From assembly GCF_033845285.1 (NCBI RefSeq), contig NZ_JAWXCX010000001.1, positions 1,689,495-1,753,494 of the forward strand: a stretch of 64,000 bases of DNA. Reading direction: 5' to 3'. This stretch comes from Marinococcus sp. PL1-022 (GTDB taxonomy: Bacteria > Bacillota > Bacilli > Bacillales > Marinococcaceae). Every line of letters starts with the position of its first letter. The first letter of the stretch is position 1. The translations under genes and the position numbers were made by a program. Of the stretch, positions 1-64,000 are shown in pieces. The notes under the pieces were generated by a model. The model saw only the letters and a program-made list of their open reading frames with translations. It did no database searches and was not told the origin of the DNA.

Positions 1-413
1 CGAACAAGCTCCCGTTCTGCCCGCCTGCAAACGGTGCGGGCAAGGTGAAGCTCCGCCGACAGCGGCGTGCCCCCCGGAAGAATAAATTTTTTCAGCGCCG
101 GGGCTTCCTCCGTGTATTGGTCAATCCGGCGTTCGAGCCATTCCACGGTGGAATTATAAACTTTACGTACCGCCTCAGCCCTTATGTCAGCGACATCACT
201 GCCACAGTCAAACAATTCATGCTGAATACGCTCAAGATCCTTTTGCAGATCTGTCCCGCTTTTTTCCTCCACCGCCATCAACTGCGCCTTGCCAATCAGT
301 GCGTTGACTTCTTCAAAGCTTCCAAACACTTCAACTCTGGCATCGTCCTTTTTTCTTTTTCCGCCCACCACGGAGGTGTCTCCGCTGTCTCCCTGTTTGG
401 TATACAGCTTCAT
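1..413 (-). CDS. PduO-type cob(I)alamin adenosyltransferase, partial (3' end off window)
   Basis: The protein transfers adenosyl from ATP to cob(I)alamin, giving adenosylcobalamin in the cytoplasm. The reading frame begins MKLYTKQGDSGDTSVVGGK, the ATP-binding N-terminus of PduO-type enzymes, and about 95 residues later has FILPGGTPLSAELHLAR and CRRAERE, the conserved cobalamin/ATP site helix. About 137 of the usual 185 or so residues are visible before the window edge. ATG at 411-413 is preceded by AAAGGATG at a suitable distance. It lies 14 bases after btuD on the same strand; the same order, transporter genes then ATR, is known from the Bacillus subtilis yvrCBA-yvqK locus. Identity is strong; the C-terminus cannot be checked. 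Confidence 0.9.
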   Translation of the reverse strand, partial: MKLYTKQGDSGDTSVVGGKRKKDDARVEVFGSFEEVNALIGKAQLMAVEEKSGTDLQKDLERIQHELFDCGSDVADIRAEAVRKVYNSTVEWLERRIDQYTEEAPALKKFILPGGTPLSAELHLARTVCRRAERELV

Positions 414-427
414 GTATATCATCCTTT

Positions 428-1747
428 CTATCCGGAAGCCGAATTGTAGTCATCTAACACTGATTCTATCAATTCTCCGATGTGAAGGTAGTGCCAATGT
501 AACTGTTCTTCCGAGAATGCTTCATTTTTTTTTACCGGCGCTGTCACCATAATTTCTTTTAGTGCCCGGGGAGAAAGTCCGTGACATTCACGGGCATGCA
601 TCCATTCGAATGCTTTTCTTTGCATGTACAGCTGTAAGGCTGAAATCTCCGAGGCCGGCCAGCCTTCGGCCATGTGGAGCCACAGAAAGCATGATCGTCC
701 GGAACCAAAAACAGCCTCCCGGCTGCCTGTGCTTTTTCTCCATACTCGCATGTCCTCTGAAAAATGGATGGTGTGGGCCAGCTGTCCATCAGCAGAAATA
801 TGTACAGCACCGTTGATTGTATCCACTGAAAACACCGTTCCATAAACCAGCTTTTTTAAGGAAGGGGCATACACATTTAAAGCTGTACGTGAGACTGCTT
901 CCATTTGATGCGGTGCTTCCGACCATGAAAGCCGGGCATCCGGGCTTTCACTTTCCGGCTGCGGCGGGCGCCAGTGCACGGCTGGTGTTTTTATTTCATG
1001 CTGCAGACTGACATGAATATCGGCCTGGTACACTTGGGCCAAACGGCTTTCGGTAAAAACAGCCGTCGGTTCATCAAACGCTTCCACCCTGCCCTCTGAG
1101 AGCATCAGCACCCGGTCACAGTACAGAGCAGCTGCCTGAATATCGTGCATTACAACTACCACAGCCCGTTTTTCTTCTAAAATCCAGCTGCGAATATAAT
1201 TCAACAGTTCAATACGATAGTGAATATCGAGATGGTTCGTCGGCTCGTCGAGCAGCAGACACTCGGGCTCCTGTGCAAGCAGTCTTGCAAGCAGCACCCG
1301 TTGTTTTTCGCCGCCACTTAACGCGTGGAATGAATGGAATCTTTTAGCCCACACCTGCATCTGCTGCATAGCGTTTTGGATGACTTGTTCGTCTTCTTTA
1401 TTATTCGCTGCCGGCCACAGGCTTTTTCGATAAGCATACCTTCCCATCTCTACGACCTGGCGGACCGAATAGGCTGCTGTTAATTCGTCAAACTGCGGCA
1501 GATAGGCGACAGTCTTTGCTCTTTCCGAAGAAGTGAACGAGCTCAAAGGGATGTTTTTATACCGGACGCTCCCGGCGGCCGCTTCATGCAGACCAGCCAT
1601 CACACGAAGCAGTGTAGACTTTCCGCTGCCGTTCGGCCCGACAATACCGATCATCTCTCCGGCCTCGACGTTAAAGGAGACCCGGTCAACGACCGTACTC
1701 CTTTTTCCGTAGCCGGCAGTTACGTTTTCGACTTGGACTACCCCCAT
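428..1747 (-). CDS. btuD: Cobalamin ABC transporter ATP-binding protein with C-terminal extension
   Basis: ATPase of a FecCD-class importer, here for corrinoids. Residues 1-250 are a canonical ABC domain: Walker A GPNGSGKST, signature LSGGEKQRV, Walker B CLLLDEP, switch His in VVMHD. A further 190 residues follow that are not part of the ATPase fold. I do not recognise this tail, although B. subtilis YvrA is of similar length, so the extension seems to be a family trait. The ATG at 1747 overlaps the btuC stop (TAATG), implying translational coupling; a GTG three codons earlier (1756) is the alternative. Neighbouring btuC, btuF and an adenosyltransferase make the cobalamin assignment more likely than siderophore or haem. 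Confidence 0.87.
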   Translation of the reverse strand: MGVVQVENVTAGYGKRSTVVDRVSFNVEAGEMIGIVGPNGSGKSTLLRVMAGLHEAAAGSVRYKNIPLSSFTSSERAKTVAYLPQFDELTAAYSVRQVVEMGRYAYRKSLWPAANNKEDEQVIQNAMQQMQVWAKRFHSFHALSGGEKQRVLLARLLAQEPECLLLDEPTNHLDIHYRIELLNYIRSWILEEKRAVVVVMHDIQAAALYCDRVLMLSEGRVEAFDEPTAVFTESRLAQVYQADIHVSLQHEIKTPAVHWRPPQPESESPDARLSWSEAPHQMEAVSRTALNVYAPSLKKLVYGTVFSVDTINGAVHISADGQLAHTIHFSEDMRVWRKSTGSREAVFGSGRSCFLWLHMAEGWPASEISALQLYMQRKAFEWMHARECHGLSPRALKEIMVTAPVKKNEAFSEEQLHWHYLHIGELIESVLDDYNSASG

Positions 1748-2793
1748 TACTGCCACCGCCTTCTTCGCTGATAAAATAAAAGCAGGGCAAATACTGGCGC
1801 TCCGGCCAGAGCCGTAATCACCCCGACCGGCACCTCTGCCGGAGCAGCTGCCGTGCGTGCGATCAGATCCGCAAGCGTTAAAAACACTGCCCCACCGCCA
1901 AAAGACAACGGCAGCAGATGTTTATGATCCGGCCCCCACAGAAGCCGGATCATATGCGGAATCACGAGCCCTACAAAACCAATAGTGCCCGAAACAGCAA
2001 CCGCTCCTCCTGTCAGTACTGATGCGCCGACTAGAAGCAGCAGCCTTGTCCTCGCTACATTTACCCCTACCGAGGAAGCACTGTCTTCGCCAAACGCAAA
2101 TGCATTGAGCGCGCGTGCCTGTGGAAGCAAAAGCAGCACTCCCCCCAGCAGACACGGAACAATCAGCTGAAAATAATCCCATCCTCTGCGGCTTACGCTG
2201 CCAAGCAGCCACTGAATAATCCGGCGGAGCTCTTCTCCGCTGAACGCAATCAACAGCGACATAAAGGCGCTGAGAAATGCAGTGATGATAATACCCGCAA
2301 GAATCATTGTTTCAGTGCGCACTGCCCGTTCCACGGAATAAACAAAAAGAAGCAGCACAGCAAGCGTTAAAAAACCGCAGATAATGCTGACTACCGGCAG
2401 GGTAAACCCGCCAAGCAGAGGAATCTGCCATCCGAAATACAATACCGCCACCGCCCCAAGCGAGGATCCCGAGGAGACGCCAAGCGTATAAGGATCGGCA
2501 AGCGGGTTTCGCAGCAGTCCCTGAAAGACAGCTCCTGCCAGTCCCAGTGCCCCTCCCACTGTGGACGCCAGGAGTACACGCGGCAGCCTCACCTCCTGAA
2601 TAATCGCTGCAGCACCGGCCTCTGTTTCAAGTGAGATAGGAAGAAAGGGGAAAAACTGGTTTAATACCGCTCTAATGCTTACAGATAAAGGTACTGCCAC
2701 ACTACCGGCGGAAACGGCGAGAAGCAGCACCCCGGTAAACGCTGCAAGCATAAGAAGGTAGGCACCTGTGTAATTATTTTTCAACCATCGCAT
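1747..2793 (-). CDS. btuC: Cobalamin ABC transporter permease
   Basis: FecCD/BtuC-family permease with about ten hydrophobic segments across roughly 348 residues. The family landmarks are present: RLPRVLLA near residue 90, GLAGAVFQGLLRNPLADPY just after, and GFVGLVIPHMIRLLWG in the C-terminal third, which contacts the ATPase. It overlaps the 3' end of btuF by 20 bases and its stop overlaps the btuD start, so the three genes are one translationally linked unit. I chose the ATG at 2793; an upstream TTG at 2823 would add ten residues but has a poorly spaced ribosome-binding site. Confidence 0.9.
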   Translation of the reverse strand: MRWLKNNYTGAYLLMLAAFTGVLLLAVSAGSVAVPLSVSIRAVLNQFFPFLPISLETEAGAAAIIQEVRLPRVLLASTVGGALGLAGAVFQGLLRNPLADPYTLGVSSGSSLGAVAVLYFGWQIPLLGGFTLPVVSIICGFLTLAVLLLFVYSVERAVRTETMILAGIIITAFLSAFMSLLIAFSGEELRRIIQWLLGSVSRRGWDYFQLIVPCLLGGVLLLLPQARALNAFAFGEDSASSVGVNVARTRLLLLVGASVLTGGAVAVSGTIGFVGLVIPHMIRLLWGPDHKHLLPLSFGGGAVFLTLADLIARTAAAPAEVPVGVITALAGAPVFALLLFYQRRRRWQ

Positions 2794-3721
2794 CCGGATG
2801 AATTCTTTCTGCCATTTCTTCAAGCCCTTCAGTAAGACGCGGACCCGGACGGCTCACTTTATCGCTGCTCAATGCGTACACTTCTTCATTTTCCACCGCA
2901 GGCAAAGCTTCCCAGCCTTCTCTTGAGGCAATCATTTCAAGCGGCTCCTCTTCTGTCGGATACGTTGTTAAAATGACATCCGGGGCAGCATCAATAATTT
3001 CTTCTTCGCTCACCATCGACCATCCTTCCAATTCGCCGGCAGCGTTGTCTGCATGAACAGCAGTGAGCATTTCATCAATAAACGTGCCGCTTCCTGCGGT
3101 ATACAGATCAGGGGAGGCCCCTACCTCCACATACACCTGCGGGCTGGCATCAGCTTCTTCGGTCGCTTCCTTTACGTCTGATACATCTTCTTTCATTCCA
3201 TCGACAACATCACCGGCTTCCTCTTCCTCCCCGATGGTGCTTCCTATCAATTCGATGCTGTCATATACAGCTTCAAACGACTGCGCGTCCGGCACGGTAA
3301 CTACCGGAATTCCCGCTTCCTCCACCTGGGAAAGAGAGTCTTCAATGCCGGAGGAGGCGTGGGCAAGCACCACATCCGGCTCCATAGCAATTATCTCTTC
3401 AATATTTGGTTCCAGGCCTGAACCGACGCTTTCGACGTCAGTAACTTCCTCTGGATATGTATCCGCATCGGTTCTTGCTGCAATCCGGTCAAGCGCTCCC
3501 AGCTCATAAACTATTTCCGTATTGCTCGGCATCAAGCTGACAATCTCCTCAGGCTCCTTGTCGAGCGTCACTGTCTCTCCGGAAGCATCCGTCACTTCAA
3601 TAGGTTCTGTGTTTTCATTATTGCTGCTGTCGTTCCCGCTTTGACCGCCGCTTTCTCCATCAGTGCTGCAGGCAGCAAGCGCACCTGCTGCCGGTATTAT
3701 CATCAGTGCTTTAAATTTCAT
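2774..3721 (-). CDS. btuF: Cobalamin-binding lipoprotein of ABC transporter
   Basis: Extracellular substrate-binding protein of the BtuF/FecB fold, 315 residues. The start at 3721 gives a lipoprotein signal (MKFKALMIIPAAGALAACS) with the lipobox Cys at residue 18 and a GGAAG ribosome-binding site. A Ser/Asn/Glu-rich linker is followed by DASGETVTLDKEPEEIVSLM, the typical opening of the family, and later by EPDVVLA. The mature protein is very acidic, as expected for a protein facing high salt. A longer open frame to 3829 exists but would hide the signal peptide. There are only 19 bases to the upstream methyltransferase, leaving no room for a cobalamin riboswitch. Confidence 0.88.
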   Translation of the reverse strand: MKFKALMIIPAAGALAACSTDGESGGQSGNDSSNNENTEPIEVTDASGETVTLDKEPEEIVSLMPSNTEIVYELGALDRIAARTDADTYPEEVTDVESVGSGLEPNIEEIIAMEPDVVLAHASSGIEDSLSQVEEAGIPVVTVPDAQSFEAVYDSIELIGSTIGEEEEAGDVVDGMKEDVSDVKEATEEADASPQVYVEVGASPDLYTAGSGTFIDEMLTAVHADNAAGELEGWSMVSEEEIIDAAPDVILTTYPTEEEPLEMIASREGWEALPAVENEEVYALSSDKVSRPGPRLTEGLEEMAERIHPDAMVEK

Positions 3722-3740
3722 CCATCTTCTTCCTTCCTGC

Positions 3741-4475
3741 TTATTGTTCTGCAAGCTGGGCAATAAATATCTGCCTCGGGGAAGCTTCGAGTTGAAAAGG
3801 AGAAGCATCGTAATCGCCGTAAAAAGCATGAATTTGCAGTCCGTGCGCTTCCATCATGCTGCGCAGCTGGCTTTCCTGATACATTTTCACTTTTTCCATG
3901 TACCTTCTGGTGGAATCCCCCTCTACGATACTGATGCGTTTTACGACAAATTCATCCTGAATACTCCGCTCCTGATAAATTTTCAGTCCATCCTTTACCG
4001 TTTCATCCCGGGGGACAATATGCTGCTTAATATACTCTGGGTTTAAATAATCAAAAACAAACCACCCTCCCGGCTTCAGCGCGGAGGCCGCCTGCTGAAA
4101 TATCAGCTCGTTTTCTTCATCATCCGGAAAGTAGCCAAAGCTTGTAAACAAATTAAAGGCCAGATCGTATTCCTTCCGGATCTGGACGTTGCGAATGTCG
4201 CCACGCTGGTATTGCACTGCCAGTCCGTTCGTCAATTCAATTGCTTTTTTCAGCAGTGCCGGCGAGAGATCGATGCCGGTAACGTCCACGCCCTTTCTCG
4301 CCAGCCAGCGTGCATGGCGCCCGTTTCCGCAGCAAAGGTCGATAGCCTTGGCGCCGGGCGTCAGCGGAATTTTTTCCATAATCGCATTCAATTCACTGGC
4401 CGCTTTCGTTTCGTCGCGGTGATCGTACACTCGTAAATAGTCTTCCTGAAAGTGTTCTTCGTACCAAGCTTTCAT
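3741..4475 (-). CDS. Class I SAM-dependent methyltransferase
   Basis: A 244-residue Rossmann methyltransferase. Motif I is AIDLCCGNGRHARWLA (about residues 44-59), followed by the acidic end of strand 2 in VTGIDLSP and motif IV-like DLAFNLFTSFGYF; ALKPGGWFVFDYL is the usual post-III segment. The substrate is not evident. It sits 21 bases after resE and 19 bases before btuF on the same strand, so it appears co-transcribed with both. A role in corrinoid chemistry is possible from position only; YodH/UbiE-like small-molecule methylation is equally possible. Confidence 0.8.
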   Translation of the reverse strand: MKAWYEEHFQEDYLRVYDHRDETKAASELNAIMEKIPLTPGAKAIDLCCGNGRHARWLARKGVDVTGIDLSPALLKKAIELTNGLAVQYQRGDIRNVQIRKEYDLAFNLFTSFGYFPDDEENELIFQQAASALKPGGWFVFDYLNPEYIKQHIVPRDETVKDGLKIYQERSIQDEFVVKRISIVEGDSTRRYMEKVKMYQESQLRSMMEAHGLQIHAFYGDYDASPFQLEASPRQIFIAQLAEQ

Positions 4476-4496
4476 GCTGAACCGCTCCTCTGGGCT

Positions 4497-6242
4497 TTAC
4501 TTATTCGGCAGGTCAATATAAAACGTTGTTCCTTCCCCAGGCTCACTTTCTGCTGCAATAGCCCCGTGATGGGCATCGACAATGTTTTTGACAATGGCAA
4601 GGCCGAGCCCGGTGCCTCCCTTGCCCCGCGTTCTTGCTTTGTCTGCTTTATAAAAACGTTCAAAAACATACGGCAGGTCCTCTTTCGAAATTCCGCTGCC
4701 TGTGTCACTCACTTCCATATGCAGGGACTCGGCGTTTACAGCCCTGATGGTAATCGACCCTCCTGCTTCGGTGTGACGGATCGCGTTATGGACCAGGTTT
4801 GTGAGAATCTGCTCTACCCGGTCGACATCGATAAAGGCGTATTCTTCCGGAGCGTGCAGATCCAGGTCGAGCTGCACCTCCGATTCATCGGCAAGACCCT
4901 GGAATTTCCGCTCCACCCGCTGAAAGAAGGAGGTGACCTCCTCCTCTTCTTTTTCAAGCTTCAGGTAGCCGGCCTCCATTCGGGCAAGATCCAGCAGTTC
5001 ATTCACCAGGCGTCCCATCCGCAAGGATTCATCGTAAATGATGCGGCCGATTTCTTTCTTTTCTTCCTCCGTTGCTGCAATATCATCTACGATGGCTTCA
5101 CTGTACCCCTGGAGCATGCTGATTGGTGTCCGCAGTTCATGAGAGACGTTGGCAATGAAGTCCTTACGCAGCTTATCGTGCCGGCGTTCTTCTGTCATAT
5201 CCCTGACCACGGCTACCGCACCACGCACATCTTCGTTGCCGTAAAGCGGGGTAACAAGCACCGCAAAGCTCCGGCCCTGCACCTCAAATTCATCAAGCTG
5301 CTCCATTTCTGTCTCCACTGCTTTTTCAAACAGACTGATAACCTCCGCCGGGAGCGAGCTTGCTTCCTGTTTATCCTCGAGCCGGTTTAAACGGATAAAG
5401 TAGTCTGCCGGGGGATTGGTCAGAACCATCGTCCCCCCCCGGTCAAAGGTGATGACCCCATCAGCCATGCTGTGCAGGATGCGGCTCAGCTGCTCTTTTT
5501 CCTGATTTAAGGCTGTCAGGTTATGTGAAAGCTCCCGTCGCATCCGGTTAAACGCATTGCCAAGCTGGCCGATTTCATCGTTGCTTACTACAGGCACCTT
5601 GGAGTCGAAATCCCCTTTCAGCACATTGAGGGCAAGCTCGCGCATTTTCCGTAGAGGTGCTGTAATACGGGTACTCAGAAAAAAAGCAAAAACGGTGGTT
5701 AAAATAATCGCAATACCGGCCGAAAGCAGAATAATCTGCTTTGTTTCCCCAGTGGTCTCTTCAATGACCGAGAGTGACTGGTACACATATACTTCCCCCT
5801 CGCGGCCGTCGTTAGTTGTAAACGGCTCGCCGACAGCAAAAATCTCGTCCTCTCCGCCATCCATGGAAAAGGTATCATGAACCGTCACCTGCTCCCGTTC
5901 TCCGGCCACCCGCCCGAGCTCATTACTATTCTGAATATCAGAGGCGGCCAGGCCGTCCCCTCCCCCTGATCCATACCAAAGGTCTCCATCGATAAATACC
6001 ATCACTTCCGAATTGTACGTGCCGGCAATCTGATCAATGACCGGCTGCGAACTCTCAGGGGAGTTTTCATCCTGAAGCGCTGTGGCGATGATTTCAGCAT
6101 TGTTAGTCAGCTGGTTCTCTGCTTCGGAAATATTAAACTGCTCGAAAAACTGAAGCAGCAGAATAGTAAGAATTAACAGGACCACCGTTAGCAGTCCAAG
6201 TATAGTCAGCCAGAGCTTTCCGACGACACTGCGCCAGATCAT
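4497..6242 (-). CDS. resE: Sensor histidine kinase ResE
   Basis: Membrane sensor kinase of 581 residues, partner of ResD in redox and oxygen-limitation control in Bacillus. Order: TM1 about 10-31, extracytoplasmic loop 35-165, TM2 168-190, HAMP 190-245, PAS 253-350, HisKA with phospho-acceptor His368 in FIANVSHELRTP, then HATPase with the N box (NLVHNAIRHT), DTGSGI and GKGGTGLGLAIVKN. Its start overlaps the resD stop by the ATGA arrangement. The extracytoplasmic loop is rich in Asp/Glu, fitting a halophile. The kinase reading is certain; the ResE name rests on the pairing with a close ResD and on synteny with rluB. Confidence 0.92.
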   Translation of the reverse strand: MIWRSVVGKLWLTILGLLTVVLLILTILLLQFFEQFNISEAENQLTNNAEIIATALQDENSPESSQPVIDQIAGTYNSEVMVFIDGDLWYGSGGGDGLAASDIQNSNELGRVAGEREQVTVHDTFSMDGGEDEIFAVGEPFTTNDGREGEVYVYQSLSVIEETTGETKQIILLSAGIAIILTTVFAFFLSTRITAPLRKMRELALNVLKGDFDSKVPVVSNDEIGQLGNAFNRMRRELSHNLTALNQEKEQLSRILHSMADGVITFDRGGTMVLTNPPADYFIRLNRLEDKQEASSLPAEVISLFEKAVETEMEQLDEFEVQGRSFAVLVTPLYGNEDVRGAVAVVRDMTEERRHDKLRKDFIANVSHELRTPISMLQGYSEAIVDDIAATEEEKKEIGRIIYDESLRMGRLVNELLDLARMEAGYLKLEKEEEEVTSFFQRVERKFQGLADESEVQLDLDLHAPEEYAFIDVDRVEQILTNLVHNAIRHTEAGGSITIRAVNAESLHMEVSDTGSGISKEDLPYVFERFYKADKARTRGKGGTGLGLAIVKNIVDAHHGAIAAESEPGEGTTFYIDLPNK

Positions 6243-6958
6243 TGCTTTTGCTCCACCTCGAATTTATAGCCGACGCCCCATACTGTGGAAATCATGTCTG
6301 CCGCGTCTTCAGAAACCTTATTCAGCTTTTCACGCAGTCGCTTGACGTGCGTATCCACCGTCCGGAGATCCCCGAAGAAATCATATTTCCAGACGTCTTT
6401 TAAAAGCTGCTCCCGGGAAAATACTTTATCCGGCGACTGGGCCAGATACAGCAGCAGCTCGTACTCCTTCGGTGTCAGGCCGATGATTTTATTGTCCACC
6501 GTCACCCGGTGGGCATCGTTATCAATTGTTAAATGGGGGAAAACCAGCACTTCATTGGCAGATGCTTCCGGCTTCATATATTTGGTGGACGATGAACGCC
6601 GAAGCAGTGCTTTCACACGCAGCGTTACCTCGCGCGGACTGAACGGCTTAACGATATAGTCATCCGCCCCTACTTCAAACCCCTGTACTCTGTTGGATTC
6701 CTCTCCTTTAGCTGTCAGCATAATGACCGGCGTCGCTTTCGTTTCACGCAGCTGTTCACATACTTCTTCGCCGTCCATGCCGGGAAGCATTAAATCAAGC
6801 AGGATAACGTCGTAATCCTTTTCCAGGGCCATCGCAAGCGCGTCCTCTCCGTTTTCCGCCTCTTCAATCAAAAAATCTTCGCGCTCCAGATACATCCGGA
6901 TAAGCCGGCGGATCCGGGCCTCATCGTCTACGACTAATATGGTTGTCTGCTGGTCCAT
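6239..6958 (-). CDS. resD: Response regulator ResD
   Basis: OmpR/PhoB-type regulator, 239 residues. Receiver domain: acidic pair D11-D12, phospho-acceptor Asp55 in VILLDLMLPG, Thr in VIMLTAKG, Lys in DDYIVKPFSPRE. The C-terminal winged helix contains LTPKEYELLLYLAQSPDKVF and DTHVKRLREKLNKV, which match B. subtilis ResD closely from memory. In B. subtilis resD follows the resABC cytochrome c maturation genes; here the gene upstream is rluB with only about 90 bases between, and resABC are missing from the locus. It forms an operon with resE and probably the genes beyond. Confidence 0.95.
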   Translation of the reverse strand: MDQQTTILVVDDEARIRRLIRMYLEREDFLIEEAENGEDALAMALEKDYDVILLDLMLPGMDGEEVCEQLRETKATPVIMLTAKGEESNRVQGFEVGADDYIVKPFSPREVTLRVKALLRRSSSTKYMKPEASANEVLVFPHLTIDNDAHRVTVDNKIIGLTPKEYELLLYLAQSPDKVFSREQLLKDVWKYDFFGDLRTVDTHVKRLREKLNKVSEDAADMISTVWGVGYKFEVEQKQ

Positions 6959-7050
6959 GAAATCCTCTCCTGTCTAAAAAGCTTATGCATTCATTTTACC
7001 CGCCCCCAGACCGAGATTCAAAGCGGCAGATCTGAAACATTAATGAACTT

Positions 7051-7764
7051 TTAGGCCAGATCCTTAAGCTGTTTAACTTCCTTTGGCTTCAGCGGCCGGG
7101 TTTCACCTGGGTTCATTCCGAGCAGATCAAGCATGGCGTACTGCTCGCGCTTCAGCTTTTCCACCGGGTGGCCGATCTTTTCGAACATGCGGCGGATCTG
7201 GTGATTTCTTCCTTCATGGATCACAATTTCAATAATCGAGCTGTTGCCTTTTTTATTGGCGGATTTAACATTCACCTTCGCAGGGGCCGTTTTTACCCCG
7301 TCAAGCTCAATGCCGTGACGGAGAAGCTGCAGCTTTTCTGCTGACGGTTTCCCCGTCACCTTTGCGATATACGTTTTTTTTACGTTGCTTTTTGGGTGCA
7401 TCATTTTATTGGCGAACTCGCCGTCATTGGTTAAAAGCAGCAGTCCGGAGGTATCGTAATCCAGCCGGCCGACAGGAAAAATACGCGCCTTTACTTCGGG
7501 AAAGAAATCGGTGACCACTTTGCGGTTTTTATCATCTGCTACCGCAGAAATAACCTGCTTTGGCTTGTACAGCAAATAATAGACCGGCTCTTCCTTCGTG
7601 AGCGGAATGCCGTCCACTTCCACCTGATCGTGGAGCCCGACCTTACTGCCGAGCTCTTTGACTGTTTTGCCGTTCACCTTTACCCGGCCGTCCGTAATAT
7701 AATCTTCTGCTTTTCTTCTTGAAGTGATGCCGGCCTGGGCAATCACTTTTTGTAATCTTTCCAT
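7051..7764 (-). CDS. rluB: 23S rRNA pseudouridine synthase RluB
   Basis: Makes pseudouridine in helix 80 region of 23S rRNA (U2605 by E. coli numbering). An N-terminal S4 RNA-binding domain (MERLQKVIAQAGITSRRKAE, residues 1-60) precedes the RsuA-type catalytic domain; the catalytic Asp lies in VGRLDYDTSGLLLLTNDG. The C-terminal IHEGRNHQIRRMFE motif is typical. Length 237 fits the family. In B. subtilis this gene follows the spmAB-dacB sporulation genes, which are absent here. Confidence 0.95.
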   Translation of the reverse strand: MERLQKVIAQAGITSRRKAEDYITDGRVKVNGKTVKELGSKVGLHDQVEVDGIPLTKEEPVYYLLYKPKQVISAVADDKNRKVVTDFFPEVKARIFPVGRLDYDTSGLLLLTNDGEFANKMMHPKSNVKKTYIAKVTGKPSAEKLQLLRHGIELDGVKTAPAKVNVKSANKKGNSSIIEIVIHEGRNHQIRRMFEKIGHPVEKLKREQYAMLDLLGMNPGETRPLKPKEVKQLKDLA

Positions 7765-7847
7765 AAATAGGCCTCCTCATACAGTTTTTTCTGCTTATTT
7801 TATTTTCGTCCTGCTTCCGCTACAATACGGAGAAAGGAGCGTGCCAC

Positions 7848-8375
7848 ATGACAATTCATTTTCTAATTCTTTATGCAGCTCTGCTGCTGCTAGCCGGGAT
7901 AACCGTCTGGTCCGCTGTCCGCACACATCTTACAAACAGGCAGCTGCAGCACCTGGTCCAGCGTGCAGACCAGCTCGAAACCGAAGCAGAAACTACCCGG
8001 ACACAGGCTTATACCGCTTCCGTCGAGCAGGACATCTACATCCGGTTCATGACGGTAAAGGATGCTTTGTTCCGGCAGTTCAATGCGCCTCACCCCCGGG
8101 CAGTACGGGAGTCTGAACACGCTCTGCATTTTTCGGAAGATCAGCTGCTCACTGTCTTTTCCTCCGGCGAAGCAGATGAACTGCAACAGTTTTTCCAGCG
8201 CTACCGACTGTACCTTGATTCATACTGGAAAACCGGTACGGGCGGCTGGAAAACCGTATTTGTGTCGAACGCACAAAACGGCGCTGACAGTTGGGAAACT
8301 GTCCACGCCGCCACTAAGTCACTGTACCAGGAAGCAGAGCGCTTATCAGCGCTTTTCATTTATTCTTCATCCTGA
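7848..8375 (+). CDS. Membrane-anchored hypothetical protein
   Basis: I do not recognise this 175-residue protein. It opens with one hydrophobic segment (residues about 4-22) followed by a heptad-like stretch, QLQHLVQRADQLETEAETT, likely coiled coil, then a soluble helical domain with several aromatic residues. The start is supported by a strong ribosome-binding site (GAAAGGAGCG, 9 bases upstream). It is on the plus strand, opposite to all neighbours, and its 3' end overlaps the end of scpB by 16 bases. It occupies the position where dacB, spmA, spmB and ypuI stand in B. subtilis but resembles none of them. Confidence 0.6.
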   Translation: MTIHFLILYAALLLLAGITVWSAVRTHLTNRQLQHLVQRADQLETEAETTRTQAYTASVEQDIYIRFMTVKDALFRQFNAPHPRAVRESEHALHFSEDQLLTVFSSGEADELQQFFQRYRLYLDSYWKTGTGGWKTVFVSNAQNGADSWETVHAATKSLYQEAERLSALFIYSSS

Positions 8376-8932
8376 TCCAGTTCCCGGAAAAACAGATCCG
8401 CCTGTTCCGGCTGTTCTTCATCCTCAAGCGGCGGCAATTCTTCCAGGGTTTCAAGTCCAAAATACTCTAAAAATCGGGTGGACGTTACAAAAGACATCGG
8501 TCTCCCCGGCTTCTGGGTACGTTCGAATTCTTTGACGAGCCCTTTGGACAGCAGGGTCTGAAGCGCCCGATCCGATTTCACTCCGCGCACCTGGTCGATG
8601 TCTGCCCTCAGCACCGGCTGATTGTAGGCAATAATGGCAAGCGTCTCCAGTGCTGCCTGGCTGAGTGTCTGCCGGTTCTGCTGCTCACTGAAGTGTTCAA
8701 TCGCTTCCGCCGCCTCGGGCACTGTCGCGAAGAAAAATGTATTTTCCGCCTGGGTAATCTGCAGGCCGCCTTCCCGCTGGGCCCAGGCATCCTTTAAGGA
8801 GATTAAGTGTCTGCGGGCAGAGTCCGTCTCTATACCGAGTGCTCTGGCAGCCTGTTCTGCCTCCAGGCCTTCATCCCCACTAATATACAGCAGCGACTCC
8901 AGCGCCCCCTCAATCGTTTTTTCCCGTTTCAT
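8360..8932 (-). CDS. scpB: Segregation and condensation protein B
   Basis: Winged-helix kite subunit of the SMC-ScpAB condensin needed for chromosome segregation. The 190-residue protein begins with the ALESLLYISGDEGL segment, and contains the characteristic LSQAALETLAIIAYNQPVLRADIDQVRGVKSD and KPGRPMSFVTSTRFLEYFGLE blocks in order. The tail is acidic, as usual. Its start overlaps the scpA stop by four bases. Family length about 195 residues. Confidence 0.96.
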   Translation of the reverse strand: MKREKTIEGALESLLYISGDEGLEAEQAARALGIETDSARRHLISLKDAWAQREGGLQITQAENTFFFATVPEAAEAIEHFSEQQNRQTLSQAALETLAIIAYNQPVLRADIDQVRGVKSDRALQTLLSKGLVKEFERTQKPGRPMSFVTSTRFLEYFGLETLEELPPLEDEEQPEQADLFFRELDQDEE

Positions 8933-9669
8933 ACCTTCACCTTTTCTGCCAGTTGAATCGTTATATCATCAAAATTATGTGACTGCTCACAGCGGATCTG
9001 CTTTTGTTTCATCAGTTCAAGCAGAGCAAGAAATGTTACCACCATCTGCGGTTTGGTTCTCGTCTCTTCAAATAACTGGTAAAACGAACAGGCATCGAGC
9101 TGTTCGAGTTCCACCATTACCTCTGCCATCCGGTCTTCCACCGAATATTCATCCGTCCGGACAGTGGCCTCGGGAGGATGGGCGTTTTTTGCCCGTTCTT
9201 TCATTTTCTGGAACGCTGCCACCATGTCATATACCGTCAGCCCTTTCGGAAGGCCTTCTTCCTTTTCTTCTCCGGTGCTCCATTCACTGAGCGGTTTTTT
9301 GTACACCTGCTGCTGCTCCTGTTCTTTTTGCTGCAGTTTCCCGGCTGCTTCCTTATAGCGCTTGTATTCTTCAAGCTGCTCAATCAGCTGTTCTTTAGGA
9401 TCTTCTTCCTCGATCCATGCATCCTCGTCCACTTGCACAGGCAGTAATGTCTGGCTTTTGATCTGCAAAAGCGTGGCTGCCATCACAAGATATTCTCCCG
9501 CCACATCAAGCTCAAGCTCCTGCATGGTCCTTACGTATTGCAGATACTGATCCGTAATTGCAGCCAGCGGAATATCCTGGATATCCATCTCCGCCTGCTG
9601 GACAAAATGAAGCAGCACATCAAGCGGACCTTCAAATTGATCAATTTTTACTTTATACTGCTCGGACAT
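8929..9669 (-). CDS. scpA: Segregation and condensation protein A
   Basis: Kleisin subunit that bridges the SMC head domains with ScpB. The N-terminus KIDQFEGPLDVLLHFVQQAE and the adjacent DIPLAAITDQYLQYV are the signature of ScpA; the C-terminal winged helix ends in the conserved LELMKQKQIRCEQSHNF. I use the ATG at 9669 because GAAGG is well spaced there and too close to the ATG at 9678. At 246 residues it is near the usual 250. It is translationally coupled to scpB. Confidence 0.95.
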   Translation of the reverse strand: MSEQYKVKIDQFEGPLDVLLHFVQQAEMDIQDIPLAAITDQYLQYVRTMQELELDVAGEYLVMAATLLQIKSQTLLPVQVDEDAWIEEEDPKEQLIEQLEEYKRYKEAAGKLQQKEQEQQQVYKKPLSEWSTGEEKEEGLPKGLTVYDMVAAFQKMKERAKNAHPPEATVRTDEYSVEDRMAEVMVELEQLDACSFYQLFEETRTKPQMVVTFLALLELMKQKQIRCEQSHNFDDITIQLAEKVKV

Positions 9670-9802
9670 AATTCCCATCCTTCATCACTTGTTGAGTGCT
9701 TTTGCAAGTATATCATATCCGCTGTAAGCAGGGCATGCGTTTTCCCTGGCTGTTTTTGATACAATCAATCCTATCAATAATTTTGAAAGGAGAAACCGCC
9801 GT

Positions 9803-10333
9803 ATGTATCCAGACGCCTATATTCTATTTCTTGTCGAGTTTCACAGCACCCGTGACTACTTTGAATGCCACGAAATACTCGAAGACCATTGGAAGGAAGC
9901 ACCTTCCGGAGAACGTGATCCTGTATGGCCCGGCCTGATTCAGATCGCTGTCGGTCTGTACCATGAGCGGAGGGGTAACCTTACCGGGGCTTCAAAATGT
10001 TTGAAAAACGCCGGGTTGATTCTTGGGCCGCTTCCCCGCCGTCTGCAGGCCCTGGGGCTCGACGCCGACAGGCTGCTGCAGGCTATCCAGGAGCAGCTCG
10101 ATCACCTTGAAGAGCCATTTCGTGACATGAACCTGCCGATTACTGATCCCGAACTCGAAGCCCAGTGTATTCGTCTTTGTGAACAAAAAAAGATTTGCTG
10201 GCTCCAGGACTCCCCGCTTGAGGATACGGACCTTGTCCACAAACACGCGCTCCGTGACCGCACCGATATCGTTCATGAACGCGATAAGCAGCTCCGCATC
10301 CGGGATAAACAGCGACGAAGCCGTGGTATGTAA
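9803..10333 (+). CDS. ypuF: DUF309 family protein (YpuF-like)
   Basis: A 176-residue protein of the DUF309 family, function unknown. The diagnostic motif FHSTRDYFECHEILEDHWK is at residues 13-31, and WPGLIQIAVGLYHERRGNLTGA follows. The start at 9803 has GAAAGGAG upstream. It lies between scpA and ribT as ypuF does in B. subtilis, and is transcribed convergently with ribT into a shared terminator. Confidence 0.85.
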   Translation: MYPDAYILFLVEFHSTRDYFECHEILEDHWKEAPSGERDPVWPGLIQIAVGLYHERRGNLTGASKCLKNAGLILGPLPRRLQALGLDADRLLQAIQEQLDHLEEPFRDMNLPITDPELEAQCIRLCEQKKICWLQDSPLEDTDLVHKHALRDRTDIVHERDKQLRIRDKQRRSRGM

Positions 10334-10358
10334 TCCGGACGTTCTTCGTATTCCCATT

Positions 10359-10383
10359 AAAAAACCCGCCGTTCACCGGCGGG
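10359..10383. terminator. Bidirectional terminator between ypuF and ribT
   Basis: A 7-bp perfect GC stem (CCCGCCG / CGGCGGG, 5-base loop) is followed on the minus strand by six T, giving a strong rho-independent terminator for ribT. On the plus strand it would end ypuF with a weaker tail. Confidence 0.85.
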
Positions 10384-10389
10384 AAAGTA

Positions 10390-10767
10390 TTAGTTCACTT
10401 CATTTTCCAGAATATCTTTTTGATGTTCATCGCACACCTGCAGAAACTGAACCGTTTCCTTGCTGGCGACCAGGTCGTGATCGAGACGGCCTCTGACCGC
10501 CTGCACCATTTTTTTGCCTATACCTTCATCCCGGTAGGAGGGGTTCACGCATACATGGTGAAGCTCTGCATCTCCATTTTCAGTGTAACGAAGACCGACG
10601 ACTCCGACAATATCATCGTCTTCCTTCCACATAAACAGCTGCCAGTCATCTGTTTCTTCATACTGCTGGACCGTTTCCTGGAGCTTTTTTACATCTTTTT
10701 CTTCCGGCATGTACGAAAGAAGCCCCATCGCTATTTTTTTATAGGATTGTTTATACTTAATCAACAT
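10390..10767 (-). CDS. ribT: GNAT family acetyltransferase RibT
   Basis: Small GNAT acyltransferase (125 residues) found at the distal end of riboflavin operons in Bacillus; the substrate is still debated. LHHVCVNPSYRDEGIGKKMV is the acetyl-CoA binding motif A. The opening YKQSYKKIAMGLLSYMPEEKD matches B. subtilis RibT closely. ATG at 10767 with GAGGG ten bases upstream is preferred to the TTG two codons earlier. A terminator-like hairpin separates it from ribH, so it may be expressed apart from the riboswitch-controlled genes. Confidence 0.9.
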   Translation of the reverse strand: MLIKYKQSYKKIAMGLLSYMPEEKDVKKLQETVQQYEETDDWQLFMWKEDDDIVGVVGLRYTENGDAELHHVCVNPSYRDEGIGKKMVQAVRGRLDHDLVASKETVQFLQVCDEHQKDILENEVN

Positions 10768-10950
10768 AACCAATTATCCCTCATTGTGATCAGAATTTCA
10801 GACAAATTTGTCTTCATTTCCATAATTTACGCAAAGCAGTATCCAAATTCACCATTGACCATACACGCTTTTGGACAGAAATGCAAGAGGAATATAGGTA
10901 ATTATAACTGAAAGCCGCTCATCACCGCTCATGCACGTGTAATCCCTCAA

Positions 10951-10985
10951 AATAAAATCACACGGCTTAAAACCGTGTGATTTAT
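10951..10985. terminator. Terminator after ribH
   Basis: An inverted repeat, AAATCACACGG and CCGTGTGATTT with a short A-rich loop, is flanked by T-rich sequence on both strands. On the minus strand it follows the ribH stop directly and should end the ribDEBAH transcript. Confidence 0.8.
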
Positions 10986-10986
10986 T

Positions 10987-11460
10987 TTACTCCATGCGGA
11001 TTTTTTTTGCAAGACTAGCCATCTCCACGGCCCCCATAGCAGCCTCGGATCCTTTATTTCCGGCTTTTGTCCCGGCTCGTTCGATTGCCTGTTCAATTGT
11101 CTCCACAGTAATGATACCGTTAATAACCGGCAGTTCTTCCTGCAGCGATACATTTGCGACTCCCTTGGCGGATTCGTTGGCCACATAGTCAAAATGGGGA
11201 GTGGCGCCACGAATGATGGTCCCGATTGCCACAATTGCATCGTATTTTTTCGTTTTGGCTGCCTGCTGAGCAGCAAAGGGAATTTCGAATGCCCCGGGCA
11301 CCCAGATAACGTCTATATCTTCTTCTCTCACTCCGCTGCGGATCAGTGTGCTTTCCGCTCCCTCTAGCAGCTGTTTATTAATGAATTCATTAAACCGTGC
11401 TGCGACGATCGCTATTTTTTGTCCACTGCCGTTTACGTTGCCTTCAATAGTAGTTGTCAT
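10987..11460 (-). CDS. ribH: 6,7-dimethyl-8-ribityllumazine synthase
   Basis: Condenses 5-amino-6-ribitylaminouracil with 3,4-dihydroxy-2-butanone 4-phosphate, the penultimate step of riboflavin synthesis; forms icosahedral capsids in Bacillus. Key blocks: [15 protein letters not shown] near the N-terminus, [30 protein letters not shown] with the catalytic His, and [15 protein letters not shown]. 157 residues, normal length. Last gene of the riboswitch-controlled operon. Confidence 0.97.
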
Positions 11461-11472
11461 TTTATTTTCCTC

Positions 11473-12681
11473 CTAAAAATGAAGCATATGTCCTAATTTT
11501 TGATACTTCGTACGCATATATTTCTCGTTTTCCTCCTGCAGCGGCAGCTGTATTGCAATGCGCTGCGTCACTTCAAGGCCGTAGCCGGAGATGCCTGTTA
11601 TTTTCCTGGGATTGTTAGTGAGCAGCTTCATTTTCCCTACGCCAATGTCGCGAAGCACCTGGGCGCCAATCCCGTATTCACGCAGATCATCCGGAAAGCC
11701 AAGCTTTTTGTTTGCTTCCACTGTATCGTATCCCGCTTCCTGCAGTTCATACGCTTTTAATTTATTGATCAGACCAATGCCGCGTCCTTCCTGACGCATA
11801 TACAGCAGCACGCCCTTGCCTTCTTTTTCGATCTGCATCAGTGCCGCCTGCAGCTGCGGCCCGCAGTCACAGCGTTTGGAGCCGAAAACATCCCCTGTCA
11901 GGCATTCTGAATGGACCCGGACCAGCGTTTCCTCCTCCGGATCGATTTCCCCTTTCACAAGCGCCATCATTTCTTTCCCATCAATAGATGATGTGAAGCC
12001 GAGCGCACGAAAATCACCAAATTCGGTTGGAAGGCTCGTATCCGCCTCCCGTTTTACCAGTTTTTCGCGGTGGCGACGGTAGCTGATTAAGTCTTTGATC
12101 GTTACCATTTTCAATCCGAACCGGTCAGCGATTTCGCGCAGCTCCGGCACCCTGGCCATTTCCCCGTCTTCTCTTGTGATTTCACAAATCGTCCCGGACG
12201 ACGTTTTTCCGGACAGGCGCGCAAGGTCAATCGCGGCTTCCGTGTGACCGGCCCGCTGCAGTACTCCGCCTTCTTTTGCAATTAGTGGAAACACATGGCC
12301 CGGACGCTGAAAGTCTCCCGGTTCGGCGGTCTTATTGGCAAGGTGCTGAATTGTCAGCGCCCGCTCGGAGGCACTGATACCGGTTTTGGACGACACATGG
12401 TCGACGCTCACCGTAAAAGCAGTGCCATGCGGATCAGTATTCTGATCAGCCATCGGCTGAAGCTGCAGGCGCTCGGCCTGCTCTTCTGTGATCGGCGTGC
12501 AGACGAGACCGCGGCCGTACGTAATCATAAAGTTAATTGTCTGGGCATCAATGTTTTCCGACAGAGCGACAAAATCTCCTTCGTTCTCCCGGTCTTCGTC
12601 ATCACAAACGATCACAACCTGCCCGTTCCTCAGTTCATCTAATGCTTCTTCAATGGGGTCAAACCAGCGTCGTTCCTCCAT
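11473..12681 (-). CDS. ribBA: Bifunctional 3,4-dihydroxy-2-butanone 4-phosphate synthase / GTP cyclohydrolase II
   Basis: Two fused enzymes supplying both precursors of riboflavin from ribulose 5-phosphate and GTP. Residues 1-205 are the DHBP synthase ([12 protein letters not shown] acidic metal-binding motif, [16 protein letters not shown], and catalytic His/Glu positions). Residues 206-402 are GTP cyclohydrolase II with the zinc ligands in [15 protein letters not shown] and the [11 protein letters not shown] active-site segment. 402 residues, as in B. subtilis RibA (ribBA type). Lies between ribE and ribH. Confidence 0.97.
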
Positions 12682-12711
12682 GGTATCGTTCCTACTTTCT
12701 TTGCAAAGGTT

Positions 12712-13311
12712 TTATTTATTTACAGTTAACAGACGTTCTGTATATTTGGCAAGCATGTCACATTCAATATTGACCAGATCGCCGGCCTGTTTGTCTGCGA
12801 GGTTGGTTACCTGCCACGTATGCGGAATAATCGACAGGGTAAAGGTTTCTTTTTCGTCATCCACTCCAAAAATCGTCAGGCTGATGCCATCAACTGTGAC
12901 GGAGCCTTTATTGGTCATGTAGCGGAGCTGCTCCTTCGGCGTCTTTACGTGCACGTAAATCATGTTTTCTTCCTCTTCAATAGAAGCAATGGTTCCTGTG
13001 GCATCCACATGTCCCTGCACAAAGTGCCCGCCAAAGCGTCCGCCGGCCTGCATCGCAAGCTCCAGGTTAACGTGTGTGCCTTCTTCCATATATTTCAGAC
13101 TCGTATGCTTGAGCGTTTCAGCCATCACGTCTACGTAGACGCACCGGCCTTTTTTAGCCGTCGCCGTCAGGCAGATGCCATTTACCGCAATGCTGTCGCC
13201 AATTTGAATACTGTTCATATCCAGATCACTTTCAAGCTCCAGCTGAATTAAATTTTCCTGGTGTGTCATTTTTGACACTGTTCCTGTCGCTTCTACAATT
13301 CCCGTAAACAT
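12712..13311 (-). CDS. ribE: Riboflavin synthase, alpha subunit
   Basis: Dismutates two lumazine molecules to riboflavin and the ribityl pyrimidine. The N-terminus MFTGIVEATGTV and the duplicated lumazine-binding domains (DSIAVNGICLTA at about 40-52, GSVTVDGISLTI at about 134-145) are diagnostic, as is GGRFGGHFVQGHVD. 199 residues, slightly shorter than the 215 of B. subtilis. It is four bases from ribD. Confidence 0.96.
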   Translation of the reverse strand: MFTGIVEATGTVSKMTHQENLIQLELESDLDMNSIQIGDSIAVNGICLTATAKKGRCVYVDVMAETLKHTSLKYMEEGTHVNLELAMQAGGRFGGHFVQGHVDATGTIASIEEEENMIYVHVKTPKEQLRYMTNKGSVTVDGISLTIFGVDDEKETFTLSIIPHTWQVTNLADKQAGDLVNIECDMLAKYTERLLTVNK

Positions 13312-13315
13312 GCTT

Positions 13316-14398
13316 TCACTCCCCGGCCTGCATTGTATATTTCCGGTCCTGCCCGAATGTCTCTTCTTTTATCAGTGAAAATGCCCGGGCCTCCTGAAGT
13401 GTCGAAATACCGCTTCCCTGGTAGACTCCGGGTGCATTTTCCCCGCCAATCACCATCGGCGCTACATACATTAAATATTCCTGAATCATTGCAGCTTCCA
13501 GAAAGGACCCGAGAACGCCGGCCCCTCCTTCCACAAATAATGAGACAATTTTCTTTTCTCCGAGCACATCCAGTACCGCGGAGATATTTTTCACGCCGGA
13601 AGCGACTGGTATCACTTCAGCCCCCGCTTCTTCGAGGCGGTGCTGCTTTTCAGTGTCGGCCGGCTCATTCGTCAAGATGTAGACCGGAGTTGCTGCATCC
13701 TTCAGCATTCGGCTGTTCTCCGGCATGCGGAGCGTACTGTCGAGTACTACCCGCGCCGGCGTCACTCCCGTTTCCGGAACCCGGGCTGTGAGGGACGGAT
13801 CGTCACTCAGTACAGTCCCGATACCGACTAAAATGCCGTCACACCGGCGCCTCTCCCGGTGCACATCCTCCCGGGCTTCTTTTCCGGTAATCCACTGGCT
13901 TTCCCCACTGGCTGTCGCAGTCTTTCCGTCAAGGGAAGAAGCAGTTTTAGCCGTCACATAAGGTTGTCCATTCTTAATAAAATGAAAAAATTTCCTGTTT
14001 AAATAAGCTGCTTCTTCCTGCCCCACTCCAGTCACAACTTCCAGACCCGCTTCCTCCATCATTTGTATGCCCTTGCCGGCTACAAGCGGATTCGGATCTG
14101 AAGCTGCCACCACCACTTTTACAATGCCTGCTTCAATAATCTTTTTGGCACACGGCGGGGTGCGGCCGTAATGGCTGCAGGGCTCGAGAGTGACATAAAT
14201 CGAAGCTCCTTCAGCTTCGTCTCCTGCCATTGCAAGCGCATGGACTTCTGCGTGTGCTTCACCGGAGCGAAGGTGAGCTCCCATTCCAACGATTCTGCCA
14301 TCTTTAACGACGACGGCACCGACCATTGGATTCGGGTAAGTCTGCCCTTCAGTTGAGCGCGCAAGTTCAAGTGCTGTATGCATCCATGTATGATCCAT
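13316..14398 (-). CDS. ribD: Bifunctional riboflavin deaminase/reductase RibD
   Basis: Carries out deamination of the pyrimidine intermediate and reduction of its ribosyl side chain. The N-terminal cytidine-deaminase-like zinc site is GEAHAEVHAL plus EPCSHYGRTPPCAKKI; the C-terminal reductase domain starts near residue 145 (PYVTAKTASSLDGKTA) and holds the SLFVEGGAGVLGSFLEA segment. 360 residues, family length. First gene of the operon, downstream of the FMN riboswitch and its terminator. Confidence 0.96.
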   Translation of the reverse strand: MDHTWMHTALELARSTEGQTYPNPMVGAVVVKDGRIVGMGAHLRSGEAHAEVHALAMAGDEAEGASIYVTLEPCSHYGRTPPCAKKIIEAGIVKVVVAASDPNPLVAGKGIQMMEEAGLEVVTGVGQEEAAYLNRKFFHFIKNGQPYVTAKTASSLDGKTATASGESQWITGKEAREDVHRERRRCDGILVGIGTVLSDDPSLTARVPETGVTPARVVLDSTLRMPENSRMLKDAATPVYILTNEPADTEKQHRLEEAGAEVIPVASGVKNISAVLDVLGEKKIVSLFVEGGAGVLGSFLEAAMIQEYLMYVAPMVIGGENAPGVYQGSGISTLQEARAFSLIKEETFGQDRKYTMQAGE

Positions 14399-14443
14399 AT
14401 GGCCGGACCTCCTTGTATTTTTGCTTTTTTTAATTACAGAAAC

Positions 14444-14474
14444 AAAAAAAGCCCCCGGATGAACATCCGGGGGC
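14444..14474 (-). terminator. Riboswitch expression-platform terminator
   Basis: A perfect 10-bp stem (GCCCCCGGAT / ATCCGGGGGC, loop of four) followed on the minus strand by seven T. It lies between the FMN aptamer and ribD, and should form when FMN is bound, stopping transcription before ribD. Confidence 0.9.
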
Positions 14475-14568
14475 TTTTATACATACGTATCCAAAATAAT
14501 ATTCCACTTCCATTCTGCGGAACATACACCTGCAGACAGAAAAACAGAATTTTTTCGAATACGGTTTT

Positions 14569-14713
14569 CCTTCTCCCATCCAGACTGTTACTGTCGGCTT
14601 CAGAATTGCACTGAATCCACCGTCCGCGCCTTTGGCGCTTACCGGGTCACGGACTGAAAAGCATTCGCTTTATCACCGTCGGTTGGGACTTTCACCCGAC
14701 CCCGAAGGATGTT
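14569..14713 (-). promoter_or_regulatory. FMN riboswitch (RFN element)
   Basis: Read on the minus strand, the conserved aptamer blocks occur in order: CTTCGGGGTCGGGTGAAAGT, CCCAACCGACGGTGA, AGTCCGTGACCC, GGTGGATTCAGTG, GAAGCCGACAGTAAC and GTCTGGATGGGAGAAGG. These are the standard junction and loop sequences of the RFN element. It senses FMN and controls ribD-ribE-ribBA-ribH through the hairpin at 14444-14474. Confidence 0.97.
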
Positions 14714-14748
14714 GATCGCAATCAACGTACCGTATGAAGTTAAAATAC

Positions 14749-14777
14749 ATTTTATTACTTTCTTATTTATCCGTCAA
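14749..14777 (-). promoter_or_regulatory. SigA promoter of the riboflavin operon
   Basis: On the minus strand, -35 TTGACG (14772-14777) and -10 TAAAAT (14749-14754) are separated by exactly 17 bases and lie about 35 bases upstream of the aptamer, immediately after the ppiB stop codon. Confidence 0.75.
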
Positions 14778-14787
14778 AACATTCAGC

Positions 14788-15225
14788 TTATGCTTCGTCC
14801 CAGACACGTACTTCCTTCATAACATCCTGTGCCTGGATGCGGTCCACCTGGTCCATATTGTCTGTCACACGGCCAAATACCGTATGTACACCGTTCAGGT
14901 GCGGCTGCTGGTCAAAGAGAATAAAGAACTGGCTGCCGCCGGTGTCTTTTCCAGCGTGAGCCATCGAGAGATAGCCTCTTTCGTGGGTGCGCGGGTTTCC
15001 TTCCGTTTCACACGGAATGGTATACCCCGGACCGCCGTCTCCGCGGTTATTCGGGCATCCGCCCTGGGCGACAAAGCCCGGGATAACGCGGTGGAACGTA
15101 AGGCCGTCATAAAAGCCGTCATTCGCCAGACCTTCAAAGTTTTCCACTGTTCCCGGTGCATCCTCCGGGAAAAATTCCAATGTTACTGTTTCTCCGTTTT
15201 CAAATGCGATTTTACCTTTTTTCAT
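14788..15225 (-). CDS. ppiB: Peptidyl-prolyl cis-trans isomerase B (cyclophilin)
   Basis: Cytoplasmic cyclophilin that speeds proline isomerisation. 145 residues, with [36 protein letters not shown] and [13 protein letters not shown], the active-site and cyclosporin-binding blocks. Position between ribD and lysA is conserved in Bacillus. Downstream of lysA by 16 bases, so probably co-transcribed with it. Confidence 0.96.
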
Positions 15226-15241
15226 GTCTCTCTACCCCTTT

Positions 15242-16567
15242 TTATTTGGTTTTTGCCTTTGCCGGTGCATACGACAGATCGTACTGAAGAATATCTTCGT
15301 ACGTTTCTCCGCGAACCACCAGATGTGACTCCCCGTCTTCGGCGAAAACGACCGGAGGACGCGGGAGGCGGTTGTAATTGTTGGCCATGGAATATCCGTA
15401 GGCTCCTGTGCAGAAAACCGCCAGCGTATCATTAGTTTTCACTTCCGGAAGCGGAAGGTTCCAGATCAGCATATCGCCGCTTTCACAGAGCTTGCCGGCA
15501 ACCGAAAACGTGTCATCGGCTTTTTCATGGCCCCGGTTGGCTAAAATGCCCTCGTACTCTGCCTGATAAAGAGCCGGACGAATGTTGTCAGACATGCCTC
15601 CATCCACTGAAATGTAGCGGCGAACACCAGGAATGTCCTTTTTCGAACCTACGTCATACAGCGTTGTTCCGGCATCACCGCTAACGGACCTTCCAGGCTC
15701 GATCCAGATTTCCGGCACGTCCATGCCGGTACGGAGCGCTTCCTGTTTAACTGACTGGATCATATCCTGGACGTACTGTTCCGGCGCGAGCGGTTCGTCT
15801 CCTTCCACATAGCGGATCCCAAAGCCGCCGCCGCAGTTCAGCACATCCGGCGTGAACTGAAGGTGCTCCTGCCAGTGCACAAACTGATCAAACAGTTTTT
15901 TGATAGCCATGGTGAACCCGCTCGTTTCAAAGATCTGCGAACCAATATGACAATGCACGCCTTTAATGTTGATGGACGGACTCTGCTGCAGGCGGTAAAT
16001 GGCCTGATCGGCCTGGCCGGATGTCAGGTCAAAGCCGAATTTTGAATCCTCCTGCCCGGTGGAGATGTATTCATGGGTGTGCGCCTCGATGCCTGGAGTC
16101 GTCCGGATCAATGCTTCCACCTGGGTCTGCTGCCTTGCCGCCTGCTGCTCAATCAATTGAATTTCATGAAAGTTATCAATTACAAAGCAGCCAATGCCGA
16201 GTTCAATGGCAAGGGCGATTTCCGCTTCGCTTTTATTATTGCCGTGAAAATGAACTTTTTCCATCGGAAAACCGGCTTTTGACGCCGTCATCAATTCTCC
16301 TCCGGAAACCACATCCAGGCTGAGTCCCATTTCCTTCGCAAGCTGCGCCATTGCGACGCAGCTGAATGCTTTGCTTGCATAGGCAACCTGATACGTCATT
16401 TTGTTATCTTCGAAAGCCTGCTGAAACCCACGGGCCCGCTCGCGCATTAAAGCGACGTCATAAACGTAAACCGGGCTTCCGTATTCCTGCTTTATATCAA
16501 CCGTATCCACCCCGCCGATCTCCAGGTGGCCGTGTTCGTTTATATGGTGCGTTCCATGAAGCTGCAT
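15242..16567 (-). CDS. lysA: Diaminopimelate decarboxylase
   Basis: PLP enzyme making L-lysine from meso-diaminopimelate, last step of the pathway. The PLP Lys is in VAYASKAFSC (about residue 67); HCHIGSQI, NCGGGFGIRY and IEPGRSVSGDAG are the cofactor- and substrate-binding blocks, and ESGDMLIW carries the C-terminal active-site Cys/Glu contributed by the partner subunit. 441 residues, as in B. subtilis. No lysine riboswitch is visible upstream. In B. subtilis the spoVA operon is next; here pdp follows directly. Confidence 0.97.
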   Translation of the reverse strand: MQLHGTHHINEHGHLEIGGVDTVDIKQEYGSPVYVYDVALMRERARGFQQAFEDNKMTYQVAYASKAFSCVAMAQLAKEMGLSLDVVSGGELMTASKAGFPMEKVHFHGNNKSEAEIALAIELGIGCFVIDNFHEIQLIEQQAARQQTQVEALIRTTPGIEAHTHEYISTGQEDSKFGFDLTSGQADQAIYRLQQSPSINIKGVHCHIGSQIFETSGFTMAIKKLFDQFVHWQEHLQFTPDVLNCGGGFGIRYVEGDEPLAPEQYVQDMIQSVKQEALRTGMDVPEIWIEPGRSVSGDAGTTLYDVGSKKDIPGVRRYISVDGGMSDNIRPALYQAEYEGILANRGHEKADDTFSVAGKLCESGDMLIWNLPLPEVKTNDTLAVFCTGAYGYSMANNYNRLPRPPVVFAEDGESHLVVRGETYEDILQYDLSYAPAKAKTK

Positions 16568-16660
16568 ATTATTCTCTCCTTCGTTGCTCCTCCTCGTTCG
16601 TTTATTTTAGCACGCTTCTGAAAAAGACAAAAGCTTTATGCAAGTAAAGAAACCGCGCAA

Positions 16661-17962
16661 TTACTGCACGGTTTCATAAATGAGGACTGGTTTTTCAACA
16701 GCAGCTTCTGCAATTGTAAAGGCTTCGGAAATTTTCCTGGCGCTCTCAGCGCTGTTTTGGTCATTCACATGCATAATAGCGATCGTATCGCCCTTTTGCA
16801 CAGGGTCACCGATTTTTTTCATGAGCTCAATTCCCACACTGTAATCAAGCACGTCGTCTTTGGTAGCACGGCCGGCTCCGAGAAGCATCGCACTTACGCC
16901 GATTTCTTCGGCTTCAATGCCGTGCACATAGCCTGAGGCTTCCGCCTTTACTTCAACACGGTGCTCGGCAGCTGCAAGACCATCCGGGTTGTCTACAGCG
17001 GAGGCGTCCCCGTGCTGGTTTTGCACAAATGCCTTCATCTTTTCAAGCGCGTCCCCGTTTTCAATCACCTGAAGCACCATTTTTTCCGCCTGCTCCAGCT
17101 TGTCGGCTTTACCGCCCGCAACAAGCATATAGGAGGAAAGCGTGACGCTCAGCTCGTGCAGATCTTCCGGCCCGTTCCCCTGCAGTGTTTCAATGGCTTC
17201 TTTAACTTCGAGGGCGTTCCCGACGGTCCGGCCCAGCGGCTGATCCATATTGGAAATGACCGCCATCGTTTTACGATCCAGGGATTGACCGATTTCCACC
17301 ATTGCTTCCGCCAGACGCTTCGCTTCCTTCACTTCCTTCATAAAGGCACCCGATCCTGCCTTTACATCAAGCACAATTGCATCTGCGCCGGCAGCAATTT
17401 TTTTACTCATCACCGAGCTTGCAATCAGCGGAATCGAGTTTACGGTTGCTGTCACGTCCCGGAGTGCGTACAGCTTTTTGTCTGCCGGGGTGAGATTTCC
17501 ACTCTGACCTGCGACAGCAATTTTGTGTTCATTAACAAGATTGACGAACTCTTCCTTTGGAATCTCTGTTTCAAACCCACGGAAGCTTTCCAGCTTATCG
17601 ATCGTGCCGCCGGTGTGCCCGAGCCCGCGTCCGGACATCTTCGCTACAGGAACGCCGCATGCCGCCACAATCGGTCCGATAATAAGCGTCGTTTTGTCGC
17701 CGACGCCTCCAGTGGAATGCTTGTCCACCTTGATGCCCTCGATGGCCGACAGGTCGAGTTGATCGCCTGACTCTGCCATCGCGTAGGTGAGCGCGGCAGA
17801 TTCCTTCTGGGTCATGTCCTGAAAATAAATCGCCATTGCAAACGCCGATGCCTGGTAATCCGGCACCTCTCCATTGCTGTAAGACTCCACAAACCAGCGG
17901 ATTTCTTCTTCACTCAGTTCTTTTCCATCTCGCTTTTTTGCAATAATATCCACCATTCTCAT
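16661..17962 (-). CDS. pdp: Pyrimidine-nucleoside phosphorylase
   Basis: Phosphorolyses uridine, deoxyuridine and thymidine to base and (deoxy)ribose 1-phosphate. 433 residues as in the Bacillus enzymes; [13 protein letters not shown] is the phosphate and substrate loop, [17 protein letters not shown] the signature, [11 protein letters not shown] the cation/phosphate site, and a C-terminal lipoyl-like alpha/beta domain ends the protein. In B. subtilis pdp is in the dra-nupC-pdp operon; here it has joined deoB and the two purine nucleoside phosphorylases, making a compact salvage operon that yields substrates for DeoB. Confidence 0.95.
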
Positions 17963-17991
17963 AGTACGGCCCCTTTACACATTGCTGTTAA

Positions 17992-18807
17992 TTACGTATT
18001 TTTGACGATTTCTTTCATTAAAGAGATAAAAATCGGTTTGGTTTTAGCCGCCGTTTCCATCACTTCGTCGTGGGAAATGCTGACGATTTCTTCTCCAATG
18101 GCCATATCAGTTATACACGAAACACCGAGGACGCGCAGCCCCGCATGCTGGGCCACAATCACCTCCGGCACCGTGGACATGCCAACCACATCAGCGCCGA
18201 CGTTGCGAAGCAGGATCAGTTCTGCCCGGCTCAGAAAGTTTGGACCACCTATGCCGCCATAGACGCCGCGTTTCAAGTCAATTTCCAGCGTTTCAGCGGC
18301 CTGGAACGCCTTCCCGCGGAGTACCGGATCATACGCCTGGCTCATATCGGGAAAACGCGGGCCGAGATCGCTGTTGTTCGGACCGATCAGTGGGTTGCTG
18401 CCGGTAAAGTTTATATGATCTTCAATCACCATTAAATCTCCCGGGCGAAACGATGACTGCATCCCGCCGCAGGCATTGGTGACAAATAAAAACTCGGCGC
18501 CGAGCGCTTTCATCACCCGCACCGGGAACGTTACCTCCTGCATCGAATAGCCTTCATAGTAATGAAAGCGGCCCTGCATCGCTACCACTGTTTTTCCTTC
18601 AAGCTCTCCAAGCACAAGACGTCCGGCATGACCTTCCACTGTGGAAACAGGAAAATGCGGGATGTCTTCATAAGGGATCACGGTGCCCGCTTCAATATCG
18701 TCAGCCAGGTCGCCGAGCCCGGAGCCAAGAATCATGCCGACCTCAGGCGCAGCACTGTATTTCGACTGTATATAATCCTTTGCTTCCTCTATTTTTACAG
18801 CATTCAT
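17992..18807 (-). CDS. Trimeric-type purine nucleoside phosphorylase paralogue, predicted 6-aminopurine preference
   Basis: Family 2 PNP of 271 residues: GSGLGDLAD phosphate loop, [31 protein letters not shown] and [15 protein letters not shown] are all intact. However, the two residues that recognise a 6-oxopurine in this family (Glu201 and Asn243 of the human enzyme) are Leu192, in GPNFLSRAEL, and Asp234, in CITDMAIG. The neighbouring paralogue keeps Glu and Asn. An Asp at the second position is what methylthioadenosine phosphorylases and adenosine-preferring PNPs use, so I infer a preference for adenosine or another 6-aminopurine. The start abuts the stop of the upstream paralogue. Confidence 0.85.
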   Translation of the reverse strand: MNAVKIEEAKDYIQSKYSAAPEVGMILGSGLGDLADDIEAGTVIPYEDIPHFPVSTVEGHAGRLVLGELEGKTVVAMQGRFHYYEGYSMQEVTFPVRVMKALGAEFLFVTNACGGMQSSFRPGDLMVIEDHINFTGSNPLIGPNNSDLGPRFPDMSQAYDPVLRGKAFQAAETLEIDLKRGVYGGIGGPNFLSRAELILLRNVGADVVGMSTVPEVIVAQHAGLRVLGVSCITDMAIGEEIVSISHDEVMETAAKTKPIFISLMKEIVKNT

Positions 18808-19650
18808 TCAGGCATCCTCCTGTGCGATCCGGCGAAGGGTTTCTTTCATTAATTTCAAGAAATCTTCCTGTACCTTTGATGTCGTATCCATGACTTCATC
18901 ATGGCTTAACGGCTGGTCGAGCATGCCGGCAGCCAGGTTTGAAATGCAGGAAATGCCGAGAACTTCCATGCCTCCGTGTACAGCAACGATCACTTCCGGC
19001 ACCGTGGACATGCCAACGGCGTCTGCACCCAGCACCCGTGCCATGCGGACCTCTGCCGGAGTTTCATAGGCCGGTCCGGTATTTGCCATATACGTGCCCC
19101 GCTGAATGCGGATATTCAGTGACAGCGCCGCCTCGTCAGCTATTTTGGCCAGGCCTTTTGAATACGCCGAACTCATATCCGGAAAGCGGGGACCGAGCTC
19201 TGCATCATTTTCCCCGATAAGCGGGTTAGCGCCGAGCCAGTTGATGTGATCATCAATAATCATTAAATCGCCCGGTTCAAAGTCATGATTTACGCCGCCC
19301 GCAGCGTTGGTAACAAGAAGCCGCTTCACTCCGAGGGCGTTCATTACCCGGATGGGAAACGTCACTTCCTGGAGAGAATATCCTTCATAGTAATGAAAAC
19401 GTCCCTGCATCGCTGCCACCTGCATGCCTTCAAGTTCACCGAAGACAAGCTGGCCCGCGTGGCCTTCCACTGTCGAAACGGGAAAGCCGGGGATGTCTTC
19501 ATATTTTAGAACGACCGGGTTTTTAATTTCATCGGCCAGCACCCCCAGGCCGGAACCGAGCACGAGGCCGGCTGACGGCACGGCAGATATATTGGACTGA
19601 ATGTATTGAACTGCTTCTTTGGTTTGCTGCTGGATACTCAAGTTATTCAC
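18808..19650 (-). CDS. punA: Purine nucleoside phosphorylase (6-oxopurine type)
   Basis: Family 2 (trimeric) PNP, 280 residues, cleaving inosine and guanosine nucleosides with phosphate. [44 protein letters not shown] and [15 protein letters not shown] are the family blocks. Purine-recognition residues are conventional: Glu196 in [10 protein letters not shown] and Asn238 in CISNLAAG. It overlaps the end of deoB by eight bases and is followed without gap by a diverged copy. The Bacillus gene is called pupG or punA. Confidence 0.94.
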
Positions 19651-20836
19651 CCTTCCTTTTTAATTGCTGTAAAAAGCTCGTGCCATACTTTGGCATGGAT
19701 AGGCGGAAATTATCCGCTACCGTGGCACCGATATCGGCAAATGTTTTCCGGGTACCCAGCGGGGCAGAGCCGGTGCTTTTGCTGTAGGCAAGCAGCGGCA
19801 CGATTTCACGGGTATGGTCAGTGCCGTGGTGGACAGGATCGTTTCCATGATCGGCGGTAATAAGCAGAAGATCATTTTCGTCCATTGCGTCGAGCAGCTC
19901 CGGAAGCCGGGCGTCAAATTCCTCGAGCGCCTCTCCGTAACCCTGCGGATCGCGGCGGTGGCCGAACTTGGCATCAAAATCCACCAGATTCAAAAAGCTG
20001 AGCCCGGTAAACGATTTCTGCGCCGTTTCCGTCACACGATCCATACCGTCCATATTGGAGGAGGTCCGGATCGACTCCGTCACTCCTTCGCCGTCATATA
20101 TATCGCTGATTTTTCCAATAGCAATGCTGTTGAGGCCTGCGTCTTCAAGGTCGTTCATGACCGTGCGGCCAAACGGCTTGAGCGCGTAGTCGTGGCGGTT
20201 GGACGTCCGTTCATAATTTCCCGGAGAGCCTTTGAACGGACGCGCAATCACGCGGCCAATCATATAAGGTGCTTCGTATGTCATCGCCCGGGCTTTTTCG
20301 CAGATGTCATACAGTTCTTCAATAGGCACCTCATCTTCGTGGGCCGCGATTTGAAGCACTGAATCCGCCGAGGTATAGACAATCAGCTTACCGGTGTTTT
20401 GATGCTCTTCGCCGAGTTCTTCAATGATCTCTGTACCCGAAGCTACTTTGTTTCCAAGAATCCCACGGCCAGTTTCCTGTTCGAGCTGCTGCAAAAGCTC
20501 ATCCGGAAAGCCATCCGGAAATGTGCGGAATGGCTCGTCAATATAGAGCCCCATGATTTCCCAATGCCCGGTCATCGTATCTTTGCTTCGCGACATTTCC
20601 TCCATGCAGCCGTACGAAGATGCCGGCGCCTCTGATGCCTGGACGCCCGGGATTTCCCGGATGTTTCCGAGACCGAGCCGTTCAAGATTAGGGATCTTAA
20701 TTCCATTCATATGCTGGGCGATATGACCGAGTGTGTCAGCACCTTTGTCCCCGTATTCTTCAGCATCAGGAGCTTCGCCGATGCCGACAGAATCCATCAC
20801 AACTAAAAAAACGCGTGGATACTTGTAGTTTTCCAT
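19643..20836 (-). CDS. deoB: Phosphopentomutase
   Basis: Interconverts ribose 1-phosphate and ribose 5-phosphate, linking the phosphorylases downstream to central metabolism. 397 residues of the alkaline phosphatase superfamily: [13 protein letters not shown] carries the metal-binding Asp, [12 protein letters not shown] follows, and the C-terminal metal ligands are in [12 protein letters not shown] and [14 protein letters not shown]. Start at 20836 is backed by AAAGGAGAG; the frame stays open further upstream but without support. In B. subtilis it is drm, likewise next to xerD. Confidence 0.96.
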
Positions 20837-20855
20837 TGCTCTCTCTCCTTTTCTG

Positions 20856-21743
20856 CTAGGCCCTTGGATGAGCCTGCAGGTATACATCTTTTAATTTATG
20901 GTTGGATACATGGGTATAAATCTGGGTAGTGGAAATATCGGCGTGCCCGAGCATTTCCTGAACCGCCCGCAGGTCAGCCCCGTTTTCGAGCAGATGTGTA
21001 GCGAAGGAATGTCTAAGCGTATGCGGTGTCAATGCCTTTTCTATGCCGGCTTTCCCTGCCGTTGCTTTTAATATTTTCCAAAAACCCTGCCTTGAAAGCG
21101 GATTGCCGTGATGATTTACAAACAGCAGGTCGTGGCGTTTGTTTTTCATCAGGGTACTGCGCCCGTGATGTATGTACGTATCAATAGCCTCGGAAGCCAC
21201 TTTTCCAAGCGGCACAATCCGCTCTTTGTTTCCTTTGCCAATACAGCGGATAAATCCCATCTGCAGGTGCACATCAGAAATTTTCAATTCACACAGCTCC
21301 GTAACCCGCAGACCGGTAGCGTACATGCATTCAAGCATCGCCTGATTCCGTTTTGCAAAGGCCGTTGTTCCTTCGGCTGCTGTAAGCAGCCGCTCAACTT
21401 CCTGAGTGGACAGCACGGTCGGAAGCTTTTTTTCTCCCTTTGGAATTTCAATCAATTCCGCCGGATCCTTTTTTACTACCTGTTCACGCAGAAGAAACTG
21501 GTGGAACGCCCGGACCGACGACAAAAAGCGCGCCAGCGTAGCTGTAGAGCGCCCGGCTTCTTTTTGGGCATACAAAAAATCCACGATATCCGCACGTTCT
21601 GTGTCCGTCCATGACTCCTTCCCCCGAAGCTGCATAAATTTTCTATAGTGTTCCAGGTCTCTTTGATACGACTGAATCGTGTTCTTGGAGAGGCCCTTTT
21701 CAACTTGGCAATAATGTATAAAATCCAGTACCTCCGTGGTCAT
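20856..21743 (-). CDS. xerD: Site-specific tyrosine recombinase XerD
   Basis: Chromosome dimer resolution recombinase acting with XerC at dif. Core-binding domain residues 1-105, catalytic domain after. The full catalytic set is present: Arg146 in ATGLRVTEL, Lys170 in IGKGNKE, His241 and Arg244 in [10 protein letters not shown], His267 in MLGHADI, Tyr276 in QIYTHV. 295 residues. This is the housekeeping enzyme at its conserved site (ripX locus), not a mobile-element integrase. Confidence 0.96.
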
Positions 21744-21853
21744 ACGACCGCCTCCTGCTTCCCAATCTTCCCTTCTAAGAATAGCATAGTCGCTTATTAC
21801 TAGGGAAGGGCGAATGCGGCAGTAAATATACCGCTTTCATTCTGCCGGACAAT

Positions 21854-21886
21854 AAAAAAGCACCGCTCTTTGTTAAAAGACGATGC
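21854..21886 (-). terminator. Terminator of fur
   Basis: On the minus strand, GCATCGTCTTT and AAAGAGCGGTGC pair with two or three wobble pairs around a short loop and are followed by six T, just after the fur stop. Confidence 0.7.
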
Positions 21887-21897
21887 CCATACATGTG

Positions 21898-22386
21898 TTA
21901 ATTCGTGTGCAGCGAAGCAGCCTCCGCACTTTCTTCGTTCTTTTTTGCCTTCGCCTGACAGCGGTGGCAGACCCCGTGGAACGTTAAACGGTGATCCTTC
22001 ACCTTAAACTGATAGTCTTTTTCTACAATTTTTTCGACCTCTGCCAGCAGGTCCTCCTGGATCTCATCAACGGTTCCGCATTCAATACATACGAGGTGGT
22101 GATGGGAGTGGCTGGCTCCTTCTTTTCGCAGGTCATACCGTGAAACTCCGTCACCAAAGTTGATTTTGTCCACGACTTCAAGTTCATTAAGTAATTCAAG
22201 TGTTCTGTACACGGTGGCAAGACCAATTTCCGGCGCTTTTTCCTTCACCAGAAGGTACACATCTTCTGCACTTAAATGATCTTCTTCATTTTCCAAAAGC
22301 ACCTGTACGGTCGCTTCCCTTTGCGGGGTCAGCTTGTAGCTCTGTTCATGCAGCTGTTTTTTAATACGTTCTACCCGATTTTCCAA
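21898..22386 (-). CDS. fur: Ferric uptake regulator Fur
   Basis: Iron-responsive repressor, 162 residues. The N-terminal winged helix (KLTPQREATVQVLLENEEDHLSA is close to B. subtilis Fur) precedes the dimer domain with HSHHHLVCIECG and the second Cys pair in CHRCQAK that holds the structural zinc. The N-terminus and the EIGLATVYRTLELL recognition helix favour Fur over PerR or Zur. Three Fur-family operator-like sites lie in the upstream region. Between fur and xerD the B. subtilis genes yqzK and spoIIM are missing. Confidence 0.93.
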   Translation of the reverse strand: MENRVERIKKQLHEQSYKLTPQREATVQVLLENEEDHLSAEDVYLLVKEKAPEIGLATVYRTLELLNELEVVDKINFGDGVSRYDLRKEGASHSHHHLVCIECGTVDEIQEDLLAEVEKIVEKDYQFKVKDHRLTFHGVCHRCQAKAKKNEESAEAASLHTN

Positions 22387-22427
22387 TTATCGCTACCTCC
22401 CTTATTCCTTCAAGGGTAATAAACTTA

Positions 22428-22495
22428 TTATAATAATTTTAAATAAGCCTGTCAATATAAAACCGATAACCATTCTCAGTTTAAAATTATTATAA
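22428..22495. promoter_or_regulatory. PerR- and Fur-box cluster upstream of fur
   Basis: The same 15-mer, TTAAAATTATTATAA, occurs on the minus strand at 22428-22442 and on the plus strand at 22481-22495. It matches 13 of the 14 fixed positions of the PerR box TTATAATnATTATAA. Between them, CGATAACCATTCTCA at 22464-22478 matches 11 of 14 fixed positions of the Fur box TGATAATnATTATCA. In B. subtilis fur is under PerR control, so dual peroxide and iron control is plausible here. Confidence 0.6.
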
Positions 22496-22611
22496 ATAAA
22501 TTGGCATGAAATTTGCATACAGACCTTATCTGTCCTGCAATCTCAGTCATTCGGTCGTTGATTATCAATGAAACTCCTATGTGACAGAAAAATGACGATA
22601 TTCAATCTCAA

Positions 22612-23151
22612 TTACCGCTGATCGAGAATGGTTTTCACATACTGCACCGCATACATAGTTTTAGCATCATGAATCTCTTCTCGCTGGATCAATTCGTCCG
22701 CTTCCTTCAGGCTTACTTCCTTCAGTTCAATAAATTCATCCTCTTCGGTTTCCGGTTCGCCGGCCTCAAGATCGAACGCTTCATACAGATGAACAATTTC
22801 GTCTGCAAATCCGGGAGAGGTATAAAATGAAGCAATTTTCTGCAGCCGCCCTGCAGTATACCCGGTTTCTTCTTTTAATTCCCGGGCAGCGGTTTCTTCC
22901 GGGCTGTCAGTGCCTTCGAGTTTTCCGGCCGGTATTTCCACCAGCGGTTTTTCGAGCGGCTTGCGGTACTGCTTCACCATCACTATTTTCTGCTCTGGCG
23001 TGACTGCCACCACGGCGACCGCGCCGCTGTGATTAATCACTTCCCGTTTGCTGCTCCTCCCGTCCGGAAGCGTCACATCGTGCACCGATAAATCGACGAC
23101 TTTTCCTTCGAATATCGTTTCCTTCTGCGTTGTTTTTTCTGTAAAATCCAT
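22612..23151 (-). CDS. nudF: ADP-ribose pyrophosphatase (Nudix)
   Basis: Hydrolyses ADP-ribose to AMP and ribose 5-phosphate. 179 residues; Nudix box in AGKLEGTDSPEETAARELKE, followed by ETGY, with the first Glu of the consensus replaced by Asp. The VVAVTPEQKIVMVKQYRKPL strand and EIPAG upstream of the box are typical of the ADPRase subgroup, as is the Pro-Gly in YTSPGFADE about 15 residues after it. Lies near fur in B. subtilis as well. Divergent from uppP. Confidence 0.92.
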   Translation of the reverse strand: MDFTEKTTQKETIFEGKVVDLSVHDVTLPDGRSSKREVINHSGAVAVVAVTPEQKIVMVKQYRKPLEKPLVEIPAGKLEGTDSPEETAARELKEETGYTAGRLQKIASFYTSPGFADEIVHLYEAFDLEAGEPETEEDEFIELKEVSLKEADELIQREEIHDAKTMYAVQYVKTILDQR

Positions 23152-23306
23152 TATTAACGTCCTTTCTGCCTCGAATGTGATTCATTCGTTTTAGTTTACC
23201 AGTCTTTAACTGTCTGTGAGAATAGTCATTTGCTTATTTTCACTCTTCCTAATTATCACCAGATTTGCTACACTATCCAAGTAATCTGATGGAGGAGTTG
23301 GACCCC

Positions 23307-24137
23307 ATGAATATTTTTGAAGCTATTTTTCTAGGAATCGTCCAGGGAATTGCAGAATTCCTGCCGATTTCAAGTACCGCCCATATCATCATCGCAGAAT
23401 TTCTCCTCGGCCATTCGATTCCCGGCCTGTCATTTGAAATTTTTCTGCACCTGGGATCAATCGTAGCCGTGATTTTTTATTTCCGCAAAGACATCATTCA
23501 TCTGATTCAGGTATTTTTCCGGTATATCGCCAAACGGCGCCGGGAGGATCGTCCCGAGTTTTTCCTTTGTTTGTACATAGTACTCGCAACCGTTATTACC
23601 GGCATTCTTGGTGTTTTTCTTGAAGATTCTCTTGGCAGCGCCCTGAAAACACCAGTGATGATTGCCGTATCACTCACCCTTACCGGCATTTTTCTCATCA
23701 TCATCGAGAGGGCCTACACCATTGGCAGCCGTACCGTTAATGAAATAACAACGCTCGATGCGGTCATTGTCGGCCTGGCGCAGACGGTGGCTGTCATTCC
23801 CGGCATCTCAAGGTCCGGAAGTACACTGATTGCCGCCTTGTTTTCCGGCCTGGACAGAGAAACGTCGGTCCGGTTTTCATTCCTGCTTTCAATCCCTGTC
23901 ATTTTAGGATCCACCGTTCTCGCTCTCGGTGATATTACCGACGGCAGTCTCGCTTCCATAGGTGCTGTATCGCTTATTGCTGCATTCATCGCCTCGCTGA
24001 TCACTTCATGGCTTGGCATCGTCTGGCTGATTAACTTCCTGAATAAAGGAAAACTCACCTACTTTGCGATCTACTGCTTTCTGCTTGCGCTTATAACTAT
24101 TTTATTTCTCGATCCGGGAAGTACAGTAGTCGAATAA
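23307..24137 (+). CDS. uppP: Undecaprenyl-diphosphatase UppP/BacA
   Basis: Integral membrane phosphatase that recycles undecaprenyl diphosphate for peptidoglycan synthesis and confers bacitracin tolerance. 276 residues with about eight membrane segments. Signature 1 is GIVQGIAEFLPISSTAH (Glu and Ser/His catalytic residues), signature 2 is VIPGISRSGST with the catalytic Arg. ATG at 23307 follows GGAGGAG; an open frame continues 14 codons upstream without support. Confidence 0.95.
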   Translation: MNIFEAIFLGIVQGIAEFLPISSTAHIIIAEFLLGHSIPGLSFEIFLHLGSIVAVIFYFRKDIIHLIQVFFRYIAKRRREDRPEFFLCLYIVLATVITGILGVFLEDSLGSALKTPVMIAVSLTLTGIFLIIIERAYTIGSRTVNEITTLDAVIVGLAQTVAVIPGISRSGSTLIAALFSGLDRETSVRFSFLLSIPVILGSTVLALGDITDGSLASIGAVSLIAAFIASLITSWLGIVWLINFLNKGKLTYFAIYCFLLALITILFLDPGSTVVE

Positions 24138-24151
24138 CGATTTATAACATA

Positions 24152-24179
24152 AAAATCCAGCCGGAGCCGGCTGGATTTT
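24152..24179. terminator. Bidirectional terminator between uppP and IIA gene
   Basis: A 12-bp perfect stem, AAAATCCAGCCG and CGGCTGGATTTT around a 4-base loop, gives a T tract on both strands, serving the convergent uppP and IIA genes. Confidence 0.9.
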
Positions 24180-24191
24180 GTCATTCATTCA

Positions 24192-24692
24192 TTATTTTTT
24201 CACAGTAACAGTCGCCACTACAGTTTCTCCCGCCTTCAGACGGTTCTCGCTGTTCATCTGAATATTTTCAACCTGATCGCCTTCGGTGAATACGACCGGC
24301 GTAATTTTGCTGGCAGCTTTTTCGCTGATCACATCCATATCAAACTCCATAAGCAGATCGCCTTCTTCCACGCTGTCCCCTTCCGATACTTTGCATGTAA
24401 AGCCCTCTCCGTCCAGAGATACTGTTTCAAGACCGATATGAATTAATATATCCAGCCCTTCCTCGGAACGGATGCCGACGGCATGCTTTGTCGGGAAGAT
24501 CTGTTCGACCCTTCCTTTAACCGGGGAAAGAATAATTCCCTCCGATGGATCTACAGCGAATCCCTCTCCCATCATTTTTTCTGAAAATGTCGGATCAGGC
24601 ACTTCTGTAATATCAACGAATGCTCCGCTGACCGGTGATTTTATGGAAACGTCTACAGGCTTTTGTTCTTTTCCAAATAATTTTTTTAACAT
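24192..24692 (-). CDS. PTS glucose-type IIA component (stand-alone)
   Basis: IIA-Glc fold, 166 residues. IKSPVSGAFVDITEVPDPTFS opens the domain; the two active-site His are in FPTKHAVGIRS and LIHIGLETVSLDG, and DLLMEFDMDVI follows. It accepts phosphate from HPr and passes it to a IIB domain. No IIB, IIC, HPr or enzyme I gene is nearby, so like B. subtilis YpqE it works in trans or as a regulator. ATG at 24692 is eight bases from GGAAG; a GTG at 24701 is the alternative. A 7-bp hairpin at 24718-24738 lies just upstream. Confidence 0.92.
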   Translation of the reverse strand: MLKKLFGKEQKPVDVSIKSPVSGAFVDITEVPDPTFSEKMMGEGFAVDPSEGIILSPVKGRVEQIFPTKHAVGIRSEEGLDILIHIGLETVSLDGEGFTCKVSEGDSVEEGDLLMEFDMDVISEKAASKITPVVFTEGDQVENIQMNSENRLKAGETVVATVTVKK

Positions 24693-24971
24693 ATCATTCA
24701 CTTCCTTTTTAAATAGTCACAGCTGCGTTCAAGCTGTGCGCATGCTTTAGTAAGTGTAACGAACTTCACTCCTGCGCACAAACTTCCCGGTTCGTCTTTT
24801 ACCGGTACATTTCAGGAAAGGAAAAGCGGAACACTTCTACTCGCACGTTTATACCGCACGTTTTAAATGAGCGCGAATAAGGAATAGAACTCTATTCTAA
24901 TTGTATATACCTTCTTTTTATAGCGATTTAAACCTTCATTCTATATATAGTCAAACACAGGGGGTGCGCAG

Positions 24972-25682
24972 ATGATTACAGAAAATAAACAGCCGCTTTT
25001 TGAAAAGTTGTTTTATTTGTATGACCGGCGCTTGATCCAAAAGCATTTTTCTGCCGTACATATGCACAATAACAGTATCTACACAGACGATGCTGCGCTT
25101 TTTTACGTGAACCACAGCAACTGGTGGGACGGACTTTTAATCTATTTTTTAAATAAACACTGGTTCCGTCACCCCGGCTACGTCATGATGGACGAAGAAG
25201 GCCTGCGCGAATTTCCCTTTTTCCGCAGGCTCGGGGCCTACTCGGTAAACCGGGACAGCCGCCGCGATGTTATTAATGCCCTCCGCTACACAGAGGATAA
25301 ACTAGTAAAAGGTCATCACGTCTGGCTTTTCCCGCAGGGGGCAGAAACCCACGCCGATCAGTTTCCGATCACTCTTCAGCCCGGCATTTCCTATCTTCTT
25401 CCCCGGGTGGACGTTCCGTTCGTTCCGGTTACGATGCACTACACCTTTTTGCACCATCAAAAGCCCGAAATCTTTATAAACATCGGCCCACCGCTCCCAA
25501 GGACGCCGGAAAACCTCGCTTCACGAGCGGCAGCCCAGGATGCACTGGAGCGCCATCTGCAGCATCAGTGGGATGAAATGCGCGAAGACATCGCTTACGA
25601 GCACCTGGAGAACTACACTACCGTTTTGAAAGGTTCGCAGACAATGAGCAGCTGGTGGACCTCTCTCCGGCAGAAAAAATAG
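24972..25682 (+). CDS. Lysophospholipid acyltransferase family protein, probable carotenoid acyltransferase
   Basis: PlsC-type acyltransferase of 236 residues. Motif I HX4D is NHSNWWDG, motif III is FPQGAETH (FPEG-like). No membrane helix is obvious, only amphipathic segments. It is the first of three tightly linked genes with a CrtQ-like glycosyltransferase and a CrtN-family desaturase, so I infer it attaches a fatty acyl chain to a glycosylated C30 carotenoid acid, as CrtO does in staphyloxanthin-type pathways. A role in phospholipid synthesis cannot be excluded but the context argues against it. A strong GGGGGTG precedes the ATG. Confidence 0.8.
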   Translation: MITENKQPLFEKLFYLYDRRLIQKHFSAVHMHNNSIYTDDAALFYVNHSNWWDGLLIYFLNKHWFRHPGYVMMDEEGLREFPFFRRLGAYSVNRDSRRDVINALRYTEDKLVKGHHVWLFPQGAETHADQFPITLQPGISYLLPRVDVPFVPVTMHYTFLHHQKPEIFINIGPPLPRTPENLASRAAAQDALERHLQHQWDEMREDIAYEHLENYTTVLKGSQTMSSWWTSLRQKK

Positions 25683-25696
25683 AAAGGACTCCCGCC

Positions 25697-26803
25697 ATGT
25701 TCCTATGGATTCTCATATGTATCCTCAGCGCCTGGACGGTATTTACGGTCATTAACGTGTGGACCCTGCCCTCTCTCGCCTCTTTTTCTGTACCGAAGCG
25801 CCCCGGTTTAATCAGCGTGCTTGTACCGCTCCGTAATGAAGAACGGAACATACCGGCGCTTGTGCGGAGCCTCCGCCAGGCGGACGATCTAAAAACAGAA
25901 TTCATTTTTCTCGATGACCATTCAACGGACCGCACAAAAATGCTCTTGCAGGAGGCTGTCCTCTATTGGCCCAATGCCCGTTACATTGAAGGGGCCGCAC
26001 TGCCGGAAGGCTGGAACGGCAAAGTTCATGCGTGCCATCAGCTGTCCAGAGAAGCTGCCGGACAGTACTTGTGCTTTGTTGATGCCGACGCAAGGCTGCA
26101 CGCGGACGCCCTCCGCTGGGCAGAGGGGGCTCTTCGGAAGCAAGATGCCAGCCTGGTGACTGGATTTCCTCATTTCAAAACAGAAGGCTTCTGGGGCCGG
26201 CTGCTTGTGTATATGCAGCATTTTGTCGTGTATGCCCATCTGCCCGTCGCAGCTGCCAACCGCACTACCTGGAAACCCTTTACTGCAGCACACGGGGCTT
26301 TTTTGTTTTTCAGCCGGACAGCCTATGACAAGGCTGGCGGACATGCCGCTGTTAAACAGTCGCTCGTTGATGATATGGCGCTTGCCCAAAACATAAAATC
26401 ACAAGACATGAAAACACTGCTCGTTTCTCCGGGCCCAGCTGTTACCTGCCATATGTATGCGTCGAGCCGGGAAGCGTGGCTTGGCTTCAGCAAAAACATT
26501 TTTCCCGGTATCGGCCGTTCGATGCCTATTGCTTCAGCCGTCATCACTGTGCATACTCTTTTTTTTATCGTGCCGGGCTTTCTTCTGCTGGCTGCCATTG
26601 CCACAGCCGAGTGGCAGCTTGCCATTCCATACGTTCTGGCTGCTGCCCTGCGTGCCGCGGTTACGATAAAGGCCTCACACCCGTGGTGGACAGTGCTTAT
26701 TCAGCCTCTTTCATCCGGGGCAATGATCGCAGTGCTGATCTATTCAATTTACTTGGATAAAACGAAAAAAGGCTATTCCTGGAAGGGGCGTACCTATCAA
26801 TGA
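25697..26803 (+). CDS. Membrane-associated family 2 glycosyltransferase, CrtQ-like
   Basis: 368 residues: an N-terminal membrane anchor (residues 1-22), a GT-A domain with LISVLVPLRNEERNIP, FIFLDDHSTDRT and FVDADARL (DXD), an acceptor-side SLVDDMALAQ (ED-like) and three C-terminal hydrophobic segments about 275-355. The GWNGKVHAC block is shared with 4,4'-diaponeurosporenoate glycosyltransferases and hopanoid/carotenoid GT2 enzymes. ATG at 25697 has AAAGGA nine bases upstream. Predicted to add a sugar to a C30 carotenoic acid. Its stop overlaps the next start (ATGA). Confidence 0.82.
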   Translation: MFLWILICILSAWTVFTVINVWTLPSLASFSVPKRPGLISVLVPLRNEERNIPALVRSLRQADDLKTEFIFLDDHSTDRTKMLLQEAVLYWPNARYIEGAALPEGWNGKVHACHQLSREAAGQYLCFVDADARLHADALRWAEGALRKQDASLVTGFPHFKTEGFWGRLLVYMQHFVVYAHLPVAAANRTTWKPFTAAHGAFLFFSRTAYDKAGGHAAVKQSLVDDMALAQNIKSQDMKTLLVSPGPAVTCHMYASSREAWLGFSKNIFPGIGRSMPIASAVITVHTLFFIVPGFLLLAAIATAEWQLAIPYVLAAALRAAVTIKASHPWWTVLIQPLSSGAMIAVLIYSIYLDKTKKGYSWKGRTYQ

Positions 26804-28287
26804 CTACTGCCGTTATCGGTGCCGGGCTCGGTGGCTTAAGCGCTGCCATTGTTCTAGCTAAAACCGGTGAAGAGGTTACTGTATTTGAAAAAAACGAACG
26901 GGCAGGAGGCAAGCTCCGCCCGTTTCAGCTGGGCACCCACGCATTTGATTACGGCCCTAATACCATCACGATGCCAGATATATTTCACCGCGTGCTTGCT
27001 TTTGCCGACAAAGACCCTGGACAGCTCCTCCCGTTCAAACAGCTGCCGGAGCATACCCGTAATTATTTCCCCGATGGGAGCACACTCGAGGTTTCTTCAG
27101 ACGCTGGAGAAACAAAACAGGCCATTGCCCGTCTTTCCGAAGCCGATGCCAGCCGGTACGATGACTATCTCCGGGAGGTCAAACGGCTTTACACGCTAGC
27201 TACTGAAAATTTTTTGCAGCGCACCTTCGAGTCGCCCCTGGATTACCTTTCCCCACGACTCGCCCTAGCCCTTCGCAAAGTGCGTCCGGCCACTTCCATG
27301 CATGCTTTCCACCGGCGGTTTTTCAAGCATCCGGATGTGCAGCAGGCGTTTGACCGGTATGCGACCTATATCGGTTCTTCTCCGTATGACGCGCCGGCAA
27401 CATTCGCTCTGATTGCCCATCTTGAGCTTGCTGACGGCGTGTACTACACCCCGGGCGGGAACGCGAAGATTGCCGAGGCGTTTTATGAAACGGCCCAAGA
27501 GCTTGGAGTCACCTTTTCATTTAATGATCCTGTCCAGCACGTTTCCACGCGTGACGGACGCGCTCAAACTGTATATGCGGCCTCAGGCTCTCTGGAGGTG
27601 GACAGCGTGGTATTGAATGGGGATCTGCTCAGCCAGTATCCGCTGCTTTTCCCGGCCTCTGCTCAACAAGACCGAACGATTCCAAAGGATCCTGAACCAT
27701 CGATTTCCGCGTTTGTAATCATGGCCGGGCTGAACACCCGCCTGTCGCAGTTAAAGCATCACCAGGTGTATTTTTCTGCGGATTACCATGAAGAGTTCGA
27801 ACAGTTCAAGCACGGAACGTTTCCAGACGATCCGACCGTTTATATCAGCAACTCCTCCTATAGTGATCACGGCCAGTCCCCGGACGGCGACAACCTGTTT
27901 ATTCTTATTAACGCTCCGGCACTTCCTGGAGGCGCTATGACAGAGGAAGAAAAACAGTCCTATAAAAACCTGGTCTACGACAAGCTGGAGGAATTTGATC
28001 TTTTTCTTCGTCCGCATATTGTGGAGGAACAAGTACTCGGTCCGTCTTATCTGGAAGAAACGTTTGGCGCATACAAAGGCTCCATTTACGGTCTTGCCTC
28101 CAACCGGCGAAAGGATGCGTTTCTGCGGCCGTTCAACCGATCCCAGGATTTGAAGAATGTCTATTTTGCCGGCGGCTCCACCCACCCCGGCGGGGGCTCG
28201 CCAATGGTGACCACCAGCGGCGTTCTTGCTGCGTCCGCCCTGCTTAAGGATAACGGCATTCTGCTCGACTTCTGGGGAAATAAATGA
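26800..28287 (+). CDS. CrtN/CrtP-family carotenoid desaturase or oxygenase
   Basis: FAD-dependent phytoene-desaturase-like enzyme, 495 residues. The dinucleotide-binding motif is at the N-terminus, TAVIGAGLGGLSAAIVLAK, followed by EKNERAGGK; the C-terminal FAD motif is VYFAGGSTHPGGGSPMV. These are shared by dehydrosqualene desaturase CrtN and the diaponeurosporene oxygenase CrtP; the sequence alone does not tell me which. No dehydrosqualene synthase (CrtM) is in the window, so the early pathway must be elsewhere. Because it travels with the glycosyl- and acyltransferase, an oxidising late step is the likelier role. A strong terminator follows. Confidence 0.85.
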   Translation: MTTAVIGAGLGGLSAAIVLAKTGEEVTVFEKNERAGGKLRPFQLGTHAFDYGPNTITMPDIFHRVLAFADKDPGQLLPFKQLPEHTRNYFPDGSTLEVSSDAGETKQAIARLSEADASRYDDYLREVKRLYTLATENFLQRTFESPLDYLSPRLALALRKVRPATSMHAFHRRFFKHPDVQQAFDRYATYIGSSPYDAPATFALIAHLELADGVYYTPGGNAKIAEAFYETAQELGVTFSFNDPVQHVSTRDGRAQTVYAASGSLEVDSVVLNGDLLSQYPLLFPASAQQDRTIPKDPEPSISAFVIMAGLNTRLSQLKHHQVYFSADYHEEFEQFKHGTFPDDPTVYISNSSYSDHGQSPDGDNLFILINAPALPGGAMTEEEKQSYKNLVYDKLEEFDLFLRPHIVEEQVLGPSYLEETFGAYKGSIYGLASNRRKDAFLRPFNRSQDLKNVYFAGGSTHPGGGSPMVTTSGVLAASALLKDNGILLDFWGNK

Positions 28288-28327
28288 CTTGAATGGCTTT
28301 CTGCCTTCCAATATCACCGGCGCATAC

Positions 28328-28362
28328 AAACAGCCCCGCTTTTCTCGTCAGCGGGGCTGTTT
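28328..28362 (+). terminator. Terminator of the carotenoid operon
   Basis: Perfect 13-bp stem AAACAGCCCCGCT / AGCGGGGCTGTTT with a 9-base loop, about 40 bases after the desaturase stop. Confidence 0.9.
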
Positions 28363-28379
28363 CAGTAGTAGGGTTATGA

Positions 28380-28650
28380 TTAACCCCCTTCTTCTTCCTC
28401 TACCGGTATCCATATTTCACTTTTGAAATCAGGCTTGTCAAACTGATTTCCCTCCATCCATACTATTTCTCGTTAAACGCCTGCGCCGAATATATTCGGA
28501 GATGGGAATACCCGCTAAAGAAGAAAACATACGCTTAAAATGATACTCCGAACAGCAGGCGATACGGGCGACTTGTTGAAAATCGATTGCCTCCGTTAAG
28601 TGATTCTCAATATAATGCAGGGCATTATTCATCTCTTTTAAATTATCCAT
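28380..28650 (-). pseudogene. Remnant of an AraC-family regulator with internal deletion
   Basis: The first 70 codons encode an AraC-type DNA-binding start ([19 protein letters not shown], then [17 protein letters not shown] and YIRRRRLT), after which the frame runs into a stop. Immediately downstream, in a shifted frame, [20 protein letters not shown] followed by a stop looks like the C-terminal end of the GyrI-like effector domain found in AraC/Rob-type regulators. Full-length proteins are about 280 residues, so roughly 180-190 codons have been deleted between the two parts. The HTH piece alone lacks the second helix-turn-helix. Regarded as a decayed gene. Confidence 0.72.
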
Positions 28651-28778
28651 AACACCAATCCTTCTTATCTAAAGGATACCGATAACAAATTAATTACGCC
28701 TGCTTTTCGTGCCTGATAAAGTCGGATACTAACAACTTACTTTCTATCTAAAAAGAATATCGGATTATGTATAATCAT

Positions 28779-28820
28779 AAAAAAGGAATAGAAGCCCCAT
28801 GGGTGGGATACTTCTATTCC
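28779..28820 (-). terminator. Terminator of csbD
   Basis: Perfect 10-bp stem GGAATAGAAG / CTTCTATTCC with a 16-base loop, followed on the minus strand by a run of six T. Confidence 0.85.
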
Positions 28821-28826
28821 GGTTCA

Positions 28827-29003
28827 TTATTTGTTTTTAAAGTCGCCTTTTTTGTCCTGGGCGACGCCTTTAATCTTATCTTTCTTTCCTTCGCGCTGCA
28901 TTTTGGAATTATTTGTGGCGCTTCCCATCCGGTCTTTTGCTTCCCCTTTAACCTTGTTCACGTTTCCTTTTAGTTTGTCACCAAAACCATTTTTACTGCT
29001 CAT
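28827..29003 (-). CDS. CsbD family stress protein
   Basis: Small (58 residues), highly charged, helical protein of the CsbD family, function unknown but SigB-dependent in B. subtilis. The duplicated motif is visible: GFGDKLKGNVNKVKGEAKDR and KKDKIKGVAQDKKGDFK. ATG at 29003 is preceded by GGAGGGATC. A SigB-like promoter lies about 35 bases upstream. Lys/Gly-rich composition contrasts with the acidic neighbours. Confidence 0.85.
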   Translation of the reverse strand: MSSKNGFGDKLKGNVNKVKGEAKDRMGSATNNSKMQREGKKDKIKGVAQDKKGDFKNK

Positions 29004-29038
29004 CTGTGATCCCTCCATGATGTCTGTCTACAGCAGGG

Positions 29039-29064
29039 CTTCCCTTCAGCAGCCTTCGTCAAAC
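29039..29064 (-). promoter_or_regulatory. Possible SigB promoter of csbD
   Basis: On the minus strand, GTTTGA (29059-29064), 14 bases, then GGGAAG (29039-29044). The SigB consensus is GTTTAA, 12-14 bases, GGGTAT, so the -35 matches five of six and the -10 four of six. The known SigB control of csbD supports it. Confidence 0.45.
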
Positions 29065-29100
29065 AAAAGAGTTTTATCATTCCAAACAATTAATACACGC

Positions 29101-29865
29101 TTAACTGGTAGACTGCTGCGGAGCCAGACTGTTCACAAATGCCTTTTTCATAACATTGGTGACAACCAATGAAACAAAACAGGCTCCTTTCTGCTGGGCC
29201 TGAAGCACGTCTTCCCGGGAGCTTGCAATCGTACCGATTGGCGTTTTCATAACTGCACCTTCCCGATACAGCCCGCTCAGCACCTCCTGCACTTCCGGAT
29301 GATCGGCTCCGTTTCTATACCCCATATTCACAGACAAATCCGTCGGCCCTAAAAACGCCATGTCGATGCCGGGAACGTCCATAATTTCCGTGAAATTTTC
29401 AGCCGCTTCCGGAGTCTCAATTTGAACGCTTATCAGGATCTGTTCATCGGACGCATTCATAAACGCTTCTCCCCCGTGAAAGCCGTAGCCCGCCGCCCTC
29501 ATTGAAAAAGCGGTGCCCCGTTTTCCATACGGGGGATATTTAGCTGCCTGCACCACCCTTTCTGCCTGCTCCCGGGAGTTTACCATCGGAACCTGAATGC
29601 CCAGTGCCCCCCGGTCCAACGCCTTTTGAATACTCGAAGGATCATAGCTTACGCGTATGATAGGCACCATTCCGGTTAACCGCGCGGACCTGATCATTTC
29701 CTCCATTTCTGCCCCGCTGTAGGCGCCGTGCTCATCATCCATAATAATAAACTCATAGCCGGCGTATCCGAGCATCTCTACGACCGCTGGCGAATAGAGG
29801 CTCGTAATAGCCCCCTGGGTCAGCTCATTTTTTTTGATCTTTTCCTTAATTTCGTTTTTCAGCAT
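29101..29865 (-). CDS. HpcH/HpaI family 2-oxo-acid aldolase
   Basis: Class II, metal-dependent pyruvate aldolase of the HpcH/HpaI superfamily, 254 residues; relatives split 2-keto-3-deoxy-sugar acids or 4-hydroxy-2-oxo acids to pyruvate and an aldehyde. Catalytic His is in FIIMDDEHGAYSG, a conserved Arg in VPIIRVSYD, the metal ligands Glu in SVQIETPEAAEN and Asp in FLGPTDLSVNMGY. GTAFSMRAAGYG resembles the RG(X)R-A-YG segment of the family. The ATG at 29865 has a better spaced GGAAG than the one at 29871. Last gene of the large catabolic operon; probable substrate a 2-keto-3-deoxy aldonate. Confidence 0.88.
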   Translation of the reverse strand: MLKNEIKEKIKKNELTQGAITSLYSPAVVEMLGYAGYEFIIMDDEHGAYSGAEMEEMIRSARLTGMVPIIRVSYDPSSIQKALDRGALGIQVPMVNSREQAERVVQAAKYPPYGKRGTAFSMRAAGYGFHGGEAFMNASDEQILISVQIETPEAAENFTEIMDVPGIDMAFLGPTDLSVNMGYRNGADHPEVQEVLSGLYREGAVMKTPIGTIASSREDVLQAQQKGACFVSLVVTNVMKKAFVNSLAPQQSTS

Positions 29866-29880
29866 TCTCATCTTCCTTTG

Positions 29881-30576
29881 TTAGTTTTCCTGAAGCCAAT
29901 AGGATAAAACTGCTGTGACTGCTTCCGGCTGGTCCAGAGGACTTAAATGGCCGCACTGGTCAATTAAAACTAACGCTGCCCCCGGTATTTTCTTCGCGAG
30001 ATCCTCCTGCATGGAAGGCCCGCACAGCGCATCCTGTCTGCCTGCCAAAACCAGGGACGGACAGTTTACAGCAGAAAGTGCATCCACCGCACCCGGGCGG
30101 GTTTTATTGGCTTCCAGCTGCCGGAAATAGCCTTCTTCTCCGACATCCCTACTCATTTGCCGAATCACTGCTTTAACGTCCTCACCAGCATGCTCCTGAA
30201 ATACAGCGCTGGGCAGGAACTGCTCCGAAACCATTTGTTCGAACCCGCCTGCCCGCACCTGTTTCTGCTGATTATTCCAAAGCTCTATCTGTTCTTTCGT
30301 CGGGGGATAGGGATTGGTATCGAGCAGCGACAGCTTATTCACCCTTTCCGGAGCCTCTTTCATTACCTCCATGGCCACGATGCCGCCAAGCGACAGTCCG
30401 GCAAGCGAAAAGGAGCCGGAAACACTGTTCAGTATCCGCTCCGCCATCTCCTTCACGGAGGCGTCCCGGGTAATGTCCGGAATGATGACCTCCCTATCAG
30501 CAGAAAAAGCACGGTATTGATGCTCCCATAGCGCCGAGGTGCACAACGTTCCGGGAATTAATACAAGAGGTTCCAT
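29881..30576 (-). CDS. Alpha/beta hydrolase
   Basis: Cytoplasmic alpha/beta hydrolase of 231 residues. Oxyanion region LIPGTLCTSALWEHQYR, nucleophile elbow SLAGLSLGGIVAM, acid in LAGRQDALCGPS and catalytic His in DQCGHLSPLDQPE. No signal peptide. Relatives act as esterases, enol-lactonases or C-C hydrolases. Between the HisD-family dehydrogenase and the aldolase, a lactonase-like step is plausible but unproven. Confidence 0.82.
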   Translation of the reverse strand: MEPLVLIPGTLCTSALWEHQYRAFSADREVIIPDITRDASVKEMAERILNSVSGSFSLAGLSLGGIVAMEVMKEAPERVNKLSLLDTNPYPPTKEQIELWNNQQKQVRAGGFEQMVSEQFLPSAVFQEHAGEDVKAVIRQMSRDVGEEGYFRQLEANKTRPGAVDALSAVNCPSLVLAGRQDALCGPSMQEDLAKKIPGAALVLIDQCGHLSPLDQPEAVTAVLSYWLQEN

Positions 30577-30602
30577 GCTGCTTTCCCCTCCTTTTGGAGT
30601 AC

Positions 30603-31859
30603 TTATTTTTCCAGCCGTACTTCTGCCGACAAACGGTGCCCTTCCAATCCTTCAATTTCTGATTGCTGCGTAGCGTGGGCGGCCAGATGCTGCGTGCCTC
30701 TGCCTGTAATTTCCTGGTGGGTGGCAACTTTCACAAAATTACCGACCCAGAGGCCGCCGGTGTAGCGGGCCCCCCGTTGCGTCGGAAGAGTGTGATTCGT
30801 CCCTGAGACCTTGTCCGAAAATACAACAGAGCTTTCTTCCCCTAAAAATATGGATCCGTAGTTACTTAAGCTGTTCTTGATCTCTTCGTACGATTGCAGG
30901 TGCACGTGCAGATGCTCGATAGCGTAGTCATCACACACGTCGATTCCCTGTTCGGTACTGTCTACAACAACAACCTCTCCCGCTTTTTCCCACGCCGTGT
31001 GGGCCGGGGAGTCTTCAGACAACTGCTTTAAATATTTTTCCACCTCGATGATCGTCTGGGCGGCCTGTTCTTCCGAAGTAGACACGAGAATCGCCCTCGC
31101 GTTTGGATCGTGTTCTGCCTGAGCCAATAAGTCGGCTGCGCACCATCTGGGATTTGCGTGCTCATCGGCAAACACGAGCACTTCACTCGGTCCGGCAATA
31201 AGGTCGATCCCCACCCTGCCGAAAACCTGTCTCTTTGCTTCCGCTACAAACCGGTTACCCGGCCCGGCAATCACATCGACTTCCGGTACCGTGTCTGTTC
31301 CTACAGCCATCGCTGCCACCGCCTGCGCTCCGCCTACGGCGAAAATATCCGTTACTCCGGAGCAATGAAGCCCGTACAATACCGCCGGGTGAATGCTTCC
31401 TTTGTAGTTTGCCGGACTGCACGCAATAATTTGTTTGGCTCCTGCCACTTTGGCAGGCACCGTCACCATCGGTCCGGAGGAAAGCAGCGGGAACCGTCCG
31501 CCCGGAACGTAAGCTCCCACCTTTTCCACCGGTATTACCCGGTGCCCCATCCGGATCCCTTCCCCAAAATCTTTATCGAGGGGCTGAAGGCATTCGAGCT
31601 GGGCTTCGGCAAAAGCGGTCACCCTATCTACTACCCTTTCGATCAATCGCTTCGTTTCATCCGACAGGGAAGCAATACCTTCATTCAGCTCTTCTTCGGA
31701 AATGCGAATCGGGCGTACCGAATCACTGAATTTTTTCTCGTAGCGTTTAACCGCTTCGTCGCCCCCCTGCTTTACGTCCTTGATAATTTGTTTGACAATC
31801 TGTTCTGTTTCTTCTGTCACTTCGGAAGAAATAGCATCAGCTTTCTTTAAATACTGCAT
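30603..31859 (-). CDS. Histidinol dehydrogenase-family alcohol dehydrogenase (catabolic paralogue 1)
   Basis: 418-residue member of the HisD family, which oxidises an alcohol to a carboxylate in two NAD-dependent steps. The zinc and catalytic residues of E. coli HisD have counterparts: Gln and His in LAQAEHDP, Glu-His in AIEHLHVHLQ, Asp in FSDKVSGTNHTLP, and His in [44 protein letters not shown] is the nucleotide-binding core (read here in two halves). It is not with his biosynthetic genes but inside a sugar-uptake operon, like HpsN-type sulfopropanediol dehydrogenases and other catabolic HisD relatives. Substrate unknown. A second paralogue is at 40495-41775. Confidence 0.85.
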   Translation of the reverse strand: MQYLKKADAISSEVTEETEQIVKQIIKDVKQGGDEAVKRYEKKFSDSVRPIRISEEELNEGIASLSDETKRLIERVVDRVTAFAEAQLECLQPLDKDFGEGIRMGHRVIPVEKVGAYVPGGRFPLLSSGPMVTVPAKVAGAKQIIACSPANYKGSIHPAVLYGLHCSGVTDIFAVGGAQAVAAMAVGTDTVPEVDVIAGPGNRFVAEAKRQVFGRVGIDLIAGPSEVLVFADEHANPRWCAADLLAQAEHDPNARAILVSTSEEQAAQTIIEVEKYLKQLSEDSPAHTAWEKAGEVVVVDSTEQGIDVCDDYAIEHLHVHLQSYEEIKNSLSNYGSIFLGEESSVVFSDKVSGTNHTLPTQRGARYTGGLWVGNFVKVATHQEITGRGTQHLAAHATQQSEIEGLEGHRLSAEVRLEK

Positions 31860-31882
31860 AAGCGCCTCCCAGGTTCTTTAAA

Positions 31883-32761
31883 TTATTTGACTGCTCCTGC
31901 ACTCATTCCTTTAACAAACTGTTTACGAACGATAAGCATAAATATAATCGTCGGCAGCACATAGATAATCCCTGCAGCGGCCATTTCGTTCCAGATAACA
32001 CCATTTTGGCCGACAAAGTAGGACAGGGCCACCGGTAGGGTTACTGCTTCTTCGTTCGTTAAAATGAGGGCAAACATATACTCGTTCCACGTGATGACAA
32101 AACAGAAGACGGCTGCAGTGATAATACCCGGCCGCGCCATCGGCAGAAGAATATGCCATATGACACGAAGCCTGCCGGCCCCGTCAATCATTCCGGCTTC
32201 CTCCATATCCTGTGGAATGCTGTCGATAAAGCCTTTAATCAGCCAGATAGCGTACGGGATGGTATGGCCGAGATTTACAATAATCAGTGCCATCGTGGTA
32301 TCCAGAATGCCCCAGTTCCGGAACATAATGAAAAACGGAATAACGTTGACGATTAAAGGGATAAACTGTGTCGCCAGAATCGCAAACATGAATACCTGCT
32401 TCCCCTTCATATCAAAGCGGGATATACTGTAAGCTGCGAGCACACTGACCGGCATCGTGATCAGCAGCGTGAAGAACACAACGATGGTACTGTTGGAGTA
32501 AAACCTGCCAAAATTATACTCTGCACTGAATATTCTGCTGAAGTTTTCCAGGGTCGGCTGAAAAAAAACGCTTAAGGAATACACTTCCGATACCGGCTTG
32601 AAGGCGGTTAAGGTGATCCAGAAAATCGGGAGGAATAAAAACGTTACGACGAGCAATACGCCAATGGTTTCCACCACACCCAGCGTTATTCTGCGTTTTT
32701 GCAGCGCTTTGGCTTTTTTCTCTTCTGTTGCGGGTGCCGCTGTAGTATTCATCAGTTCCAC
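31883..32761 (-). CDS. Carbohydrate ABC transporter permease (MalG type)
   Basis: CUT1-family permease of 292 residues with six membrane helices. The EAA loop, which docks to the ATPase, is EEAGMIDGAGRLRVIWHILLPMARPG. The N-terminus is cytoplasmic, about 25 residues, Ala/Lys-rich. It overlaps the preceding permease gene by ten bases. No ATPase gene is in the cluster; a shared MsmX/MalK-like ATPase encoded elsewhere must energise it, as for many Bacillus CUT1 systems. Confidence 0.93.
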   Translation of the reverse strand: MELMNTTAAPATEEKKAKALQKRRITLGVVETIGVLLVVTFLFLPIFWITLTAFKPVSEVYSLSVFFQPTLENFSRIFSAEYNFGRFYSNSTIVVFFTLLITMPVSVLAAYSISRFDMKGKQVFMFAILATQFIPLIVNVIPFFIMFRNWGILDTTMALIIVNLGHTIPYAIWLIKGFIDSIPQDMEEAGMIDGAGRLRVIWHILLPMARPGIITAAVFCFVITWNEYMFALILTNEEAVTLPVALSYFVGQNGVIWNEMAAAGIIYVLPTIIFMLIVRKQFVKGMSAGAVK

Positions 32762-33630
32762 TCGCCTCCTTTCACGAGTTTCCTCATGTAAATAAGAACG
32801 AAGCCGATCGTTATAATGGCGAGAATATAGCCAAGCGCCGCTCCGTAACCCATGTCATAGTACCTAAAGGACGTATTATAAATAAGGAAATTCAGCACTT
32901 CAGTGGAGTTCCCCGGCCCGCCGCTGGTCAACGTGACAATGGGGTCAAACTGCTTTAGTGCAAACATCGTCATTAAAATGGAAGCAATCAAAATGATCGG
33001 CTGCAGCATCGGCAGCGTTATCCGGAAAAGTGTCTGAAAGGCGGAAGCCCCGTCGATTTTTGCAGCTTCAAATACCTCTCCCGGCATGCCCATTAATCCG
33101 CTGATAAACATTAGACTCATGAAAGGCAGCCATATCCAGACAGCCACCGAAATCAGGGCTGCCATTGCCGTAGAAGGGTTACCGAGCCAGACTACATCTG
33201 ACAATGGAGGGATTAAAAATCCGACAATACGATCAAACAGTCCGTATTCCGGGTTCAGCATAAACCGCCAGGAATACCCTACCAGCGCCGGGCTTAAAGC
33301 AAAGGGAATAATCAATACAGCCCGTAGAAACGATAGATGCTTTTTTTCTTTACTCAGCAGCATGCCTACGGCTATTGCGGCTGCAATGGTGATAAAAACA
33401 GTGCTGATAGTGAATATGAGCGTGACAATGACGCTATTCCAGAAATTTCCGTCCGACATGGCTTGAAGGTAGTTATCAAACCCTACGAAAGGTCCTGTTT
33501 CGAGTGTTTCGGTTAAATCCCACTCATGAAGACTGATCCAGAACGATCGGACCAGCGGAAAAACAGTAATCGTTCCAACGATCAAAAGTGCCGGGGCGAG
33601 CAGTATATATTTGAAATACTTATTGGTCAT
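32752..33630 (-). CDS. Carbohydrate ABC transporter permease (MalF type)
   Basis: CUT1 permease, 292 residues, six hydrophobic segments. The EAA motif is in GEVFEAAKIDGASAFQ, TLFRITLPML following. SFWISLHEWDLTE near the N-terminus and TSGGPGNSTEVLNFLIYNTSF toward the C-terminus are typical of MalF-like sugar permeases (the latter reported here as a 20-residue-scale landmark at about 235-255). Pairs with the next permease and the upstream lipoprotein. Confidence 0.93.
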   Translation of the reverse strand: MTNKYFKYILLAPALLIVGTITVFPLVRSFWISLHEWDLTETLETGPFVGFDNYLQAMSDGNFWNSVIVTLIFTISTVFITIAAAIAVGMLLSKEKKHLSFLRAVLIIPFALSPALVGYSWRFMLNPEYGLFDRIVGFLIPPLSDVVWLGNPSTAMAALISVAVWIWLPFMSLMFISGLMGMPGEVFEAAKIDGASAFQTLFRITLPMLQPIILIASILMTMFALKQFDPIVTLTSGGPGNSTEVLNFLIYNTSFRYYDMGYGAALGYILAIITIGFVLIYMRKLVKGGEWN

Positions 33631-33678
33631 GCCTTTATCCTCCTCTTTGAGGCCGATGCTTATAAAACATTGTTAGGG

Positions 33679-33700
33679 AGCCCCCTCAAATGAGGGAGCT
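33679..33700 (-). other. Intercistronic hairpin between binding-protein and permease genes
   Basis: AGCCCCCTC and GAGGGAGCT form a 9-bp stem with one mismatch and a 4-base loop. There is no strong T run after it, so it is more likely an mRNA-stabilising or attenuating hairpin that keeps the binding protein in excess over the permeases than a full terminator. Confidence 0.5.
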
Positions 33701-33711
33701 GTACGGCTTTA

Positions 33712-35043
33712 CTATTCGTAATACCCTTCTTCCTCCAACAACTGTTCTACTTCCGCCGCCGCTTCATTCGTCGTTTTTTCTACCGGAGCGCCAGCTGCCA
33801 TGTCTGAAATAGCGCTGCTGATAATATTGGAGACTTCAGGCCATTCCGGAATCTTTGGAAGTGTCTGGGCGTTTCCGAATGCTTCTCCGCCTACTTTGAA
33901 CAAATCGTCGCCCGCTTCATTCAATTCTTCGTCATTAAAGTTTTGAGTCTGGGAAATGTTTGTCGTAAACTGATCCGACGGAGAATTTCCGTTCAGCGCA
34001 TCCAGGACCATGTCTTTTTCAAATTCCGGCTCACTGATATATTTCATAAATTCCCAGGCCGCTTCTTTGTTCTCTGAATCCTTCATCATGCCAAGCGGGA
34101 AGGTGGAAACGTTAGAGGTGCTTCCTTTTCCTTCCCATCCGGGTACAGTAGTAAAGCCAACATTGCCCCGCACCTCTTCTCCAGAGGAATCACTCAGGTT
34201 GAAGTCGGAATATACCCACCACCAGCCGACCCACATGGCGGAATTCCCCTGTTTAAAGTCGGTCCGGGCGTCCTGTTCCCCGAAGGACACAGATCCAGGG
34301 GAAGCAATTTCATCCTCCACCAGCAGGTCAACGTATCTCTGGGTTGCTTCAATGCCTTCTTCGGAGTTAAATACCGGCTTCATATCCTCATCAAAAATAT
34401 CGGATCCGTTGCTCCACAAGTAGGAGGTCCACATGTACATGTTCTGCCCGTTGTTTCCACCCTGGTAATAAGGGGAAATGGCTGACATTTCTGTATTTTC
34501 TGTAATTTCTTTACCTGCTTCCTCCAGTTCCGTCCACGTTTCCGGGGGATCGATACCTAAATCCTCAAAAACGTCCTTGCGGTAAAACATTAATTGCGCA
34601 TTCGCACGAACCGGCAGACTGTGCACTTCATCGTCAAAGGTGGATAAATTTAACGATGATTCCGGAAAGCGGTCAAAATTATAATCGTCTTCGGCAGCGT
34701 ACTCATCCAACGGCTCCAGAAACTGCTGCACGGACGGTCCCATCGTATCCAGGTACGTGACCAGATCAAAGGTTCCCTCCCCCGAAATTCCTTCGGTGGT
34801 GATACGGTCGAGCAGGTTATTGTAGGGTACCCCGATAAATTCCACTTCAATGCCCGTTTCTTCCGTGAATTCGTCACTTCTCGCTTCCCATGCATTAAAC
34901 TGGCCGATATCACCTTCGGTTACGGCTACAGTGACGGTTTCCCCCTCTAGATCCTCCGAGCCTGAGGAACCTCCACAGCCGCTGAGCGCCAGTGTCGACA
35001 CCATTGTTCCGGACAGTAGTAACAGTGATGGCTTTTTATACAT
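33712..35043 (-). CDS. Sugar ABC transporter substrate-binding lipoprotein
   Basis: CUT1-type extracellular solute-binding protein of 443 residues. The signal peptide ends in the lipobox LALSGCGG (Cys about residue 23) followed by a Gly/Ser linker. The mature chain has the family hallmarks WEARSDEFTEETGIEVEF, a DLVTYLDTMGP strand, and GKSAMWVGWWW-like sequence (here QGNSAMWVGWWWVYSDF). It is strikingly acidic. Start ATG 35043 follows GGGGG; an in-frame extension to 35112 would bury the signal peptide. Ligand probably an oligosaccharide or glycoside. Confidence 0.9.
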   Translation of the reverse strand: MYKKPSLLLLSGTMVSTLALSGCGGSSGSEDLEGETVTVAVTEGDIGQFNAWEARSDEFTEETGIEVEFIGVPYNNLLDRITTEGISGEGTFDLVTYLDTMGPSVQQFLEPLDEYAAEDDYNFDRFPESSLNLSTFDDEVHSLPVRANAQLMFYRKDVFEDLGIDPPETWTELEEAGKEITENTEMSAISPYYQGGNNGQNMYMWTSYLWSNGSDIFDEDMKPVFNSEEGIEATQRYVDLLVEDEIASPGSVSFGEQDARTDFKQGNSAMWVGWWWVYSDFNLSDSSGEEVRGNVGFTTVPGWEGKGSTSNVSTFPLGMMKDSENKEAAWEFMKYISEPEFEKDMVLDALNGNSPSDQFTTNISQTQNFNDEELNEAGDDLFKVGGEAFGNAQTLPKIPEWPEVSNIISSAISDMAAGAPVEKTTNEAAAEVEQLLEEEGYYE

Positions 35044-35115
35044 TTTTATGCCCCCTATTTTGTTTTCTTCTAACAAATCACTAATGAATATCCACCGCTG
35101 ACTGAGTGTCATTAC

Positions 35116-36471
35116 TTAATTGGCTGTCATGCATCGCTTTTCTCTCTGTTCATAAAAAGGTGTTAAAAACAATTTCTCGTATTCTGCAGCAAGCTGCAGC
35201 ACCGTTGCCTCCTGATACCACCCTCCAACTAATTGAATACCCACAGGCAATTGTCCACCGGAAAGACCCCCGGGCATCGATAGTGCGGGATGCCCTGTGA
35301 TATCGAATGGAGTCGTATACCTGGTCATCGCATCACTGATATCCTCACCGGTTGAAACGATGTTTTCCCCAAGACGCGGCGGGGTAATAGGAAGAGTAGG
35401 TGTTACTAAAATATCCACTTGTGTAAATATACTGGAAAGCCTGAGTGTCATTTCCTTCTTATGCTGAAGCGCTTCCAAATACTCTAAAGCAGAAGCATTT
35501 TCTCCCCGTTCAAACGTTGGGCCGATATCTTCTGCGTAATCATCAAGAGAGGCTTTCCCCTGATGTGCGAGTGTGACCTCCGGTGCAGCAATTATTCGGG
35601 CCAGGCTCATAGAATGACTAAAGAAGTTCGTATCCACCTCTATTAATTCAGCTCCCATCGAACGGCAATTCTCCAGAAACTGATCATATACCGTCCGCAC
35701 TTCCGCACTCATGCCTTCATTAAAGTATTGTTTAGGAACGCCCAGCTTGAGCGGCTTTTCCCCTATCTGTGGGTTTCCTGGAGCGTTTTTCTGCATGCCG
35801 TGAAGCAGTAGTGAAACATCCGATACATAATTAGCCATCGGCCCTGCATGATCCATTGAAGTGGATAAAGGAAAAATGCCTTCTGTGCTGATAAGTCCGT
35901 ATGTTGGCTTTAATCCGACGATTCCTGTACATGAGGCCGGTATTCTGATGGACCCTGAAGTATCTGTGCCGACGGAGCCGTAGCAAAAGCCGGCAGCTAC
36001 AGCAGCTGCCGAGCCGCCGCTGGATCCTCCTACCATGCAATCCTCGTGCCACGGGTTAAGAACATCTCCGTAAAAAGGATTTTTTGATGTGATCCCAAAC
36101 GCATACTCATGTAAATTGTTCTTTCCCAAAGTAATCGCGCTACGGCTTTTTAGATTCGTTACCACCTCAGCATCTTCTTCGGGAACATAATCCCTATCAA
36201 TCCAGGAGCCGTTCGTCGTTTTTGTTCCTTTAGTGTTAATAATGTCTTTGTATGAAACAGGGACGCCCGCCAATTCACTTTCGTGACGCCCCTCTTCAAA
36301 CGCTCTGGTTATGTTTTTTGCTTCATGTACTGCTTCATCTTCTGTAACGGTAATAAAGGAACGCAGTTCGTTCTCCCGGGCTTTTACTTTCTGCAGACAG
36401 TCTGTAATTATTTCCTCCGGGGAAAACCATTTATGACGGTATCCCTTGTGCATGTATTGGATGGAATTCAT
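35116..36471 (-). CDS. Amidase signature family hydrolase
   Basis: 451-residue amidase with the Ser-cisSer-Lys triad: Lys in VPVSYKDIINTKG, cis-Ser in GGSSGGSAAAVAAG, nucleophilic Ser in GTDTSGSIRIPASCTG. It resembles GatA in sequence but no gatC or gatB is adjacent and the context is catabolic, so it is more likely a hydrolase of an amide or carbamoyl compound. It is 21 bases after the tandem SnoaL-like gene and about 70 before the binding protein. Confidence 0.88.
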   Translation of the reverse strand: MNSIQYMHKGYRHKWFSPEEIITDCLQKVKARENELRSFITVTEDEAVHEAKNITRAFEEGRHESELAGVPVSYKDIINTKGTKTTNGSWIDRDYVPEEDAEVVTNLKSRSAITLGKNNLHEYAFGITSKNPFYGDVLNPWHEDCMVGGSSGGSAAAVAAGFCYGSVGTDTSGSIRIPASCTGIVGLKPTYGLISTEGIFPLSTSMDHAGPMANYVSDVSLLLHGMQKNAPGNPQIGEKPLKLGVPKQYFNEGMSAEVRTVYDQFLENCRSMGAELIEVDTNFFSHSMSLARIIAAPEVTLAHQGKASLDDYAEDIGPTFERGENASALEYLEALQHKKEMTLRLSSIFTQVDILVTPTLPITPPRLGENIVSTGEDISDAMTRYTTPFDITGHPALSMPGGLSGGQLPVGIQLVGGWYQEATVLQLAAEYEKLFLTPFYEQREKRCMTAN

Positions 36472-36492
36472 AATACCTCCCTCCAGCGATTG

Positions 36493-37773
36493 TTATGAAA
36501 CACCGGTAAAGTTACCATCCTCAGAGGAAAACTGGTTGTCGCCATCCTCATTGCTCTCTTCCATTTGAGCATAGATCTGGCGCAGCACTTCCATGCCGTC
36601 AAACAGCATCCATTCCTCCTGAATTTTTTTATTGCGGACTTTAAAATGGTTCATCCCGTTGATTTCCACTGCTTTTCCGCTTGGGGAACCGAAATAGCCG
36701 ATACCTCCGTGCACCCCTTGAATTCTCCAGCGTACAGCTACATCCCAATCATCATCCGAGCCTTTTTTGTTGCAGGTCACCCGGTCGAGCAGCACCTTTG
36801 CGTTCGGCACAGAGGCAAACAGATTAATGAACATGCCCTGGATTTCACTGTGTCCGACCATATCTTTATTGCACACGTAATGAATCACGGCATTGCTTTC
36901 GTAAAAATTCTTTATATAATTAAACGAGCGCCGTTCCCACACTTTGTTAAACATTCCGAGTATAAAATCACCAATTTCAAAATCTTCATGCTGTGGGATA
37001 TATTCCTTTGGCGGCAGTCCTTCTTCTGCCGACTGGGACAGGCTGAACTGCAGGTTTGGAGCCAGCTGCTTTGTCTGCTTGGCGGTACGCTTCGCTATTT
37101 CCACCGGATCATAGCCGAGCTGCTGCACGAGGTGGTGCGTATCCATCACGAGCCATTCTTCATATATTTTATTTTCATGAATCAGGCAGTCGGCAGTGGT
37201 CCGGAAAACGACTCTTTTTCCTGTCGCAGGACCGTAAAGGGTATCACCAATATTTGTTGCTACGGACCGGCCGCGGTGGGAGGTGAAAAAGCCTTCTTCA
37301 TCATTGCCGGACCATACTATGCTCCAGCCAAGGCCTGTACGGTCAGGGAATGCCTGCAGGGTTTGCAGCGTGCCCGAAATTACTTCGTTGACACCGTGGC
37401 TGTTAATCAGCCCGCGGTGGATCTGCACACCGTGACTGTACGTATCATAGATAAGCCCGATGTCCTTCTCCTTCCAGATCTGCCGGGTGATCCGTACAAT
37501 ATAGTCAACGATATTGTGATAATCCCCGTAGCCCTTCATCGACTGCTTTTTGATTTCATGCTCCGGGATACGCAGGTAATCCTCATCATCCCGGGCGTCC
37601 ATCGCATTTACTTCACTGCCGTCAGCGTAATGGATCAAATGCTTGTGAGCGGTATCCTTACCGCCGCCCTTGGCTTCAGAACCCTGCTTTTCCTCCTGTG
37701 CCGGCTTTTCGTTCCCGGCTGTCAGAGACTCTTCCTGCTTTTTTCCTGTTTTGGCTGCATTTTTGTTTTCCAT
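36493..37773 (-). CDS. Tandem SnoaL/NTF2-like domain protein
   Basis: 426 residues. The first 60 are charged and low in complexity (Lys/Glu/Gly). Two NTF2-like domains follow, about 75-215 (ending TTADCLIHENKIYEEWLVMD) and 245-400 (ending HFKVRNKKIQEEWMLFDG). The repeated IYEEW/IQEEW motif shows the duplication. Such domains act as dehydratases, isomerases or ester cyclases, or only bind ligands. Start ATG 37773 has AGGAGGG six bases away. I know no characterised protein of this architecture; it lies in the catabolic operon between cupin and amidase. Confidence 0.72.
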   Translation of the reverse strand: MENKNAAKTGKKQEESLTAGNEKPAQEEKQGSEAKGGGKDTAHKHLIHYADGSEVNAMDARDDEDYLRIPEHEIKKQSMKGYGDYHNIVDYIVRITRQIWKEKDIGLIYDTYSHGVQIHRGLINSHGVNEVISGTLQTLQAFPDRTGLGWSIVWSGNDEEGFFTSHRGRSVATNIGDTLYGPATGKRVVFRTTADCLIHENKIYEEWLVMDTHHLVQQLGYDPVEIAKRTAKQTKQLAPNLQFSLSQSAEEGLPPKEYIPQHEDFEIGDFILGMFNKVWERRSFNYIKNFYESNAVIHYVCNKDMVGHSEIQGMFINLFASVPNAKVLLDRVTCNKKGSDDDWDVAVRWRIQGVHGGIGYFGSPSGKAVEINGMNHFKVRNKKIQEEWMLFDGMEVLRQIYAQMEESNEDGDNQFSSEDGNFTGVS

Positions 37774-37852
37774 CAAACACCCTCCTGAGCATTGGTTGTA
37801 TCTCGCTTGCCTATAGACTACCGTCTATGCAACTCTCTTATTATATATTTTT

Positions 37853-38458
37853 TCACTCTCCCATCTTCAGTTTTTCTGCCATTTCTTTTTCTCTTTCCTT
37901 AAAATCCTCCGGCGGCACCATTTTGCCTTTTTCGTCTGCATTAAACCCGTATTGGGAGGCTTTTTTCATTACGTCCGGCGCCCAGTAGGGATCCTTCCCT
38001 TCAAACACTTCATGTTGCTCGAGCACTGCAAACAGCCAGGCATCCTCATCGCTTACATTTTCCAGACCGCGGTACAGCCCTTTCGGCAGTGTAATCAAAT
38101 CCCATTCTTCCAGGATGGCTTCGCCTTCAATCTCGTCCGGACCTTCACCCCAATAAAAACGCCATTTTCCGCTCAGCGGCATGAACGATTCAATATAATC
38201 GTGCGTATGAAAGGCCGGTCCATTTCCGGGCGGCGCCTTGACCATTCCAATCTGAAAGCCGTGCGGCTCCGTAATAATCGGGTTATATTCAGGATTTTCG
38301 CTTGCTGTATCCCCGATCACCGCGTAATTGATCCGGTTGTGGCCCGGGATAATGCTGTCGATAAACATCAGCGGAATGCCCTGCGATTTCATATCCTTAA
38401 ATCGTACAATCCGTTCCTTCATTTGTTCATTAATGCTTTTTGTCGAGTTTTCATTCAT
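37853..38458 (-). CDS. Cupin domain protein
   Basis: 201 residues. Central cupin with motif 1 GPAFHTHDYIESFMPLSGKW (His-X-His...Glu metal ligands, plus Gly) and motif 2 EEWDLITLPKGLYRGLEN, in which the usual second-motif His is replaced, so metal binding may rely on three residues. Long charged C-terminal helix. It resembles cupins found in sugar and aromatic catabolic clusters; could be an isomerase, dioxygenase or sensor. Part of the LacI-controlled operon. Confidence 0.78.
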   Translation of the reverse strand: MNENSTKSINEQMKERIVRFKDMKSQGIPLMFIDSIIPGHNRINYAVIGDTASENPEYNPIITEPHGFQIGMVKAPPGNGPAFHTHDYIESFMPLSGKWRFYWGEGPDEIEGEAILEEWDLITLPKGLYRGLENVSDEDAWLFAVLEQHEVFEGKDPYWAPDVMKKASQYGFNADEKGKMVPPEDFKEREKEMAEKLKMGE

Positions 38459-38507
38459 GTAATAGTCCTCCTAAGACTCTGTTGTTTTTTTTATTATTGG
38501 AAGCTTC

Positions 38508-39272
38508 TCACCAGACAGTCCAGCCGCCATCGACGAGGATCGTCTGCCCGGTAACCATATCGGAGGAAGCCGAACTGAGAAATGCTACGGCTCCGAAAAG
38601 GTCCTCTGGACGGGCCAGCCTGCCAAGCGGAATTCTGGCAAGCACTTCCTCTTTAAACTCTGTATCTTCAAACATTTTTTCTGTCATCGGTGTTTCGATA
38701 AAGGTGGGGGCTACAGCATTAACGTTGATACCGTCAGAAGCCCATTCAATGGCCAGCGACTTGGTCAGCTGCGTAATTCCTCCCTTGCTCGAGCTGTAGG
38801 CTGCGCGGTTATAGTAACCGACAAAAGCCATCTGGGAGGACATATTGATAATTTTTCCGTGTCCTGCCTCACGCATCCATTTTCCGGCCGCCTGACAGGC
38901 AAAAAAGACGCTTTTTAGATTAATGTCGTGGATGCGGTCCCACTGCTCCTCCGTCACCTCTTCTGCCGGCGCCGGAATGTTCGTGCCGGCATTGTTCAGA
39001 AGCACGTCAATCCGGCCAAACTGTTTGTAAATACTCGCGAACAGCTCATCCAGATATTCGATGTTGGTTAAATCAAACGGGAATGGCTCAGCGGATCGGC
39101 CCTTCTCCTGAATCATCCGGGCCGTTTCCTGTAAAGCCTGCTCATCCCGGGCTACCAACGCCACGTTGGCGCCGGCCTCAGCCAGCATGACCGCTATTTC
39201 TTTTCCAATGCCTTTATTAGCACCCGTAACGACGATCGTTTTCCCTTCTAAAGAGAATAGATTAGCGCTGAT
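38508..39272 (-). CDS. SDR family oxidoreductase with apparent ATC start codon
   Basis: Classical SDR of 254 residues: nucleotide motif TGANKGIG, NNAG, catalytic Ser in MSSQMAF, Tyr-X3-Lys in YSSSKGG, and the closing VDGGWTVW. The nucleotide-binding motif lies upstream of the first ATG (39188), so translation from there would be non-functional. The reading frame begins GCC ATC AGC GCT AAT, and a perfect AGGAGG sits seven bases before ATC. There is no ATG, GTG or TTG between that site and the TGXXXGIG motif. Either ATC is used at low efficiency or the start codon was lost and the gene is dying. First gene of the catabolic operon. Confidence 0.75.
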   Translation of the reverse strand: MSANLFSLEGKTIVVTGANKGIGKEIAVMLAEAGANVALVARDEQALQETARMIQEKGRSAEPFPFDLTNIEYLDELFASIYKQFGRIDVLLNNAGTNIPAPAEEVTEEQWDRIHDINLKSVFFACQAAGKWMREAGHGKIINMSSQMAFVGYYNRAAYSSSKGGITQLTKSLAIEWASDGINVNAVAPTFIETPMTEKMFEDTEFKEEVLARIPLGRLARPEDLFGAVAFLSSASSDMVTGQTILVDGGWTVW

Positions 39273-39288
39273 GGCTTTTCCTCCTTTT

Positions 39289-39336
39289 TTGTATACGTAT
39301 TCAAAACACTCAAAAATTTTATGAATACGTATACAG
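39289..39336 (-). promoter_or_regulatory. Double LacI-type operator in the promoter of the catabolic operon
   Basis: Two palindromes, TTGTATAC|GTATTCAA (39289-39304) and ATGAATAC|GTATACAG (39321-39336), have centres 32 bp apart, about three helical turns. They match 15 and 13 of 16 positions of the site upstream of the second HisD gene. A possible -10 TAAAAT lies between them on the minus strand with TTGCCT 19 bases further upstream. Confidence 0.75.
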
Positions 39337-39355
39337 TAACAGGCAAGCGTTTATT

Positions 39356-39369
39356 TGTAAACGCTTTCT
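39356..39369. promoter_or_regulatory. CcpA cre-like site
   Basis: TGTAAACGCTTTCT matches 13 of 14 positions of the cre consensus TGWAANCGNTNWCA. It is also half of a wider inverted repeat (AAGCGTTTA / TAAACGCTT, 39346-39367). It lies just upstream of the double operator, so the operon is probably under catabolite repression as well. Confidence 0.6.
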
Positions 39370-39385
39370 CCATTTTTAATTTTAT

Positions 39386-40393
39386 TTACGTTGTACTCCG
39401 CTCAATTAAAATTGGTTCAATAACCTCGTCCGTATAGTCTTCCTGCTTTTCTCCGGCGGCCAATAAATTAATTAATTTTTCCACTGCCAAAAGCGACATA
39501 CGTTCATGCTGCTGCGAAATAGTCGTTAAATCTATTAAAGGATTCGCCGCAAGATTGATATTATCAAAGCCAATAACTGCCAAATCTCCCGGCACGTGCA
39601 CCCTCATCGTTTTACAGCTCTCCATGATGGCAAGCGCCATCTGGTCTGAAGCGGCAAATACAGCTGTCGCCGGATCCGGGCCCTGCATTATTTCTTTTAT
39701 ATAATCCGAAATCGCTGTATTCTCTAAATCACCAACGTAAACGAGCCCAGGATCATAAGGAATATTATATTCTTCGAGCTTGTTTTCGTAGCCAATATTT
39801 CGTTCATACAGAGTCGAATACTTTGTTAATAATGTTGCAAACCCGATTCGTTTATGTCCTTTTCCGATTAAATGCTCCATCGCCATATGAGCGCCCTTAA
39901 CGTTATCGAGCACAAAGGAATGACCCTTTTTAGAATACGTTTTTGTATTATACAAAACGACAGGCGTATCCGAGGCGTACAGCCGGTGGATTTCTTCTTC
40001 GTATCTTTCCACGGATCCTACAATGATCCCTTCCACGCGCTTTCCGATCAGCGTATCAATCGCTGTTTTTAAATTATCACTGCTGTGATTGGTATCTGTT
40101 AATATGACGTCATAGCCTTTTTTTCTGGCTTCGGTGATAATAATTTTCGCGGTTTCCGCAAAAAAGGTATTTGCTATGTCCCCGACAATTAAGCCAATCG
40201 TTCCGGTTTTTCGTTTGTTTAAACTTCTCGCGACCTCATCCGGCGTAAAGCCCATCTCATCTATCGCGCTTAACACCTTCTGCCGTGTGGCCTCCTTGAT
40301 ATAAGGATAGTTGTTAATTACTCTTGAAACCGTTGCCTGGGACACGCCTGCTTTTTTGGCTACATCGTTGGACGTCACCGTTAGCTTCACCAC
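39386..40393 (-). CDS. LacI family transcriptional regulator
   Basis: 335 residues. The N-terminal HTH is TSNDVAKKAGVSQATVSRVI followed by the hinge helix region DEVARSLNKRKT; residues 60-335 are a periplasmic-binding-protein-like sensor domain (GTIGLIVGDIANTFFAE, then AVFAASDQMALAIMES and DLAVIGFDN). It starts with GTG at 40393 after AAAGGTGA. It lies between the two operators' operon and the second HisD gene; four matching palindromes, one in its own promoter, mark it as the local autoregulated repressor. Confidence 0.93.
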   Translation of the reverse strand: MVKLTVTSNDVAKKAGVSQATVSRVINNYPYIKEATRQKVLSAIDEMGFTPDEVARSLNKRKTGTIGLIVGDIANTFFAETAKIIITEARKKGYDVILTDTNHSSDNLKTAIDTLIGKRVEGIIVGSVERYEEEIHRLYASDTPVVLYNTKTYSKKGHSFVLDNVKGAHMAMEHLIGKGHKRIGFATLLTKYSTLYERNIGYENKLEEYNIPYDPGLVYVGDLENTAISDYIKEIMQGPDPATAVFAASDQMALAIMESCKTMRVHVPGDLAVIGFDNINLAANPLIDLTTISQQHERMSLLAVEKLINLLAAGEKQEDYTDEVIEPILIERSTT

Positions 40394-40422
40394 TTACCAA
40401 TCACCTTTTCATATTCCCGAAA

Positions 40423-40446
40423 TTAGTTGAATGCGTATTCAACTAA
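40423..40446. promoter_or_regulatory. LacI-type operator upstream of lacI-family gene
   Basis: A 24-bp palindrome with core TTGAATGC|GTATTCAA, extended by TTAG and CTAA at its ends; only the pair nearest the centre but one is mismatched. Thirty bases upstream of the regulator's GTG, implying autoregulation. Confidence 0.78.
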
Positions 40447-40494
40447 CCTTAAATTAGCACATTTATCCATATAGTTCAATTTTCATGCCGGTGG

Positions 40495-41775
40495 TCAGTC
40501 GGTGGTGCTGTATCTTTGCACACGTAATGATGCCTGAGCTTTATGCCCCATGAAGCCTTCGAGCTCGCAAAGACGTTCGGCGTATCTGCCTATTTCTGCA
40601 CTGGCTTCCTCCGTTACGCGCTGATACGTGCAATTTTTCAAGAACTTGCCTACCCATAGACCGCCGGTATATTTTGCCGCCTGCTTGGTCGGAAGTGTAT
40701 GATTGGTCCCGATGACTTTGTCTCCGTAAGCGACATTCGTTTCTGGCCCGAGAAAGAGAGCTCCGTAGTTTGTCATGTTTTCCAGAAAGTAATCCGGGTC
40801 CCTGGTAAGAACCTCTACGTGTTCATAGGCGAGCTTATCCGCTTCACGAACCGCTTCTTCCACATCTTCCACGACGATGATAGAACCATTATCACGCCAC
40901 GCCTGCTCTGCGACTTCCGCTGTCGGGAGTGTTTTTAGCTGACGGGCAATTTCCTCCTCCAGAGACTCGGCAAGCGATTGGGACGTTGTAATAAGGGCGC
41001 CCGGGGACGTTGGTCCGTGCTCTGCCTGACCGAGAATGTCGGTAGCCACCATTTCCACGTCGGCCGTTTCATCAGCAATCACAAGCGTTTCGGTCGGGCC
41101 TGCAAATAAATCAATCCCCACTCTGCCGTACAGCTGCCGCTTGGCTTCCGCTACAAAGGCGTTGCCCGGTCCGACAATCATATCCACCGGCTGAATCGTT
41201 TCTGTTCCGACTGCCATGGCGGTCATTGCCTGCACTCCTCCCAGCAGATAGATTTCATCCGCCCCGGCCATATGCATAGCTGCCACCGTAGCTGCCGGTA
41301 TTTCCCCATTACTCGGGGGCGTACAGGCGATCACTCTGTCGACCCCGGCGACCTTCGCTGTCACAATACTCATATGGGAAGAGGCCACCATCGGATAGCG
41401 TCCGCCCGGGATATAGCAGCCTACGCTGTTCACCGGGATGTTTTTATGTCCTAAAATAACGCCGGGCCGCGTTTCCACTTCAATATCCTGAATGGACTCC
41501 CGCTGATGCCGGGCAAAATTTTGAATTTGCGACTGCGCAAAGGTAATATCATCAATCACCTGCTGCGGCAGTTCATCCATCACCTGCTGAATGGTTTCCG
41601 TCGACAGGCGGAACGATTCCGGCGACCATTTGTCGAATTTCTCAGAAAGCTCCCGGACCGCTTCATCCCCCCGCTGCTCTACATCCTGAATGATCGCCTG
41701 CACCGCCTGCTGAACCTTCGTGTCCGCCTCCTGTTTCTCCTGATCGCTTTTTCCTCGTTTCAGATAAGTGGGCAT
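40495..41775 (-). CDS. Histidinol dehydrogenase-family alcohol dehydrogenase (catabolic paralogue 2)
   Basis: 426 residues, second HisD-family enzyme of the island and clearly homologous to the copy at 30603-31859, but not a recent duplicate. Catalytic and metal residues are conserved: [30 protein letters not shown] and [16 protein letters not shown] at 41775 follows GGAGG. Its promoter carries the best palindrome of the LacI set and a cre-like site. Having two such dehydrogenases suggests two successive or parallel alcohol-to-acid oxidations in the pathway. Confidence 0.85.
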
Positions 41776-41794
41776 CAAGCATCCTCCTTTAATT

Positions 41795-41845
41795 TTGAAT
41801 ACGTATTCAATATAAACCAAACTTTTTCTTTTGTAAACGCTTTAT
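41795..41845 (-). promoter_or_regulatory. Promoter with perfect LacI-type operator and cre-like site, second HisD gene
   Basis: Minus-strand promoter: -35 TTTACA, 17 bases, -10 TATATT (41809-41814). The perfect palindrome TTGAATAC|GTATTCAA at 41795-41810 overlaps the -10 and the expected start site. TGTAAACGCTTTAT at 41832-41845 matches 12 of 14 cre positions and overlaps the -35. A repressor and CcpA would both block RNA polymerase here. Confidence 0.78.
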
Positions 41846-41867
41846 TAAATAGCCTGACTGCTTTTTT

Positions 41868-41908
41868 ATAAAAAATACGGTGCCCGTTTATGATAAACAG
41901 ACACCGTA
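41868..41908 (-). terminator. Terminator of the GH120 gene
   Basis: TACGGTG and CACCGTA, with a further inner TGTTTAT/ATAAACG pairing, form a stem that is followed on the minus strand by six T, directly after the beta-xylosidase stop. Confidence 0.75.
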
Positions 41909-41918
41909 CTATTAAAAA

Positions 41919-43841
41919 TTAACCCCACACCTTTATTTCATTTTTACCAGCCTGCAGCTGCCCAATCGGTCCCAGCACGTCGGCTTTGGCTTTTTGCTTG
42001 CCTAAGAAGTCCTTCTCTATCCGGAGCTCGCTTCCGTCCGGATTTTCAAAATCCGCATCCACGATACGCGCCCGCTCCAGGTTTCCTGTATGCTTTATCT
42101 CCCCGCGCATTTGTTCAAATTCACCGGGCAGTTCACAGGACAGATACACCTCATCCCCTTTTTCAATTATCGTCAGCTGGGGATCAAAAGCGTCGTTAGT
42201 TAATGCCTCATGCTCCCCTTCAAACGGAACCGCCCCATTAAAGTAAGCATTATGATTAATGTAGACCGGCTGCTCTATACTGTGGAACGCTTCATGGTCC
42301 AAGCCGACCTGATCCACCTTTTCGATATATTCCTCAAGCGACGCCGTGTATCCGTTAAAATGGGACGTGCCTACATCATTCAAATCCGATTTTCCTACAA
42401 ACATGTTATTGTAAAAACGATCGTCTCCGCCGTAGACAGGCGCAAATCCTGATACCTCCGTGCTGTGGGGCACGTGATACGGTGTTGCCCGGTCCAGCAT
42501 CTTCTTGTGCACCATTTTGCCCGCAATCAGATTGTTAACGTAAGCTCCTCCCTGTGCATGATTATCCAGGGCATAGTCTGCCGTTAAAATATTATGGTCC
42601 ACCACATACGGTCCGCTGCTCACTTCTACAAAAAGATCACGGCTGTTTCTGTAAAATAGATTTTTGCTTACTCTCGTGCCCTGGGTCTGCCAGTCGAGCC
42701 ATACCCCAAGCGAGCAGTCATGGATACGGTTGCTGTGAATCTGGACATCAATCGCTGCATGCAGTTTAATTCCGGCGATTTCGTGGCCAAAAAACTCCCG
42801 CTTTAATGCGATATTATAAATGTGGTTATGATAGATCTCGCTGAACACGCAGCCCAGATGACCGACCACCCCGTTCTGGCCGCAATCATAAATGGTGTTA
42901 TCACGGATAATGTGAGAGCCGATGCGCTCCTTGCTCCAGCCAATATGCCGGGCCATAAACACAGATTCCAGCTGGTACTGGTAGCCTGGTTTGTCCTTTC
43001 TTCTCGTCCGGTAATTGTCCCCGGTGGACGCTTCCTTTCCAATACTGATCGCACTGCATTTAGAATCGTGAATCACATTGTTTTCAATAATCCACCCCTT
43101 GCTCCAGTTCGGCCCGATCAATCCCGGCTGATCCGCCGTCGGAGGCGTCCACGGCGTTGCTGCCTGGGCCATTTCAAACCCCTGCACCGTGATATAGTTG
43201 AGCCCCGTCAGTTCCGGATAAAAGCAGGCCTTCCGCACGTTTATTTCCACCAGCTCTTTATTCGGGTCAGCGCCCTGAAAATTGGCGAAAATCGTCGTAT
43301 GGCTGCTGTCTGCTTCCGCATACCAGCGGTACGTCGTCTGCTCCGGACGGTGGACAGGAACAGTCGTTTTTGTCCAATGATCCAAAACCTCGGTCTGCTT
43401 TTCGGGATTCAGCACTTCCGCAAAGGTTTCTGCTTCGTAAAAAGACATTCCGTTTAAATACACATCACCCAGATGCCTGCCTGGATTGTGAACGATCCAG
43501 TCCCCGAATATTTTTTCCGTAAATGGATTGTAGTCGCCAAATAACGTGTTTGGGACGTGTGCCTTCCAGACCGTTCCCTCCACCTGTTCCCAGTAGTCAA
43601 TTTGTTCCGAACCTTTAATTACTGCTTTTTCTCCAGGAGCTGCGGTATATATAATTCTCCGGGTCTCACTCCGGCCGCCATTTCGCGGTTTCACCCATTC
43701 TCTGTATTCACCTTCATGCACCACTACGGTGTCTCCCGCGGTGGCTAATGAAGCTGCTCTATTAATTGTTAAAAAAGGTTTTTCCACTGTGCCGTCGTTT
43801 TTGTCAGAGCCGTTTTTTGCTACATGATATTCAAGTGCCAT
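41919..43841 (-). CDS. GH120 beta-xylosidase (right-handed beta-helix)
   Basis: 640 residues without a signal peptide, so cytoplasmic. The sequence closely follows, from memory, Thermoanaerobacterium saccharolyticum XylC, the founding GH120 enzyme: EYHVAKNGSD at the start, GFEMAQAATPWTPPTADQPG, HDSKCSAISIGKEA, GHEIAGIKLHAAIDVQIHSN. The expected nucleophile and acid/base are Asp383 (GVWLDWQTQG) and Glu406 (DLFVEVSSGP), adjacent to Asp382 and Glu405 recalled for XylC. It releases xylose from xylo-oligosaccharides or xylosides taken up into the cell. Divergent from an AraC regulator and upstream of HisD2; no xylose isomerase or xylulokinase is nearby. Confidence 0.9.
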   Translation of the reverse strand: MALEYHVAKNGSDKNDGTVEKPFLTINRAASLATAGDTVVVHEGEYREWVKPRNGGRSETRRIIYTAAPGEKAVIKGSEQIDYWEQVEGTVWKAHVPNTLFGDYNPFTEKIFGDWIVHNPGRHLGDVYLNGMSFYEAETFAEVLNPEKQTEVLDHWTKTTVPVHRPEQTTYRWYAEADSSHTTIFANFQGADPNKELVEINVRKACFYPELTGLNYITVQGFEMAQAATPWTPPTADQPGLIGPNWSKGWIIENNVIHDSKCSAISIGKEASTGDNYRTRRKDKPGYQYQLESVFMARHIGWSKERIGSHIIRDNTIYDCGQNGVVGHLGCVFSEIYHNHIYNIALKREFFGHEIAGIKLHAAIDVQIHSNRIHDCSLGVWLDWQTQGTRVSKNLFYRNSRDLFVEVSSGPYVVDHNILTADYALDNHAQGGAYVNNLIAGKMVHKKMLDRATPYHVPHSTEVSGFAPVYGGDDRFYNNMFVGKSDLNDVGTSHFNGYTASLEEYIEKVDQVGLDHEAFHSIEQPVYINHNAYFNGAVPFEGEHEALTNDAFDPQLTIIEKGDEVYLSCELPGEFEQMRGEIKHTGNLERARIVDADFENPDGSELRIEKDFLGKQKAKADVLGPIGQLQAGKNEIKVWG

Positions 43842-43884
43842 GAAGCTTTCCCCCTTCTATCAATCTGTTTTTATTATAGGCGGG

Positions 43885-43920
43885 AAGCTTCTTATGCTTC
43901 TATTCAAAAAATAGTATAAT
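43885..43920 (+). promoter_or_regulatory. Divergent promoter region of the AraC gene and GH120 gene
   Basis: A TATAAT (43915-43920) with TTATGC 17 bases upstream is a fair promoter for the AraC gene. GAAGC and GCTTC (43884-43900) form a short imperfect palindrome between it and the opposing xylosidase start. No copy of the LacI-type palindrome is present here. Confidence 0.4.
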
Positions 43921-43958
43921 ATAAGACAATATTAGTGTTTTTGAAAGGGGATACAGCT

Positions 43959-44717
43959 TTGGTCTTTTTTGAGCCTCATGGAGTCGAAGAACAGGAATCA
44001 TTTCAACGTGTTACCTTAACCAATTTCAGCTTTCCGCTTCACTTTCACCGTGCCTATGAACTGATCATTGTCCATGAAGGACAGCTGCGGGTAACCATTG
44101 ACCAGAAAGAGTATCTTCTGAAGCAAAACGGGGCGGCCTTTATTTTTAATAATCAAATGCATGAATTTACAACGGTCGGGCATTCCGCTATCACCATCGT
44201 CATTTTTTCTCCTGAATTGATCGGCCGTTTTTTTATGGATTATAAAGGCTTTATCCCTGTAAATAATACGTTCTCTCTTTCGCCGGACGTGCTGCTGCCG
44301 TCCCGGGGATCCGTCTACAGGCAGAAAAGCTTTTTGTACGGCATCTGCAGTACGTTAGAGGAAAACACCGATTTCAAGCCCGTCCAGTATTCTGCTAAAA
44401 CGAAAATTCTTCATCAAATGCTTCTGTATGTGGATAATAATTACGCCTCCGAGTGTACGTTAAAAGCGGTGGCTGAACATTTGCAGTATGACTATCCCTA
44501 CCTGTCCAAGCTGTTTGTTCACATGGCCGGCATGACCTTTACCGAATACTTAAACTATTACCGGATCTCGCGTGCCTGTTATTTACTGAAAAGCAGCCAG
44601 CAGCCGATCGGCGAAATTGCTGCAGACTGCGGCTACAGCAGCCTCCGCTCGTTTAACCGGAATTTTCAGGCATTCGTCCGCGATTCACCCCGCAGGTTTC
44701 GGGAGCTTTCAACATAA
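43959..44717 (+). CDS. AraC family regulator with N-terminal cupin
   Basis: 252 residues from a TTG at 43959, which has AAAGGGG eight bases upstream; an in-frame GTG at 43935 is less well supported. Residues 20-85 form the sugar-sensing cupin (FPLHFHRAYELIIVHEGQL), and 155-250 the double HTH ending GEIAADCGYSSLRSFNRNFQ and the SPRRFRE motif. Divergent from the GH120 gene and therefore its likely activator, probably sensing xylose or a xyloside. Confidence 0.88.
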   Translation: MVFFEPHGVEEQESFQRVTLTNFSFPLHFHRAYELIIVHEGQLRVTIDQKEYLLKQNGAAFIFNNQMHEFTTVGHSAITIVIFSPELIGRFFMDYKGFIPVNNTFSLSPDVLLPSRGSVYRQKSFLYGICSTLEENTDFKPVQYSAKTKILHQMLLYVDNNYASECTLKAVAEHLQYDYPYLSKLFVHMAGMTFTEYLNYYRISRACYLLKSSQQPIGEIAADCGYSSLRSFNRNFQAFVRDSPRRFRELST

Positions 44718-44760
44718 AAAAGATTACCCCGACAGCATACGGTCTGCTCCCGGGGTAATC
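44716..44760. terminator. Bidirectional terminator between AraC and SDR genes
   Basis: Perfect 10-bp stem GATTACCCCG / CGGGGTAATC with a 19-base loop; six T follow on the minus strand. Confidence 0.85.
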
Positions 44761-44776
44761 CTTATTCTACAAACAG

Positions 44777-45535
44777 TTAAGCTAGCGAGCCCCCGTCGAC
44801 GACCATCTCGTCCCCGGTTACAAACCGGGATTCATCGGAAGCATAGTACAGAGCGGCGTAGGCAATGTCCACCGCTTCCCCGTGGTGGGGCGGAAGAGGC
44901 ACAACGTCCTGATTATCCTCTGAAATGGTTTTCTGCCGTTCGCCCATGATTGGCGTCCGTATCGGACCTGGATGAATGCTGTTTGCCCGAATGCTTTCTT
45001 CGGCAAAATGGGCAGCCACGTGCTTCGTCATGGAACGTATCGCCCCTTTGGCCGCACTGTAGGCTGTGCCGTTGCCGCCAGCTGCTCCGGACCCGGTTAA
45101 GGCGGCCATCGATGCTATATTAATAATCGATCCCTGCCCGGCCTTCTGCATTTCCGGAATAACCTCGCGCATGCCAAGAAAGTATCCGGTCGAGTCCACG
45201 TTCATGACTTTATTCCATTCCTCCAGGGAGGTTTCGAGAATTTTGCTCGGATAGTGGATGCCTGCGTTGTTTACCAGAATATCCACCTGCCCGTAGGTAT
45301 CCACCGCTTGTTGAACCACCTTTTTCCAATTCTCCTCTGAGGTGGTATCCAGTTCGAAGGCAGTGATATCTGCCCCCTCGTCCTGTATTTTCTTTATTTC
45401 CTCCTGCAGCAGGTCGATCTGAACGTCGGCTGCTATAACCTTCGCTCCCTCTTCTGCAAACAGTCTGGCAGTACCGAGACCAATCCCACCGGCTGCCCCG
45501 GTCACAATTGCAACTTTGTTTTGTAAACGTGCCAA
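44777..45535 (-). CDS. SDR family oxidoreductase
   Basis: Classical SDR of 252 residues: TGAAGGIG at 12-19, DVQ after strand 2 suggests NAD rather than NADP, NNAGIHYP, catalytic Ser in INIASMAAL, Tyr and Lys in YSAAKGA, PGPIRTP, and terminal VDGGSLA. Substrate unknown; relatives include glucose and cyclohexanol-type dehydrogenases. Convergent with the AraC gene, so not part of its operon. Confidence 0.87.
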   Translation of the reverse strand: MARLQNKVAIVTGAAGGIGLGTARLFAEEGAKVIAADVQIDLLQEEIKKIQDEGADITAFELDTTSEENWKKVVQQAVDTYGQVDILVNNAGIHYPSKILETSLEEWNKVMNVDSTGYFLGMREVIPEMQKAGQGSIINIASMAALTGSGAAGGNGTAYSAAKGAIRSMTKHVAAHFAEESIRANSIHPGPIRTPIMGERQKTISEDNQDVVPLPPHHGEAVDIAYAALYYASDESRFVTGDEMVVDGGSLA

Positions 45536-45671
45536 TCTAGTTCCTCCTTCAATGATTCAGACTCATCCGTTTTCTCTCGTATAAATACCCATTATGCTCG
45601 GCGGGTAATCAATACCCTTTGAAATGGTATAATTTAGACAAACCTATAAAATCTTAAGGAGGAAATTTCCC

Positions 45672-46247
45672 ATGGTGGAGAAAAACGACACCTCTTTTCA
45701 GCTTACTCCCGAACAGAAGAAATCCATTCTGGCAATACTCGAAGACCGTTTCGAACAGCATATGCACCGCCATAAAGAGTTAGCATGGACTTCTGTCTTG
45801 AAAAAGCTTGAGGGAGACGACGAAAAACTGTGGTCATTGAACGAAATGGAGTCGACCGACGGTGAACCGGATGTGATTGGCTTCGACCGTGTAGAGAATA
45901 AATATTTGTTCTGTGACTGCTCGGCAGAAAGCCCTAAGGGACGCCGGAGCGTCTGCTATGACCGCGAAGCACTGGAGGCAAGAAAGAAATATAAGCCTGA
46001 AACAACTGCTGTCGACATGGCTCAGACTATGGGCATCGAGCTTTTAACCGAAGAGCAGTATCTCACTCTTCAACAGCTGGAAAAAATCGATACGAAAACG
46101 TCAAGCTGGATTCAGACGCCTGCGGATATAAGAAAACGGGGCGGCGCTTTGTTTGGGGACCACCGGTACGGCCGCACGTTCATCTACCATAACGGAGCCG
46201 AATCATACTACGCCGCGAGAGGCTTCCGGGGCATACTGAAAGTATAA
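45672..46247 (+). CDS. DUF4256 family protein
   Basis: 191 residues, family of unknown function found in many Firmicutes. The conserved stretches MESTDGEPDVIGFD, FCDCSAESPKGRRSVCYD and LFGDHRYGRTFIYHNGAESY identify it. The Cys pair and Asp residues suggest a metal site but nothing is established. Start follows AAGGAGG. Confidence 0.82.
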   Translation: MVEKNDTSFQLTPEQKKSILAILEDRFEQHMHRHKELAWTSVLKKLEGDDEKLWSLNEMESTDGEPDVIGFDRVENKYLFCDCSAESPKGRRSVCYDREALEARKKYKPETTAVDMAQTMGIELLTEEQYLTLQQLEKIDTKTSSWIQTPADIRKRGGALFGDHRYGRTFIYHNGAESYYAARGFRGILKV

Positions 46248-46251
46248 AACA

Positions 46252-47121
46252 CTATTTCAATTCTTCGGCACTTCCTTTGATTCGGGTGTTTACAATTTGA
46301 TTATCTTGTACAAACGTTTCCGATTCAATCATGCTCGGCTTTCCCATAGCGACTCCCTGAACAATACGAAAGATATTCCACCCTTCCTCTATTGGGGGCA
46401 AAATCTTATGTGCCGTTAAATAGGCGCCTAAGGCCGAGGCAGCTACCCCGGTGGCCGGATCCTCCGGATAGCCGGCCCTTCGGGGAAACTGGCGTGCTTG
46501 CAAGTATTTTTCGTGTTGTTGTGAAACAGCGAAAGGATAAAAGCCGGTCGTGTTAAATTCGTCACATAAATCCCAGAGATAATTAAAATCAGGCTGAAGC
46601 GCGTTCAACGTATCTACGCTTTTTAAAGGGATCATTAATTTATAACGGGACGTGGAAACGGATTGAACCGGCCATTCCGCCAGTTCCTCTGGTTCAATAT
46701 TCAGTGCCCTGCCTATTTCTTCTTTCGACGGAACGGTGTTCAGAAACCCGGGCGGGAACTGTTCGACACTTATCTCCAGCTTTGAATCATGCTTTTCCCA
46801 TTTTACATTTACAGGTCCAAGCATGGTCTCCACAATGACCGGGGAATGGCTAATGGCCCCTTTGTCCACTAAAACCGTGATGCTCCCTATGGTGGCATGA
46901 ATGCACATTTCCATCTCATGGGAGGGAACAAAAAAACGAAGCTTTAGATCACAGTCCGGGCGGGTGGAGGATATAACAAAGGCTGACTCATGCGCAAACT
47001 CCTTTGTCATCTGCTGCATGGTTTTTGTGGAAAGATGATCCGCGTCTAAAACGACAGGACATGGGTTACCCCCACCCTTTTCCATAGAAAACACGGTGGT
47101 GTGTACAACCTGATAGCTCAC
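46252..47121 (-). CDS. PhzF family epimerase/isomerase
   Basis: 289 residues, diaminopimelate-epimerase fold. FSMEKGGGNPCPVVLDAD and the catalytic Glu in FAHESAFVI near residue 46 match PhzF proteins; MCIHATIGSI and YPEDPATGVAASALGAYL are the second-half repeats (DPATG is diagnostic). Substrate unknown; no phenazine genes here. Convergent with the DUF4256 gene with only four bases between stops. Confidence 0.88.
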   Translation of the reverse strand: MSYQVVHTTVFSMEKGGGNPCPVVLDADHLSTKTMQQMTKEFAHESAFVISSTRPDCDLKLRFFVPSHEMEMCIHATIGSITVLVDKGAISHSPVIVETMLGPVNVKWEKHDSKLEISVEQFPPGFLNTVPSKEEIGRALNIEPEELAEWPVQSVSTSRYKLMIPLKSVDTLNALQPDFNYLWDLCDEFNTTGFYPFAVSQQHEKYLQARQFPRRAGYPEDPATGVAASALGAYLTAHKILPPIEEGWNIFRIVQGVAMGKPSMIESETFVQDNQIVNTRIKGSAEELK

Positions 47122-47190
47122 TTTTCTCCCTCATTTCGTTAGCTTTCAGGTTTATTATAGCACTCAGGAGGTAATTAACATCCGCCCCTT

Positions 47191-48099
47191 TTATGCTTCT
47201 TTATTAAACGCCTCCTGAATTTGCGTCATCATCATGAATCTTGCAACCTCCCCGCCGTTCGCCGCTGCCGCTATCAGCTGGCTGCCAAAATTGTCCTTTG
47301 CTTCGCCGGCCACATACAGCCCTTTCACAGAGGTTTCTCCGAACTGACTGAGCACAAATCGGCTGTTTTCATCCCGTTCCACATCCAGACCGCTTAAAAA
47401 TTCATAATTGGTGTTCCAGTGCACGTACGTAAAAGCACCCTCCACCTCTACCGTTTCTCCGTTGGTCATTCGGATCGCCTGCAGCTGCCCGTTCTCTCCA
47501 GACATTTCCTCAATTTTCTCCAGATGATAAGGAATATTTTTATCTTCGAGTATCTTCTTATTTTCATCTGTCAGGCTGGTATAGCCGTCGGTGAATACTT
47601 CGAGTTGGTTTGTCCAGTTGGAGAGAAGCATAACCATGTGCAAGACCCGTTCATCCGGATTGATGACGGCAAGCTTTTTGTTTCTCATTTCCCAACCGTC
47701 GCACCACGGACAGTAAAAGACGCTTTGCCCGTAATAGTGTTCGATATTTTTAATCGCTGGCAGCTGTTCGATTAATCCCGAGGCGACCAACATCTGCTTT
47801 GATTGAAACTGACCCGCTGGCGTTTGGACGATAAAGCCGTCATTATGCTGGTGTATTGCAGTCACTCTATCATTTAACATCGTATTGCCCTCGTACTTCA
47901 GCGCATCTTCCCTGGACCGCTTCCGGAACGTCTGCGGAGTCACTCTATCCTGGGTTAAATAGGAGTGCGTTTCATGCGTTACGATGTTTCTCGGCCTATC
48001 CTCATCAATAATCAGCGCCCTTTTTAATCCCCTTCCAAAATAAAGCGCCGCACTTAATCCAGCCGGTCCTCCACCAATAATAACTACGTCATACATCAT
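47191..48099 (-). CDS. Thioredoxin reductase-like FAD/NAD(P) oxidoreductase
   Basis: 302 residues. FAD motif IIGGGPAGLSAALYFGRG at the N-terminus, a redox pair in FYCPWCDGWEMR (spacing CXXC, as in TrxR-like thiol oxidases of the CPXC-G type rather than the CATC of TrxB), and VAGEAKDNFGSQLIAAAANG as the C-terminal FAD motif. The NADPH site GXGXXA is poor (AVINPDERVLH), so it may use another electron partner or oxygen. An Rrf2 regulator is directly upstream and may control it. Confidence 0.82.
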   Translation of the reverse strand: MMYDVVIIGGGPAGLSAALYFGRGLKRALIIDEDRPRNIVTHETHSYLTQDRVTPQTFRKRSREDALKYEGNTMLNDRVTAIHQHNDGFIVQTPAGQFQSKQMLVASGLIEQLPAIKNIEHYYGQSVFYCPWCDGWEMRNKKLAVINPDERVLHMVMLLSNWTNQLEVFTDGYTSLTDENKKILEDKNIPYHLEKIEEMSGENGQLQAIRMTNGETVEVEGAFTYVHWNTNYEFLSGLDVERDENSRFVLSQFGETSVKGLYVAGEAKDNFGSQLIAAAANGGEVARFMMMTQIQEAFNKEA

Positions 48100-48166
48100 T
48101 TTAAAACTCCTTCCTATATATTAAAGATTCTTATTATCTATAATTGTAATAATGCAAAAGGATTTG

Positions 48167-48553
48167 CTACACCGTCAAATCCTTCAGCCTTTTGTTTTTT
48201 AGCGTGCTGATTAAATTTTCCTGGGCTTCCATCATGACCGCCTGAATTCTGCATTCATCTCCGTGATCAAAGCTGTCTTCAAACAGCGTCTGTACGCCGT
48301 CGATCGCAACCACAATATCGTACACGCTCACGTTTTCCCAGTTCTGCTGCAGCCTGTATCCGCCCTTGGCACCGCTCGTCGAGCTAATGTAATTCGCCTT
48401 TACGATACGCGTTAATACTTTGGATAAGTACGTCGTAGAGACATTCAGTGCTAACGATAAATCCTGGACCGGGATTTTGGTTGTCTCCCCGTCACGATGA
48501 ATCATATACACCAGCGCATGCAGGGCGTAGTCGGTGGCTTTTGAAAATTTCAT
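48167..48553 (-). CDS. Rrf2 family transcriptional regulator
   Basis: 129 residues from ATG 48553. KFSKATDYALHALVYMI, the winged helix VSTTYLSKVLTRIVKANYI and SGAKGGYRL are family signatures. Only one Cys (in DECRIQ) remains of the three that hold an iron-sulfur cluster in IscR or NsrR, so it likely senses something other than via a cluster. Located 67 bases upstream of the TrxR-like gene. Confidence 0.87.
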   Translation of the reverse strand: MKFSKATDYALHALVYMIHRDGETTKIPVQDLSLALNVSTTYLSKVLTRIVKANYISSTSGAKGGYRLQQNWENVSVYDIVVAIDGVQTLFEDSFDHGDECRIQAVMMEAQENLISTLKNKRLKDLTV

Positions 48554-48590
48554 CCCGCTTTTCACTTCCAATAATAGATATTATAAATCT

Positions 48591-48608
48591 ATTATATACT
48601 CATATAAT
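48591..48608. promoter_or_regulatory. Palindrome upstream of the Rrf2 gene
   Basis: ATTATAT and ATATAAT in perfect inverted order with a 4-base centre, 38 bases before the Rrf2 start, a candidate autoregulatory operator; AT-rich, so chance cannot be ruled out. Confidence 0.45.
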
Positions 48609-48645
48609 GACATACACAAGCTTAAATACTTAAAAACCAAAATAA

Positions 48646-48685
48646 AAAGACTGATGATGGAGGGTGTTCTCCAGCATCAGTCTTT
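48646..48685. terminator. Terminator of ohr
   Basis: Perfect 11-bp stem AAAGACTGATG / CATCAGTCTTT; on the minus strand TTTTTATTTT follows, 25 bases after the ohr stop. Confidence 0.85.
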
Positions 48686-48709
48686 ACACTACCTAATTCT
48701 TAAAACGGG

Positions 48710-49126
48710 TTAAGCTACTGTAACGTCCACTTCAATGTTTCCGCGTGTCGCTTTCGAATACGGGCAGTTCTCGTGGGCGCCTTCGGCAAGCTCTTTCGCC
48801 TGCTCCTCCGACACGCCTTCCACATGAACCGCAAGCTTCACGGCCAGGCCGAATCCGCCTTCGTCATCCTTGCCGATGGAGACGTTGGCAGTAATTTCTG
48901 TATGATCCGGCTTGATTTTTTTCTGACGGGCGACCATGTTCAGGGCGCTTTCAAAGCACGCCGCATAGCCGGCGGCGAAAAGCTGTTCCGGGTTTGTGCC
49001 CTGTTCCCCGCTGCCTCCGAGCTCTTTTGGCGTACGAACGTCAAGGTTTAGGTTACCATCCTCTGAAGTGACACGGCCGTCGCGTCCTCCGACAGCGGTA
49101 GCGGTGGTTGTATAAAGTGGCTGCAT
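48710..49126 (-). CDS. ohr: Organic hydroperoxide resistance protein
   Basis: Thiol peroxidase reducing organic hydroperoxides with lipoylated partners. 138 residues starting MQPLYTTTATAVGGRDG. The two redox Cys are in GYAACFESAL and ENCPYSKATRGN, both conserved. The open frame continues far upstream but the ATG at 49126 with AGGAGAG is the right start. Two bases from the end of ohrR, so one operon. Confidence 0.95.
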   Translation of the reverse strand: MQPLYTTTATAVGGRDGRVTSEDGNLNLDVRTPKELGGSGEQGTNPEQLFAAGYAACFESALNMVARQKKIKPDHTEITANVSIGKDDEGGFGLAVKLAVHVEGVSEEQAKELAEGAHENCPYSKATRGNIEVDVTVA

Positions 49127-49127
49127 G

Positions 49128-49568
49128 TTAATTCTCTCCTTTTTGAATATGTTCCGTAATTTGGTGCAGCTGACGAAGCAGCTGCTTCGCGCCTTCCTCA
49201 TCAATCCCCAGGCGGCTGCCAAGACGCTCAGGCAGACACGCTGCATCGCGCTTTAACAGGCGTCCCTGTTCGGTAAGATGAACCAGCACGCTTCGTTCAT
49301 CCTCCGTAGAACGCTTCCTTGTGACCAGACCCGCGCCCTCCATCCGTTTTACCATCGGGGTCAGCGTCCCGGAATCGAGATACAGCTTTTCGCCAATGGC
49401 TTTGACGGACTGATGGTCCTCCTCCCACAGCACAAGCATCATCAGGTACTGCGAGAAGGTGAGCCCGAGCGGATCCAGCTCTTCGCGATACATTTTCGAT
49501 ATTTCCTTGGAGCAGGCGTAAACAGCAAAGCATAACTGGTGATCAAGCGATAATGGTGAATCATTCAT
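49128..49568 (-). CDS. ohrR: Organic peroxide-sensing MarR regulator OhrR
   Basis: MarR-family repressor of ohr, about 146 residues. The sensing Cys is the one in HQLCFAVYACSKE, equivalent to Cys15 of B. subtilis OhrR, and the winged helix contains LYLDSGTLTPMVKRMEGAGL with TEDERSVLVHLTE as the wing. ATG at 49568 is better spaced from GGATGG than 49580. Peroxidation of the Cys releases DNA. Confidence 0.92.
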   Translation of the reverse strand: MNDSPLSLDHQLCFAVYACSKEISKMYREELDPLGLTFSQYLMMLVLWEEDHQSVKAIGEKLYLDSGTLTPMVKRMEGAGLVTRKRSTEDERSVLVHLTEQGRLLKRDAACLPERLGSRLGIDEEGAKQLLRQLHQITEHIQKGEN

Positions 49569-49588
49569 GCGGATGGCCATCCTTTATT

Positions 49589-49608
49589 TTTAATTGTGCA
49601 CAATTAAA
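49589..49608. promoter_or_regulatory. OhrR operator
   Basis: A perfect 20-bp palindrome, TTTAATTGTG|CACAATTAAA, 20 bases upstream of ohrR. It contains the ACAATT/AATTGT half-sites of known OhrR boxes. Confidence 0.8.
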
Positions 49609-49759
49609 TAGTATACAATATTATATTAAAGCACAAATAATGTGCTCATATGATATTTCACTCAATCAGGCTCTTATCCCTTTAGTTTTTTGGGAAAAGG
49701 TTAAGAGTTCAACGTATACGTGAGCGATGATAAAGAACGTAATTGTAAAGGAGGAAAAC

Positions 49760-51352
49760 ATGAAATATGACATAGTTGTCATCGGCGCCGGCCATAACGG
49801 CCTCACCGCTGCTATTCAGCTCGCCAAGCAGGGGAAGAAAGTACTGGTGCTGGAGAAGGAGCCCCGCCCCGGAGGAGCTGCTAAATCTGGTGAAGTAGCC
49901 GCTCCGGGCTTTATTCATGATTTATTTTCCATGAACATCAGCTTGTTTTTAAAATCCCGGTTTTATTCGGAAAATCAGCGGGAGCTCGAGGCAAATGGCT
50001 TCTCCCCTGTCTACGGGCCCCACCCGTACGCAAGCGTTTTTCCCGACGGGCACGGGCTCGCCATTAACAAGGACCCGGACAAAACGCACCGCAATATCGC
50101 CGGCTATTCCGCCGCTGACGCAGAGACCTGGAAGGATTTTGATGCCTTATACGACCGTGTTTCCCCTTATTTATATAAACTGATGCACCGGGAGCTTCCC
50201 TCGCTCCGTGCCGGCCTTGTCGTATTCAGGGCGCTGCTTGATTTAAAAATCAAATCCGCCCTGGAGGTCTCCAGCCAGCTCGCCAAGTCCCCGCGGCAAT
50301 TCGTCGACTCATGGTTTGAAAATGATAAAGTAAAATCACTGGTCGTTCCGTGGGGCTATCAATTGGACTACGCCCCGGATGTCAGCGGCGGTGCTGCCTT
50401 TCCATTAATGGAAGCCATAGGACACTACCGGGAGGGGGTTCCATTTGCCCGCGGCGGCATCCAAACGGTGATCCAGGCGATGGTAACGATGCTCGAAGCA
50501 AGAGGCGGCGAGCTGCAAACCGGCACCTGGGTGAATGAAGTATACGTCGAGGACGGCGAAGCCAAAGGAGTGATTCTGGACGACGGAACGTATATAGAAG
50601 CCGGGGACGTCATTGCCACCGCTACGCCTACCCAGATCGTTGATCATTTAGTCGATACGGCCCATCTGCCTGCTTCCTTCGTCACTAAGGCAAGCAATTA
50701 CCAGTACGGGCCGAAAACGATGGTCATTCATCTGGCGCTGGACGAGCCGCTCCAGTGGACAGCCGGGGAGGAAATCGGGCAATCGGCTTATGTTCACATA
50801 GCGCCTTATGTAAAAGACCTCGCCCGCACGCATACCCAGGCGCTGAATGAGACGCTTCCGGACAGCCCCCTGCTGATCGTTGGCCAGGCTAGCGCCGTTG
50901 ATCCAACCAGAGCTCCGGAGGGAAAAGCGGCGGTATGGATCATGGTTCGCTCCCTTCCCGCTCACCCTAAGTACGACGCGCTAAACGAGATTGGGCCGGG
51001 TCCCTGGTCCTCCATCAAGGAACAATACGCCGACCGGATTATCGATAAACTGGAAGAATACGCTCCCGGGGTGAAGGATACGATAGCATGCCGGCACGTC
51101 TTTTCCCCGGAGGATCTGCCCCAGGAGGATCCGAATCTTGTCGAAGGTGACCATATGGCGGGCAGCCACCAGCTGTTTCAGCATTTTCTATTCCGACCCT
51201 TCGTCGGCCACTCCCGTTATCAAACACCGATCAAGCATTTTTATATGATCGGGGCATCCACCTGGCCCGGCGGAGGATTAAACGCCGGATCCGGATATTT
51301 ATTAGCAGAAAAGCTAAAAAGCAAATCCTTCTTAAAGTTTTCGACTTTGTGA
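49760..51352 (+). CDS. Phytoene dehydrogenase-like FAD oxidoreductase (CrtI/PYROXD2-like)
   Basis: 530 residues. FAD motif YDIVVIGAGHNGLTAAIQLA, then EKEPRPGGAAKSGE; C-terminal FAD motif MIGASTWPGGGLNAGSGYLL. The 'GHNGL' form and the HDLFSMN segment put it with the PYROXD2-like branch rather than with true phytoene or dehydrosqualene desaturases, so a carotenoid substrate is uncertain. The start has AAGGAGG. It is monocistronic and 24 kb away from the carotenoid genes. Confidence 0.82.
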   Translation: MKYDIVVIGAGHNGLTAAIQLAKQGKKVLVLEKEPRPGGAAKSGEVAAPGFIHDLFSMNISLFLKSRFYSENQRELEANGFSPVYGPHPYASVFPDGHGLAINKDPDKTHRNIAGYSAADAETWKDFDALYDRVSPYLYKLMHRELPSLRAGLVVFRALLDLKIKSALEVSSQLAKSPRQFVDSWFENDKVKSLVVPWGYQLDYAPDVSGGAAFPLMEAIGHYREGVPFARGGIQTVIQAMVTMLEARGGELQTGTWVNEVYVEDGEAKGVILDDGTYIEAGDVIATATPTQIVDHLVDTAHLPASFVTKASNYQYGPKTMVIHLALDEPLQWTAGEEIGQSAYVHIAPYVKDLARTHTQALNETLPDSPLLIVGQASAVDPTRAPEGKAAVWIMVRSLPAHPKYDALNEIGPGPWSSIKEQYADRIIDKLEEYAPGVKDTIACRHVFSPEDLPQEDPNLVEGDHMAGSHQLFQHFLFRPFVGHSRYQTPIKHFYMIGASTWPGGGLNAGSGYLLAEKLKSKSFLKFSTL

Positions 51353-51441
51353 TTGGAGCGCTGTCGCCTATATTTTCCACTTCTTAAATAGTTCATTTGA
51401 AAATCCTGCAAGAGTTTGTCCACTCTAAGGAGGAAATTTAT

Positions 51442-52437
51442 ATGAAAGCTATTATAGCGACAAAATACGGTTCGGCAGAAGTTCTTCAGCTCAAGGAAGT
51501 AGAAAAACCTATTCCCAAGAACGATGAAGTACTGATTAAAGTATACGCAACTACTGTGACAGCCGGGGACTGTGAGCTGCGCCAGTTCAAAATTCCAGCC
51601 TTGTTTTGGCTGCCCCTGAGAATTTATTTTGGCATAATCAAACCAAGAATTAATATATTGGGGCAAGAACTGTCCGGGGAAATTGAATCTGTTGGTAAAG
51701 AGGTTACTGAATTTAAAACGGGGGACTTGGTTTTTGGTTCTACACAGTTAAGATTTGGTGCTTACGCCGAGTATGTTTGTTTGCCGAGCAAATATGCAAT
51801 AGTGATTAAGCCAGACAATATGAGCTTTGAAGAAGCTGCTGTCCTCCCTACCGGAGGCCTAAATGCATTACATTTCATTAGAAAAGCAACTATTCAGCAA
51901 GGACAAAAGGTTCTTATAGTCGGAGCTGCTGGCAGTATAGGTACTTTAGCAGTACAGATGGCCAAATCAGCTGGAGCTGAAGTAACCTGTATTGACACCA
52001 CGAAGAAATTAGATATGCTTCGCTCCATTGGTGCAGACCATGTTATTGATTACACTCAAGAAGACTTCACTAAAAACAGTAAGAATTATGATGTAATTAT
52101 AGACGTGGTTGGAAAAAGTCCGTATGCACGAACAGTAAAGTCGCTGAACCAAAACGGACGTTATATTTTAGGTAATCCAAGTCTTCCAAGGATGATCAGA
52201 GGGCGTTGGACTTCAATGACATCAGACAAGAAAATTTTATTTGAGTTAGCAGGTTATAAAAAAGAAGACTTATTTCATCTCAAAGAACTTTTTCAGGCTG
52301 GAAAGATTAAACCCGTCATAGATAGAAGCTATCCATTGAAACAAATGTCAGAGGCACATCGGTATGTTGATCAACAGCATAAAAAAGGAAATGTCGTGAT
52401 TACAATATCGGAACAGCCTACAGATGAAGGCGATTGA
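51442..52437 (+). CDS. MDR family NAD(P)-dependent oxidoreductase (quinone oxidoreductase-like)
   Basis: 331 residues, medium-chain dehydrogenase fold: N-terminal GroES-like domain (EVLIKVYATTVTAGDCELRQ), ILGQELSGEIESVG, and nucleotide site KVLIVGAAGSIGTLAVQMAK with GADHVIDYTQED after it. The zinc ligands of alcohol dehydrogenases are absent, which places it with QOR-like enone or quinone reductases. The gene is visibly more AT-rich than the genes to its left, with Lys and Ile codons ending in A/T, a sign of recent acquisition. Confidence 0.85.
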   Translation: MKAIIATKYGSAEVLQLKEVEKPIPKNDEVLIKVYATTVTAGDCELRQFKIPALFWLPLRIYFGIIKPRINILGQELSGEIESVGKEVTEFKTGDLVFGSTQLRFGAYAEYVCLPSKYAIVIKPDNMSFEEAAVLPTGGLNALHFIRKATIQQGQKVLIVGAAGSIGTLAVQMAKSAGAEVTCIDTTKKLDMLRSIGADHVIDYTQEDFTKNSKNYDVIIDVVGKSPYARTVKSLNQNGRYILGNPSLPRMIRGRWTSMTSDKKILFELAGYKKEDLFHLKELFQAGKIKPVIDRSYPLKQMSEAHRYVDQQHKKGNVVITISEQPTDEGD

Positions 52438-52516
52438 GTTCCATTAGGCTGACCGGGCAACTTTTGAACGATACGATCATACACATTTAAAATTTTCTTA
52501 TAACAGCACATCGAAC

Positions 52517-52550
52517 AAAAGGCTTGCTGAAAGGAACCAGCAAGCCTTTT
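52517..52550 (+). terminator. Terminator after the MDR oxidoreductase
   Basis: Perfect 13-bp stem AAAAGGCTTGCTG / CAGCAAGCCTTTT with an 8-base loop and a terminal T run. Confidence 0.9.
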
Positions 52551-52706
52551 TAAATGTTATAGAAAATGCCGGCTGTACAAATCATTGAATTCCCAAAAAG
52601 CGTACTTTTGAAAGAAAAATGAAGAAGAAGCTAGTCTTAGCGCTATCTGTGATTCAAGAATTTTACGGTCTATGAAATTTTATTGGTTGAATCAGGCAGA
52701 CAAATA

Positions 52707-53282
52707 TTAATGATCTAGGAGATATTTGTGTAGGGTGCGCATGATGTTCTCGATCCTGTCAGAAATTTCTTTGGGACTTTGTTGAAAATCAGCATGAACC
52801 CACTCTTCAATGAGGGACCTGCTTCCTCCTGCAATAAATACATACAACGCGTCCACTTCGGAGTACTCCAGGGCGCTTTCCTGGGCCCATTTGTTTACGA
52901 TTCGCGGATGAAAGTAATGATGAATCCGAGTAAATACATCTTCCCTGCTGCTTTGCAGTATCACAAGCGCACGGCAGGTATCCCGGTTCTGTTCGAGGTA
53001 GACACACAGCCTGTACATGAGATCGTTATATTGTGGGTGGTCGAGCGATTGTTCCACTTTATTGATAAAGATCCGGGTAAATTCTTTTTCAATATCAGAA
53101 AGTAATTCACTGGGGGACCGGTAGTGAGAGTAAAAGGTGTTACGGTTAATGTCGGCATGCTTACAAAGTTCCGTGACTGTGATTAATGTAACCGGTTTCT
53201 CCTGCATTAATGCAAATAAGCTATGTTTAAGAGCTGCTTTTGTATACTTGACCCTCCGGTCCGTTTTAGATATAGATTTCAT
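52707..53282 (-). CDS. TetR family regulator
   Basis: 191 residues. The N-terminal HTH (KAALKHSLFALMQEKPVTLI then LCKHADINRNTFYSHYRSP) is typical of TetR; the C-terminal domain has WVHADFQQSPKEISDRI, as in TetR_C regulators of the DhaS/YxaF-like group. Divergent from the P450 gene at 53464, and candidate operators lie between, so it probably controls the P450-ferredoxin cluster. Confidence 0.87.
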   Translation of the reverse strand: MKSISKTDRRVKYTKAALKHSLFALMQEKPVTLITVTELCKHADINRNTFYSHYRSPSELLSDIEKEFTRIFINKVEQSLDHPQYNDLMYRLCVYLEQNRDTCRALVILQSSREDVFTRIHHYFHPRIVNKWAQESALEYSEVDALYVFIAGGSRSLIEEWVHADFQQSPKEISDRIENIMRTLHKYLLDH

Positions 53283-53320
53283 GATTTCTCCTTAACGAAT
53301 GTGACATTGTTATGACTAAC

Positions 53321-53377
53321 GAACAGAAAGGCCTGGAGCTGTTCATTATTTAAAAGTTTCTACCGAACAATATGTTC
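53321..53377. promoter_or_regulatory. Candidate TetR operators in the divergent P450 promoter region
   Basis: GAACAATATGTTC (53365-53377) is an inverted repeat of GAACA, and ACGAACAG...CTGTTCAT (arms 53321-53326 and 53339-53344) repeats the same half-site with wider spacing. Both are within the 180-base gap between the TetR and P450 genes. Confidence 0.5.
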
Positions 53378-53463
53378 ATTATCGTACATACTGTTAGTAT
53401 ACTTGATTTATAGGGATCGATCTATACAACCTATGCTATCTCACTCACGAAAGGACGATCATT

Positions 53464-54723
53464 TTGGATCAATCTAACGTATCTGTACAGGCAAGAGTGT
53501 TAGGCATACTCAGTGGAAGAAGTACGGAGGAGCCGTTTTCAGTTTTTGCCGAAGCACGAGCGGCAGGAGCGGTGTTGTCCATCCCTCATCCGATGGGCAG
53601 CGAGGATCACCGAGCGTGGCTGGTGACCCATATGGACGAAGCGCTGAAAGTGCTGAAAGATAAAAAAGGCTTTACTGTTGATCCTTCCTCCATTGAAGCG
53701 GAAGGCGTCCGGGAAAACCTCTCGGTAGATGACGAGGCACCGGATACGTTTTTCTCAGGAACATCCATGCTTTTTGTGGACGGGTTTGATCACCGGCGTC
53801 TGCGTTCCCTGGTGTCGAAAGCATTCACCCCGAAATATATGGAAAGCCTGCGGCCGCGGGTGCAGGAAATTGCAGATGAACTGTTGGATAAGGTGGAGGC
53901 TGACGGAGAAATGGACCTCGTGACAGATTACGCGTACCCTTTACCGATTAATGTCATTTGTGAAATGCTCGGGGTCCCGGAGGCAGACCGGGACAAACTG
54001 CAGATTTGGTCTTCGGCCATCGCCAAAGGGATGGGATGGGGGAGGCAGGATCCGACCGTCACCGAACACCTGGCTCAATTCGGAAATTACGCCAAACAGC
54101 TGGTGGAAGACAAGCGACAAACGCCCGGGGATGACCTTATCAGTAAACTCGTCACCATGGAAGACGAGGAAGACCGCCTCAGTGAATCCGAGCTGATTTC
54201 CATGATCACCCTGTTGATTTTTGCCGGTCATGAAACGACGTCCAACCTGATTGCGACCGGTGCTTTTGAATTGTTCGATCATCCAGAAGAACTTGAAACA
54301 CTAAAAAATGATCGCCGCCTCGTTCCGGGAGCAGTCGAAGAGTTATTACGGTTCAATGGCCCGTCGACAAGTGTCGGCCCTCGTTATGCGACCCAGGATA
54401 CCGAGATTGCCGGGCAGCCTATTGCCAAGGGAGACATGGTGCTGGTGCTCGTTAAATCAGCCAATCGGGATGAAGAAAAGTTCACGGAAGCGGAAAACTT
54501 GGACATTCAGCGTGAGATTGATCGTCACTTGGCTTTCGGACAGGGCCTTCATATGTGTCTCGGGGCCCCCCTTGCTCGGGTAGAGGGAGACGTGGCTTTC
54601 TCCACACTGTTTCGACGACTACCGAATCTGCAGCTGAAATATCCCCGGGAGGAGATCGCATGGAGTTTTACTCTATCTTCTCAAGGCCTCGAATCCCTGC
54701 CAGTTACTTTTTCCTTTCATTAA
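53464..54723 (+). CDS. Cytochrome P450 (CYP107-like class)
   Basis: 419 residues, soluble bacterial P450. I-helix oxygen-activation motif LIFAGHETTSN, ExxR in VEELLRFNG, haem loop FGQGLHMCLGAPLAR with the ligand Cys365. It starts at TTG with AAAGGA eight bases upstream, an unusual choice of codon that may lower expression. Substrate cannot be read from sequence. A ferredoxin gene 460 bases downstream can supply electrons; no ferredoxin reductase is present. Confidence 0.93.
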   Translation: MDQSNVSVQARVLGILSGRSTEEPFSVFAEARAAGAVLSIPHPMGSEDHRAWLVTHMDEALKVLKDKKGFTVDPSSIEAEGVRENLSVDDEAPDTFFSGTSMLFVDGFDHRRLRSLVSKAFTPKYMESLRPRVQEIADELLDKVEADGEMDLVTDYAYPLPINVICEMLGVPEADRDKLQIWSSAIAKGMGWGRQDPTVTEHLAQFGNYAKQLVEDKRQTPGDDLISKLVTMEDEEDRLSESELISMITLLIFAGHETTSNLIATGAFELFDHPEELETLKNDRRLVPGAVEELLRFNGPSTSVGPRYATQDTEIAGQPIAKGDMVLVLVKSANRDEEKFTEAENLDIQREIDRHLAFGQGLHMCLGAPLARVEGDVAFSTLFRRLPNLQLKYPREEIAWSFTLSSQGLESLPVTFSFH

Positions 54724-54774
54724 ATGCCCGTTCTTACACGCCTTTGGCGATTCGAGTAGCAAGGAGACATTCTG

Positions 54775-55191
54775 ATGGTAACGCTATTAACAGCACCGGG
54801 GTGCGCCTCTTGTCAAAAAGCCAAAAAATGGTTACAAGATCATCGTATTCCTTTTCAAGAGAGGAATATTTTAGCCCATCCCCTTTCGGTTCATGAAGTC
54901 AAAGAGATCTTTCGTAAAACAGAAAAAGGCACTGATGACATTGTAGCTACCCGCTCCAAAGATTTTCAGGCTTTAAATATGGATTGGAACACCTTGACGA
55001 TGCAGGAACTATTTCGATTAATGAGCCAGCACCCCGGTTTGTTGCGCAAACCTTTACTTTATGATCACAACCACTTGCAAGTAGGCTACAGCAAAGAAGA
55101 CATGCGCCAGTTTATTCCGAAGAGCACTCGCTCTTCCTATTTAAAAGAAGCAAAAACTCGTTTGCTCGCTAAGGAGGCCTTTGATGGCTAG
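54775..55191 (+). CDS. Spx/ArsC family protein (Spx paralogue)
   Basis: 138 residues of the ArsC/Spx thioredoxin-like fold. Redox switch C10-A-S-C13 in APGCASCQKAKKW; LLRKPLLYDHNHLQVGYSKE resembles the Arg92 region of Spx. Typical Spx is 131 residues and MgsR 126; this one is diverged, so it may be a third paralogue. Spx proteins bind the RNA polymerase alpha C-terminal domain under disulfide stress; an arsenate-reductase activity is less likely as the ArsC catalytic arginine triad is not evident. It lies between a P450 and a ferredoxin, an unusual spot. Confidence 0.82.
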   Translation: MVTLLTAPGCASCQKAKKWLQDHRIPFQERNILAHPLSVHEVKEIFRKTEKGTDDIVATRSKDFQALNMDWNTLTMQELFRLMSQHPGLLRKPLLYDHNHLQVGYSKEDMRQFIPKSTRSSYLKEAKTRLLAKEAFDG

Positions 55192-55420
55192 ATATGTGAC
55201 TGTCGATAGAGATGAATGCATTGGCTGTGGTAATTGTGAAGGAATAGCCCCAGACATTTTCGAATTTGATGACGAAGGCCTGGCTTTTGTGACGCTGGAT
55301 GAGAATCAGGGAACGTACCCAATGCCAGAGGGAAAAATGGATCAATTAGCAGAAGCCTTTGAAGAATGCCCCACGGAGGCTATTCAAATAGCAGAGCGTC
55401 CTTTTAACAAATCAAAGTAA
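55184..55420 (+). CDS. Single-cluster ferredoxin
   Basis: 78 residues. DECIGCGNCEGIAPDIFEFD and ECPTEAIQI provide four Cys for one 4Fe-4S cluster (CXXCXXC...CP), the type that feeds bacterial P450s; the usual second cluster is replaced by loop sequence. Acidic, as P450 partners are. Start ATG 55184 follows AAGGAGG and overlaps the Spx-like stop, so the two are translated together. Likely partner of one or both P450s. Confidence 0.93.
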   Translation: MARYVTVDRDECIGCGNCEGIAPDIFEFDDEGLAFVTLDENQGTYPMPEGKMDQLAEAFEECPTEAIQIAERPFNKSK

Positions 55421-55560
55421 AACCACTGCTAGCGTCATATTACGTATGCTGAAATGAATATATAGCTACCCGTACAGCATGGGGCTATTGGAAGTTGGCC
55501 AAGTTACCTGAACCATCACGGACTTAACCCTACATTTTGAATTTAAAGGTGAATTATTTT

Positions 55561-56790
55561 ATGAATAAAAAAGTCATTTCCTTGCGAGAAGTCAAAAATT
55601 TTCAAACCCGGTCCGAAGAATTTTTTCCTTTGCACTGGTACGAAAAAATGCTTGATGAAACACCCATTTACTATGATGAGCATACAAAGACATGGAATGT
55701 TTTTAAATATGCGGATGTGCAACAGGTTCTCACCAATCACGAGGTTTTTTCTGTTGAAGGCCCACGAACCACTATTTCTGTAGGCGCCAATAATCAGGAA
55801 GGCACGATTTCCGATAAGGCCAATATTATGGTGGATCCACCAGAACATCGAAAAGTACGTTCCTTATTATCCGGCGCTTTTACTCCTCGCAGTTTAAATA
55901 ATTGGGAACCCCGTATCCAGGAAATTGCGACCGAACTCACTGACAATATACAAGCAAATGCGACAGTAGATATCGTGGAGGAATTAGCAGCTCCTTTTCC
56001 AGGCATGGTCATCACCGCTTTGTTTGGCGTTCCTGTAGAGGATCGAGCTCAATTTAAAGAGTGGGTGGATATTCTCTTCCAACCGTATGATAAAGAAAAC
56101 GAAGAAAACATGGAACACCAAAAACAGGAGGCGGCAAAAGAATACTATCAGTTTCTTTATCCCATCGTAGCTCACAAACGTGCCCATCCCGCTGACGATA
56201 TTCTGTCGGACTTAATCAAGGCTGAAGTAGATGGCGAAAGGTTTACGGATGATGAAATTGTTCGAGTTTCCATGTTCCTGTTAGGGGCAGGCGTAGAAAC
56301 CACGAGTCATGCTCTTGCGAACACGTTTTATTCGTTACTTTACGACGATCCTTTCCTCTATCAGGAACTACGGGAGAATAAGGAGTTGGTCCCGGGAGCC
56401 GTCGAAGAAATGCTGCGCTACCGTTTCCATATCGCTAAAAGAGACCGGACCGTGAAACAGGATAACGACTTATTAGGCGTGCCATTGAAAAAAGGAGAAG
56501 CTGTTATTGCTTGGCAAAGCGCTGCGAATATGGATGAAAACATGTTCGAGAACCCTTTCACGCTTAACATTCATCGGCCTAATAATAAAAAACATCTGTC
56601 ATTCGGCAAAGGCCAACATTTCTGTTTAGGGGCCCCGCTAGCGCGATTAGAATTAACGATCGCCTTACAAACATTCTTGCAGAAATTTTCTCATATCAAA
56701 CCGGTCGAATCATTCAATTTAGAAAGCAATTTAATCGCATCTGCTACCGGCCAATCACTCACGCATCTTCCGATATATACTTCTGATTGA
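55561..56790 (+). CDS. Cytochrome P450 (second, different subfamily)
   Basis: 409 residues. I-helix LLGAGVETTSHALAN, ExxR in VEEMLRYRFH, haem loop FGKGQHFCLGAPLAR with Cys355. The N-terminus (FFPLHWYEKMLDETPIYYDE) and the RFHIAKRDRTVK region recall Bacillus CYP109-type enzymes. ATG at 55561 has AAAGGTG; an upstream TTG at 55537 is less likely. It differs from the first P450 in most positions, so they are not recent duplicates. More AT-rich than the first P450. Confidence 0.92.
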   Translation: MNKKVISLREVKNFQTRSEEFFPLHWYEKMLDETPIYYDEHTKTWNVFKYADVQQVLTNHEVFSVEGPRTTISVGANNQEGTISDKANIMVDPPEHRKVRSLLSGAFTPRSLNNWEPRIQEIATELTDNIQANATVDIVEELAAPFPGMVITALFGVPVEDRAQFKEWVDILFQPYDKENEENMEHQKQEAAKEYYQFLYPIVAHKRAHPADDILSDLIKAEVDGERFTDDEIVRVSMFLLGAGVETTSHALANTFYSLLYDDPFLYQELRENKELVPGAVEEMLRYRFHIAKRDRTVKQDNDLLGVPLKKGEAVIAWQSAANMDENMFENPFTLNIHRPNNKKHLSFGKGQHFCLGAPLARLELTIALQTFLQKFSHIKPVESFNLESNLIASATGQSLTHLPIYTSD

Positions 56791-56903
56791 TCTTTCGCTG
56801 TAACTAACCATCTATCTTTCACAACAGTATATTCTGCTATCTGCCTTATCTTGGTTATTCAACCACGTTCGAAAATATTATGGATATGAAGGAAATGAAC
56901 CGT

Positions 56904-57667
56904 ATGAAATTACAAAATAAACTCGCAGTCATCACAGGAGGCGCTTCAGGCATGGGAGAAGCCATGGCCAAGCGTTTTGCTGCTGAAGGAGCCATGGTTA
57001 TTGCAGCGAACATCAACAAAGAAGGGGCCCAGCAAACCGTCGAAAGCATCAAACAAAACCAGGGCCAGGCGTTAGCAGTAACAACAGACGTGACCAAGCC
57101 GAAGGATATCGAAAATGGGATTGATGCTGCTGTGAAGACGTACGGTACGTTAGATATTTTAATCAATAATGCCGGGATCATATGGCCAGCATGGAAGCCG
57201 CGGGCGACATTACCGCTGATAAATGGGATCGTTTATTTCAAATTAACGCGACCGCCACGATGCAAGCCATTCGTTATTCCCTGCCAATCTTTCTCGAGAA
57301 ACAGAATGGGGTCAATATTAATACTACCTCTACGGGCGGTTTGAATGGGTCTCACGCCGGCGCTGCCTAGATCTCTTCTAAACATGCTATCGTAGGACTT
57401 ACCAAAAATACGGAATATATGTATGCTCAACAAGGTATCCGTTGCAATGCGATTGCTCCCGGGGGCGTCGATACGAACATTACCTCCACCCTGCAGCACG
57501 TGAGTGAATTTGGGGCTAGTCGTACTAAACTACCCCAATCGGTGATGCCACGCATGGGAACGTCAGAGGAGATTGCGAATGTCGCGCTGTTTTTGGCTAC
57601 GGACGAAGCAAGCTTTATTAACGGGACAGTAATTACAGCTGACGGCGGATGGACAGCAGCTTTTTAG
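56904..57667 (+). pseudogene. SDR oxidoreductase broken by a frameshift and an amber codon at the catalytic Tyr
   Basis: The three parts read as one classical SDR of about 253 residues: nucleotide site ITGGASGMGEAMAKRFA and INNAGI in the first frame, then after loss of one base near 57180 the second frame gives DRLFQINATATMQAIRYSLP, and the end has CNAIAPGGVDTNI and TADGGWTAAF. At 57368-57370 TAG stands exactly where the active-site Tyr of Tyr-X3-Lys belongs (TAG ATC TCT TCT AAA). Without suppression and frameshift repair no active enzyme can be made. It follows the second P450 and was probably an alcohol dehydrogenase of the same pathway. Confidence 0.85.
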
Positions 57668-57998
57668 CTTTTTCCTATTATCAGGAAAGATGAATAAAAA
57701 ATCCTGAATGAAAAAGAACTAGCATCTACTTCTAGTACCTCTATATCCCAGTGATTTCATACTGAAAACATGAATTTCTTCTCGCTTTTGAGAAATTACT
57801 TCATCTTTTAGATTACTTCATAAGAAAATCGATCCTGCACTCTGCATATTTAAAGAGTATGGGATCGATTTTTTAACTTCACACTATTTATTGGTTTAAC
57901 AACATTAAAAACACTAAAATCCATCGGCTACTATATTAACAGCGGAAATGAAATCTTTGTTTAAGAATATTGGCTCATCTATTCAAAGGTCTCTGTTT
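57668..57998. other. Intergenic stretch with terminator
   Basis: AT-rich, no credible gene. Its main feature is an 11-bp stem AAAATCGATCC / GGATCGATTTT (57825-57872) followed by TTTT on the plus strand, likely terminating the P450 cluster. Confidence 0.7.
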
Positions 57999-58544
57999 TT
58001 ACATCCTGTACATGACATGAATCTGATCCGCGATGTAGTCTGAACTATAATGTCTGTTATTTTTTAACCACCACATAATAATACCTACTAAAGATGCTGT
58101 CTTGATATCAATCCCAACATAATTCTCAGGCAATTGCTTACTGGTGTTTTCCCTTTTTGTTTCTATTAATTGTTTCATAAATATAAATAACTGTTCTTCA
58201 AACTGATTTACATTAAACAAAATAAATAAATAGTTCCGCTGAGCATATAAATAATCAAGCAATTGTATCAGTTGCTGTTTTTCGGATAAATCTTTGGCAA
58301 GTATTAAATCATTAATTTTATCTGCCAGTTCTTGCAAAATCTCCTCGTTAATTTGTGTCAATAAATCTTGGATGTCATGAAAATGCAAATAAAAAGTGGT
58401 GCGATTTAATTCAGCTTTTGATGCGACTTTTCGAACCGTTAAATTTGAATGAGTGAACCCATCACCCAAAAGAGAAAAAACAGCCCTTTTAAACATCTCT
58501 CTTGAGCGAATGGTACGGGGATCTTCTTTTTTTGGCATAGACAA
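57999..58544 (-). CDS. TetR family regulator of the adjacent exporter
   Basis: About 181 residues. TetR HTH: RSREMFKRAVFSLLGDG, then VRKVASKAELNRTTFYLHFH; the C-terminal part (LDYLYAQRNYLFILFNVNQF, IMWWLKNNRHYSSDYIADQI) is of the TetR_C_33/DhaL-associated type. A TTG at 58544 is six bases from AAAGGAG and fits better than the ATG at 58538 or the far upstream ATG at 58604. Divergent from a 14-TM exporter; strongly AT-rich. Confidence 0.85.
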   Translation of the reverse strand: MSMPKKEDPRTIRSREMFKRAVFSLLGDGFTHSNLTVRKVASKAELNRTTFYLHFHDIQDLLTQINEEILQELADKINDLILAKDLSEKQQLIQLLDYLYAQRNYLFILFNVNQFEEQLFIFMKQLIETKRENTSKQLPENYVGIDIKTASLVGIIMWWLKNNRHYSSDYIADQIHVMYRM

Positions 58545-58665
58545 TTTAAACTCCTTTATCGATGACTGGATTATGTTATTAACATAAATATTTCTTTTGT
58601 TCATTAATAAACATTTCTAATGAAAATGTTAATGGTAAAAAGCATCAAAACTCTGTTAGTATAAA

Positions 58666-58690
58666 TTTTATCGACATTTTGTCGATAAAA
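58666..58690. promoter_or_regulatory. TetR operator upstream of the exporter
   Basis: Perfect 10-bp arms TTTTATCGAC / GTCGATAAAA with a 5-base centre, right after a TATAAA-like -10, 34 bases before the exporter's ATG. A second, shorter repeat AACATTT/AAATGTT lies near 58609-58630. Confidence 0.65.
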
Positions 58691-58723
58691 CAAATCAAAA
58701 GCATCTGGCAAAGGAGTTTATGT

Positions 58724-60181
58724 ATGGAAGACCAAAAAGAAGAACTAAATAAAGGCGTATTATTGTTTGTCCTTATATCAGGCTGTTTTCTATCTGTATT
58801 GAATCAAACCCTGTTGAATGTGGCATTAAGTAATTTAATGGAGGTATTCAAGGTGACAGCTGCCACTGTTCAGTGGTTATCAACAGGCTTTCTTCTCGTA
58901 AACGGTATGCTGGTTCCAATAACAGCTTTCTTAATGAAGCGATTTACGACCAGGCAATTATTTATCAGCTCAATGTCATTCTTGTTGCTAGGTACTATTA
59001 TTTGTGCAACAGCTCCTACCTTTATGATTTTATTAATCGGACGCATGATTCAAGCCATCGGAGCAGGGATTATCCTTCCTCTTATGATGAACGTAATTAT
59101 GCTTATTTTTCCTGCTGAAAAAAGAGGCGGTGCGATGGGCTTAATTGGATTCGCTATGATATTTGCTCCTGCCATTGCACCAACTTTAGCTGGTTTTACT
59201 ATTGACTATGTCTCATGGCGTTGGTTATTTATCGGATTAACCCCTTTAATTGTGCTAGTTATCGGACTTTCATTCAAGTTTTTAGTGAATGTATCTGAAA
59301 CAGAAAAATCAAAGCTGGATATTGTTAGTGTGGTTTTTTCCACCATTGGTTTCGGTTTCATATTATACGGATTTAGTAATGCTGGTAATAATGGCTGGGC
59401 TTCTGCCGTAGTTGTTTTTTCATTAATTATTGGCCTACTGTTTACGATTTTTTTCTGCGTGCGCCAAATAAAATCAAAAGAGCCCGTCTTAAATTTATCT
59501 GTATTCAAATATAAGACATTTACTTTAACATCACTGCTTAATGTCCTGATTACCATGATTATGTACGCTGATTTAATTCTATTGCCTATTTATTTGCAGA
59601 CAGGAAGAGGATTTACAGCGCTGGAAGCAGGTCTTTTATTGTTACCCGGAGCTATTATTAATGCGGTATTATCTCCTTTTACTGGCAGACTATACGACCG
59701 AGTGGGAGCAAAGCCATTGTTTATCGTTGGACTTTTATTTATCATCCCTTCCATGTGGGCGGTTACGGATTTAACCGTTACGACTTCTTTCGTTTACTTA
59801 ATGATACGTACCATTATTTTACGTATAGGTTTGAGTTTCATTACCATGCCGATCAATACTTCTGCATTGAACGCATTGCCTAAGCAATTAGCGGCGCATG
59901 GATCTGCAGCTGTTAATACAGTTCGTCTCCTTGCCGGAGCAATCGGTACAGCTGTCGTCGTCACTATCTACACGTCTCAAGTGATGAGTTATACTTCAAC
60001 AATTATCAATGAAAACCCATCGGCTTCCTCGGGACAAATTGAAAAGTTATCTTCTGTATCGGGCTCAGGAGATGCGTATTTCTTTATGATGATTTTAGCC
60101 ATTGTCGCTCTTCTTGTGACATTGTTTATGCCCAGAACAGAATTAAAAAAAGAAGAAAATAATGGAAATGAACCAGGGTAA
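58724..60181 (+). CDS. DHA2-type MFS drug exporter (EmrB/QacA family)
   Basis: 485 residues with about 14 membrane segments. LNQTLLNVALSNLM is the D1-type motif of TM1, WLSTGFLLVNGMLVP TM2, and motif C is FAMIFAPAIAPTLAGF. The C-terminal loop GQIEKLSSVSGSGD precedes the last helix. Start at 58724 has AAAGGAG; it is preceded by a perfect palindrome likely bound by the divergent TetR. Base composition is far more AT-rich than the core genes, so this pair was probably acquired together. Confidence 0.9.
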   Translation: MEDQKEELNKGVLLFVLISGCFLSVLNQTLLNVALSNLMEVFKVTAATVQWLSTGFLLVNGMLVPITAFLMKRFTTRQLFISSMSFLLLGTIICATAPTFMILLIGRMIQAIGAGIILPLMMNVIMLIFPAEKRGGAMGLIGFAMIFAPAIAPTLAGFTIDYVSWRWLFIGLTPLIVLVIGLSFKFLVNVSETEKSKLDIVSVVFSTIGFGFILYGFSNAGNNGWASAVVVFSLIIGLLFTIFFCVRQIKSKEPVLNLSVFKYKTFTLTSLLNVLITMIMYADLILLPIYLQTGRGFTALEAGLLLLPGAIINAVLSPFTGRLYDRVGAKPLFIVGLLFIIPSMWAVTDLTVTTSFVYLMIRTIILRIGLSFITMPINTSALNALPKQLAAHGSAAVNTVRLLAGAIGTAVVVTIYTSQVMSYTSTIINENPSASSGQIEKLSSVSGSGDAYFFMMILAIVALLVTLFMPRTELKKEENNGNEPG

Positions 60182-60656
60182 TTTATTCTCATTTAGATAA
60201 TTTATGTAAGTACAAAATTAGTGATAATTCCTTTTTAATTAAAGCCCATAATAATGCAAAGTATTCTCGCTCGTCTTCTATGTGCTCTCCCGATCGAGTA
60301 TTCCAATCCATTTTATTCTATTTTTTGCGCATTCGGCTCCCTGCGTATCTGTGGTTGCGCCACCACTTTCATCACAAGCAACTATGTTCAACCTGGCACT
60401 GGAAAACCAGTATTTTTTCTTCTGAGAAGTTTAATACCTAGTGAAAAATTTTAACATCTACCCTATTGGCCTATTTTTAAAGCCTAGTGGTTTCTTTTAT
60501 CCGGAATGGAAATTTGTGGTCAATATGCTTATCGTTTCCCTTAAAGTAACGGGCTGATGGAAGGCTACGTACACCGCTTTAAAATGTGAAATAAACCAAA
60601 TGTATAGGTGGCCCAGCATTGATATTTAGCGCAAAAAACTTTCACGTTTTGCTTCA
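60182..60656. other. Non-coding, degraded stretch
   Basis: 475 bases with no supported gene. Short open frames are present but have no ribosome-binding sites or recognisable motifs. Given broken genes on both sides, it may hold worn-down remnants. Confidence 0.6.
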
Positions 60657-60899
60657 TCAAAAAATCGAATTTAAAATGACCTCCAGTTGCCCTTTCCATT
60701 CGTCGACCTGGCCCAGCTTCTCGACCACGAGAATCATGTCCACCATGGGCTTCGCCGACAAACCCGGAACAGCGGTACTGCCAATATGCTCTATCGGAAG
60801 CTGAACATCCCCGAGGGTGGAGCAGGTATTTTCAGCTTCCACCTCATACTCTTCCTTCCAGGCTAGGTTGGAAGCCTGAAGATAGACCTTCTGATTCAT
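60657..60899 (-). pseudogene. Truncated GrpB/UPF0157 family gene
   Basis: The 80 codons encode the N-terminal half of a GrpB-family nucleotidyltransferase-like protein: IEHIGSTAVPGLSAKPMVDM is the diagnostic core with the GST and DXD-like residues. Family members are about 170 residues, and no continuation is seen downstream. The start is well supported by AAGGAGG. Either a remnant or a very short derivative. Confidence 0.7.
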
Positions 60900-60943
60900 A
60901 GCGTTAACCTCCTTAAGGATCTTCCCTCATAGAAAAGTGACCC

Positions 60944-60961
60944 AATGTGGTTTTCAACGCT
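60944..60961 (+). repeat. 18-bp direct repeat, left copy
   Basis: AATGTGGTTTTCAACGCT occurs here and, in the same orientation, at 62995-63012. The two copies bracket the argS gene, its T-box leader and its promoter. Confidence 0.75.
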
Positions 60962-61040
60962 CGTGCATGGTGCCCCTTCTTCCTGCATGGAGCAATCACA
61001 TTTCTTTAGGTGCCTGAACACCAAGAATACGCAGCCCCTC

Positions 61041-62687
61041 CTATAAAACGATCGCCACTGCATGTACCAGGGCCAGTCTGGCTGTTAGTTCCTCGTCCTC
61101 CGTTTGTATGCGGACCTGGCCGTAGTATTTGTTAAAGCTCTGGCTTAAATGAATCAAATACTTGGCCAAAACCGAAGGCTCACTCTGATGGTAGCTTCTT
61201 TCAATAACCGATGGAAAAGCTGCCAGCTTTTTGATGACATTCCAGCTCGGAGCATCCGTTAACCCCTGCTCCACCGACGACGGCTGATAACCAGCTTTCC
61301 TTAAGATCGAACAGGCTCTTGCATGCGTATACTGGATATACGGTCCCGTCGTCCCTTCAAACCGAAGCATATTCTCCAGCTGAAATTCGATGTTATGTTG
61401 CCGTTCGTGCTTTAAATCATGAAAAATAATCGCCCCTACACCGACCATTCGCGCGGTCTCTTCCTTGGGCCCGAGCTCCGGGTTTTTCTCCTCAATGCTT
61501 CGCTGGGCCAGATCAATGGCCTCCTGAATCACTTCTTCCAGTAAAATCACTTTTCCTTTTCTCGTCGACATTTTCTTTCCGTTTTGCAGGATAAAGCCAA
61601 ACGGGATGTGGACCATCCCCTTCGCCCAGTCGTAGCCCATCTTTTCCAGAACCAAAAACAGCTGTTGAAAATGCAGGCGCTGCTCGTCTCCGACAATGTA
61701 ATACGATTGATCAAACCCGTACTGCTGATGCCGATAGATGGCCGCAGCCAGATCCCGCGTGGCGTACAGCGTAGCCCCGTCGGATTTTCGAATCAGGCAC
61801 GCCGGCAGCTGATGCTCGCTCAAATCGACAACCTCTGCTCCTTCGGATGTCTCGAGCAGTCCCTTCTCTTGAATCAGCTGCGCCATCCCCTTCATCTGAT
61901 CGTTATAAAAGGCTTCGCCCTGGTATGTATCAAACGCTATACCCAACAGATCGTAAATCTTTGAGAATTCCTGCAGGGATTCGTACCGAAACCACCGCCA
62001 GAGACGGGCCGCTTCTTCCTCCCCCTGCTCCAGCTTTCGGAACCACTGCCGGGCCTCTTCCTCCAGATGCGGTTCAGCCTCCGCTTTTTCATGAAACAGC
62101 ACATACAAGTCCAGCAGCTTTTTAATCGTATTCCGTTGTACCTGCTCCTCTGATCCCCAGCGCATATAGGCCACCATTAATTTCCCAAACTGGGTTCCCC
62201 AGTCACCTACATGGTTAATTTTCACCGGGGTGTATCCACACTTTTCTACAATGTTCGCCATAGCGTTACCGATCACCGTCGACCGTAAATGCCCCATGGA
62301 AAACGGCTTGGCAATATTGGGTGACGAAAAATCCAGTGTAATCGTTTTTCCTTCGCCCCATGTCTGCGTCCCGTAATGGCTTTTTTCTTGTTGAATGCGC
62401 TGAAGAAGCTGCCCGCTGACGGCGGCTTTGTTTAAAAACCCATTCACATACGGTCCGTCGGCCACCACTTGTTCAAACAACGGGCTGTGGATGCTGTCAG
62501 CGAGACATTCAGCGATCTCCTTCGGACTGGTTCGGAAATGCCTGGCCAACACAAAGCAGGGAAAGGCCAGATCTCCCTGCCCGTCATGTTTTGGGTGTTC
62601 AATTAACGCCTGAATCTCCTCCATCTCCAGTACGTGCTCAACGTGCGGTAAAATGGCTTCGGCATACTGTGTTTCATATTCCATCAT
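61041..62687 (-). CDS. argS: Arginyl-tRNA synthetase with amber codon 14 codons before the natural end
   Basis: Class I aaRS charging tRNA-Arg. SPNIAKPFSMGHLRST is the HIGH-type motif, KMSTRKGK the KMSKS-type motif, and the C-terminal anticodon-binding helical domain is present up to LVHAVAIVL. There a TAG stop (61041-61043) interrupts; in the same frame EGLRILGVQAPKEM and a TGA follow (to 60996), which is the normal ArgS ending. So 548 residues instead of about 563. The lost tail packs against the anticodon-binding site in ArgS structures, so activity is doubtful unless TAG is read through. A T-box leader with an Arg specifier is upstream. A second argS elsewhere is expected. Confidence 0.88.
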   Translation of the reverse strand: MMEYETQYAEAILPHVEHVLEMEEIQALIEHPKHDGQGDLAFPCFVLARHFRTSPKEIAECLADSIHSPLFEQVVADGPYVNGFLNKAAVSGQLLQRIQQEKSHYGTQTWGEGKTITLDFSSPNIAKPFSMGHLRSTVIGNAMANIVEKCGYTPVKINHVGDWGTQFGKLMVAYMRWGSEEQVQRNTIKKLLDLYVLFHEKAEAEPHLEEEARQWFRKLEQGEEEAARLWRWFRYESLQEFSKIYDLLGIAFDTYQGEAFYNDQMKGMAQLIQEKGLLETSEGAEVVDLSEHQLPACLIRKSDGATLYATRDLAAAIYRHQQYGFDQSYYIVGDEQRLHFQQLFLVLEKMGYDWAKGMVHIPFGFILQNGKKMSTRKGKVILLEEVIQEAIDLAQRSIEEKNPELGPKEETARMVGVGAIIFHDLKHERQHNIEFQLENMLRFEGTTGPYIQYTHARACSILRKAGYQPSSVEQGLTDAPSWNVIKKLAAFPSVIERSYHQSEPSVLAKYLIHLSQSFNKYYGQVRIQTEDEELTARLALVHAVAIVL

Positions 62688-62717
62688 CTGCTTTTCCTCC
62701 TAAATATGGCATAAAAA

Positions 62718-62945
62718 AATCCCGCCTCTGATTAGAGACGAGATATCACCCGCGGTACCACTCCGATTGTTCCGAAGAACCTTCTTGCCCATTGGTAACG
62801 AAATGACCCGACGGTTCCTACTTGATTTCAGACCGTTCCTCCAAAGTGCGCTTCATCACGCGCTGTCTCCCAGGCTTCCACCATCCCTGAGTCGCTGCAG
62901 ACAGGCCGCATCATTACTCTCTTCTTCCCCGGATATGATTTATTA
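62718..62945 (-). promoter_or_regulatory. T-box riboswitch of argS (Arg, CGC specifier)
   Basis: On the minus strand the T-box sequence CGGAGTGGTACCGCGGG lies at about 62748-62766, followed by a terminator stem ATCTCGTCTCT / AGAGGCGGGAT and seven T (62714-62745). Upstream, Stem I is long, with the specifier region GAAG-CGC-ACTTTGGAG, so CGC (62848-62850) is the specifier codon, which is Arg and agrees with the gene. Uncharged tRNA-Arg would favour the antiterminator. Confidence 0.92.
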
Positions 62946-62952
62946 ATGATGA

Positions 62953-62981
62953 AGTATATACGTGAAGGATGGAAAAATCAA
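62953..62981 (-). promoter_or_regulatory. SigA promoter of argS
   Basis: Minus strand -35 TTGATT (62976-62981), 17-base spacer, -10 TATACT (62953-62958), just upstream of the T-box leader. Confidence 0.72.
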
Positions 62982-62994
62982 CCTTAAAATTACA

Positions 62995-63012
62995 AATGTG
63001 GTTTTCAACGCT
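62995..63012 (+). repeat. 18-bp direct repeat, right copy
   Basis: Second copy of AATGTGGTTTTCAACGCT, 14 bases upstream of the argS -35 box. Flanking bases differ from those of the left copy. Confidence 0.75.
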
Positions 63013-63166
63013 GTATTTTTTCCATAAATTGTGATATTTTAACAGCAGTCATACTGACATTAATACAACATCTCTATCCAATAAAGCATTCTCAAGAAAG
63101 GACGAAAGCCCATGTAGGCAGCTCATCTTTTTCCCATATAAAAACTAAATACTAGTGGGTGATATG

Positions 63167-64000
63167 ATGAGCCGTAAGCGTTCGTTCTTTTTGTTGCTGA
63201 GTAATCAGTCTATCGCCAGTGCCGGCGATATTTTTTATCTTGTAAGTATCATCAGTGTTGTTTACGAGCGCACTTCCTCCGTGTTTCTCGTTTCTCTTAT
63301 CCCTTTTATCAATACATTTTCCCGGTTTCTCGGCGGGCTGTTCGCTCCCTGGATACTGGAAAAAGGGAACCTGAGACCGATTTTAGCTGCAGCCTCGACA
63401 GGCAAAGGGCTACTGTTGATGATTCTGCCCGTGCTTCTACCGACAGGCGTCGGGTCTTCATTCTTAATGTGGGCGCTGACGGTTGTAGGCCTGATTGCCG
63501 TACTGGACAGCTGGATCACGCCAGCCCGGAATGCTTTTCTCCCGAGAATCGTCCCCCGACATTCGCTGGTTCGGGCAAACAGCCTGATGGCCATGTCGGA
63601 TCAATCGATTCAATTGGCCGGATGGCCTGTCGGCGCTCTATTCATCGTACTGTTTCCACCAGACGTGGTGCTTATGGGCACCTCCCTTACCTTTATGATG
63701 ATTTCTTTCCTGCTTCTGGGTGTTCGTATTGAGGATAGCGACGCTTCTTTTCAAACATCATCAGCCTCCTCGATGATTGAAACCCTTCAATCGGGATGGA
63801 GGTATGTATGGAAGCATCGTCCGCTGCGCACCATGTTTATTGTCGATGGCATCACTTCTTTAACAGGGGCCATCTGGATCGCTGCGTTATTGTATGTGTA
63901 TGTTGCCGATGTGCTGCAGGAGAATGAACCGTGGTGGGGATACATCAATGCTTCGTTTTTCGCCGGACTGATAATTGGAGGCATGCTCTGCTTCCGGTTT
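63167..64000 (+). CDS. MFS transporter, partial (3' end off window)
   Basis: From ATG 63167 (or 63164) the frame stays open to the window edge, 278 codons. The protein starts MSRKRSFFLLLSNQSIASAG and shows repeated hydrophobic segments: YLVSIISVVYERTSSVFLVS, FINTFSRFLGGLFAPWILE (MFS loop 2-3 region), VLDSWITPARNAFLPRIVP, and WKHRPLRTMFIVDGITSL. It resembles MFS_3/EntS-like exporters. The ribosome-binding site (GTGGGTGAT) is weak. Function unknown. Confidence 0.78.
   Translation, partial: MSRKRSFFLLLSNQSIASAGDIFYLVSIISVVYERTSSVFLVSLIPFINTFSRFLGGLFAPWILEKGNLRPILAAASTGKGLLLMILPVLLPTGVGSSFLMWALTVVGLIAVLDSWITPARNAFLPRIVPRHSLVRANSLMAMSDQSIQLAGWPVGALFIVLFPPDVVLMGTSLTFMMISFLLLGVRIEDSDASFQTSSASSMIETLQSGWRYVWKHRPLRTMFIVDGITSLTGAIWIAALLYVYVADVLQENEPWWGYINASFFAGLIIGGMLCFRF

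Follow-up and report, generated by a model that had tools for sequence, protein, structure and literature searches.

A LacI-linked gene cluster with two HisD-family dehydrogenases as a candidate catabolic regulon for an amide-bearing, sugar-like compound

The 64,000-nucleotide stretch of Marinococcus DNA analysed here (hereafter the window) contains a run of ten minus-strand genes, extending from an SDR dehydrogenase to an HpcH aldolase, together with a LacI gene and a second HisD-family gene, exactly the set that an earlier note on this DNA had listed. We propose that these genes form a LacI-controlled regulon for the catabolism of an imported sugar- or polyol-like compound that bears an amide (a reading to which we assign a probability of roughly 0.6). 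The proposal draws on gene content, four operator-like sites, co-conservation, intact HisD residues and gene swaps, all read from sequence, and from these we infer import and the individual steps. The block has the appearance of a previously overlooked route by which a sugar-like, amide-carrying compound is taken up and consumed. No description of this gene set was found in the open literature, where the papers that came up dealt in good part with 2,3-dihydroxypropanesulfonate and sulfoquinovose; this is weak evidence, as most subscription journals lay outside the scope of the search.

All twelve genes lie on the minus strand and, apart from the cupin, pass their Pfam cut-offs. The run starts with a KduD/GolD-like SDR dehydrogenase (38508 to about 39272; PF13561) with an apparent ATC start: its first ATG (39188) is internal, and the frame stays open as far as 39272, where an ATC codon is accompanied by a ribosome-binding site. 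It is followed by a single-domain cupin (37853–38458; 21.4 bits for Cupin_2, below the cut-off of 27.2), a tandem SnoaL-fold protein with two NTF2-like domains (36493–37776; PF07366 in two stretches), an amidase-signature hydrolase (35116–36471; PF01425, E 2e-101), and a CUT1-type solute-binding protein (33712–35112; PF01547, SBP_bac_1, E 5.9e-49) with CUT1-type ABC permeases 1 (32752–33630) and 2 (31883–32761), both of which match PF00528 and score below cut-off for sugar-permease models. The run ends with HisD1, a zinc/NAD HisD-family alcohol dehydrogenase with the motif GRFPL (30603–31859; PF00815, 469.6 bits), an alpha/beta hydrolase resembling 3-oxoadipate enol-lactonase (PcaD; 29881–30576, below the PcaD model cut-off) and an HpcH/HpaI-type class II pyruvate aldolase (29101–29871; PF03328, E 1.8e-27; nearest in the PDB to YfaU, 2vws). 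Upstream lie the LacI-family regulator (39386–40393; PF00356 and PF13377) and HisD2, a second zinc/NAD HisD-family dehydrogenase with the motif GRYPM (40495–41775; PF00815, 486.6 bits), whose start we place by eye at the ATG at 41775 because a longer TTG frame would cross an operator. A GH120 gene (41919–43841) adjoins the module. A congener that has lost most of the module retains it at 92%, next to AraC and SDRb genes, and no GH120 match was found beside the complete cluster of another relative, in a stretch covering about 1.6 kb upstream of HisD2; for these two reasons we dropped it from the unit. No co-conserved glycosidase was observed, and the glycoside substrate suggested in the earlier note is not supported. 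Separately, the flank at 25000–29000, compared with plasmids, matched four records, all of them AraC-family regulators.

The regulator contains an HTH and a sugar-binding domain, and palindromic operator-like sites with a central CG lie at the promoters, an arrangement that would be that of a LacI/GalR regulon. With up to three mismatches, TTGAATACGTATTCAA has four matches in the window: the perfect site upstream of HisD2 (41795–41810), TTGAATGCGTATTCAA upstream of lacI (40427–40442), TTGTATACGTATTCAA at the promoter of the SDR-to-HpcH run (39289–39304) and the weaker operator-like ATGAATACGTATACAG (39321–39336); shuffled sequences averaged 0.37 matches (100 shuffles) and never had as many as four. 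The 3.2 Mb genome has three occurrences of the pattern TTGNATACGNATNCAA, none of them outside the locus, while the same pattern read backwards, used as a control, occurs 0 times. Across the cluster loci, the palindrome NGAATNCGNATTCN is found in 24/24 (82 sites; mean of 20 shuffles, 0.55) and TGNATACGNATNCA in 14/24 (32 sites; shuffle mean, 0.1), and one type of operator precedes the Fe-alcohol and aldehyde dehydrogenase (Fe-ADH and ALDH) pair in Peribacillus-type loci and HisD2 in the window. The earlier observation of a shared operator holds; the operators are conserved along with the genes, and the sequence evidence supports the locus as one LacI-controlled catabolic unit.

Most of the gene set, in varying order, is present in 22 of the 25 loci found with the tandem-SnoaL protein, and the cluster ranges over Bacillota, Alphaproteobacteria, Pantoea and Deinococcus. 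The genes thus appear to recur shuffled yet together in unrelated bacteria, and the refutation set beforehand, namely that they would not be co-conserved elsewhere, clearly fails. The clusters also exchange parts. Beyond Bacillota, HpcH is swapped for RraA, the amidase for a nitrilase-superfamily hydrolase and the ABC importer for an MFS transporter: among 19 plasmid loci, RraA is found in nine, HpcH in six and both in none, while the amidase is found in nine, a CN-hydrolase in three and both in none (counts that are partly non-independent, since L034 and L042, both from S. medicae, nearly duplicate each other). These swaps to other families of like chemistry back the amide hydrolysis and pyruvate-type aldolase step envisaged at the outset. 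Seven plasmid SnoaL loci (L030, L040, L041 and L043–L046) have neither amidase nor CN-hydrolase in the stretch, and the amide is therefore not common to all.

Within Bacillota, HisD2 is exchanged for the Fe-ADH and ALDH, which are nearest, below cut-off, to lactaldehyde reductase and lactaldehyde dehydrogenase models. In 24 loci the two alternatives never occur together: HisD2 alone is present in six, ADH or ADH plus ALDH alone in 14, and neither in four (Fisher p 0.0016, a value that ignores the kinship of the Peribacillus rows). All three of these last four that have a searchable genome carry a HisD2 of 74–84% elsewhere, and Halobacillus combines ADH and ALDH in its cluster with a stand-alone HisD2. 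In some stand-alone operons HisD2 adjoins relatives of both Fe-ADH and ALDH (L055, L077, L078 and L084) or of ALDH only (L079 and L080), and the two solutions are therefore not mutually exclusive everywhere. Around stand-alone HisD2 genes, 24 stretches carry a LacI of one cluster (21), an SDR (13), a 3HCDH-family protein (11) and either a GntP/CitMHS-type (9) or a D-galactonate-type MFS transporter (4), with the strict operator in 22; SnoaL, amidase, HisD1, cupin and HpcH had no matches in them. The sugar-acid-type transporters of these operons suggest that HisD2 oxidises sugar acids.

The same stretches bear on the idea that the locus merely juxtaposes two or three older modules, a HisD2-SDR-aldolase set for a sugar acid and a SnoaL-ABC set, perhaps with HisD1 and the amidase, for another compound. 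HisD2 does occur with SDR, and sometimes with RraA or another annotated aldolase, in stretches that lack SnoaL; SnoaL occurs with ABC genes in stretches that lack HisD (L030 and L044); HisD2 is far commoner in Bacilli than the SnoaL protein (26 versus 2 of 398 genomes, our own included); and five loci (L020, L024, L027, L032 and L036) have two LacI genes. However, the two sets occur jointly again and again, with the gene order varying, across Bacillota, Deinococcus, Alphaproteobacteria and Pantoea, and share one operator family in Bacillota, on which grounds we argue for a joint pathway and regard separate modules as rather unlikely.

HisD1 and HisD2 look, from their sequences, like relatives of the histidine-making enzyme put to another use. 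Their zinc ligands (Gln, His, Asp and His) and catalytic Glu-His pair are kept in 62/62 HisD1/HisD2 rows, and this conservation, joined for HisD2 by the replacement with Fe-ADH and ALDH, backs the oxidation of alcohols to acids that had been suggested for them. Could they instead be extra histidinol dehydrogenases, with the locus serving to scavenge histidinol, imidazoles or amino alcohols? The TIGR00069 hisD cut-off is passed by each of them (454 and 483.8 versus 243.8 bits), although this model does not separate the groups; HisD1 has at position 126 a Leu, which PMC11382572 gives as the usual residue of HisD proteins; and an amino alcohol could come from the amidase. Yet the genome encodes a third, separate hisD, which, together with four other Bacillota HisDs, splits from the other 64 rows of the tree with a support of 100/100, leaving HisD1 and HisD2 outside the true-HisD group (HisD2 forming a clade of 31 rows, support 100/99). 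At residue 353, 5/5 of these Bacillota HisDs have Tyr, whereas 62/62 HisD1/HisD2 rows have Lys, and the Lac-type regulator and CUT1 importer fit such scavenging poorly, making it very improbable.

Nearly as improbable is a sulfonate pathway, in which HisD1 or HisD2 would be the 2,3-dihydroxypropanesulfonate (DHPS) 3-dehydrogenase HpsN and the locus would degrade that compound or a sulfo-sugar. HpsN supplies the PDB chains nearest to HisD1, is the nearest solved relative of both proteins (39–47% identity) and falls with HisD2, apart from true HisD, in a tree that carries a long-branch warning for this placement; Lys353, the invariant residue above, is a sulfonate contact in HpsN. On the other hand, the His126 of the HpsN motif G-R-Y-(A/S)-H, as given in PMC11382572, is found in 0/62 HisD1/HisD2 rows, which have L, M or I instead, and the Pfam scan revealed no desulfonating enzyme among the twelve window genes. 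The earlier comparison with HpsN accordingly holds at the level of the family, but does not extend to the HpsN-specific His.

An SBP_bac_1 protein with two MalF/MalG-type permeases identifies a CUT1 importer, and the binding protein is nearest in the PDB to trehalose/maltose- and other sugar-binding proteins, many chains among which none singles out a specific ligand. The Pfam scan found no ATPase within the ten-gene run, and an MsmX/UgpC-type ATPase is encoded at C1:2577400 (50% identity to Martelella UgpC); the sharing of one ATPase among systems is common for CUT1 importers of Bacillota. The amidase scores 340.7 bits for PF01425 (gathering score 27) and falls below cut-off for the GatA and indoleacetamide-hydrolase models. 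The aldolase scores 96.5 bits for PF03328 (gathering score 25); its best NCBIfam match reaches 144.1 of the 393 bits needed, and its nearest named models, GarL, YfaU and HpaI, all stay far below their cut-offs (139 versus 406.75 bits for the GarL equivalog). The SDR reaches 212.9 of 338.85 bits for KduD, and no window gene attains a named sugar-acid equivalog cut-off. The alpha/beta hydrolase has a GLSLGG nucleophile motif, by eye. The cupin shows an HxHxxxE motif and, in the alignment, an Arg in the second motif, where cupins usually have His; its AF2 model (pLDDT 73.4, with a low-confidence stretch at 27–66) gives generic cupin fold matches, and no PDB sequence relative was found at E 1.

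For the tandem SnoaL protein, PF07366 and Foldseek agree on the fold: the domains of its AF2 model (pLDDT 78.6) match SnoaL-fold chains, and its C-terminal tail, DGNFTGVS, is common to most Bacillota rows. These model-based matches span many SnoaL enzymes of different chemistry. As they include polyketide cyclases and epoxide hydrolases, a polyketide-like or other secondary-metabolite cluster with SnoaL as a cyclase comes to mind; nevertheless, the scanned window genes include neither a polyketide synthase nor a carrier protein, and the solute importer and pyruvate-type aldolase are catabolic features, so that this explanation is extremely improbable.

Under the catabolic reading, the CUT1 protein would bind a sugar- or polyol-like molecule with an amide, which would enter the cell with the help of a shared MsmX-type ATPase encoded elsewhere, and this molecule or one of its products would release LacI from the operators. 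The amidase would free ammonia or an amine. HisD1 and HisD2 would each convert a CH2OH beside a hydroxyl (or an amine) into a carboxylate, a four-electron oxidation using two NAD, with HisD2 most likely acting on a sugar-acid intermediate. The SDR may oxidise (or epimerise) a secondary alcohol, the tandem SnoaL protein and the cupin may perform an isomerisation, an elimination or a bond cleavage, and the alpha/beta hydrolase may open a lactone or an ester. Finally, the HpcH aldolase would split or decarboxylate the resulting 2-keto acid, with an aldehyde and either pyruvate or hydroxypyruvate as products. Conceivable substrates include pantothenate, mycosporine-like amino acids, sugar amides and further compounds with an amide, none of which the analysis favours. 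We raise only tentatively the bolder possibility of a new catabolic route, spread over at least three phyla, for an abundant amide-bearing sugar-like natural product, in which the tandem SnoaL protein is the key bond-breaker and the acids are produced by HisD-family enzymes instead of known types of sugar-acid dehydrogenase; if true, it would give the SnoaL fold a role in carbohydrate breakdown.

HisD-family proteins receive the label 'histidinol dehydrogenase' by default, and this is the name on all annotated HisD-family copies among the best 60 of 122 plasmid records. The locus suggests that two or more further groups of catabolic HisD proteins exist, belonging neither to histidine synthesis nor to HpsN; Lys353 combined with L, M or I at 126 offers a simple residue test for them. 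Solving their function would correct many annotations, and the recurring neighbours, swaps and operator make it directly testable in cultured Bacillaceae.

Among known systems, the hpsRNOUPsuyAB cluster of Cupriavidus pinatubonensis likewise uses a HisD-family enzyme for a four-electron alcohol-to-acid oxidation outside histidine synthesis; the zinc ligands, Glu-His pair and Lys353 are shared, and oxidoreductases and a transporter lie alongside in both. Unlike it, the window locus has neither His126 nor SuyAB, and adds a CUT1 importer, amidase, SnoaL, cupin, lactonase-like hydrolase and aldolase. The glucarate/galactarate and L-rhamnonate pathways end in GarL or YfaU, which are HpcH/HpaI aldolases, and share with our proposal the sugar-acid logic of a pyruvate-forming class II aldolase. 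Although the window HpcH is nearest to YfaU and GarL, it lies far below their equivalog cut-offs, and two HisDs, SnoaL and an amidase stand in place of the other enzymes, no dehydratase of the enolase superfamily or of the IlvD/Edd type being present in the twelve genes. Lsd19, a biosynthetic epoxide hydrolase with two SnoaL/KSI-like domains in one chain, gives the best Foldseek E-value for the tandem SnoaL protein (2.3e-8), but at 9% identity and an rmsd of 19.4 Å over 331 columns the single domains agree at most. Finally, the stand-alone operons of Bacilli (LacI, HisD2, a GntP/CitMHS-type or galactonate-type MFS transporter, 3HCDH and SDR) resemble the window locus in HisD2 (71–84% identity), SDR and LacI, and differ in relying on secondary sugar-acid-type transporters where the window has a CUT1 importer.

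The window (contig C1:1689495-1753494 of a 3.2 Mb genome) carries a minus-strand run of ten genes encoding, in order, an SDR (run start, from about 39272), a cupin, a tandem-SnoaL protein, an amidase, a CUT1 binding protein, two permeases, a HisD-family dehydrogenase (HisD1), an alpha/beta hydrolase and, as the last gene, an HpcH/HpaI aldolase (29101-29871). Upstream, on the same strand, lie lacI (39386-40393) and the gene for a second HisD-family enzyme, HisD2 (40495-41775). The cupin was the sole module gene to which a Pfam scan assigned no model over cut-off. A gene scan of the run found no ABC ATPase; a UgpC/MsmX-type ATPase, 50% identical to Martelella UgpC, was found at C1:2577400. At about 28480-28650, a short AraC-family-like frame stops early and looks truncated; its matches are plasmid-borne AraC regulators from Peribacillus and Kurthia.

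The predicted operator, TTGAATACGTATTCAA with its near forms, has four matches in the window against a shuffle mean of 0.37, located upstream of HisD2 (41795), lacI (40427) and the SDR run (39289 and 39321). The pattern TTGNATACGNATNCAA occurs three times in the whole genome, always at the module locus (control pattern, 0). Read by eye, AAAGCGTTTACAA-type sequences at about 39350-39365 and 41835-41850, ahead of the promoters for the SDR and for HisD2, are candidate CcpA cre sites by resemblance.

The earlier note had read these genes as one catabolic system, and a gene-neighbourhood search bears this out: among 25 loci found in genome contigs with the tandem-SnoaL protein as query, 22 carry most other module genes, in variable order and orientation. 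Later counts exclude the other three: a pair of Cohnella loci that lack most module genes, and a short contig from Anaerolineae holding the SDR, SnoaL, binding protein and one permease. Adding the window (entered by hand) and a Priestia plasmid locus (L029) to the 22 gives 24 Bacillota loci. At a threshold of >150 bits, HisD1 and the alpha/beta hydrolase are present in all 24, HpcH in 23 (at the other, L027, tblastn detects it close to the edge), the SDR in 22, the amidase in 19 and the CUT1 binding protein in 16, with an MFS gene within the stretch of the remaining eight. The gene set is real and conserved. In Peribacillus frigoritolerans T7-IITJ (L018, 11676-12553), several cluster genes, including HisD1 (two pieces), are broken up, which could be assembly errors. 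The operator pattern NGAATNCGNATTCN is present at 24/24 loci (82 sites against a mean of 0.55 in 20 shuffles), and TGNATACGNATNCA, read on one strand, gives 32 sites across 14 of them (shuffle mean 0.1); as gene order varies, the predicted sites precede the SDR, Fe-ADH, cupin, binding protein, amidase, SnoaL or HisD2.

Across the 24 loci, six have HisD2 only, 14 have Fe-ADH/ALDH (both in 13, ADH alone at L011), none has HisD2 with either, and four have neither (Fisher p 0.0016, kinship of rows ignored). For three of these four (L007, L015, L025) the genome holds a HisD2 of 74-84% elsewhere; for L029 the search covered the plasmid only. Four genomes with ADH/ALDH were searched as well: G005 (locus L006) has a stand-alone HisD2 of this kind, and the other three have none. 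The cluster ADH and ALDH resemble, under cut-offs, lactaldehyde reductase and lactaldehyde dehydrogenase, and this fits a HisD2 that would convert a 1,2-diol to a 2-hydroxy acid. Fe-ADH and ALDH relatives adjoin stand-alone HisD2 in four stretches (L055, L077, L078, L084) and ALDH alone in two (L079, L080), which argues against strict interchange.

HisD2 is also commoner than the module, occurring in 26/398 Bacilli genomes (E 1e-150, own counted). We examined 24 stretches around it, 20 of them representing 20 of the 25 other Bacilli genomes with HisD2. ORF clustering recovered HisD2 in 23, a LacI of one cluster in 21, an SDR in 13, a 3HCDH-family protein in 11, a GntP/CitMHS-type transporter cluster in nine and a galactonate-type MFS cluster in four; the strict operator is present in 22. 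The transporter names come from one member scanned with Pfam and one with NCBIfam, the latter under cut-off. These neighbourhoods, sugar-acid-type transporters included, suggest that the substrate of HisD2 may be a sugar acid. That the locus represents two older modules joined seems to us improbable, and we retain the reading of a single regulon.

In a 69-row tree (rows of <381 or >539 residues or <251 bits dropped, removing the fragments of L018, L037 and L042), five true HisDs split from the other 64, comprising 62 HisD1/HisD2 types and two HpsN (support 100/100). HisD2 makes up one clade, with 31 rows (100/99); the 'HisD1' of proteobacteria and Deinococcus fall on separate lines that are joined with less certainty, and HpsN and Deinococcus HisD1 are flagged as long branches. 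Gln248, His251, Asp352, His411, Glu318, His319 and Lys353 are kept in 62/62 HisD1/HisD2 rows (CpHpsN numbering, as used in PMC11382572). None of the 62 has His126, the position being L, M or I; the five true HisDs, all from Bacillota, have Tyr at both 353 and 126. Since that paper states that HisD usually has Leu at 126, this site alone cannot separate HisD1 from HisD.

The SnoaL protein is carried by 58 plasmid records (E 1e-5), among them records from Alphaproteobacteria, Pantoea, Vibrio and Deinococcus. Among 19 loci fetched (L029-L047; L034 and L042, each from S. medicae, do not count as independent), nine have two HisD copies (one edge-cut, L037), seven have one (split in L042) and three none. 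RraA is present in nine, HpcH in six, neither in four and both in none; likewise, the amidase is present in nine, a carbon-nitrogen hydrolase in three, all Deinococcus, neither in seven and both in none. The carbon-nitrogen hydrolase is closest, under cut-off, to formamidase and aliphatic-amidase models. In these swaps an unrelated family with similar chemistry takes over, which makes hydrolysis of an amide and aldol cleavage of the pyruvate type (or a decarboxylation) the best-supported of the proposed steps. The importer is CUT1 or MFS, and the Labrenzia locus has CUT1 plus a TRAP set adjoining HisD2. The Ruegeria and Octadecabacter loci hold an extra MetE-type protein and further SnoaLs; no amidase-signature gene was found in either fetched stretch, and an 'amidohydrolase' lies at the Ruegeria edge. 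In Vibrio pelagius (L044) and Roseomonas (L045), the SnoaL loci adjoin genes for sarcosine oxidase subunits or one resembling N-methyltryptophan oxidase, a hint that this branch handles substrates with an amine.

The distribution of the module is patchy. SnoaL matches occur in 6/61 relatives (E 0.001, own counted) and in 2/398 Bacilli genomes at E 1e-40 (own counted); of the six, two are weak, one being a remnant of 33 residues and the other a match at 24%. In a 19 kb stretch of the congener G009, all that is left of the module is an SDR frame that is still open (93%), pieces of the cupin and SnoaL genes and, read by eye, a piece of the amidase start, and neither lacI nor HisD2 lies between SDR and GH120, the gene beside HisD2. 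The adjoining GH120, AraC and SDRb are retained at 92-96% identity, which marks the GH120 side as probable flank and the module as probably accessory. Within this remnant (L073, 10700-13866), the open SDR frame has an operator-like site and adjoins the fused cupin, SnoaL and amidase-start fragments. At the SDR start in the window (39270-39272), no ATG, GTG or TTG stands at the expected place; ATC follows an AGGAGG-type site there, as in G009 and Sinobaca (L025), and the relative L071 has TTG. Conserved AUC initiation is possible.

The tandem SnoaL model (pLDDT 78.6) has two NTF2-like domains; in Foldseek its lowest E-value is to the epoxide hydrolase Lsd19, with poor superposition, and many SnoaL-fold chains of one domain give alignments at 2.4-3.5 A. 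In most Bacillota tandem SnoaLs (36493-37776 in the window), a linker that varies and is modelled with low confidence leads to a conserved C-terminal tail of the DGNFTGVS type. The cupin model (pLDDT 73.4) matches many cupins, and its sequence has HxHxxxE plus an Arg at a second-motif position that is usually His. In the proposed pathway, whose steps are listed without implying their order, the substrate would be imported, its amide hydrolysed, two four-electron oxidations and the oxidation of a secondary alcohol carried out, the intermediate rearranged by SnoaL or cupin, a lactone or ester opened, and aldol cleavage would yield pyruvate or hydroxypyruvate. We found no description of this gene set in the open-access literature. 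Each of its parts belongs to a known family, and we class the module as a putative LacI/CUT1 catabolic regulon.
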